From a virus, in IMG/VR virus record IMGVR_UViG_3300022926_002089, positions 1 through 32,888 of that record: a DNA stretch of 32,888 nt; one strand, 5' to 3'. This document shows, one piece after another, positions 1 through 32,888 of this stretch (positions within the stretch are counted from its first letter, which is position 1; the number at the start of each line of letters is the position of its first letter). The notes below the pieces were generated by a model, which ran no database searches, was not told the origin of the DNA, and saw only the letters and a program-made list of their open reading frames with translations. A program made the translations under genes and the position numbers.

Positions 1-2
1 TT

Positions 3-161
3 ACTCCTGCTGAAGATGATACTACATTTAGAGAATACAAATATTCTGCAACTGATATACATGACTTTACATCATTCCAACTTAAAATAGTAATGAAAGG
101 AACTAATTCATCATATCCACCAGTATTAAGAGATATGAGAGGAATTGCATTGGCTGTCTAA
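3..161 (+). CDS. C-terminal end of a virion structural protein (partial)
   Basis: The open frame enters from the left edge and ends at a TAA at 159-161, leaving the last 52 residues of a larger protein. The tail contains FQLKIVMKGTNSSYPPVLRD and ends in RGIALAV. This resembles the C-termini of baseplate or tail structural proteins that I associate with marine T4-like phages, but the protein cannot be named from this fragment. The next gene starts 2 nt after the stop, so the two are probably co-transcribed. Confidence 0.6.
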   Translation, partial: TPAEDDTTFREYKYSATDIHDFTSFQLKIVMKGTNSSYPPVLRDMRGIALAV

Positions 162-162
162 T

Positions 163-384
163 ATGAGTAAATTACAAGTTGAAGGTTTTGCAAGTTTAGT
201 AAGAGATACAAACTCTAACGCAATTGTAAATGTAAATAAGTCTGAATATCAACTTTATATGAGTAGATATAAAGCAAGAGAAAAACAAAGTGATGTTTTA
301 AGAGATACAGTAAAAGAAATAAATACTTTAAAGAGTGAACTATTTGAAATTAAAAAACTATTAAAAGAGGTTATTAAAAAATAA
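163..384 (+). CDS. Small hypothetical phage protein with C-terminal coiled coil
   Basis: This is a 73-residue protein. I chose the ATG at 163 over the in-frame ATG at 145, which lies inside the upstream gene; the N-terminus then reads MSKLQVEGFASLVRD. The second half (about residues 40-73) is rich in Lys, Glu and Leu with heptad-like spacing (LKSELFEIKKLLKEVIKK) and should form a coiled coil. The stop overlaps the next start as TAATG, so translation is probably coupled. A small virion or assembly protein is likely from position, but no function is recognised. Confidence 0.7.
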   Translation: MSKLQVEGFASLVRDTNSNAIVNVNKSEYQLYMSRYKAREKQSDVLRDTVKEINTLKSELFEIKKLLKEVIKK

Positions 385-1217
385 TGGCTGTAAAATTCAT
401 ATCAGAAACAGATACACTTGAAACGTTTAGAACACAGTTCAATTCTCTAGCGGCAAGTGATTTTGGTGATATTGCAACACTTGACTCAAATATTTCTGCA
501 ACATCAGTTATAGGCGCTGTAAATGAATTGTATTCATCAATTGCAGGAAGTTTATCATTTGATATTACTGATGGCTCTAATACACAATCAATTTCAAACA
601 CTCAAGCAATTACATTTTCAGGCACAGCAAATCAAATTAGTGCTGTAGTTTCTGCTACAGATACAGTTACATTTTCTTTACCAAGTGATGTAACAATTAC
701 AGGTGAATTTACTGCACAAGGAACTGGCATTCATTCATTAGGAACTATTCAAGTTGCTGGTAATACAATTAGTTCATCAAATGCTGATACAATTACAATT
801 GATGATAATGTCACTTTATCCACAGGAAAAGTTTTGACTGTAGATACTATTTCAAGTCTAACTAATTATATTGATTTTGGATCAAAAAATTTATCAACTG
901 ACGGGTTTTTCTACACTACACAAAGTAACGGTGGGTTTGTGTTTGAAGGGACAACTGTTGATAACTTTGAAACAATTTTAGCAGCTGTTGATCCAACAGC
1001 GGACAGAATTATAACACTTCCAAATGAAACTGGTACAGTTGTAACCACAGGCAGTTCTGGTGTTATTACAGGTACAATGATCGGTACAGATACAGTTGGA
1101 GAAGCAAACATGGCCAATGATGCAATTGGACAAGATCAACTTAAAAACGTTATTACACTACAGATTTTAAACTCATCAGGTGTAGTTGTAAAAACATTAT
1201 ATGGAGCAGGCGCATAA
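384..1217 (+). CDS. Tail-fibre-like virion structural protein
   Basis: The protein has 277 residues and is dominated by Thr, Ser, Gly, Asn and Val in short beta-type repeats such as TITIDDNVTLSTGKVLTV. This is the composition of phage fibres and other trimeric beta-structured adhesins. A motif near residues 205-225 (ADRIITLPNETGTVVTTG) is common in fibre-like proteins of marine phages. The C-terminus (VITLQILNSSGVVVKTLYGA) looks like a compact capping strand. The start overlaps the preceding stop by one base. The assignment rests on composition and context; it could be a fibre, a baseplate appendage or another decorative virion protein. Confidence 0.65.
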   Translation: MAVKFISETDTLETFRTQFNSLAASDFGDIATLDSNISATSVIGAVNELYSSIAGSLSFDITDGSNTQSISNTQAITFSGTANQISAVVSATDTVTFSLPSDVTITGEFTAQGTGIHSLGTIQVAGNTISSSNADTITIDDNVTLSTGKVLTVDTISSLTNYIDFGSKNLSTDGFFYTTQSNGGFVFEGTTVDNFETILAAVDPTADRIITLPNETGTVVTTGSSGVITGTMIGTDTVGEANMANDAIGQDQLKNVITLQILNSSGVVVKTLYGAGA

Positions 1218-1221
1218 ATAT

Positions 1222-1229
1222 TATAAATA
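1222..1229 (+). promoter_or_regulatory. T4-type late promoter box
   Basis: An exact TATAAATA lies just after the preceding stop codon and 30 nt upstream of the ATG at 1260. In T4-like phages this octamer is the late promoter element read by RNA polymerase with the phage late sigma factor gp55. A GGAG ribosome site follows at about 1251-1254, as expected for a late transcript with a short leader. Confidence 0.6.
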
Positions 1230-1259
1230 GATTTATTAATATTAAATAATGGAGATATT

Positions 1260-2195
1260 ATGGCAACTAGAATACCTTTATATGAAGTTAGTGGAAATTT
1301 AAGAGAAATGTCAACTGCAATGGTTGACTCGATAGTAGATCAAATAATTTATCAATACTCATTAAATCCTAGTGTTGCATTATCAGTAGTTAGTTCAGGT
1401 GGAAATTTAGGAACAATTACAGATACTAGAAAAAAAGCTGGTGCTTATTCATGGACCCAAACAGCATTTCCAAGTGAAGCAACAACAGCAGAACCAGGCA
1501 CAGTAACAGTAAATTACTCAAAAATAAATTCATCAACAGCAACTGTATCAACAACAGCAGATACAGGAAAAACTTGGCCTGTATATTATAACGGAAGTGG
1601 TCAAATACAAGCAATGAGTTTACAAGACGTAAAAGATACATTTTTACATCCAGCAATAAATTTATTAACCGCTGCAACAACGACTACGCAACAAGCAGGA
1701 ACGTATTTTATATCATCAGCAACAAGTGTGTCTGGTGCAACAAGAATTTCATCAACTGCTGTATTTAGTGATACAAGAGCCAATACAAGTTTATATACAG
1801 CTGGTGGTATTCCAGAAACACTGGATCAACCAACAACAATTACAAATTATTATTTGTATAGAGTAAATGGATCAGCACCATCTTTTACATTACCATATGC
1901 TATCAACGAAGATGAGAATATTCATCAATATACATCTACCACATTTAATTCATTGGTGCAAGAATGGATTAGATATACTGCTGCTTCTTCTACAGATGGA
2001 TATAAAATAACTTATAATTTAGGATCATCTGGTTCCGGAAATATAAGAGGTTCTGGTATGGCAAATACTATTTTAAATGGTTCTGGTAATTATCAAACAC
2101 GATATGTAAACACAGACGATTATAGAGCACAAGAGTTTCCAAATGGAACAGCAGTAACAGCAAATACCTATTACTTGCGTATAAATAAATCGTAA
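1260..2195 (+). CDS. Virion structural protein (marine T4-like phage type)
   Basis: This 311-residue protein has its own late promoter box and a GGAG site about 5 nt before the ATG. Residues 1-35 (MATRIPLYEVSGNLREMSTA...) look like a helical N-terminal segment. The rest is rich in Ser, Thr, Ala and Tyr and predicted to be mostly beta structure. No enzyme motif is visible. Composition, the late promoter and the neighbouring fibre-like gene support a virion component, probably tail or baseplate. Its last codons contain the late promoter of the next gene. Confidence 0.6.
   Translation: MATRIPLYEVSGNLREMSTAMVDSIVDQIIYQYSLNPSVALSVVSSGGNLGTITDTRKKAGAYSWTQTAFPSEATTAEPGTVTVNYSKINSSTATVSTTADTGKTWPVYYNGSGQIQAMSLQDVKDTFLHPAINLLTAATTTTQQAGTYFISSATSVSGATRISSTAVFSDTRANTSLYTAGGIPETLDQPTTITNYYLYRVNGSAPSFTLPYAINEDENIHQYTSTTFNSLVQEWIRYTAASSTDGYKITYNLGSSGSGNIRGSGMANTILNGSGNYQTRYVNTDDYRAQEFPNGTAVTANTYYLRINKS
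2180..2187 (+). promoter_or_regulatory. T4-type late promoter box inside the end of the upstream gene
   Basis: An exact TATAAATA is embedded in the last codons of the upstream gene (encoding INKS), 33 nt before the ATG at 2221. Spacing to the start resembles the box at 1222. The downstream gene also has a clear AAAGGA ribosome site. Confidence 0.55.
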
Positions 2196-2220
2196 TATAA
2201 TTTATTAATGAAAGGACATT

Positions 2221-2712
2221 ATGTTAACTGAAGAATTTTTAAAAGATAATTTTTTAACTGCATATTTTATAGATAATGAAAGACAAAATATAGAAGTGCA
2301 AACAACAACTGAAGATAAGAAATCAGTATTTACAACCATCATACCATACGAAGAAAATAATCCTCAATATCAAGCACTTATAAAGTACATGAATATTGAT
2401 GAAATACATGAATCAACATATCAAAAAAATAAAACAGAACAAGAACAGTTTGAAAAATCTGTAATGAGAATAGCTGAAAAAGAAGGATTAGTACTTAGTG
2501 AAAATCGTTTGGATACTAAGTTTTATCCAAGAATTATACAAGCTTTACTTGAAGAGGTTGACAATATTGATCAAATATTTGCTTTAAAATTAGCACTTTT
2601 TGAGCATAAAGCTATTAGTGATTCAAAAAATGATGACGCAAAGAAAAAATTAAGACAGGCTAAAGACAAATTAGAAGCTCTTAAAGTTGCAATTGATATT
2701 GTAAGCAAATAA
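2221..2712 (+). CDS. Hypothetical phage protein, acidic/helical
   Basis: The protein has 163 residues and an AAAGGA ribosome site about 6 nt upstream of the ATG. Residues 1-55 look like a small mixed alpha/beta domain. Residues 65-163 are mostly helical, with a strongly charged C-terminal segment (DDAKKKLRQAKDKLEALKVA) that should form a coiled coil. No catalytic motif, signal peptide or membrane segment is visible. Position between virion genes suggests a virion or chaperone-like role, but this is inference only. Confidence 0.6.
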   Translation: MLTEEFLKDNFLTAYFIDNERQNIEVQTTTEDKKSVFTTIIPYEENNPQYQALIKYMNIDEIHESTYQKNKTEQEQFEKSVMRIAEKEGLVLSENRLDTKFYPRIIQALLEEVDNIDQIFALKLALFEHKAISDSKNDDAKKKLRQAKDKLEALKVAIDIVSK

Positions 2713-2721
2713 TGATTGGTT

Positions 2722-3300
2722 GTGAAAACTCTTATAATATTAATAGACTTTTATGGACATCCCTCTTTAACTTCCGACAAATATAGTGATAATGTAAGAT
2801 ATTCAGCTTTAGCAGAAATATTATCTTCAACACATATTGATAGAGAAAAATGTGTATTATTTTCAACATCAATTAATAAATTTGATGAAAGACTAAAAGA
2901 GCTTAGAAATATAGCTCTTCATAATGCATTTAAATGGATTATACCAACTGAAAATGAATCTAACGATAACATATACTCTATAGATTACTTAAAGTTAAAA
3001 CTACAACAATATTTAAATTTTAATTTAGATAAAGAAGATACACAAGTAATAGTAACTGGAACAAACACTTCAGGATGTGTATTTAAAACTAAAAAAATTG
3101 GTGCTTATCACTTTGTAAAAGCTGGTTACAAAACAAAAATTTATTTACCTATGTGTGCTGAATATGAACACAAAGGTATTAATGATTTTGAAAGAAATTC
3201 AAATGCCTTTGCACAATTATATAAAAATATAAAAAAATTTGACTGTTTTGATATAGACATTTGTAAAGACTTTTCAGATTTGAGATTACCTTATCTTTAA
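2722..3300 (+). CDS. Isochorismatase-like cysteine hydrolase fold protein
   Basis: From GTG 2722 the protein has 192 residues and begins MKTLIILIDFYG; a TTG at 2716 in frame is the alternative. No ATG is available in this frame at the N-terminus. The N-terminal strand ending in Asp (LIILIDFYG) and the later block VIVTGTNTSGCVFKT, followed by GY and another Cys, match the order of isochorismatase/nicotinamidase folds, where the Cys after the G-T segment is the nucleophile. That family hydrolyses small amides or enol ethers; the substrate here is unknown. The 3' end overlaps the convergent gene by 15 nt. The family call is tentative. Confidence 0.45.
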   Translation: MKTLIILIDFYGHPSLTSDKYSDNVRYSALAEILSSTHIDREKCVLFSTSINKFDERLKELRNIALHNAFKWIIPTENESNDNIYSIDYLKLKLQQYLNFNLDKEDTQVIVTGTNTSGCVFKTKKIGAYHFVKAGYKTKIYLPMCAEYEHKGINDFERNSNAFAQLYKNIKKFDCFDIDICKDFSDLRLPYL

Positions 3301-3858
3301 AAAATAATTAGAATACCAACCCGTCCAACCTTTCTCTTGTAAGTGGTGCATTTGACCGAGTGTACACATACTATATGATAATGGCTTATAGTAGATATAA
3401 TTTTTTATTGAAGGACATATCTTATCAAATGTTTCATAATCTATGTTTTTATAATACCACTCATCACTTCCTCTAATATAAGAAGCCACATACTCTTTAT
3501 CATTCTCTTTAAATTTGTCCCATATATATGATACATCACCAGTCCATGATACAATAGATGAATTAAGTGGTGTGTGGGCTCGATCTCTCCACCATGTATC
3601 ATCTAATAGTGTAAAGTTCTTTCGTACAAGATTAGGAAGTTTGTTGTAAATAATAACATCTAAATCGAAATATAAATTTTCACCATCTCGGAACTTATCA
3701 TACATTTGAAATTTATTAAACCAATTGCCATATAGGTCTTCTTCTATAACTTCAAAGCTATCATACTTTAGACCAGAGTACTTATCAATCATATGTTTTA
3801 GATTATCAACGTGCCATTGAGTAAACTTACTACCAAATCTGCAACAAATTATTCTCAT
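3286..3858 (-). CDS. DxD glycosyltransferase-like protein
   Basis: This 190-residue protein has a short beta strand running into an Asp-x-Asp site (NLYFDLDVII, D65/D67), the metal and nucleotide-sugar site of GT-A glycosyltransferases. A downstream SSIVSWTGD segment fits an acceptor-side loop of GT8-like enzymes. It is shorter than the other DxD proteins nearby (254 and 287 residues) and may be a minimal or diverged version. It is the last gene of the leftward group and its 3' end overlaps the convergent gene. The sugar donor and acceptor cannot be told from sequence. Confidence 0.6.
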   Translation of the reverse strand: MRIICCRFGSKFTQWHVDNLKHMIDKYSGLKYDSFEVIEEDLYGNWFNKFQMYDKFRDGENLYFDLDVIIYNKLPNLVRKNFTLLDDTWWRDRAHTPLNSSIVSWTGDVSYIWDKFKENDKEYVASYIRGSDEWYYKNIDYETFDKICPSIKNYIYYKPLSYSMCTLGQMHHLQEKGWTGWYSNYFLKIR

Positions 3859-3907
3859 ATCATCAACTTTGCATCAACTATATTAATAGACCTCTCGTAA
3901 AAAGGAA

Positions 3908-4747
3908 TTATTCAATTTCTATAAGTTTAATATCTCGGAAACGTTCGGTGTTAGTAGATAGTGATGGTTTTTCAGGTAAGTGATGAATATTGCCGTAAGG
4001 ATCAACTGCTTTATCTGAAGTTCTTATATCTACGATTTTACATTGTCTATATTTCCAACCTCTAATATCTCGTTCATCACCTTTATCATGTAAAGAAAGA
4101 TTGTGGCCATTAGCAGCACCAATTACTAATTCATAATCATCAAATTCATTTCTCGGTCTACCTTCTTGTGGATAACCTATTCCTAAACCATATAACATTT
4201 TTTTCTTTTTATGAACGTAAATATCATCAAAAAGACCTAATCTACGTTCCCAATTAAAATCACAATCTGGACCTTGACTGTTGTTTTTATTACATCCTGT
4301 AGCATATCCTAATTCAGCTGCAGCTCTCATAACTAATCCTAGTGCTGTACCTACAGCTACCAAGCCATTTTCCCATCTAGGAGCATGATCAGTTTTAGCG
4401 GTTGTTCCATCAACCATTGAATTTCTTGCTGTAGGCGGATGTTTCATAACAAATAACATAAAAAAGTTGGCATTTACTTGAGGATTTCTCCAAGTTGCTG
4501 GTGGTCTATTAGATATGTCACTTGAATGAGTTGAACCCCACGTCCACTTGTATAATTCTTCGATTGTTTTTCTTTTATATGTGTAGTAGACATCATAATA
4601 TGCTTCATGTTGTTTTGAAGGAGCATTTTGTGCTACCCACAAAAGATAGTCAATGTGTTCTTTAGGAATTTCTTTTGAATGATCCCAATTTCTTTGACAT
4701 TTTTGTATTTTTTCTATATACTCTTTTTGTTTTTTTATATCAACCAT
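3908..4747 (-). CDS. Nitroreductase-family protein (copy 1)
   Basis: I chose the ATG at 4747 (279 residues, MVDIKKQKEYIEKIQ) rather than the one at 4798, because the latter lies inside the upstream gene and a late promoter box sits between them. The N-terminal pattern of a helix, IPKEHIDYLLWVAQNAPSKQ and then a beta strand is the FMN-binding start of nitroreductases. The segment VAVGTALGLVMRAAAELGYATGC is the typical central helix followed by a Gly-Tyr turn. The family uses FMN and NAD(P)H to reduce or oxidise small molecules and sometimes cofactors. A second, diverged copy lies at 9201-9926. The substrate is unknown. Confidence 0.75.
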   Translation of the reverse strand: MVDIKKQKEYIEKIQKCQRNWDHSKEIPKEHIDYLLWVAQNAPSKQHEAYYDVYYTYKRKTIEELYKWTWGSTHSSDISNRPPATWRNPQVNANFFMLFVMKHPPTARNSMVDGTTAKTDHAPRWENGLVAVGTALGLVMRAAAELGYATGCNKNNSQGPDCDFNWERRLGLFDDIYVHKKKKMLYGLGIGYPQEGRPRNEFDDYELVIGAANGHNLSLHDKGDERDIRGWKYRQCKIVDIRTSDKAVDPYGNIHHLPEKPSLSTNTERFRDIKLIEIE

Positions 4748-4760
4748 AAATATCTTTTTA

Positions 4761-6167
4761 TTATTTATAATATTTTTTAAGTTCTGGAAATACGTCAAAT
4801 AAGTTCATTTCCCATTTAGTTCCTTTATAAGCTTTATCTTGTTTTAACATGTAATTCAATGTATCTTGGAAATCATTGTCTTTTTCTTCAGGCAATTTGA
4901 GTGCAGCTTGTATGTCTGGCCAACCTTCATATTTTGATATTAACTGTTCTTTTAATTCTTTAGGTAAATTGTTTACTCTTAATGATTTAGGTCGCTCTAT
5001 CATCAACCAACCAGCACTTCTAATACCAGGATTTTCTTTACAATATTTAATAACCTCATCAAAACGTAAAACACTAAAACACGTAACTACTGAATTTACA
5101 TCAACAAAGGCTTTACCTTGATATTTTTTTGAATTTAGTAGGTCTATATTATCTTCAATTTCTCTCCAATTTGATCTTCTTCTTAAATATTCAGCATATT
5201 GACCAACACCGTCAATAGATGCAGTAAATGACGTTTGTTTAAATTTTGGAACAAAGTCTATAAATTTATGATTACCTTCACCTAATTTAGTAAGATTAGT
5301 TTGAAATTTAACTACAATATTTGGGGCATGACCTGTTTTAACTATTTCAGTTAAAAAATCAAAATATCTTTTCATTATTAATGGTTCACCGCCTATAATT
5401 TTTATACTATTTAAATAAGGTGCAAGTTCTTTTATCTGTTCAATAACTTCTTTTTTATCTATTTTATTTAAATTATCTTCAACAAGTTTAATTTTTCTAA
5501 CTGTATTTTTCATTGACCCAAACATTTTTTCACTATATACTTTGTGTTTATTCATCATATCAATACGCATGGATGAGCTGTCATGGTTACACATATGACA
5601 ATCTAAATTACATTCTATTCCAAATGATTTCAGTTGTATCTGCATTATTCTTTCATCAAAAGTCCAAAAACCTGTTTTTTCAAACATTCTGACATTTCTT
5701 TCAATTGCATCCCAACGACCTTTACTGTTTGACTCTCTCCACATGTGATGTGTTCTTCTGGATTTACCGTAACGTTTTTCATCACTAATACATCTTATGC
5801 AATGTTCGTTTATAGCTTTAGTACCTTTTGAAGGATCTAACATTTCTTTTCTAAGATTATTAAGATAATCACTATCTTCCATCCATGATTTTATTGAAGT
5901 GTTGTTTATATTGTGTTTATCACTTTTACCTGCAAGACAACAAGCTTTGTACGAACCATCTAATTCTATAAACATTTCAGCAAATGGATGAACACAAAAC
6001 CAACTTCTCTTATCTTTTGCCCTATTCATAATAGAATTAGGATCTTTTTTACGTTCTTCACCCTCTTTTGATAAAGTTGAAAACCAATCTGACGTATCAA
6101 CATCTCCTGGCCTACTATTAGATACAGCAGCCATCTTTTTTTCTTTAAAAATTTTATCTTTTGTCAT
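4761..6167 (-). CDS. Radical SAM protein with N-terminal twitch/SPASM-like cysteine domain
   Basis: This 468-residue protein has a radical SAM core with CNLDCHMC (C186, C190, C193) for the 4Fe-4S cluster and GGEP at about 259-262 for SAM binding. Before the core, C58, the pair C76-C77, C123 and C126 form an auxiliary-cluster domain (CVHPFAEM, ACCLAG, CIRC), as in twitch/SPASM radical SAM proteins. The order is unusual in that this domain comes first. Proteins of this type are known from marine myoviruses, with unknown substrates. The ATG overlaps the upstream stop by one base, so translation is probably coupled to the glycosyltransferase gene. Family assignment is strong; the reaction is not known. 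Confidence 0.85.
   Translation of the reverse strand: MTKDKIFKEKKMAAVSNSRPGDVDTSDWFSTLSKEGEERKKDPNSIMNRAKDKRSWFCVHPFAEMFIELDGSYKACCLAGKSDKHNINNTSIKSWMEDSDYLNNLRKEMLDPSKGTKAINEHCIRCISDEKRYGKSRRTHHMWRESNSKGRWDAIERNVRMFEKTGFWTFDERIMQIQLKSFGIECNLDCHMCNHDSSSMRIDMMNKHKVYSEKMFGSMKNTVRKIKLVEDNLNKIDKKEVIEQIKELAPYLNSIKIIGGEPLIMKRYFDFLTEIVKTGHAPNIVVKFQTNLTKLGEGNHKFIDFVPKFKQTSFTASIDGVGQYAEYLRRRSNWREIEDNIDLLNSKKYQGKAFVDVNSVVTCFSVLRFDEVIKYCKENPGIRSAGWLMIERPKSLRVNNLPKELKEQLISKYEGWPDIQAALKLPEEKDNDFQDTLNYMLKQDKAYKGTKWEMNLFDVFPELKKYYK
4762..4769 (-). promoter_or_regulatory. T4-type late promoter box overlapping a stop codon
   Basis: On the minus strand 4769-4762 reads exactly TATAAATA. It overlaps the TAA of the radical SAM gene (4763-4761) and lies 14 nt before the ATG at 4747, so a transcript begun here would have a leader of under about 10 nt. 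It would give the nitroreductase gene its own late promoter within the leftward group. Confidence 0.55.
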
Positions 6168-6931
6168 TATAACCAGTACTTTTTTATAAACATGTCATTG
6201 TGAGTATGTATGTTTTTGTTTACACCCAAAAAATGAACAATTTTTATTTTATCATTTACATCATCTAATATCATATAGTCAGTATTAAATTTTTTAGAAT
6301 ACATTTTATTTAGCACCATTCGTTCTCTATTAGTATCAGCATATTTAGCTATCCATTCAGCTGGTATTTTTTTTATTTTACTATTATACTGTTCTAATTT
6401 CCAATTAACAAAATTTTGTTCTCCATAATATTTGTAATGAACATCACCTTTGTTGTAGTAATGAAGCTGCCAATACTCTGGATTTAATGAAAAATCATCC
6501 CATATAAACTTCAAACTACCCGATTTAAACTTGTAAAATCCTCCGTTTATAGGTAAAACTACTTTTTCTGCAAATTGATTGGTTTTACTATTCCACCAGC
6601 TTTCATACGTTAATAATTCGTTATCATTGACAGGATAAGATAGTATTTGATCTATATTATTAACAATTACTTGATCTATATCCATAATAATAATATCATC
6701 ATTTGGTTGTTGATAACCAAATTGTGGACTAAAAAACTTTAACTTATGCCAATGTTTTTTTATATTACTATGATGATTGTATGGTAATACAAGATCAGCT
6801 TCAACGTCCGTATCACTTAGACATATAAATTGAAATGGTACTGAGCTATTTCTTTTTAGTGATTTATACAACCTAGAAACATAATCAGGAGTATATGAAC
6901 CTTTAAAATATACTGTGCATATTTTAAGCAT
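6167..6931 (-). CDS. GT-A (DxD) glycosyltransferase-like protein
   Basis: The protein has 254 residues. The strand IIIMDIDQVIV carries D84 and D86, the DxD site of GT-A glycosyltransferases. Downstream, LPINGGFYKF and then YYGEQNFVNW match the order of acceptor loop and E-Q motif seen in GT8-like enzymes. The start overlaps the upstream gene by 8 nt. It belongs to the same loose family as the 6924-7787 and 3286-3858 proteins. Probable role is sugar transfer onto a glycan, lipid or protein; donor and acceptor are unknown. Confidence 0.75.
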   Translation of the reverse strand: MLKICTVYFKGSYTPDYVSRLYKSLKRNSSVPFQFICLSDTDVEADLVLPYNHHSNIKKHWHKLKFFSPQFGYQQPNDDIIIMDIDQVIVNNIDQILSYPVNDNELLTYESWWNSKTNQFAEKVVLPINGGFYKFKSGSLKFIWDDFSLNPEYWQLHYYNKGDVHYKYYGEQNFVNWKLEQYNSKIKKIPAEWIAKYADTNRERMVLNKMYSKKFNTDYMILDDVNDKIKIVHFLGVNKNIHTHNDMFIKKYWL

Positions 6932-7787
6932 TATAAGCTCTCCACACTATATCAAATCTTTTATTAATAGCGTGACATAAGACTACTTCATTTGGTATAT
7001 ATCCTTGATTGTAAAAGAAATAATGCCATCTATCTTCTAACCATTGAACATTAACATTATTTTCTGCTAGTTTAACAGCAAAAAGCGTTTCGTTATCCCA
7101 ACCAAAAAAGTTTGTTATTTTTTCAGGAAAAAAATCGTGTCCTTTTGTAAGTTTACCCATTTCATTTAAATCAGATTTAAAGTTATCAAAATATTTTAAC
7201 TGTTTTAGATGATCTTTATTAATTCCTACAATACCTGTATTAACAACATTATGTTTGATGTCTAACCCTCTATCCATTAACATGGCTTGGGCATTATAAT
7301 ATTTTGATGTTGGACTTCTTATAGTTTGTGTATGATCAGTAACTTGACTCATCTGTAAAACTTTGTGAGTGTTATGGTGTATAGCAATCCCTTTTGACAA
7401 ATCCCATCTTTCAAAAAAGTTATCAGATTTCATAGGTATAACGTCAAAATCTAAATAAAGTATTTCATCATAATTTTTTGCTAATTCATATAGAAGATGT
7501 AATTTATAAAAATTTACTATATTGTATGTTGTTAAAAATGGATATTGTGATTTTAATTTGTCTTTGTAAAATATAAAAGCACTATCATACTCAAACATTT
7601 TAAAAGGTACATCTATTTGATTAGCATACCATTTTTTGCAGGCTACTAACTTAGAATAGTTTTGTTTAAATGCATCTTTAGTTACATAATTTATGGGTGT
7701 ATGATTTTCTTTAAGTATATTTTTATCAAATATATCTAATTCATCTTTTGGAATGTCAATGTAAAAACTATATATTACTCTTTTCAT
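6924..7787 (-). CDS. GT-A (DxD) glycosyltransferase-like protein
   Basis: The protein has 287 residues. The segment YDEILYLDFDVIPM carries D113 and D115 at the end of a hydrophobic strand, as in GT8/GT32-type glycosyltransferases. A later VVNTGIVGINKDH block is the usual 'N-x-G' acceptor loop, and FGWDNETLFA carries a D-N-E motif. The C-terminal His-rich segment may add a metal or phosphate ligand (VVLCHAI). It overlaps both neighbours by 4-8 nt. Sugar specificity cannot be told. Confidence 0.75.
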   Translation of the reverse strand: MKRVIYSFYIDIPKDELDIFDKNILKENHTPINYVTKDAFKQNYSKLVACKKWYANQIDVPFKMFEYDSAFIFYKDKLKSQYPFLTTYNIVNFYKLHLLYELAKNYDEILYLDFDVIPMKSDNFFERWDLSKGIAIHHNTHKVLQMSQVTDHTQTIRSPTSKYYNAQAMLMDRGLDIKHNVVNTGIVGINKDHLKQLKYFDNFKSDLNEMGKLTKGHDFFPEKITNFFGWDNETLFAVKLAENNVNVQWLEDRWHYFFYNQGYIPNEVVLCHAINKRFDIVWRAYNA

Positions 7788-8374
7788 AATTTACCTACTA
7801 ATATAAATCTTGTTCCTCTATCATCTTTAATATTATCTTCAATTAATACCTTAGCGTTTTTAGGCAATTGATTTTTAAATTCCTCAATATTATTAACACA
7901 GTTAATATGACCTTCTATATTAAACATATTATTAGATGTAAAAGCGAAATAAGCTTTAGACTTATCTAGTGCCTTTAAATCTTTCATTGGCTTCATATGT
8001 TCACAAGAAGTATTAATAATAAGGTTTGCATATCTTATTCTACCATATCTATTTTCATCAAACACATCACTTGTAATAAAATCTAAATTTTTATAATGTT
8101 TAAATAATCTTTGTTTTGCTATACTAATAACATTTTTATCTAAATCAATTAATGAAATCCTTTTTGCTTCTTTAAAAGACGGAATAAAGATACTTCCATA
8201 CCAACTACCTAATATGGTTATTTCTGAATCACTATTTACAATATTTAAATCTCTAATATGAGATATAATTTTTTCTTTTGACAAAAATTGATTAGGACTA
8301 TATGAGTCTAATAGATCGCTATTGTGTCTTGCCTCAGCTATTATATTTTTAAATAATTGTAAATCAATTTCCAT
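7784..8374 (-). CDS. Class I SAM-dependent methyltransferase-like protein
   Basis: The protein has 196 residues. ITILGSWYGSIFIPSF is a degenerate glycine motif I, followed by RISLIDLDKNVISIAKQRL, where an Asp ends strand 2, as in Rossmann methyltransferases. A strand near residues 115-122 (YANLIINTSCEH) fits motif IV. It is shorter than most and has a weak Gly loop, so catalytic function is not certain. The start overlaps the next gene upstream by one base. The acceptor is unknown. Confidence 0.6.
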   Translation of the reverse strand: MEIDLQLFKNIIAEARHNSDLLDSYSPNQFLSKEKIISHIRDLNIVNSDSEITILGSWYGSIFIPSFKEAKRISLIDLDKNVISIAKQRLFKHYKNLDFITSDVFDENRYGRIRYANLIINTSCEHMKPMKDLKALDKSKAYFAFTSNNMFNIEGHINCVNNIEEFKNQLPKNAKVLIEDNIKDDRGTRFILVGKL

Positions 8375-9210
8375 TATAATTTATATTCTTCAACTGTTTC
8401 GGTTGCACCAAAATCGTAATAACCATATGCCCAATACTTTTCTCTACAAGGCCAACATCTTTTACAAGGTTCTATTCCGTGTAATTTATATGGCAAATTG
8501 AAAAAATCTGGTTTAGCATATTCTTTGTACATTTCTATTTCGGTCTCACAAGTTTCAGTTACAGGAAAAAGTGTTTTGTCTAAACCTAATTGTTTTACCC
8601 ATTCTGCGACTTGACGTTTGTTTTTGTTACGAAACGGTCTAAACTCATACTTGTAAACACCGTTTAAATTTTTTTTAGAAATCAATTTATCTCTTTTATG
8701 ATTTCTATCTTCTGGAAACTTACGCAACTCACCTGTAATTATTTTAGGTTGTTCATCTATTGGTGGATTTAAAGTTTCACCAGAACAATACATATGTAAA
8801 TCTGAATACTTATCATATAATTTTGTAAACCATTTTCTTTGAAAAATATCTTTAGGATTATATTTTTTACCAGTTTTTTCAAATTCTTCTATCATCTCAG
8901 GTGTTTTTACAAATCCACTTGTATCAAAAAATGCAATTTCATTATTCAAAAGAGTACTATTTGGATTTAATATTCTCAAAGCATTTACTACTTTTTTTAC
9001 TGAATCTATAGCTGCAGGTCTTAATTTATTATACATTGTTATAGGTAATATTTTTTTATTAGGATACCTAGACATGAATAAGTAGGTCATAAACGCAGAG
9101 TCTATGCCACCACTTAATCTAATTCCTATTATATCTTGTTTAGATATTATTTCATCAATGTCTGGTGTAAACACTTCATCTAGTATTTTATTTAATTTTT
9201 TTATATCCAT
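8374..9210 (-). CDS. PP-loop ATPase with QueC-like C-terminal cysteine cluster
   Basis: The 278-residue protein has RLSGGIDSAF near residues 31-40, the SGGxDS pyrophosphate loop of N-type ATP pyrophosphatases (QueC, asparagine and NAD synthetases, sugar amidotransferases). Near the C-terminus C221 and PCKRCWPC (C249, C252, C255), followed by Arg, recall the zinc site of QueC. These enzymes adenylate a substrate, then add nitrogen or sulphur. No other preQ0 gene is visible, so an amidation or thiolation in the local pathway is as likely as a DNA modification role. A GGAGGA ribosome site lies about 10 nt upstream of the ATG. Confidence 0.7.
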   Translation of the reverse strand: MDIKKLNKILDEVFTPDIDEIISKQDIIGIRLSGGIDSAFMTYLFMSRYPNKKILPITMYNKLRPAAIDSVKKVVNALRILNPNSTLLNNEIAFFDTSGFVKTPEMIEEFEKTGKKYNPKDIFQRKWFTKLYDKYSDLHMYCSGETLNPPIDEQPKIITGELRKFPEDRNHKRDKLISKKNLNGVYKYEFRPFRNKNKRQVAEWVKQLGLDKTLFPVTETCETEIEMYKEYAKPDFFNLPYKLHGIEPCKRCWPCREKYWAYGYYDFGATETVEEYKL

Positions 9211-9926
9211 TTTATTATTTCCTCCATTTCAGGTTTCACATCCTCATGTTCTTGTTTTAAATATTGCAAATCTTCACGTCTATATCTTTCAGCATATCCA
9301 CAACTTATCATTACAATAGGTCTGGTTTTTACCATATGTAAACCAACATTATGCCATTGTTCAGGTCTTCTTTTAAAACACGAGTTGTAAGATATATCAA
9401 GTCCTTCTTCTAATAAGTAGTTTGTTAAATTAGCAACAAATATTCCAACTTCAACCGCAACACTATCAACTATTTTTTCAATATGACTTTCAAAACCTTG
9501 ATCATAAAAGTGGCCTGTTTCAATTTGTCTTTGATAAAATTTATTTGGAGTAGAAATTCTACTATGTATTGTAATTAAGTAAGGATTTTCTTTTATATGT
9601 CTGTAGTATGGATTTTCATACTCACCTAATTTGGCACCTTGAGTTTTTGTTGCTTGATTGTCTGCAACAGCTTTGTTTTCAACATCAGCGTGACATTTAA
9701 CAACTAAGCTATGTATTGCGTCTTTATATATTTCTTTATCAGGTCCCCACACAAGAGCTTGATAAGCCATTGCATTATTTTTAGATGGAGAAGTTTTCCA
9801 TGCCTTATATAATGCTCTTTCTATTATTTCTTTAGGTGGTATATCTTTTTTATAAGTTTTTACGTGTTTTCTTTTTTGTTCTAATAAATCAAATAAGTTG
9901 AGTGCTACAGAATATATTTTAGTCAT
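9201..9926 (-). CDS. Nitroreductase-family protein (copy 2)
   Basis: The protein has 241 residues. It opens with KRKHVKTYKKDIPPKEIIER and KTSPSKNNAMAYQALVWGPD, the classic N-terminal arrangement of FMN-dependent nitroreductases (basic stretch, helix, PS-x-N, then strand). The helix VDSVAVEVGIFVANLTNYLLEE matches the central core helix. It is much diverged from the copy at 3908-4747, and the usual C-terminal glycine loop is only loosely present (VMISCGYAERYRRED). It overlaps the PP-loop gene by 10 nt. The redox substrate is unknown. Confidence 0.7.
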   Translation of the reverse strand: MTKIYSVALNLFDLLEQKRKHVKTYKKDIPPKEIIERALYKAWKTSPSKNNAMAYQALVWGPDKEIYKDAIHSLVVKCHADVENKAVADNQATKTQGAKLGEYENPYYRHIKENPYLITIHSRISTPNKFYQRQIETGHFYDQGFESHIEKIVDSVAVEVGIFVANLTNYLLEEGLDISYNSCFKRRPEQWHNVGLHMVKTRPIVMISCGYAERYRREDLQYLKQEHEDVKPEMEEIIKWI

Positions 9927-10743
9927 TTAATACCTTTGCATATTTTCTCATAGGAAAATGTCCTTTTGGTTGCACCCATTCAGTACAAGTTTTACAATAG
10001 TTTTCATATTTAAATAACCTAAAGTTCATCATCTTATCAATATTCTCTTTTGTCAATTCAAAAGTTTTAGATAACTCTTTATTATTAGCAAACTTTTTAC
10101 TACAATGTACAATATGTTTCTTTTCAAAATCAATAACAGGTACCATAGGAAAGGCTGCACACATTTTACGATCAATCTCATCTGCTTGTATAACATCTGT
10201 AAAATCTTTTGATCTGCCATTAAATGCTTTCCACATTGTATTTTTATGGTTTAATTTTTTCAATACTTCAGGATGATTATCTTTGTATTTGTAATAGTTA
10301 GGTGTTCTTACAACAACGTTATAGTTGTTAAAATCATTTTCAGGTATATAATCAAAGTTACCTAGTTTTGTTACTTCATTTTCATACCAATCTAATATAT
10401 TATGTTCAACATAAAGTATATCTTTATCTTCAAGTATATGTGGATATCTTTTACGAACAAATGAGTTTGATAATACTGAACATATAAAGTTAGGATATTT
10501 TTTTATTTCGTTTATTACGTCATCTAAGTTTTTAATAAGGCCAGGCTCACCGCCCAATAGACATATTCTGATTTTATAATTTTTAAGATAATCTAAAGTT
10601 TGTTTTAAAAAATTTATATCAACTGTTAGATTTCTCATTTCTAAAGTATAACTTGTACAATAGTGGCAATTCTTATTGCAAGACATTGACAAAAAGAAGT
10701 CTATAGCTAAATAATTATCTTGTATTTCGTTTAAGGTTTTCAT
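9919..10743 (-). CDS. Radical SAM protein with C-terminal SPASM/twitch-like cysteines
   Basis: I take the ATG at 10743 (274 residues, MKTLNEIQDNYLAIDFFLS); an in-frame ATG at 10761 adds six residues and overlaps the upstream gene further. The radical SAM cluster motif is CNKNCHYC (C22, C26, C29) and GGEPG lies at about 64-68. After the barrel there are Cys in KMCAAFP, VHCSKKF and YCKTC, which fit a shortened auxiliary-cluster domain. The protein is probably a sulphur, carbon or peptide-modifying enzyme. A QueE role was considered because of the QueC-like neighbour but QueE is shorter and lacks the C-terminal Cys. Confidence 0.8.
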   Translation of the reverse strand: MKTLNEIQDNYLAIDFFLSMSCNKNCHYCTSYTLEMRNLTVDINFLKQTLDYLKNYKIRICLLGGEPGLIKNLDDVINEIKKYPNFICSVLSNSFVRKRYPHILEDKDILYVEHNILDWYENEVTKLGNFDYIPENDFNNYNVVVRTPNYYKYKDNHPEVLKKLNHKNTMWKAFNGRSKDFTDVIQADEIDRKMCAAFPMVPVIDFEKKHIVHCSKKFANNKELSKTFELTKENIDKMMNFRLFKYENYCKTCTEWVQPKGHFPMRKYAKVLND

Positions 10744-11989
10744 AAAATTTATTAAATGCAATTTTTAATTTTGTTTTGTTTTTAAAAGGTGCATCTTCAA
10801 TATATTTTGGTGTTTGATAGCATTTTTCAATAATATAATCGTAAATATCTTCAGTTGTTTCATTAAGAAGTTCTTTATCAAATAAGTCATCACCTAATAT
10901 CTTTTGTATGCTGTTAATGAAATTATTTTGTTTATGTTCAAGTGTTATTATAATTGTGTTTATAATTTTATCAACTTCTTCTTTTGTCATGTATGGATGA
11001 ATAGGTAAAGTTAATATAGTATCACATACAATTTTACTTGCAAAAGTTTTATCTTTTCTGTGTTCAATGTTTTTGTACATAATGTTTTCAGATAAAGGTT
11101 TGTTATAGTGTACTTTTGCGTTTAGTATATTTTTTAACTTATCTCTATCTTCTTTGTTTTGTAATCTAATAACATATTTGTGATAGTTATGATCAAGGCC
11201 GTTTGTTGTGGATTGTATTGTAACATAATCTTTTAATTGTTCATCATAATATTTTGCTATTTCTTGTCTTTTAGATTGCCATTCTTTTATTCTATTTAAT
11301 CTAAAGTTTATAAATTCAGCGTTCATTAATAACATCTTTGAGTTATATCCTAACATCTCATTGTTACCGTGTTTTCTTAATTTTTTAAATATCTCTGCTT
11401 TATCTTTATCATCTGTAAGTATAGCACCACCTCCTGCAATACCAGCAACAACTTTGTTTGCGTTAAAACTTAATGTTGATATATCGCCAATTGATCCTGC
11501 TTTAACACCATTAAGACTTGCACCTAGTGATTGAGCTGCGTCTTCTACAAATGCAATGTTTTTCTCTTTACAAAAATCTATTATCTCTTTTGTGTCTGAC
11601 ATATTACCAAATAGATGTGGATAAACTATTGCTTTGACTTTATCCGAATACATACGTTTAATACTATCTAATGACATATGATAAGACGATATATCAATTT
11701 CGCAAAATACAGGTGTTGCACCGACTATGGATATGCAAGATGCAGTAGAAATCCAAGAAAAATTAGTTGTCAATACCTCATCACCTTCTTTTATATCTAA
11801 ACTTCTTAAAGCAAAATGTAATGCGTCTGTGCCATTACTACAAGCTACAGCGTATTTTCTACCTGTGAGTAGTTTAAGTTTATCTTCCAAAAACTCAACA
11901 TTACTTTCTTGTTCTTTTTGCATTGACTTATCAAAAAGTTCTAGGTATTCGTCTTTGTGTTCTAGGTATTCTCTATCCCAACCTGTCAT
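10715..11989 (-). CDS. DegT/DnrJ/EryC1/StrS-family PLP aminotransferase with extra C-terminal domain
   Basis: The protein has 424 residues. The fold markers are all present: SNGTDALHFAL (51-61), a GDEV/TNFSW segment, VEDAAQSLGA (148-157) and the Schiff-base lysine K179 in LSFNANK, followed by GGGAI. Family members usually transaminate nucleotide-linked keto sugars, making amino sugars for glycans or antibiotics. They are about 360-380 residues; the last 55-60 residues here (from about IQKILGDD on) are an extra helical segment. An AGCGGAG ribosome site precedes the ATG. With the glycosyltransferases nearby, a role in making an amino sugar is plausible. Confidence 0.88.
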   Translation of the reverse strand: MTGWDREYLEHKDEYLELFDKSMQKEQESNVEFLEDKLKLLTGRKYAVACSNGTDALHFALRSLDIKEGDEVLTTNFSWISTASCISIVGATPVFCEIDISSYHMSLDSIKRMYSDKVKAIVYPHLFGNMSDTKEIIDFCKEKNIAFVEDAAQSLGASLNGVKAGSIGDISTLSFNANKVVAGIAGGGAILTDDKDKAEIFKKLRKHGNNEMLGYNSKMLLMNAEFINFRLNRIKEWQSKRQEIAKYYDEQLKDYVTIQSTTNGLDHNYHKYVIRLQNKEDRDKLKNILNAKVHYNKPLSENIMYKNIEHRKDKTFASKIVCDTILTLPIHPYMTKEEVDKIINTIIITLEHKQNNFINSIQKILGDDLFDKELLNETTEDIYDYIIEKCYQTPKYIEDAPFKNKTKLKIAFNKFYENLKRNTR

Positions 11990-12755
11990 ATATAAACTCC
12001 GCTAGTTTTTCTTGCCCTTGTTTATTAGGGTGTAAATCAATTTTTGATATTCTATCAGTAGTATTGTCTAATACTTTATCAGATAAACTATAACCATTTA
12101 ATCTTGGATCAGTTGGCCATCCTATAAAGTTATTATTAATAATTTCATAATATGGACTATTGTGTATTTGTGCCAAGTATTTTTTTTCTTCTTTCTCTTT
12201 CCATTCTTTTTCCTCTTTTGTTAATTGATGAGGTTCATTTAAAATAGGTATTTGTTTAATAAAATCATCAGGAAAGTCTTTTGTTCTTTTAGCAATTAGT
12301 TGTTGCCATAGATAACCTTTAAACAAGTCTATCATTTGAAGTTGTTTGTAAGGTAACTTTAAATTTTCACAAACCATCTGAAAACTATAATAATATCTTA
12401 ATGATCTGTCTATCCAGTAATTCATACAACCCTTTGAATCATACATATCATTTGTCCATTTTGCTTTATTAAGATATAAACTTTCTATCTGATAGTCACG
12501 TCTAGGTGCTGTACTCCAAGCTGCAATAACTAAACCTATTTTAGAGTGATCAATAGTTTGTAATTTATCAATTATATTACTATAGATGTATTCTTGTCCT
12601 GCACCTGACTCACTTAAATTTATAAGTTCCATGTCTATCTTATCAGCAAGTAATTGTGGCCATTTAGGCCAACTGACATCTAATTTGGGATGATGTATGG
12701 ACGTCCATCTTTCGTTTGAATAACTACATCCACTTACTAATAATATTTTTTTCAT
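11973..12755 (-). CDS. SGNH/GDSL-hydrolase-like protein (copy 1)
   Basis: The protein has 260 residues. VSGCSYS at 7-13 places the predicted nucleophile Ser11 after a hydrophobic strand. NLSESGAGQEYI fits the Gly and Asn of blocks II-III, and IDLHPNKQGQEKLAEF near the C-terminus gives the Asp and His of block V. The spacing is D-x-H, not the usual D-x-x-H, in both this and the second copy. SGNH enzymes remove or transfer acyl groups on glycans and lipids. It overlaps the aminotransferase start by 17 nt. The acyl substrate is unknown. Confidence 0.7.
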   Translation of the reverse strand: MKKILLVSGCSYSNERWTSIHHPKLDVSWPKWPQLLADKIDMELINLSESGAGQEYIYSNIIDKLQTIDHSKIGLVIAAWSTAPRRDYQIESLYLNKAKWTNDMYDSKGCMNYWIDRSLRYYYSFQMVCENLKLPYKQLQMIDLFKGYLWQQLIAKRTKDFPDDFIKQIPILNEPHQLTKEEKEWKEKEEKKYLAQIHNSPYYEIINNNFIGWPTDPRLNGYSLSDKVLDNTTDRISKIDLHPNKQGQEKLAEFIYDRLG

Positions 12756-12775
12756 TCTATAAAATTTGCAATATG

Positions 12776-13219
12776 TTAAACAATATTTTTTTTTTCTACT
12801 TTTCCTTCATTATTAAAATACGTTTCTTTTTTTATTTTATCTGTTTCTTTTCTTTTTCTACAATGATGAATACATGTGGGTAATATTTTATCTATATCGT
12901 GGTTTGCTAGATTTGTGGCAAATTCTATCCACTCTTTGGATAAAACAATTTCATCAATAGATTTATGTTCACTTATTTTACTTACTTTTAACATTTTTTG
13001 CATTATTGGATGATTTAAAGTTTCTTTTTCATCAATCCAACAACATGGTATCAAATATCCCCTATTTGTAACAGCTGCTAATTGAGCATATTTACCTTCT
13101 TTGTTTTTTGGAGTTATCATACATTTAGGTTCTAATTCTATTTCTCCAGCAATTTCTTTTATAACTCTTTTACGACTACTATCGTATTCTAAAGATTTAT
13201 CTCGTTTTTGTTTTGGCAT
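12776..13219 (-). CDS. SPASM-like C-terminal part of a split radical SAM protein
   Basis: This 147-residue ORF has no radical SAM core, but carries LEPKCMI, LIPCCWID and PTCIHHCRKR, the cysteine pattern of a SPASM-type auxiliary domain. It overlaps the radical SAM ORF upstream by 23 nt in the +1 frame. If one A of the A5 run just before CGAGAT is skipped, the upstream ORF reads straight into this one. It is therefore probably the C-terminal half of one protein, either through a natural split, a programmed shift or a sequence error. It might also be translated alone from the ATG at 13219. Confidence 0.6.
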   Translation of the reverse strand: MPKQKRDKSLEYDSSRKRVIKEIAGEIELEPKCMITPKNKEGKYAQLAAVTNRGYLIPCCWIDEKETLNHPIMQKMLKVSKISEHKSIDEIVLSKEWIEFATNLANHDIDKILPTCIHHCRKRKETDKIKKETYFNNEGKVEKKNIV

Positions 13220-13850
13220 CTAAGGCAAACTTTTCATTCTTTGGTTTATAGGGATCATTATCATCAAGCCACCTTGACGACTGTAATACTAAAAATTTAA
13301 CTCCACTATCTTGTGCTAATTTCTGTGCTTGTTCAACATGGTTTTCATTATAACTAAAAACTATATATTGCCATATGGGAGTTTTACGTAAATATTTTTT
13401 TGACTCGACCATAATATTAAATAATTTTTCACCATCTTGGTTAATTCTGTATTTATGACTTTCGTTTGGTAAACCATCTATTCCAAATATCCACTCTGCA
13501 TATGGATTTGATTTAAAACTTTCAATAAAATATTCTCTAGGTTTAAGTGAAGAGGCGATGTGAACTTCACACTTTACTTCTTTATTTTTTAACATTTTAA
13601 GTATTTCTGCAAATTTAGGATGATGAAGTGGATCTGATAACTGACCACAAAAAACAAATGCTTTATAAAAATCTGACAGCTTATCAATTTCTTCTAAAGT
13701 TAAATCATACCCATACACTTTTTTACCTTTATCTAAAAAACCAGTTTGTCTTTGGCATCTAGGACATTGAAGTGGACATCTAAATCCTATATCAATGTTA
13801 ATTCCTTGTGTTCTTTTTAAAAACTTGCCAATGTTATCTATTTTACTCAT
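13197..13850 (-). CDS. Radical SAM core protein (N-terminal part of a split SPASM enzyme)
   Basis: The protein has 217 residues. GFRCPLQCPRCQR gives the cluster cysteines C25, C29 and C32. VFCGQLSDPLHHP stands where the GGEP-type SAM motif usually is, and GIDGLP is the later strand motif. It stops after KFALDAKTKTR, before any auxiliary-cluster Cys. Those lie in the overlapping next ORF in the +1 frame. The start ATG overlaps the end of the upstream SGNH gene by 8 nt. Together the two ORFs would give a protein of about 360 residues, a usual size for SPASM radical SAM enzymes. Confidence 0.75.
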   Translation of the reverse strand: MSKIDNIGKFLKRTQGINIDIGFRCPLQCPRCQRQTGFLDKGKKVYGYDLTLEEIDKLSDFYKAFVFCGQLSDPLHHPKFAEILKMLKNKEVKCEVHIASSLKPREYFIESFKSNPYAEWIFGIDGLPNESHKYRINQDGEKLFNIMVESKKYLRKTPIWQYIVFSYNENHVEQAQKLAQDSGVKFLVLQSSRWLDDNDPYKPKNEKFALDAKTKTR

Positions 13851-14634
13851 GTTTTAATCTTGTGTATAAAAACTCTGCTATTTGTTTGTGGCCATTTTCA
13901 TTAGGATGTTTATCATACTCACCTATTGTATTATCTTTATGGTTTGGTAATATCACTTTTTCCTCAATAGTAAATCCTCTTTGTTTTTCTACTGATGGCC
14001 AACCTAAAAAGTTTTTAGTGTTAATAAACTTTTGATATGAAAATACTAACTCATGCAATATATAACGGTCTTTATCATCTCCGTTATATTTATATCGTTT
14101 TTCAAAGTTTGGATTTTTAGAATTTTCTACAAGTTCCTTTTCAGTTTTTAAAAGTCCTGATAGCCAACCTTCATATAAACTCAGCATTTGAAATTGACAA
14201 TAAGGTAAGCTATATCTTTCACATATATTTTGTATTATAATGTAGTGTAAACATGTTTCTCTAACCCAATAAAATACATCGCCAACTCTATCTAATCTTT
14301 TATTACGCCATTGAAAATTTTTTAAATATCTGTCATTACTTTTATTACTAATAAATTTTTTGTATTCTTGCCAATCATCTCTATTTGATTGTGACCAAGC
14401 AGCTATTACTAGACCTATTTCCTCTTTAGGTGTTTTTTCAATTGTTTCAACCAATGTTTGTAAAATGTATCTGTTGCCAGCACCGTTAAGACCTAAATTA
14501 ATAACTTCCATATTCAACTTCTCAGCTAATAACTTGGGCCATTTTGTCCATGAACAATCTAAATTTGGATAACCAGAAGATATAAAATTATCAGTTGTAA
14601 AACTACAACCACTAACTATAAGTTTTTTTTTCAT
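13843..14634 (-). CDS. SGNH/GDSL-hydrolase-like protein (copy 2)
   Basis: The protein has 263 residues and is a clear paralogue of the 11973-12755 protein. Both share an early GCS motif, SW-x-KWP-x-LLA-x-K-x-x-ME-x-INL, GAG-x-x-YI, IGLVIAAWS and LPY-x-Q-x-QM. The predicted Ser is in VSGCSF (residues 7-12) and the C-terminal Asp/His in YDKHPNENGH. The copies flank the split radical SAM gene. Keeping both copies apart in sequence suggests different acyl substrates or positions. The start overlaps the upstream stop as ATGA. Confidence 0.7.
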   Translation of the reverse strand: MKKKLIVSGCSFTTDNFISSGYPNLDCSWTKWPKLLAEKLNMEVINLGLNGAGNRYILQTLVETIEKTPKEEIGLVIAAWSQSNRDDWQEYKKFISNKSNDRYLKNFQWRNKRLDRVGDVFYWVRETCLHYIIIQNICERYSLPYCQFQMLSLYEGWLSGLLKTEKELVENSKNPNFEKRYKYNGDDKDRYILHELVFSYQKFINTKNFLGWPSVEKQRGFTIEEKVILPNHKDNTIGEYDKHPNENGHKQIAEFLYTRLKHE

Positions 14635-15491
14635 AGTAATTTTAAAAGATTTTCAATTTTATCTTTATATTTAGTTAAACACATAGCTGGCCTATTCCAA
14701 TAAACACTACCACCATCTCGTATGTTTTTATCTCTAGCATAGATTATTTTTTTTCCTAACCATTTACACTCTTGTATTATTCTTGGTGCAGGATCAAAAT
14801 TAGGTTTTGTATAAACATAAGTGTCAAATATACCTAGTAGATTTTTTACTGGTACGTAAACATGGTTAAGACTATTGTTTAAATATTTGTCTTTGTAAGC
14901 TATAATACCATGTGATGAATAATTTTTAATATGTTTTTCTACTTCTTTATAGTATATCTCATTTGTACCTAAAAATAAATATTTAAATTGTATATCTGAT
15001 TTAACTGGTTTGTAAATACTAAAGTTTATAATTTTTTCAAATTTTTTTCCTTTACCTTTTGGATATACGTCATAATCACATAGATCAACGACTTTAGTTG
15101 GATTGAAATATTTTAATGCAATAGAATATTCTTTAGGATGATTTTCTGAATAGACAGATATGAGAGTACCTTTAAACAGTAAATGTAATGTTAAAAGTTG
15201 ATCAACTGTATAAGATTTTTTATTTAAATAAGCTAATGTCAACATACTTCTTCCCATTATTAATGTTATATCATTTGATGAGGGAGAGTAAGAATCAAAC
15301 ACCACATTTTCGTATTCTATATAACATTCATTAATAGCATTAATATAGTCTTGTTGAGAAAAATGATGATGTGTCAAAATGATCAATTGACTTTTAATGC
15401 CAATTGAGTTAAGATAACAACAATGTTCATAACTATAATGAAATAGCCCATCGCCAGGTTTACTTGTACATACTATATTTACCATTTTCAT
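14631..15491 (-). CDS. GT-B-like glycosyltransferase or related protein
   Basis: The protein has 286 residues from the ATG at 15491; an alternative ATG at 15485 removes two residues. The strand pattern and the block DPAPRIIQECKWLGKKIIYA, followed by RDGG and later a C-terminal helix, resemble the donor half of GT-B enzymes, where P-x-x-x-x-E-C/A is the sugar-nucleotide loop. The N-terminal half is diverged. It is the first gene of the leftward group and is preceded by a near-consensus late box. The role is tentative; sugar transfer fits the neighbouring glycosyltransferases. Confidence 0.5.
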   Translation of the reverse strand: MKMVNIVCTSKPGDGLFHYSYEHCCYLNSIGIKSQLIILTHHHFSQQDYINAINECYIEYENVVFDSYSPSSNDITLIMGRSMLTLAYLNKKSYTVDQLLTLHLLFKGTLISVYSENHPKEYSIALKYFNPTKVVDLCDYDVYPKGKGKKFEKIINFSIYKPVKSDIQFKYLFLGTNEIYYKEVEKHIKNYSSHGIIAYKDKYLNNSLNHVYVPVKNLLGIFDTYVYTKPNFDPAPRIIQECKWLGKKIIYARDKNIRDGGSVYWNRPAMCLTKYKDKIENLLKLL

Positions 15492-15505
15492 AATATATTA
15501 TAACA

Positions 15506-15513
15506 TATTTATG
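15506..15513 (-). promoter_or_regulatory. Near-consensus late promoter for the leftward group
   Basis: On the minus strand 15513-15506 reads CATAAATA, one mismatch from TATAAATA. It lies 14 nt upstream of the ATG at 15491, the same spacing as the exact box before the nitroreductase gene at 4747. It directly abuts the exact rightward box, forming a back-to-back pair. Confidence 0.45.
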
Positions 15514-15521
15514 TATAAATA
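15514..15521 (+). promoter_or_regulatory. T4-type late promoter box for the rightward group
   Basis: Exact TATAAATA lying 37 nt upstream of the TTG start at 15559, in the only gap (15492-15558) between the divergent groups. The expected start of transcription is about 15527. Confidence 0.6.
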
Positions 15522-15525
15522 TCAA

Positions 15526-15540
15526 TAGAGTAGAGTAGAG
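15526..15540 (+). repeat. Three tandem TAGAG pentamers
   Basis: TAGAG occurs three times in a row between the late box and the TTG start, close to where transcription would begin. It is the only clear short tandem repeat I see between genes in this window. It could be a protein or RNA-binding site in the leader, or a chance expansion. Confidence 0.5.
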
Positions 15541-15558
15541 AAGAAATGGAATGTGTAA

Positions 15559-17409
15559 TTGAAAAAGGTATATTTTACTCAGATAAACAATGTAATTGCT
15601 GACGCAATATTTTTACCTCTAAGTGTAGCGTATATTTGGGAATATTGTAAAACCCAAGTTGACGATTGGGAATTAGGTAACATCTTTTTTGAAAGAGAGT
15701 CTATTGATGACTATCTAAAAAAAATAGATAATCCAGACATATTTGCTTTGAGCACTTATGTATGGAATTGGGATATTAGTACAAAGTTAGCAAGAGCTGT
15801 AAAAATAAAATACCCTAACTGTAAAATAGTTATGGGTGGTCCACAAGTACCCTACAAACAAGATTGGTTAAAAAACAATACTGACATATGCGATATAATA
15901 GTTACATATGCTGGTGAACGAGCATTTTCAGAAATATTAAAAGGCAATTATACTTATCCAGGTATAATGACAGTTAACACATATACGCCACCTAAACCAG
16001 ATAAAGAAATTAATGATATTCCTAGTCCTTATTTAAGTGGATTGATGGACAGTTTAGTCAAACCAAATAAAAAATATAGTGCGATCATAGAAACAAATAG
16101 AGGTTGTCCATATAGTTGTTCTTTTTGCGACCAAGAGTCTTTATATTATAATAAAATAGCTATGTTTGATTATAATAGAGTTATAGGTGAAATAGACTGG
16201 ATCGTAAAAAATAAAATAGATTTTTTATACTTTGGCGATAGCAATGTTGGTATGTTTAATAGGGATATTGACTTTATTAGATATATTGCTAAATGCAGAA
16301 ATCAATACGGGTATCCTAGACAAATAGATTATAGTACTGCCAAACAACAACCAAAACGAATTGTAGAACTTGGTAGAATATTAAATGAAGAAGCTAAGAT
16401 GAGGCGTGGTGTTACAATAGCTTTACAAAGTATGAATCCTAAAACATTGAAAGCTATTAGAAGAATAAATCTTGCAAATGAAAAACTTGAACAGATTGTT
16501 AATGACTATAATAAAGCTGGTGTAGATAATTACTGTGAATTAATTGTTGGTTTACCTGAAGAAACTTTAGATAGTTGGATTGAAGGTATTGGTAAAATTT
16601 TAGAGTTAGGTAGTGATCATGCTTTAACAGTACATCCTTTAAGTATTGTGCCAAACACACCTTTTTCTGAACCATCATATCAAAAACAATATGGATTAAA
16701 ATATACTAAAACAGCTGCACCTGCAGGAGGTAATTGTTATCCTAAAGATAGTAATGGTGAAACAGATATGGTTTGTTATGAAAGTAGAAGTTATACAAAA
16801 GATGAATATGTGGACATGTATTTTTTTGCAAAAGGTTTAGTTATACCACACCATTATCATGGCGTAAGTCAAATTATAGCAACATATTTAAACCGTGAAT
16901 ACAACATACCTTTTATTGATTATTATAAAGTGTTGTTTAAATATAGTAAGGAAGGTTTGGGAATATTAAATAAAGAATATAAAAATCATACGCAAAGTTT
17001 GAAAAACAGTTTATTTAAAAATGAAACATGGGGAAGAACATTAGAGGGTGGCGATGATTTTCACTTACAGGATAATGGAGCTACGGCTTCATTTTTATAC
17101 AAAAATTTAGATAAAGTTTATAAAGAAATTATTGATATTGTAAAAAAAGAATATAACTTAGATATTACCGAAGCTTGTATTTTTAATAAACATATATTAG
17201 ACACATATGAAAGAGATAATGATAAAAAAGAATTTAGTAAAAATTGGATAAGTTGGTTTTACAATAGAAAAAAATTAATTGATATAAAAAATGTTGTTTC
17301 TGTAACAACTAATAAATATAAAGATATAATAGATCATTCAAAACATTTATTTTGGTGGGGTAGAAAGTCAAAAAGGTGTTTTTTGAAATCAAAGGAGATT
17401 ATGTTATGA
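15559..17409 (+). CDS. B12-binding-type radical SAM protein (copy 1)
   Basis: The protein has 616 residues and starts at TTG, supported by alignment of its N-terminus with the ATG-started paralogue at 19737. Residues 1-130 form the Rossmann-like domain of cobalamin-binding radical SAM proteins, with FALSTYVWNWDIS and CKIVMGGPQVPY; I do not see a DxHxxG motif, as in many members. The radical SAM cluster motif is CPYSCSFC (C183, C187, C190), followed by FGDSNVG and LIVGLPEET. The family includes methyltransferases and rearrangement enzymes. The C-terminal 200 residues are an additional domain. Cobalamin use is inferred from fold. The last codons overlap the next start as ATGA. Confidence 0.8.
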   Translation: MKKVYFTQINNVIADAIFLPLSVAYIWEYCKTQVDDWELGNIFFERESIDDYLKKIDNPDIFALSTYVWNWDISTKLARAVKIKYPNCKIVMGGPQVPYKQDWLKNNTDICDIIVTYAGERAFSEILKGNYTYPGIMTVNTYTPPKPDKEINDIPSPYLSGLMDSLVKPNKKYSAIIETNRGCPYSCSFCDQESLYYNKIAMFDYNRVIGEIDWIVKNKIDFLYFGDSNVGMFNRDIDFIRYIAKCRNQYGYPRQIDYSTAKQQPKRIVELGRILNEEAKMRRGVTIALQSMNPKTLKAIRRINLANEKLEQIVNDYNKAGVDNYCELIVGLPEETLDSWIEGIGKILELGSDHALTVHPLSIVPNTPFSEPSYQKQYGLKYTKTAAPAGGNCYPKDSNGETDMVCYESRSYTKDEYVDMYFFAKGLVIPHHYHGVSQIIATYLNREYNIPFIDYYKVLFKYSKEGLGILNKEYKNHTQSLKNSLFKNETWGRTLEGGDDFHLQDNGATASFLYKNLDKVYKEIIDIVKKEYNLDITEACIFNKHILDTYERDNDKKEFSKNWISWFYNRKKLIDIKNVVSVTTNKYKDIIDHSKHLFWWGRKSKRCFLKSKEIML

Positions 17410-17993
17410 TAAGAGTTGGTGATATAATACCAAATAAAACTACCATGCATAAAGATGGTATATTAACTTCGTGGTTAGCCACACACGATTTATTTCAAAA
17501 TAAAAAAATATTACTAATAGGGTTACCTGGATTATTTTTAGTTGAATATGCAGCCACACATTTAAAAGCATATGAGTTTTATCATTCACGTATAAAAAAG
17601 TTAGGTATAGACGAAATATGGTTTACTAGTGTAGATAATTGTTTTGTACAAAATGCTTACTTAAAATCTGAAAATTTAAAACACATAAAGTGTTTACCTG
17701 ATCCAGATGGTGATTGGGCTCAATCAGTTGGAATGTTAGAAGACATGAGCAGAGAAGGTATAGGTGATAAGTGTAGTCATAGATATGCCATGATTATAGA
17801 CAATTTAATTATGAAGCATTGTAAATACGAAGATTTTACACATAATCCTATGACGTGTTTTCAAGTATCAGATGCTGATACTATTATCAAATACTTAGAA
17901 ATTATACAGACAAATTATGAAAGGTGGAATGATGACGCCAGAGACAAAGTTGACGTCCTTGGAAGAGATAAGATTAGCTCCGTATTGTCGTGA
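17406..17993 (+). CDS. Peroxiredoxin-5-like protein lacking the peroxidatic cysteine
   Basis: The 195-residue protein has AAAGGAGATT ahead of its ATG. MIRVGDIIPN, the DLFQNKKILLIGLPGLF segment and THLKAYE match Prx5-like peroxiredoxins (VG-x-x-IP, LF-x-x-KK-x-x-LIG-x-PG-x-F, HL-x-x-Y). In the family the peroxidatic Cys lies in PG-x-F-x-x-x-C; here the equivalent residue is Tyr48 (PGLFLVEYAATHL). It therefore cannot act as a classical peroxidase and may be a binding or scaffold protein. The stop lies inside the next gene, and the overlap is about 60 nt. Confidence 0.65.
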   Translation: MIRVGDIIPNKTTMHKDGILTSWLATHDLFQNKKILLIGLPGLFLVEYAATHLKAYEFYHSRIKKLGIDEIWFTSVDNCFVQNAYLKSENLKHIKCLPDPDGDWAQSVGMLEDMSREGIGDKCSHRYAMIIDNLIMKHCKYEDFTHNPMTCFQVSDADTIIKYLEIIQTNYERWNDDARDKVDVLGRDKISSVLS

Positions 17994-18573
17994 GCTTTCA
18001 TCTCTATGGTATGATAGAAAATATCTATTAGAGCATTTAGAGAGTATAGAAGAAGACAATTGGTATATATTTGATTGTGGCCACATAAGATGGACAGTAC
18101 ATGAAGCATTTAATGCTAGGCGTGAATGTAAAAATTATCCACTAAGTGAGTTTCACTATGAATTGATAAATCTTTTTACACCTGCAATATCTTTTGATAC
18201 TATTCTATATACACAAACAGCAATAGGTGGTGCACCACCACACCAAGATAGAAATAGACCTACTGCTTTAAATTTTGCAATACAAGGTGAATTTAGTAAA
18301 ACAAGCCCTCAAATATTTTATGATTCTTTTGATAGGAGTTCAGCAAAGTATACAATGACATATGAAAAAAGTAACATAACAAATGAATTTGCACCTTGGA
18401 TATTTAAAGGTCCCGAAATACATGGTGTTGAAAATGAAACTGAACATAATAGAGTTATTATTACTTGTGCTTGGAGACATAATACTTATGAAGATATTGA
18501 AAAACGTTTAATAGATGGCACTTTAGTAAATTGGGAACAAAACAAAAAAAATAAAAGGATTAAATTCATATGA
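17932..18573 (+). CDS. Fe(II)/2-oxoglutarate oxygenase-like protein (1)
   Basis: I chose ATG 17932 (213 residues, MTPETKLTSL), preceded by AAAGGTGG; ATGs at 17929 and 17917 are alternatives. APPHQDRNRP gives an H-x-D pair (H104, D106). EIHGVENETEHNRVIITCAW supplies the distal His164 and Arg174, completing the iron and 2-oxoglutarate set of a jelly-roll oxygenase. Such enzymes hydroxylate amino acids, sugars, lipids or nucleic acids. The start overlaps the preceding gene by about 60 nt, in another frame. The substrate is unknown. Confidence 0.7.
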   Translation: MTPETKLTSLEEIRLAPYCRELSSLWYDRKYLLEHLESIEEDNWYIFDCGHIRWTVHEAFNARRECKNYPLSEFHYELINLFTPAISFDTILYTQTAIGGAPPHQDRNRPTALNFAIQGEFSKTSPQIFYDSFDRSSAKYTMTYEKSNITNEFAPWIFKGPEIHGVENETEHNRVIITCAWRHNTYEDIEKRLIDGTLVNWEQNKKNKRIKFI

Positions 18574-19211
18574 GTTATGATAAAGCATTAGCACGCCTTT
18601 TTACTATGGGTGATTGGTTACAAATGAAAACTCATATTAATACACGAAAACTTATGAAAGAAATTGAGCCGTATAATGACTCATGGAAACCTTATAATTT
18701 GAGAAATCCAAATAATAGGTGGGGATTAAGTGTGACAAGTTTAGATGGTAAATTAAGTGGTATACCTGATTTAGATAGTTTACTACAGTATAACAATATA
18801 CATGGTACACAGATAAGAAATTCTGATATTAACAAGTATACTGAGGTATATAACAATTCTGAAGAATTACAAAAAATAATTGAACCTTGGAAACCTTGGT
18901 TAGGTAGATGTCATTTTTTAAAATTAAATACAGGTGGTTATTTTCCTGAACATTATGATATTAATAAAATAGAATATGATTATGATGAAATACGATTTAT
19001 AGCTTTTATAAACAAGTGTGATAAAAAAGATTTGAAATTCATATATGAAGATACGGTTAGAGATGTAAAAGATGGTCAGTTATTTTACTTTAACGCAAAC
19101 AAAAGACATTCAGTTTTTAGTACATCGGATGATATTATTATGTTAGTATTTTGTATGAAATTTGATGAACATTTATTTGAAAGACTAATAGAACAATATA
19201 GGTATGCATAA
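18570..19211 (+). CDS. Aspartyl/asparaginyl beta-hydroxylase-like oxygenase (2)
   Basis: The protein has 213 residues. GGYFPEHYDIN carries H128-x-D130, and ANKRHSVFST carries distal His180, the spacing of Asp/Asn beta-hydroxylase-like members of the Fe(II)/2-oxoglutarate superfamily. The R142 region (EIRFIAFINK) fits the core strand. It overlaps the upstream gene by 4 nt and the downstream gene by one base. Proteins of this type occur in marine phages with unknown substrates. The three neighbouring oxygenase-like proteins differ in sequence, so they are not simple duplicates. Confidence 0.7.
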   Translation: MSYDKALARLFTMGDWLQMKTHINTRKLMKEIEPYNDSWKPYNLRNPNNRWGLSVTSLDGKLSGIPDLDSLLQYNNIHGTQIRNSDINKYTEVYNNSEELQKIIEPWKPWLGRCHFLKLNTGGYFPEHYDINKIEYDYDEIRFIAFINKCDKKDLKFIYEDTVRDVKDGQLFYFNANKRHSVFSTSDDIIMLVFCMKFDEHLFERLIEQYRYA

Positions 19212-19744
19212 TGTGGTATCATAAAAAATTAAAATTACAATACGACACAAATGTTTTCAATGACATAATTAAATATGCTGAAAGTGCAACATGGAGAGAA
19301 GGGTATGATCGAAATGGTTTACTTTGGAATGTTGAAGAGCTGCCTTTAGATACTAAACAGTTTCCTATACTAAATGAATTGTATGAAGGTCTAAATGCAG
19401 AATTTAAAAGACCATCATTTTTTATTAGTAACGTGAAACCTGGTGGGTTGGTAAACCATATTGATCACAACAAGTGGGGCAATCTAGGTATACCTTTGAA
19501 AGGTGATTTTGAAAACACACCTCAATACTTCTACGATCAATTCAATCATCCTGTAGAGTCGTTTGTGGTTGATAGTCCTGTTATATTCAATACACGTATG
19601 TTACATGCTGTGCCTAGACAGTTAACTGACACAGGACCTCGTTGGGTGTTGATGATGGATTTATTTGAGTGGGTAGATAAACTGTTTAATAAGATTGATA
19701 ACAATACTATATGGACGGATACAAAAAATTTTAAAAATGCGTAA
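19211..19744 (+). CDS. Fe(II)/2-oxoglutarate oxygenase-like protein (3)
   Basis: The protein has 177 residues. KPGGLVNHIDHNKWGNLGIP carries the pair H83-x-D85 and TRMLHAVPRQLTDTGPRWVL gives distal His132 and Arg144 for iron and 2-oxoglutarate. The smaller size is typical of compact jelly-roll oxygenases in marine phages. The stop overlaps the following radical SAM gene by 8 nt. With the two preceding genes it forms a run of three oxygenase-like proteins between two B12-type radical SAM genes. Confidence 0.72.
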   Translation: MWYHKKLKLQYDTNVFNDIIKYAESATWREGYDRNGLLWNVEELPLDTKQFPILNELYEGLNAEFKRPSFFISNVKPGGLVNHIDHNKWGNLGIPLKGDFENTPQYFYDQFNHPVESFVVDSPVIFNTRMLHAVPRQLTDTGPRWVLMMDLFEWVDKLFNKIDNNTIWTDTKNFKNA

Positions 19745-21404
19745 CTTCTATTTTTTACAAATACCTTTAAGCACAGACGCAGCCTATCTACCTCAAGCAG
19801 TAGGTACGATCTGGTCTTATTGTAATCAGTTTGAAGAGGTAAATACAAAATATAAACTTGCAGGAGTTTGGTGGAATAAAAAAATAGATATAGTTGATCC
19901 TGATTTTGTTGCTGCTAGTTGCTATATGTGGAATTGGAAAATAACATATGACGCATTAAAAGAAATACGAAAAAGGTATCCTAAATGTAAAATCGTTGTC
20001 GGAGGACCTGAACCACAATATACATCAGAATGGTGTAAGAAACATCCCGAAATAGATGCTGTTATAGCATACTACGGTGAAGAAACTATGCGTAAGATGT
20101 TAGTTGAAGATACATTCAATTTACCTGGTGTTGTTACAAAAGATTTTAATAATGCTTCTGAGGCAGAATATGCTGATCCTAAAATGATACCTAGTCCTTA
20201 TCTTAATGGTTTTTTTGATAATTTATTAGAAGGTAATACACAAAAGGTTAGAGCTGTTTTTGAAGGCAATAGAGGTTGTCCTTATACTTGTTCTTTCTGT
20301 GATATAGGTCACAAAAAATATACAAAAATTCAAATGTTTGAAACAGAAAAATGTTTAAAAGAATTAGAATGGATGTGTAAGAGAAATTTAAGTGCCATTG
20401 ACGTTGCAGATAGTAATTTTGGTATATTTCCTAGAGATGAAAAGTTTGTTGATTATATTGTTTCGCAGAAAAAACTTGGAAACTTTAATGGTAGATTTAT
20501 GCCTACTTGGGCAAAAACTCACGGTGAAAAAATAATGAAATTAGCCAAAAAACTACAAGACGCTAGTGTTGACGACACATTTGGGTTTAGTTTACAAAGC
20601 ACCAATCCCGAAACTTTAGATAAAGTAAAAAGAAGAAATGCGTTTGATATAAAAAGTTTTAAACCTATTATACAAGATTTAAAAAAGTCTGGTGTATCTT
20701 CTTACACAGAATTAATATTTCCTTTACCAGGAGATAGTATTCAGACTTTCAAACATGGATTACATGAGATAGTTGACATGCCTTCACCATTTGATATGAT
20801 ACAGATTAATACATTAAGTAGACTTAGTAATACTGAATTTAATACAGGTTTTCCAGAAATGATATGGCAGAATATAAAAGGTACAGCTAAACCTTATAAC
20901 AATGATGTCATAGATGAAATCGCTATTGCAACAGATAAGATGACAAAAGAAGAAGTGTTTGAAGGCCTTTTCTATAGTAGAAGTTTTTTAATACCCATGT
21001 ATTGGTACGGATTATCGAAATATATGGCAGATTGTTATTATGAAATTAATAATAATAGAAGTGATCTGTACAAAGATATTTATCAAAATCTATTTAAACA
21101 AAAAGTTTTTAACAATCATAAGTTAGATGTAAGAAATCATTATTTTAAAGCTTTAAACGAATATAACGATATTGGATATAAGATACTTATTGATGATATA
21201 AATTATTATACAGATACAGCTTACTCTCATTTATTTTATGTTGAAAATAATATATTTGATGTATTAAAAGATATGTATCCAGAATATGATGAAATTATTG
21301 ATCTTAATAAAAAAGATTTTAGACCAATAGAAAATAAAAAAGAATGGCTAAAAGACATTCATATAAAAGGAAGATTTAGTGAGTCTTGGAAAAAATTATG
21401 TTAA
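19737..21404 (+). CDS. B12-binding-type radical SAM protein (copy 2)
   Basis: From ATG 19737 the protein has 555 residues; an in-frame ATG at 19695 is inside the upstream gene and gives an extension absent from the paralogue. The domain order matches copy 1: a Rossmann-like cobalamin-type domain (YMWNWKIT, KCKIVVGGPEPQY), then CPYTCSFC (C181, C185, C188), FGFSLQSTNPETLDKV and LIFPLPGDS. IPSPYLNG before the core is shared with copy 1 (IPSPYLSG). The two differ across their length, so they probably act on different positions or substrates. The stop overlaps the next start. Confidence 0.8.
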   Translation: MRNFYFLQIPLSTDAAYLPQAVGTIWSYCNQFEEVNTKYKLAGVWWNKKIDIVDPDFVAASCYMWNWKITYDALKEIRKRYPKCKIVVGGPEPQYTSEWCKKHPEIDAVIAYYGEETMRKMLVEDTFNLPGVVTKDFNNASEAEYADPKMIPSPYLNGFFDNLLEGNTQKVRAVFEGNRGCPYTCSFCDIGHKKYTKIQMFETEKCLKELEWMCKRNLSAIDVADSNFGIFPRDEKFVDYIVSQKKLGNFNGRFMPTWAKTHGEKIMKLAKKLQDASVDDTFGFSLQSTNPETLDKVKRRNAFDIKSFKPIIQDLKKSGVSSYTELIFPLPGDSIQTFKHGLHEIVDMPSPFDMIQINTLSRLSNTEFNTGFPEMIWQNIKGTAKPYNNDVIDEIAIATDKMTKEEVFEGLFYSRSFLIPMYWYGLSKYMADCYYEINNNRSDLYKDIYQNLFKQKVFNNHKLDVRNHYFKALNEYNDIGYKILIDDINYYTDTAYSHLFYVENNIFDVLKDMYPEYDEIIDLNKKDFRPIENKKEWLKDIHIKGRFSESWKKLC

Positions 21405-22309
21405 ATCCTTTAAACAAGTTAATTTGGAATAAAGTACAGGAAATATTTTATTGGAATATATCACCTGAAAGTCCTATAAATCAATTACCATTTACACAAG
21501 ACTTTATTACCGCTTGTGAAGAAGAATTTTCAATGACGGTAAGAAATAAAGTTTATCCTATTAATTTAGGCAATGTAGATGTGTGGCAATCTAAAACCAT
21601 GGGAGACTTTGTAAAAGAAATTGATCAACAATATCAAAATAATTATTTCGTAGGTGAAAATGGTACAAGCACAACAGGTGTTGTTGGTACAATTTATGAC
21701 GTAGAAAATAAACCAATAACAAATAAATGGAATATTAGAGGTAACTCTCTTGTTAAACGATTACAACAAATGCAAAAAAATAATCCAAGTTTATCAATAT
21801 TGGATATGGGATGTGGTGTTAATGAGTATAAAAAACATTTAAATAATGTTACTGGTGTTGATCCTTACAGACCTGAAGCTGATATATTATCTAAACAAAG
21901 CGATTTTGAAACTAATGGTAAAACATGGGATGTGATTATATGTTTTGGTCCTCAAAATTGGTATACCTATGATGAACAGTACAGAAATTTTTTAAAATTA
22001 AAAGAGTGTTTAGCACCAAATGGTCTTCTTTTGTGGAGCCATGTTCATCATTACTATAAAGTATTTCAACCAGATCATCAGTATGCACATACATGGATTC
22101 ATGGTGATATGAAACATGCTCAAAGAAATAGTGCATTTTATTTTTATGATAGAGAGTGGAAATATACGTGGTATTTTAATTGGACTGAACACGCTGTAGA
22201 AACTTTAAGTAAACATGTTGGATTATCAATCAATAAAGTTGATTATGATCATTGCAATTTGTATAGACCTCCAATGTATAGACTATTTGTGGAGATGAGT
22301 CATGTTTGA
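21398..22309 (+). CDS. Class I SAM-dependent methyltransferase
   Basis: The 303-residue protein starts at ATG 21398; an in-frame TTG at 21386 is the alternative. SILDMGCGVNEYKKHL (motif I, DMGCG 136-140) and then VTGVDPYRPEADI, with the acidic residue ending strand 2, define the SAM site. WDVIICFGPQNW is the motif IV region. The first 115 residues are an N-terminal extension. It overlaps the radical SAM gene by 7 nt. The acceptor is unknown; sugar, lipid or small-molecule methylation is plausible. Confidence 0.8.
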   Translation: MLNPLNKLIWNKVQEIFYWNISPESPINQLPFTQDFITACEEEFSMTVRNKVYPINLGNVDVWQSKTMGDFVKEIDQQYQNNYFVGENGTSTTGVVGTIYDVENKPITNKWNIRGNSLVKRLQQMQKNNPSLSILDMGCGVNEYKKHLNNVTGVDPYRPEADILSKQSDFETNGKTWDVIICFGPQNWYTYDEQYRNFLKLKECLAPNGLLLWSHVHHYYKVFQPDHQYAHTWIHGDMKHAQRNSAFYFYDREWKYTWYFNWTEHAVETLSKHVGLSINKVDYDHCNLYRPPMYRLFVEMSHV

Positions 22310-22361
22310 TGGCATGAACAGATGTTATATAACTGATAAATATAAAAGATTATTAAATTGA
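22302..22361 (+). CDS. Possible 19-residue small ORF
   Basis: An ATG overlapping the stop of the methyltransferase gene opens a 19-codon frame ending in TGA, just before the ribosome site of the TonB receptor gene. A GGAG lies 6-9 nt before the ATG. Its sequence begins MFDGMNRCYITDKYKRL. The length is too short to judge coding potential, and it may simply be a leader for coupled translation. Confidence 0.25.
   Translation: MFDGMNRCYITDKYKRLLN
22335..22342 (+). promoter_or_regulatory. Possible weak late promoter before the receptor gene
   Basis: GATAAATA differs from TATAAATA by the first base and lies 30 nt before the ATG at 22373, similar to the spacing at 1222 and 2180. It lies within the small ORF at 22302-22361. 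This would allow the receptor and transporter genes to be expressed apart from the enzymes upstream. Confidence 0.3.
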
Positions 22362-22372
22362 GGTAAATTATT

Positions 22373-24001
22373 ATGATGAGATTATTGATTTTATTATTGT
22401 TTATATCAAGTTATGCCTTTTCACAGGAAACTTGTAGTTGGAATAACAATACACCATGTGTTGTTATAGCAAAATCAAATATTACAAATTCAAACGATTT
22501 AGGTGACAAAATTACACCATCATCTATTATAACAAAAAAAGATATTGAAAAATACAACCTTATAGACTTACCAAAAGCATTAAATTTTATTCAAGGATTA
22601 GATATATCACAATCTGGCCCTACAGGTCAACAAGGTTCAGTTTTTTTTAGAGGTACAAACTCGAATCATGTATTGGTTTTATTAAACGGAATACCTATAA
22701 ATGATCACTCAACTCCCACTGGCGCTTTTGATGTTGGACAAGATTTTATGTATAGTATTCAACAAATAGATGTATATAAAGGCTCATCGGGAGCTCATTG
22801 GGGTGCAGATGCTGTAGGTGGTGTTATAAATTTTAGAACCACAGTAGACTATTCTAAAAAAATAAATGTATCAGGTAACAATAATGATAAAACGTTAAAT
22901 GGTAATTATTTTACTAGTTTAAATGGATATGATTTATCAATAACAGCAGGACAACATAAGTCTAAAAATATATCAGCACTATCAGGTGCTGATGAAAAAG
23001 ATGGTACTGAAAATAAATCAGTATCAGTAAATGTTAGTAAATGGTATAACGATATTAATTGGAGAACGAGTTTTTTTACAAGAAATACATTTTCTGAGTT
23101 AGATGGACATAATGTTCTTGTACAAGATGGTAAGTGGTCTGATAATAACTTTTATGCTTTACAAACAGGATTAGATTATAAAAATACAAGTCTAACTCTA
23201 CATACACACGAATATGATAGAATTTATGATGATGCTAATTATAAAAGTGATAACTATACAATAAAGGCCACACAACAATATGATAATTTTGGATTTGGTT
23301 TTGATTATAAACATAATCAATCTTTATCTCAAACACAATGGAATAATTACGCAGGTAATCATCACAATTTTGGATATTTTTTTAATGCTTCATATAATAT
23401 ATTTTCATATCATCATAGATTTGACGAAGAACATGAAACTTATAAGTTAGGATTTTTTAAAGAATTAGAAGACGGTTTGAGTTTAAGTGGCAGCACATCT
23501 ACAAGTTATAAAGATAAAACTCAATACACAACTATTGAATATGGTGACTCTCAGGAATTGACTTTGACTAAAAATAATTTTTCAACAACGATATTTAAAA
23601 ATGATATAGGTAATTTAAACACAGACGGTATAGAATTTGCATATGGTGAAAAAGATTTTAAAGTATTTGCAAGTCATTTGAACAGCAAAACTGGCGATGC
23701 TGTGTCCTTGAGAAGACCTAACTGGTCTGTTGGTTTTATGCATAACTATGACTTTAAAAACAACTTTTCTTTAACTACAAATTATAAATTTAAAGGTGAA
23801 CATTTAGATATACATAACTCTAACTGGTCAACTATATCTATGCCTGAAACACATTTACTAGACTTAAATTTAGGCTACAATTATTACGGTATACAATTCG
23901 GTGTAAGTCTTAATAATCTGTTGAATGAAAAGTTTGAGTCACCTCATGGATTTAACCAAGAAGGTAGAAAGTTAACTTTAGGATTTAATAAATCATTTTA
24001 A
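22373..24001 (+). CDS. BtuB-like TonB-dependent outer-membrane receptor
   Basis: The protein has 542 residues with a signal peptide (about residues 1-18, RLLILLLFISSYAFSQ). The plug follows: ITKKDIEKYN, LPKALNFIQGLDISQ, VFFRGTNSNHVLVLLNGIP, IDVYKGSSGAHWGADAVGGV and INFRT. Most of these match the cobalamin receptor BtuB in order and wording more closely than siderophore receptors. PCVVIAKS near residue 30 may be the TonB box. The rest is an Asn/Tyr-rich beta-barrel ending in an aromatic residue (FNKSF). At 542 residues it is somewhat shorter than BtuB (about 600). It needs the host TonB system. A GAGG site precedes the ATG. Confidence 0.82.
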   Translation: MMRLLILLLFISSYAFSQETCSWNNNTPCVVIAKSNITNSNDLGDKITPSSIITKKDIEKYNLIDLPKALNFIQGLDISQSGPTGQQGSVFFRGTNSNHVLVLLNGIPINDHSTPTGAFDVGQDFMYSIQQIDVYKGSSGAHWGADAVGGVINFRTTVDYSKKINVSGNNNDKTLNGNYFTSLNGYDLSITAGQHKSKNISALSGADEKDGTENKSVSVNVSKWYNDINWRTSFFTRNTFSELDGHNVLVQDGKWSDNNFYALQTGLDYKNTSLTLHTHEYDRIYDDANYKSDNYTIKATQQYDNFGFGFDYKHNQSLSQTQWNNYAGNHHNFGYFFNASYNIFSYHHRFDEEHETYKLGFFKELEDGLSLSGSTSTSYKDKTQYTTIEYGDSQELTLTKNNFSTTIFKNDIGNLNTDGIEFAYGEKDFKVFASHLNSKTGDAVSLRRPNWSVGFMHNYDFKNNFSLTTNYKFKGEHLDIHNSNWSTISMPETHLLDLNLGYNYYGIQFGVSLNNLLNEKFESPHGFNQEGRKLTLGFNKSF

Positions 24002-24002
24002 T

Positions 24003-25289
24003 ATGATTGATCTCATACTTTGGGCTGTCATTGGTACTATAAGTGGTATTATATTTGGTATTATACCAGGTGCAGGACCATTTGTTGCTACAGCAGTTTT
24101 ATATCCATTTTTAACTGATATAAATGTGGTTAATGTGATGATGTATTATATCACAGTACTAATTGCTACAAATTATACTAATAGTGTGACCGCTATACTT
24201 TATGGTATTCCTGGTGATGCTACTGCTATAAGTACAGCTCGAAATGGTCATAGACTATTCTTAAAGGGATTTGGCAGTTTAGCTGTATCAAGCAACGCTA
24301 TCAGTAGCACAGTGGGTGTAATATTAGCTACTACTGTTTTTGTTTTAGTATTACCAAATATAATCGAAATATTTAAATTTTATAATAGTATCATTCAAAC
24401 AATTGTTGTTTCAGCTGCAATAATATTAATCACATTATTAACTAAACAAAATAAACTAGTTACTATTTTATTATTTTTATTTGGTGGTATTATTGCAAAA
24501 ATAGGTATTGATCCTATAACCTTTGATAGTTTTCTTGTTTTTAATAATTCTTATTTAGCTATAGGAATACCATTTGCAAGTGTGATGATAGGCCTATATA
24601 TTGTGCCTGAGTTGACAAGATATAAAAAATTTAAAATTGAGATTCCTAAACGTATAAATAATTTTACAGTTGGCAAAGATACAACCAATTCTACATTACT
24701 AGGCAGTTTTATAGGATTTTGGTGTGGTCTAATACCAGGTGTTACAAATATTCTTGGCAGTTATGCTAGTGCAAGTATAGTTAAAAAGTTTTTTAAAAAA
24801 CCTGTACTTAAAAGCATTGCGGCCGCAGAGGCAGCTAATAATAGTGGTGCTCTTAGTTCACTTTTGCCTTTGCTTATCTTAGCAATACCAATCACAGGTA
24901 GTGAAGTGCTAATCTATTATATAATGTTAGAAAGTGGTTTTACTTTTAATGCTAAAAATACAGTAGAAAATTTAAAAGATATAATTTATATTATTCCTTT
25001 TGTTACTGTTTTTTGTTTGTGGATTAGTTGGTATGGCTTTAATCTGTTAGGAAAAATTGCATACTTCTATAAAAAATATAGACACTATGTTAATTTAATC
25101 CTCCTTTCTACTATCAGTACAGTAAGTATCTTAATATTTTCCATACATGAATGGATGTTTTTTTGTATACTTTCACTCTCAGTAATCGGATATTTAATAA
25201 AACGTTGGGATACAACTCCAATTATATATGGATACTTTCTTAGCGATTTATTTTACGAAAATTTAATAAGAACATTAATAATAATATAG
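24003..25289 (+). CDS. tctA: TctA-like large permease of a tripartite tricarboxylate transporter
   Basis: The protein has 428 residues with about 10-12 hydrophobic segments. The N-terminus GTISGIIFGIIPGAGPFVAT and the downstream TAILYGIPGDATAI with RNGHRLFLKGFGS are hallmark TctA blocks. A second GLIPGVTN follows at about residues 240-250, giving the internal repeat of the family. Typical TctA is about 500 residues, so this one is shorter, mainly in the middle. TctA normally works with TctB, which is not seen, and with TctC; the TctC-like gene follows 8 nt after the stop. Substrates in the family are citrate and other carboxylates; the substrate here is unknown. Confidence 0.82.
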   Translation: MIDLILWAVIGTISGIIFGIIPGAGPFVATAVLYPFLTDINVVNVMMYYITVLIATNYTNSVTAILYGIPGDATAISTARNGHRLFLKGFGSLAVSSNAISSTVGVILATTVFVLVLPNIIEIFKFYNSIIQTIVVSAAIILITLLTKQNKLVTILLFLFGGIIAKIGIDPITFDSFLVFNNSYLAIGIPFASVMIGLYIVPELTRYKKFKIEIPKRINNFTVGKDTTNSTLLGSFIGFWCGLIPGVTNILGSYASASIVKKFFKKPVLKSIAAAEAANNSGALSSLLPLLILAIPITGSEVLIYYIMLESGFTFNAKNTVENLKDIIYIIPFVTVFCLWISWYGFNLLGKIAYFYKKYRHYVNLILLSTISTVSILIFSIHEWMFFCILSLSVIGYLIKRWDTTPIIYGYFLSDLFYENLIRTLIII

Positions 25290-25297
25290 GAGAAAAA

Positions 25298-26071
25298 ATG
25301 AAAAAAATAATGTTAATAATAATGAGTATGTTTATAACAACTTCTTTGTATGCTCAAATACAAATAATAAATCCAGGCTCACAAGAAGGTGTGTTTAGAC
25401 AAATACTTTCAACTATAGGTGAAACAACTGAACATAACTTTATCCAAGCAGATAATCCAATTACTGCATTTTCACATATTAGTAAACAAAGTAATCCAGT
25501 ATTGACTGTTTGGTCAAGTGAATGGCCAGGCGACCCGTCATTAAAAAGTCCAAAAGTTACTAAAGATAATGTAGTTGCTTTAATGACCTATGAAACACTT
25601 ATGTGTAGTAGACAATACAATTCTTTAGAAGATATGGAAGGACAAACCGTAAAAATTGCTACATGGGGAAGTGAACCTGTTGCAAAATTTTTAACAAAAT
25701 TAGGTGCAAAATATAATGTTAATTTTGTCGTTGTACCTTATTCTGGCAGCGGAAGTACAACAAAAGGTTATATCGGAAAAGATGCTGATACAGTCTTTAC
25801 AATTACTTCACGTCAAGCCGCATTAGAAGAAGATGGTTCAACTAAATGTATTGCCTTTTCTGAAAAAGGTCAGTTAGGTTTTAGATTTGTTGATGCTATT
25901 ATTGTTGTTAATGCTGACACAACCTTAACAAACAAATTACGTTCTACTTTAACTAACATCTCTACTTCTACCGAGTGGAATAGTAAATTTAAAGGTTCTG
26001 TAACTTATGTAGGTGGCACAGAATCAAATATTAATATGTTTGATGAAGCTGTAGTTAACTTTAGTAAGTAA
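25298..26071 (+). CDS. TctC-like periplasmic solute-binding protein
   Basis: The protein has 257 residues with a signal peptide (MKKIMLIIMSMFITTSLYAQ) and a strong AGGAG site 7 nt before the ATG. VPYSGSGSTTKGYIGKDADT is close to the ligand-loop region of TctC/Bug receptors, and LTNKLRSTLTNISTSTEWNS is their usual C-terminal helix. It is shorter than most TctC proteins (about 300-320), with a reduced N-terminal lobe. It should deliver a small carboxylate or similar solute to the adjacent TctA. The 3' end overlaps the convergent ATP-grasp gene by 11 nt. Confidence 0.72.
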   Translation: MKKIMLIIMSMFITTSLYAQIQIINPGSQEGVFRQILSTIGETTEHNFIQADNPITAFSHISKQSNPVLTVWSSEWPGDPSLKSPKVTKDNVVALMTYETLMCSRQYNSLEDMEGQTVKIATWGSEPVAKFLTKLGAKYNVNFVVVPYSGSGSTTKGYIGKDADTVFTITSRQAALEEDGSTKCIAFSEKGQLGFRFVDAIIVVNADTTLTNKLRSTLTNISTSTEWNSKFKGSVTYVGGTESNINMFDEAVVNFSK

Positions 26072-27389
26072 TACAATTCTGTAAGAGCTGATTGGCATCT
26101 TTATAATTGTCAAACAGCTCTTGCTGACTTTTACCAGTAATATTAAGATTTACATTAAACTTTTTATTTTGTAAATTTTGAAACTCAGGTATTTCCATTT
26201 CGACTTTTAATTTTTTATTGAGATAGTTAAAGTACTTTTCAACTACTTCTATATTTTTTATTTCTTTAATTATGCCAGGTTTTAATTGTGTGCAACCCCA
26301 CAGTAAATGATTTGTGATTTCTGGCTCTTTATCGTTACCTATATTGTTAAATATATTATTACCAGGTAACTTGTCTAATATATTAATAAACTGTCCCACT
26401 CTAGTATTAAAATCTATTGCAATTAGTTTATCGTCTGATATATGAAAGTCGGGACCTGCAAAATATATCTCTTTAACTTTTAATTTATCAACTATAGTTT
26501 GAATATAATTATACATTACTTTATGTTGTTCATCATCTACTTGTTCTACAGGTATGGACCATACTGCCATATCTTTAGCAATATCACTTTTTTTACTATT
26601 AGAGTGTTGTTCAATAGGATTTTTATTAAAGTCTAATATGTCTCCGTATTTTACTTTAGCATTTCTAACATAAAATAAACAATTCACTTTACCATTTTTG
26701 ATATATCCATACGGTGATATAGAAGGCTCTTCAGACCAATAGTATTCTTGTGCCATAATTTTACAAGGAATATAATTAAAGTTTTCATTTTGAATACCTG
26801 TTTTATTAATTTCAAAAAAATCATTATGATAATTTAAGTTACTTAAATGGCTTAAAAAATGATGTTTATTATTCCATCTTCTATACTCTATTATTGGTGT
26901 GTTTTGATCTGATTTTGGATAAAATGAATTACTGCCTGTACCAATATCAGGTTTTGTAAAAAACTCTTTGTTATTAAATATATCCAATTGATTATGAAAA
27001 GTTGGTGTAATACTTTTAGGCACATTATTTGCTAAACCAATTGTTCTACAAAAGTCGTCAAGTTTTTGTTTGTTACTAAAAACTTCAGCTGCAAAAGCAG
27101 ACATGTTGCTTATTCCGTAATAACTTTCTAATTGTGCTTGAATAGGAAAAAGATTTTCACTCACACAAAATATTTTATCGCAGGATGTAATTTCTTTTGT
27201 AATTTCTATGATGTCAAATTTTTTAGATACGACTAATTTGTTTATGTATTTAATAAATGGTTTAAATTTATCACCTGATTTGTTTGGAATCACATCACAA
27301 ATTAACGTAATGTGATTTTTTAAATTTGCTGAAATTAATCCTTCAATTTTGTTTAAACTTCTTTTGTGAGAAATAATGACAATGTTCAT
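26061..27389 (-). CDS. ATP-grasp-family ligase-like protein
   Basis: The protein has 442 residues. EFFTKPDIGTGSNSFYPK (K146) is the ATP-binding lysine and glycine loop of ATP-grasp enzymes, KIMAQEYYWSEEP the second ATP-side strand, and IAIDFNTRVGQFIN (about 325-338) the metal-binding Asp/Asn/Arg. The first 100 residues form a Rossmann-like pre-ATP-grasp domain. The family makes amide or ester bonds between an acyl phosphate and an amine, alcohol or thiol. It is the only ligase of this kind in the island. The partner is unknown. The 5' end has a variant late box and no clear ribosome site. Confidence 0.78.
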   Translation of the reverse strand: MNIVIISHKRSLNKIEGLISANLKNHITLICDVIPNKSGDKFKPFIKYINKLVVSKKFDIIEITKEITSCDKIFCVSENLFPIQAQLESYYGISNMSAFAAEVFSNKQKLDDFCRTIGLANNVPKSITPTFHNQLDIFNNKEFFTKPDIGTGSNSFYPKSDQNTPIIEYRRWNNKHHFLSHLSNLNYHNDFFEINKTGIQNENFNYIPCKIMAQEYYWSEEPSISPYGYIKNGKVNCLFYVRNAKVKYGDILDFNKNPIEQHSNSKKSDIAKDMAVWSIPVEQVDDEQHKVMYNYIQTIVDKLKVKEIYFAGPDFHISDDKLIAIDFNTRVGQFINILDKLPGNNIFNNIGNDKEPEITNHLLWGCTQLKPGIIKEIKNIEVVEKYFNYLNKKLKVEMEIPEFQNLQNKKFNVNLNITGKSQQELFDNYKDANQLLQNCITY

Positions 27390-27394
27390 AATAT

Positions 27395-27402
27395 AATTTA
27401 TA
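27395..27402 (-). promoter_or_regulatory. Variant late promoter before the ATP-grasp gene
   Basis: On the minus strand 27402-27395 reads TATAAATT, one mismatch from consensus, with 5 nt between it and the ATG at 27389. Transcription would start about at the ATG, giving a leaderless message. It lies close to the stop of the upstream small gene. Confidence 0.4.
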
Positions 27403-27408
27403 TAGTAA

Positions 27409-27702
27409 TTAATTAACTATTTCTTCAGACAAATTTTTATCAATTTTTGGTAATTTATTTCTATTTTCTATCCATCTGTTAGCATCATCTCCACTATTAA
27501 AAACTTTAATTACTGTAACAGTTTTTTTATCATCTAATAAATATGATGAGTCTTCAAGTAAATACATATCGTCATTTAATTTGTAGCTATTAAGAGCGTC
27601 CATATCATTATTACCTGCATTTTTAAAAAACTCATGTACAGATTCGTAAGTCTGTTGTGGATTTACGATATTTTTATATTTAAATTTTATTGTTTTTAAC
27701 AT
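27409..27702 (-). CDS. Hypothetical small protein
   Basis: This 97-residue protein begins MLKTIKFKYKNIVNPQQTYE and has an AGG site about 8 nt upstream. The first half contains an alpha/beta mix; the second half has a strand KTVTVIKVFNSGD and a helix DDANRWIENRN. I do not recognise the family. It is the first gene of the short leftward pair, reading from the palindromic late promoter at 27735-27750. No metal, ATP or membrane motif is visible. Confidence 0.6.
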   Translation of the reverse strand: MLKTIKFKYKNIVNPQQTYESVHEFFKNAGNNDMDALNSYKLNDDMYLLEDSSYLLDDKKTVTVIKVFNSGDDANRWIENRNKLPKIDKNLSEEIVN

Positions 27703-27734
27703 AATTGTAACCTATTTTTTTATATAACTTAATA

Positions 27735-27742
27735 TATTTATA
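27735..27742 (-). promoter_or_regulatory. T4-type late promoter, leftward half of a perfect palindrome
   Basis: On the minus strand 27742-27735 reads exactly TATAAATA, 32 nt before the ATG at 27702. It joins directly to the rightward box at 27743, giving the 16-bp perfect palindrome TATTTATATATAAATA. Confidence 0.6.
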
Positions 27743-27750
27743 TATAAATA
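27743..27750 (+). promoter_or_regulatory. T4-type late promoter, rightward half of a perfect palindrome
   Basis: Exact TATAAATA ends 5 nt before the ATG at 27756. With the usual late start position, transcription would begin at or next to the ATG, so this message would be nearly leaderless. No ribosome site is visible in the five bases between. Confidence 0.55.
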
Positions 27751-27755
27751 GTACT

Positions 27756-28100
27756 ATGGCAGCAGTAGCAAATTTAACGATAGATCAAGGTGCTTCTTTT
27801 AGTTCATCTGTAACAGTAAAAGACGCAAATGGAGAACCATTTGATTTAACTGGTTTTACAGCAGAAGCTAAAATGGCGTTGGGTTATACTTCGACAAGAA
27901 CAAGAACCACAATAACAACGACATTTGATGCTGATAGAACAACAGGTATTATTAATCTATCTTTAACTGCAGCTCAAACTGCGGCCTTAGACGCTCCTGC
28001 TAGATATGTTTATGATATAGAAATAACATACACGGCAGATAGCTCGGTAACAAGAGTCATAGAGGGAATTATAACCGTACGACCTAACGTGACTATATAA
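27756..28100 (+). CDS. Ig-like tail/baseplate protein (BppU-N-terminal-like)
   Basis: The protein has 114 residues and is nearly all beta strands. NLTIDQGASFSSSVTVKDAN, DLTGFTAEAKMA, TGIINLSLTAAQTAAL and RYVYDIEITY followed by EGIITVRPNVT fit the widespread phage Ig-like domain seen at the N-terminus of baseplate upper proteins and other tail attachments. In marine T4-like phages such proteins sit beside fibre genes. No enzyme motif is visible. It marks the return to virion genes to the right of the island. Confidence 0.6.
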   Translation: MAAVANLTIDQGASFSSSVTVKDANGEPFDLTGFTAEAKMALGYTSTRTRTTITTTFDADRTTGIINLSLTAAQTAALDAPARYVYDIEITYTADSSVTRVIEGIITVRPNVTI

Positions 28101-28135
28101 AAAAATGAAACAACATATATGTTAAGGAGTAAATA

Positions 28136-28435
28136 ATGAGTAGTAAAAATATTACAAAACAAGCAGATACTACAGAAAACGTACCTACTATTACAATTAA
28201 TGGTAAGGAATTTAAACAAACTGATTTATCCCAAGTCTGTTTAAATGCAATAGCAATAAGACAAGATTTACAGGCAAGTAGAGTTAGGCACGTCTTAGAA
28301 GTAGAAAAAATAGATGTTTTAACAAAATATTATGATGAAAAAATTGAAAAAGAAATAGCACCAAAAGATGACAAGTCAAGTTCAAATGATACAACTCAAC
28401 CATCTAATGAAGCAACTGCATCAAATCCAGCATAA
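28136..28435 (+). CDS. Hypothetical virion-associated protein
   Basis: The protein has 99 residues with an AAGGAG ribosome site before the ATG. VPTITINGKEFKQTDLSQVC opens with a short beta hairpin and helix. The middle is charged and helical (VLEVEKIDVLTKYYDEKIEK). The last 25 residues are Ser/Asn/Thr/Ala-rich and probably disordered. No known motif; its position among tail genes suggests a small tail component. Confidence 0.55.
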   Translation: MSSKNITKQADTTENVPTITINGKEFKQTDLSQVCLNAIAIRQDLQASRVRHVLEVEKIDVLTKYYDEKIEKEIAPKDDKSSSNDTTQPSNEATASNPA

Positions 28436-28470
28436 TATTAAATAAATTACAACATATATCTTCTTCATTA

Positions 28471-28487
28471 TATAAATATTATAAATA
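28471..28487 (+). promoter_or_regulatory. Two tandem T4-type late promoter boxes
   Basis: Exact TATAAATA occurs at 28471-28478 and again at 28480-28487, offset by nine bases. The second lies 27 nt before the ATG at 28515. Both would serve the tail-fibre genes that follow. The gap 28436-28514 shows no other feature. Confidence 0.55.
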
Positions 28488-28514
28488 TAAGTATCTTGTA
28501 TAAAAAGAGGGTAT

Positions 28515-28748
28515 ATGGCAAATATAACTGCAAAATTAAATGCAACTACAGCTTCAGGACCTAAACAGGTTTCTGTAACTGTTCCTGCAACTACAACAAA
28601 ATTAAATAGATTACAAGATGTAAATGTAACATCATTGTCTGATGGTGCATTATTACAATATGATGATGCAACTAAAAAATGGACAAGTAGAAATGATATA
28701 ATAACCGATACTGGTGGTGATTTGATTTTAAACGGCGGCACATTTTAA
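28515..28748 (+). CDS. Short tail-fibre-associated protein
   Basis: The protein has 77 residues with an AGAGGG site before the ATG. MANITAKLNATTASGPKQVS and the later LQDVNVTSLSDGALLQYDDA are the kind of segment found in fibre proteins of marine phages (SDGALLQYD-x-x-T-x-K-W). It ends in a short beta segment, GGDLILNGGTF. It may be an N-terminal or adaptor piece for the long fibre downstream. Confidence 0.6.
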   Translation: MANITAKLNATTASGPKQVSVTVPATTTKLNRLQDVNVTSLSDGALLQYDDATKKWTSRNDIITDTGGDLILNGGTF

Positions 28749-28763
28749 TAGGAGAGAGAATAA

Positions 28764-30893
28764 ATGGCAACAATAATCAAAATAAAACGAACTACAGGCG
28801 CAACAGCACCTAGTGGTTTAAATCAAGGAGAGTTGGCTTACGTTTATGACACATCCCAAACCAATAATGGTGTAGGTGGTAATGGTTATAGACTTTTTAT
28901 AGGTGATCCAACTTCAACATCAAATTCACCAATCGAAATTGGTGGTGAATATTTTACAAATCTTTTAGATCACGCACACGGAACAGTAACAGCTAATTCA
29001 AGTGTTATTGTAGACTCTAGTAAAAAAGTTGATGAGTGGAATGTAGATAATTTAACACTAGACGGAAACATTATTGGTTCTACAACAGGTGATATAGTTT
29101 TAAGTTCATTTGGAGACATTGACGCAAATTCAAACACAATTAAAAATGTTGTTGATCCTGTAAATGCTCAAGATGCTGCTACAAAGGCATATGTTGATAC
29201 ACAACTAACGGGTTCACAATTAGAATTTGCTGGTGATACTGGTGGTACACTTTCTATAGATTTAGATAGTGAAACATTATCTATACTTGGTGGAACTGGT
29301 ATTGAAACTTCTGGTGCTACAAATGATTTAACAGTAACTCTTTCCGATACAGCTGTAACTCCAGGTTCTTATGGTTCAACCACAGCAATTCCAACATTCA
29401 CAGTTGATCAACAAGGTCGATTAACAGCCGCAAGCACAGTAAACGTTGCCACAACTCTCTCTACTGCTGCTGAAACTGGTACGGGATCGGTTGATCTTCT
29501 TTCAGACACTCTTTCAATTTTAGCAGGAGAAGGTATCAACACAGTTGCTAGTGGAACAAATATTACTATCTCTGGAGAGGATGCTTCTGATACTAACAAA
29601 GGTATTGCTTCCTTTTCAGCTGCTGACTTTGATGTTACATCAGGCGATGTTTCATTAGAAGATACAGTTGTTAAAACTGTTACAACAGATAGTGGTGCAA
29701 TGACACCAGCTTCACACTCGTTCTCAGTATTGGGTGGAGAAGGAATGGATGTCACTCATACAGGATCAACAATTACTATTACAGGAGAAGATGCTACTTC
29801 ATCTAACAAAGGTGTTGCATCTTTTGACTCTACTGACTTTACTGTTACATCAGGTGCTGTTGCTGTAAATGCAATTACACTTGGTTCTTCATCTTTAAAT
29901 CCAGGTGCAACAACAACTGATATTGCAGGATTAACATCTTTAGTTGTTGACAATGTTAGTGTAGATGGTTCAACTATCACATCAACATCTGGTGATTTGA
30001 CGTTAACTGCTACAAGTGGTGATATTGATGTTAACTCAAATAAAATTGTAAATGTTGCAACACCTGTAAATGATACAGATGCTGCTAACAAAGCATACGT
30101 TGATGCTGCTAGAACAGGATTAGATGTAAAAGGATCTGTTAAAGTTGCTACAACAGCAAACATTACACTTTCAGGAACACAAACAATTGATGGAGTTGCC
30201 CTATCAGTTGGTGATAGAGTTCTTGTTAAAAATCAAACAACTGCAAGTGAAAATGGTATCTATGTTGTTGCTTCAAGTTCATGGTCAAGAGCTACTGATG
30301 CTGATGAAAATGCTGAAGTTACTTCAGGAATGTTTACATTTGTTGAACAAGGTTCAGTTAACTCTGATACAGGTTTTGTACTTACAACTGACGGTGCAAT
30401 AACAGTAGGTTCTACAGACTTAGACTTTACATTATTCTCTGCTTCAGGTACTTTAATTGCTGGAGATGGTTTAAGTAAAAACGGTGATACATTAGAAGTT
30501 AATGTTGCAAATGGTCTTCAAATTGCTTCAGACAACGTAGAACTTGCTTCTTCAGTTGCTGGAGATGGTTTAACATTCTCATCAGGAGTTATTGATGTAG
30601 TTGGTACTACAAATAGAATAGATGTAAGTGCTAACGCAATTGACATTTCGTCTTCTTACATTGGACAAAACACAATTACTACACTAGGTACAATTACTCA
30701 AGGTATTTGGAATGGTGATGTTATTAATGAAGTTTATGGTGGTACTGGACAAAATTCATACACTACTGGTGATATTTTATATTCAGATGGTGCAAACTCA
30801 CTTGCTAAATTAGCATTAGGTGCTAATGGTAAGATTTTGCAATCAAATGGTATGAATGTTACATACGGAGATATTGACGGCGGTACTTATTAA
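28764..30893 (+). CDS. Long tail-fibre protein with internal repeats
   Basis: The protein has 709 residues; an AGGAGAGAG site precedes the ATG. The N-terminus (MATIIKIKRTTGATAPSGLN, then GELAYVYDT) is a module shared with two later proteins. The body is Thr/Ser/Gly/Asp-rich with repeated beta blocks, among them VNAQDAATKAYVD and VNDTDAANKAYVD, and a duplicated segment at 29571-29864. The middle holds VGDRVLVKNQTTASENGIYV, a widespread fibre domain. The C-terminus has NEVYGGTGQNSYTTGDILYS. It is probably a receptor-binding or whisker fibre. No chaperone or protease domain is visible. Confidence 0.8.
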   Translation: MATIIKIKRTTGATAPSGLNQGELAYVYDTSQTNNGVGGNGYRLFIGDPTSTSNSPIEIGGEYFTNLLDHAHGTVTANSSVIVDSSKKVDEWNVDNLTLDGNIIGSTTGDIVLSSFGDIDANSNTIKNVVDPVNAQDAATKAYVDTQLTGSQLEFAGDTGGTLSIDLDSETLSILGGTGIETSGATNDLTVTLSDTAVTPGSYGSTTAIPTFTVDQQGRLTAASTVNVATTLSTAAETGTGSVDLLSDTLSILAGEGINTVASGTNITISGEDASDTNKGIASFSAADFDVTSGDVSLEDTVVKTVTTDSGAMTPASHSFSVLGGEGMDVTHTGSTITITGEDATSSNKGVASFDSTDFTVTSGAVAVNAITLGSSSLNPGATTTDIAGLTSLVVDNVSVDGSTITSTSGDLTLTATSGDIDVNSNKIVNVATPVNDTDAANKAYVDAARTGLDVKGSVKVATTANITLSGTQTIDGVALSVGDRVLVKNQTTASENGIYVVASSSWSRATDADENAEVTSGMFTFVEQGSVNSDTGFVLTTDGAITVGSTDLDFTLFSASGTLIAGDGLSKNGDTLEVNVANGLQIASDNVELASSVAGDGLTFSSGVIDVVGTTNRIDVSANAIDISSSYIGQNTITTLGTITQGIWNGDVINEVYGGTGQNSYTTGDILYSDGANSLAKLALGANGKILQSNGMNVTYGDIDGGTY
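29571..29864 (+). repeat. Internal direct repeat in the long fibre gene
   Basis: Two 28-codon copies lie at 29571-29654 and 29781-29864, 210 nt apart. They encode GEDASDTNKGIASFSAADF and GEDATSSNKGVASFDSTDF and continue with D/TVTSG. The DNA copies differ at many third positions, so the duplication is not recent. Confidence 0.65.
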
Positions 30894-30915
30894 TAGTCGT
30901 TAATAATAAAAAAAT

Positions 30916-31365
30916 ATGGCGACTGTTATAAAATTAAAACGAGGTACTGTTACACCAACTACAAGTGATATTGTAAGTGGTGAGGTTGCAGTTGATACCT
31001 CGGCACAAAAATTTTATATTAACGATAGTGGTACCATAAAGGAAATTGGTGGTGGTATTGGTGGTGGTAGTGGTAATTCTTTTACGACTATATCTGTATC
31101 TGGTCAATCTGATATTTCAGCAGACTCAAGTACAGATACATTAACAGTTGTTGGTGGTGGATTAAATGTTGTTACAACTGATGCATCAACTGATACGTTA
31201 ACTGTTGGCACATCAAGTGGTATAACATTTGTAAAAAGAAATGGAACATCTACTTATATAGATCCTAGTACAACAGGATCCACATTAGGTACAGCTGTTA
31301 CAAGTCTTTATATACCATTTACTACAAGAGGAGGAACATCTAAATCAACTTTGGTGTTAGCGTAA
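30916..31365 (+). CDS. Short tail-fibre protein sharing the fibre N-terminal module
   Basis: The protein has 149 residues. Its N-terminus (MATVIKLKRGTVTPTTSDIV, then GEVAVDTSAQKFY) resembles those of the long fibre at 28764 and the partial gene at 32789. A glycine-rich linker (GGGIGGGSGN) follows, then a beta-rich C-terminus ending in FTTRGGTSKSTLVLA. No clear ribosome site is seen; the start follows the fibre stop by 22 nt. Confidence 0.7.
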   Translation: MATVIKLKRGTVTPTTSDIVSGEVAVDTSAQKFYINDSGTIKEIGGGIGGGSGNSFTTISVSGQSDISADSSTDTLTVVGGGLNVVTTDASTDTLTVGTSSGITFVKRNGTSTYIDPSTTGSTLGTAVTSLYIPFTTRGGTSKSTLVLA

Positions 31366-31366
31366 T

Positions 31367-32152
31367 ATGGCAGATCAAGTACCTATAAAAGGAATATTTA
31401 ACGGCAGTGGTGATCCCACAGGTCTTGCTGAATTTACAGTTTCAGATACAATTGGTTATGCTGATGGTGGTACTGGTCTTAATACACTTGGTACTGCTGG
31501 ACAAATTTTAAAAGTAAATTCTGGTGCTACAGGATTAGAGTGGGGAAGTATAGTAGCAACAATAGACATTGATAATGCCACAGATTTAACAAGCTCAACT
31601 CTTGTTTCAAGTGATCAGATTTTAATATCAGATGGTGGAACTGAAGGTAGAGTTACATTATCACAATTAGATACTTTGTTCTCTGGAACTACTCAAACAC
31701 TTACAAACAAAACTTTAACATCACCAGAGATTGATATTATCACAAGTACAACAGGTAATTTTGCAATAGATGCTACTAACACTATTATATTGGATTCTGA
31801 CTCAGGTACTATAGCGTTTAAAGATGGAGGATCACAGTTTGGTGCAATTAACAGATACGGTGATAGTATAAGAATAGCTGCAAGTTTATCAGACGGTGAC
31901 ATAGTATTTAGAGGTAATGATGGTGGTGTGGGTATCTCAGCATTAACTTTAGATATGTCTGAGGCTGGTAATGCTATTTTCAACAATAATGTAACAGTAG
32001 GAAATGATTTAGTTGTAACAGGTAACATAACAGTTGGATCAGTTTCAAATACAGAATTTCAGTATTTAGATGGAGTAACAAGTAATTTACAAACACAATT
32101 AGACAACAAAGCGTCAACGGGATTTGCTATTGCAATGGCGATTGCGCTTTAG
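31367..32152 (+). CDS. Tail-fibre-like protein
   Basis: The protein has 261 residues. Marine-phage fibre phrases are visible: YADGGTGLNTLGTAGQILKV, TLTNKTLTSPEIDIITSTTG and SNTEFQYLDGVTSNLQTQLD. The last is a coiled-coil-like trimer lead-in, after which the protein ends quickly (NKASTGFAIAMAIAL). The start is one base after the previous stop. It is probably a fibre segment that packs with its neighbours. Confidence 0.7.
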   Translation: MADQVPIKGIFNGSGDPTGLAEFTVSDTIGYADGGTGLNTLGTAGQILKVNSGATGLEWGSIVATIDIDNATDLTSSTLVSSDQILISDGGTEGRVTLSQLDTLFSGTTQTLTNKTLTSPEIDIITSTTGNFAIDATNTIILDSDSGTIAFKDGGSQFGAINRYGDSIRIAASLSDGDIVFRGNDGGVGISALTLDMSEAGNAIFNNNVTVGNDLVVTGNITVGSVSNTEFQYLDGVTSNLQTQLDNKASTGFAIAMAIAL

Positions 32153-32170
32153 AAATGAATAAATAGTAAT

Positions 32171-32503
32171 ATGGCACAAAATTTTAGAAGATATACAGCA
32201 CGAAACGTTGGAACCTCAGCGAGTACACTTTTTACAGCAGATACATACGATACTATAATTGGTATAGGTTTATCAAATACAACTAATGGACAGATTATTG
32301 TTGATGTTTACTTAACGGATGCTGATACTTCAAATGATGTTTACTTAATAAAAAACGCACCAATACAGAAAGGTGGTACTTTACAGTTAATTGATGGAGG
32401 AGCTAAATATGTAGTAAAAAGTGGAGATGCTTTAAAAGTTATTTCTGATACTACATCTTCAGTTGATGTAATTGTAAGTACTGTAGATGATATTTCATCA
32501 TAA
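32171..32503 (+). CDS. Small virion protein, beta-sandwich type
   Basis: The protein has 110 residues. MAQNFRRYTARNVGTSASTL, IIGIGLSNTTNGQIIVDVYL, YLIKNAPIQKGGTLQLIDGG and KYVVKSGDALKVISD follow a regular strand pattern. I recognise this as a type of small virion protein common in marine phages, and the shape suits a tail or capsid decoration. The preceding gap holds AATAAATA (about 32158-32165), a weak late box. No enzyme motif. Confidence 0.6.
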   Translation: MAQNFRRYTARNVGTSASTLFTADTYDTIIGIGLSNTTNGQIIVDVYLTDADTSNDVYLIKNAPIQKGGTLQLIDGGAKYVVKSGDALKVISDTTSSVDVIVSTVDDISS

Positions 32504-32509
32504 TAATTT

Positions 32510-32728
32510 ATGGCATACATAGGTAATAATTTTTCTGGACAAGACGCATTATCAAACTTTGAATCTTTATCTACAAGTATTTCAAGTAATTACTATTTAG
32601 ATTTAGGTGGAGGAGAAACTACGTTGTCTTCAACTCCTAGTGATGCTTTTGGGGTGTCTTTACCAACAGTAACATCTGATGCTAATGATTATCAATATTA
32701 TAGATTAAATTTTGGGAGTATATCATAA
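32510..32728 (+). CDS. Hypothetical small tail-associated protein
   Basis: The protein has 72 residues. The start MAYIGNNFSGQDALSNF resembles the opening of other marine-phage fibre proteins (MAYIGN). Ser/Thr/Asn/Gly-rich composition, with DLGGGETTLSS, supports a fibre or tip role. It starts 6 nt after the previous stop. Confidence 0.5.
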   Translation: MAYIGNNFSGQDALSNFESLSTSISSNYYLDLGGGETTLSSTPSDAFGVSLPTVTSDANDYQYYRLNFGSIS

Positions 32729-32735
32729 AAACAAT

Positions 32736-32743
32736 TATAAATA
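32736..32743 (+). promoter_or_regulatory. T4-type late promoter box
   Basis: Exact TATAAATA lies 45 nt before the ATG at 32789. A GAGAGG ribosome site follows about 9 nt before that ATG. Confidence 0.55.
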
Positions 32744-32788
32744 ATGATAGAGTTATTTGTTAAAAAAAAGTTTAGAGAGGTTAGATAA

Positions 32789-32888
32789 ATGCCAACAATA
32801 TTACAATTAAGAAGAGGTTCCACTGCTGAAAATGATGCCTATACAGGTTCGGTTGGTGAGATAACTGTAGATACAACTCTTAGCACCG
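32789..32888 (+). CDS. Tail-fibre protein N-terminus (partial)
   Basis: The open frame runs off the right edge after 33 residues. It reads MPTILQLRRGSTAENDAYTG and then GEITVDTTLST, the same N-terminal module as in the fibre proteins at 28764 and 30916. Proteins of this kind are usually long fibres. Confidence 0.7.
   Translation, partial: MPTILQLRRGSTAENDAYTGSVGEITVDTTLST

Follow-up and report, generated by a model that had tools for sequence, protein, structure and literature searches.

The window studied here, a 32,888-base virus-record fragment taken over its whole length, encodes a TonB-dependent receptor of the BtuB kind together with two B12-binding radical SAM enzymes, and it is likely that this run of genes constitutes a phage module for the acquisition and use of B12. 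An earlier note on the same DNA had proposed that the phage brings both B12-using enzymes and B12 capture, and the analysis supports that reading, in which the binding of cobalamin and its use during infection are presumed. Tail-fibre-type genes are located at both ends of the window and flank the B12 locus; sugar-type genes were found on the opposite strand. The locus is a single run on the + strand (15559-26071), from the first radical SAM gene through the gene of a small secreted protein. The ORFs of the receptor and of both radical SAM enzymes are unbroken and lie on the + strand at the coordinates that the earlier note had assigned to them, including the start of the second radical SAM gene, for which the ORF opens at 19695 (TTG) and the likely ATG is at 19737. 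The run contains the following genes:

15559..17409, + strand: B12-binding radical SAM enzyme 1, a TokK/CysS/KedN5-like methylase (PF04055 and PF02310 above cut-off)
17376..17993, + strand: peroxiredoxin-like protein (PF08534, 1e-11; PHROG 2281, peroxiredoxin)
17917..18573, + strand: family-less protein, 2OG-oxygenase-like by eye only (84-86% conserved in sister contigs)
18570..19211, + strand: cupin or 2OG-oxygenase-like protein, a weak assignment (Cupin_2 0.001 and Asp_Arg_Hydrox 0.05, both under cut-off)
19211..19744, + strand: family-less protein, 2OG-oxygenase-like by eye only (82-94% conserved in sister contigs)
19737..21404, + strand: B12-binding radical SAM enzyme 2 (PF04055 and PF02310 above cut-off)
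21386..22309, + strand: methyltransferase-like protein (PF13489, 28.4 bits vs cut-off 27)
22373..24001, + strand: BtuB-like TonB-dependent receptor, probable cobalamin receptor (Plug domain, fold, tree)
24003..25289, + strand: TctA-family permease, 2 bp after the receptor (PF01970, 7e-55)
25298..26071, + strand: small secreted protein, resembling TctC only in position and on visual inspection (about 81% conserved)

No Pfam match was found for the proteins at 17917..18573 and 19211..19744. The dN/dS values of the scorable receptor and radical SAM pairs (about 0.07-0.19) indicate that these genes are maintained.

The window receptor is a TonB-dependent receptor, in which Pfam recognised the TonB Plug domain (4e-20). 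The plug had previously been described as BtuB-like, and the best sequence match among solved structures was in fact BtuB (82.9 bits, residues 46-161), followed by CirA (39) and FecA (25); the BtuB match covers mainly the plug. The best NCBIfam models were two B12-receptor models with 95 and 94 bits, far under their cut-offs. The cut-off of the BtuB equivalog TIGR01779 (599.7 bits) was reached neither by the window receptor (95.2 bits) nor by a second, L018-type phage receptor, which matches this model along its full length (174.8 bits). Modeling using AlphaFold 2, based on 31 sequences from the window and the related loci, led to a receptor model with a pLDDT of 85.5 and a pTM of 0.86. E. coli BtuB was the best match of this model in Foldseek, and in the VIA comparison the top 11 rows were all E. 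coli BtuB (Z 37.0-41.5, rmsd 1.8-2.3 Å), the next family being FyuA (Z 35.0). The comparison of predicted structures suggested in the earlier note thus places the receptor fold nearest to BtuB.

To evaluate the relationships of the receptor, a tree was used that also took in six non-BtuB receptors of E. coli. The phage and SAR11 receptors formed one clade (100/100), to which other riboswitch-controlled receptors were nearest, more loosely, and E. coli BtuB itself was placed with weak support on a long branch. The window receptor is grouped with riboswitch-controlled SAR11 receptors, apart from siderophore and PQQ receptors, so that the tree, too, decided in favour of the earlier note. Its closest full-length bacterial relatives belong to Pelagibacteraceae (SAR11), with an identity of 30-37% in the best segment and 32-38% over alignment A2. 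Cobalamin is the probable ligand of the window copy. No cultured phage with this receptor was found, and the better matches in the phage collection were bacterial chromosome contamination or low-identity contigs from the human gut.

Both radical SAM proteins had been credited with a cobalamin-type domain ahead of CxxxCxxC, and Pfam revealed an N-terminal B12-binding domain and a radical SAM domain in each, all above the curated cut-offs (Radical_SAM 43.8 bits and B12-binding 36.0 bits in enzyme 1; 50.7 and 45.6 bits in enzyme 2). Among proteins of solved structure, TokK and CysS come closest to both enzymes (enzyme 1 vs TokK, 3e-66; enzyme 2 vs TokK, 2e-45, and vs CysS, 2e-37). The model of enzyme 1, with moderate overall confidence (pLDDT 72), was closest to hydroxocobalamin-bound TokK (TM 0.81, 26% identity in the structural match). 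Trp76 of TokK and Trp75 of CysS are located at the lower face of the cobalamin cobalt (PMC12846815). W69 of enzyme 1 aligns with Trp76 of TokK, and the same column contains W in enzyme 2 and in relatives; a search for the cobalamin pocket thus ended in favour of the original claim, with the tryptophan under the cobalt conserved in both enzymes. The scores for the KedN5 family NF033712 (195.9 and 161.7 bits) missed the cut-off of 700 bits. Both enzymes are to be placed with TokK, CysS and KedN5, which are cobalamin-dependent methylases. No carbapenem or enediyne genes were recognised near the radical SAM genes; the sugar-type genes on the opposite strand lead us to guess at surface or virion glycans as the substrate.

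SAR11 are the commonest bacteria of the ocean, and a SAR11-like host is likely for the window phage, judging by sequence relationships. The closest cultured phage according to the neighbouring tail gene was Pelagibacter phage Mosig (63%), followed by HTVC008M, and NrdA encoded near the receptor in the related phage L128 was 84% identical to that of Mosig.

In order to estimate how regularly the receptor and the enzymes occur together, a B12-type radical SAM gene was defined by CxxxCxxC far from the N-terminus, and viral loci with 1.7 kb or more of sequence on the downstream side of the receptor were counted (n=68). Such a gene was present in 45 loci, in 27 of them within 30 bp, and 23 loci had none within reach. 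Among 41 receptor-free control loci of at least 7 kb around the neighbouring tail gene it was found once; the p value against the receptor loci (3e-12) is too small owing to near-copies, several of which are among the viral loci, so that the counts are not independent events. At least six kinds of B12-type radical SAM adjoin the viral receptors. One short kind (417-465 aa) does not reach the Pfam cut-off for B12-binding, with 20.9 bits in L002 and no entry for L006, and its use of B12 is less sure. PF02310 was detected at E <= 0.001 in 16 of 50 viral records. In SAR11, a radical SAM gene of this type was near the receptor in 13/17 loci, in 12 cases no more than about 600 bp away. Half of 14 SAR11 genomes had a single PF02310 hit, and a comparison by hand of coordinates in these draft genomes showed it to be the neighbour of the receptor in all seven. 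The pairing first noticed in the window is repeated in SAR11 and, with B12-type radical SAM genes that are unrelated, in other marine phages.

These neighbourhoods could also be read in another way, namely that B12 uptake serves host metabolism or a general cofactor supply, not mainly the radical SAM enzymes of the phage, and that the gene order was inherited from SAR11 islands. The SAR11 receptor also adjoins B12-type radical SAM genes, and some phage receptors occur without radical SAM: those of L113, L128 and L152 are located beside class I ribonucleotide reductase genes, and those of L155 and L158, with DUF6580, between terminase and DNA-replication genes. However, an inherited neighbourhood would not give at least six kinds of adjoining enzyme in phages, and in the seven SAR11 genomes the adjoining gene is the sole PF02310 hit. 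We regard this explanation as a real but lesser prospect.

Further evidence for cobalamin comes from cobalamin riboswitches, which frequently, though not universally, precede BtuB-like receptors. An AdoCbl-II riboswitch was found just 5' of the receptor in 14/17 SAR11 loci, and a classical cobalamin riboswitch was present at the same upstream position in all five checked, more distant Pseudomonadota relatives beyond SAR11. Among 118 SAR11 genomes, the plug domain occurred in 29 and AdoCbl-II in 24, one each per genome, and all 24 were among the 29 (Fisher p = 1.7e-20); the plug was a few hundred bases downstream of AdoCbl-II in every coordinate pair compared. Only about a quarter of the searched SAR11 genomes have a receptor of their own, so that cells without one might gain B12 import through the copy of a phage. 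On the viral side, AdoCbl-II (69.6-93 bits) was carried by 21 of 50 records with a receptor relative; by manual conversion of coordinates, each precedes the receptor, or a DUF6580 gene ahead of it, by about 20-120 bases. SAR11 and the sister phages have riboswitches of one class, RF01689. A SAR11-type sequence after the aptamer is common to five phage leaders (L112, L149, L155, L160 and L164), and other leaders are short, with the Shine-Dalgarno stretch within a small hairpin; these features suggest SAR11 descent and translational control. When three of the phage leaders were folded as RNA, the z-scores were about -0.4 to -1, which are uninformative alone. The phage receptor was probably taken from SAR11, because sister phages carry it with the SAR11-type AdoCbl-II, sometimes together with DUF6580. 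In the window, where the receptor has 63 bases upstream, no riboswitch was found, and it was probably lost in this lineage. Contigs of the L139/L141 type had neither a riboswitch nor a radical SAM gene nearby. These contigs, the missing riboswitch of the window copy, its low TIGR01779 score with a BtuB match mainly in the plug, and the 23 viral loci in which no B12-type radical SAM gene was within reach all weigh against a B12 module.

Phages and colicins commonly bind to TonB receptors. The position of the locus between tail-fibre genes would also fit a receptor that acts as a surface decoy, in superinfection exclusion or in altering the surface of the host to the disadvantage of bacteriocins or rival phages. 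Adjoining B12 riboswitches and B12-type enzymes would be unexpected for such functions, which we consider very improbable.

Many marine contigs, one of them 165 kb long, contain the window-type cassette in conserved form, and in other phages the receptor is located elsewhere in the genome. In sister phages, both TctA and the small secreted protein show about 81% conservation (TctA 81-83%), even where the receptor has been exchanged: the receptor ahead of TctA is either of the window type (68%) or of the quite different, more BtuB-like L018 type (27-28%), which has DUF6580 in front. TctA belongs to a carboxylate-permease family that, to our knowledge, is not known to move B12, which counts against a cobalamin module. 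The run does not qualify as TctABC: TctA is present, and there is no room for TctB between TctA and the next gene. TctC was tried as an identity of the small protein after TctA and rejected, as no Pfam, NCBIfam or PDB match was found. SAR11 relatives of TctA were only 23-31% identical and thus uninformative.

TctA, located 2 bp after the receptor and conserved behind both receptor types, and the absence of a riboswitch from the window copy would agree with a changed ligand; the receptor, TctA and the small secreted protein would then together take up a carboxylate or a metal chelate across the envelope. Against this stand the exchanged L018-type receptor, which has DUF6580 beside it and a full-length match to TIGR01779 (175 bits), the close relatives without TctA, which retain the B12 riboswitch, and the receptor fold, which is nearest to BtuB. 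A change of ligand is therefore unlikely in our estimation.

DUF6580 was also considered as a general B12 gene; this was rejected, since no cobalamin riboswitch was found in the loci of Bacteroidota (19) and Pseudomonadota (one). Most of the inspected DUF6580 loci in these two phyla were also without an adjoining receptor, and a B12 role of DUF6580 is for these reasons argued for SAR11 and the phages alone. No sequence match of DUF6580 to a solved transporter was found.

In the preferred reading, that of a B12 acquisition-and-use module, the phage would place a BtuB-type receptor in the outer membrane of the infected SAR11-like cell. There the receptor, powered by a TonB-type system of the host, would capture cobalamin at the cell surface. 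For the inner-membrane step, DUF6580 is a candidate in some phages; in the window type, this step may fall to TctA or to proteins of the host. The captured cobalamin would charge the phage's own cobalamin-dependent radical SAM methylases from the same run, which in turn may modify some molecule. This suggests that the phages secure a scarce vitamin during infection, presumably to their benefit. In the window lineage, the receptor is part of the radical SAM operon, and the riboswitch is absent. ExbD was tried as a marker of the TonB system and found to be weak, because ExbD and TolR are homologous. We see even odds that SAR11-type myophages, as a large group, maintain their own B12 economy. Its parts would be the receptor, DUF6580 as a new small B12 permease, an AdoCbl riboswitch derived from the host and radical SAM enzymes dependent on B12; it would resemble a SAR11 operon whose receptor, the only one of the TonB kind in the genome, serves the radical SAM enzyme beside it.

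Auxiliary genes of marine phages for making or moving nutrients are already known. The pairing had seemed unfamiliar in phages, and neither a phage BtuB nor cobalamin capture together with cobalamin-using enzymes was found reported in open-access papers, which does not establish priority. Likewise, no report of a phage-borne cobalamin riboswitch was found in open-access papers. A btuB riboswitch has been reported in an OM43 host, and a paper of 2022 left open whether B12 regulates SAR11 btuB (PMC9296465), a question on which AdoCbl-II in 24/29 receptor-bearing SAR11 genomes bears. The results also offer a plausible account of what SAR11 does with the B12 it imports, and they open viral competition over a scarce vitamin to testing.

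A comparison with known systems indicated that the phage receptor resembles E. coli BtuB in plug sequence, whole fold (Z up to 41.5) and, in relatives, cobalamin-riboswitch control. It differs in its identity of about 21% over the structural alignment and its score under the NCBIfam equivalog cut-off, and the window receptor is phage-encoded and without a riboswitch. With the SAR11 receptor it shares a sister clade (100/100), like neighbours and, in sister phages, the RF01689-class riboswitch; however, the SAR11 receptor is chromosomal, and the window contains TctA instead of the riboswitch and DUF6580. The phage enzymes have the domain order, CxxxCxxC, the Trp under cobalt and the fold (TM 0.81, enzyme 1) of TokK, CysS and KedN5, but the identity is 26% in the structural match and the scores are far under the KedN5 cut-off. 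Marine myophages carry cobS/cobT, likewise B12-related genes of ocean phages, which have been described as auxiliary genes with a link to cobalamin (PMC9599517, PMC9301287); there the genes concern synthesis, whereas here they point to uptake, sensing (in sister phages) and use.

A TonB receptor plug was found exactly once in each plug-bearing genome among the 118 SAR11 genomes, and in 24 of these 29 plug-bearing genomes it co-occurred with the B12-sensing AdoCbl-II riboswitch. B12 therefore seems to be the main role of the SAR11 TonB receptors. Both in SAR11 and in phages, the receptor can be adjoined by a DUF6580 membrane protein, which is a candidate inner-membrane cobalamin permease. Its positions in three loci with relatives of the window receptor are as follows:
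L018:7882-8271, DUF6580 membrane protein, adjoins the receptor
L155:8879-9400, DUF6580 membrane protein, adjoins the receptor
L027:7858-8385, DUF6580 membrane protein, adjoins the receptor

Behind the window receptor, 24003-26071 encodes a TctA permease and then a small secreted protein with no assigned family; both keep this place in the phage group despite the exchange of receptor type. Class I ribonucleotide reductase genes are located close to the receptor gene in the related phages L128, L152 and L113. Another cluster of the window is probably responsible for sugar or surface chemistry:
3286-15491, minus strand, glycosyltransferase-like, DegT aminotransferase, nitroreductase and radical SAM genes

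The receptor encoded by L043, a contig of a Flavobacteriaceae MAG, is very similar to the L018-type phage receptor; thus, L043 is probably a phage contig that was wrongly binned.
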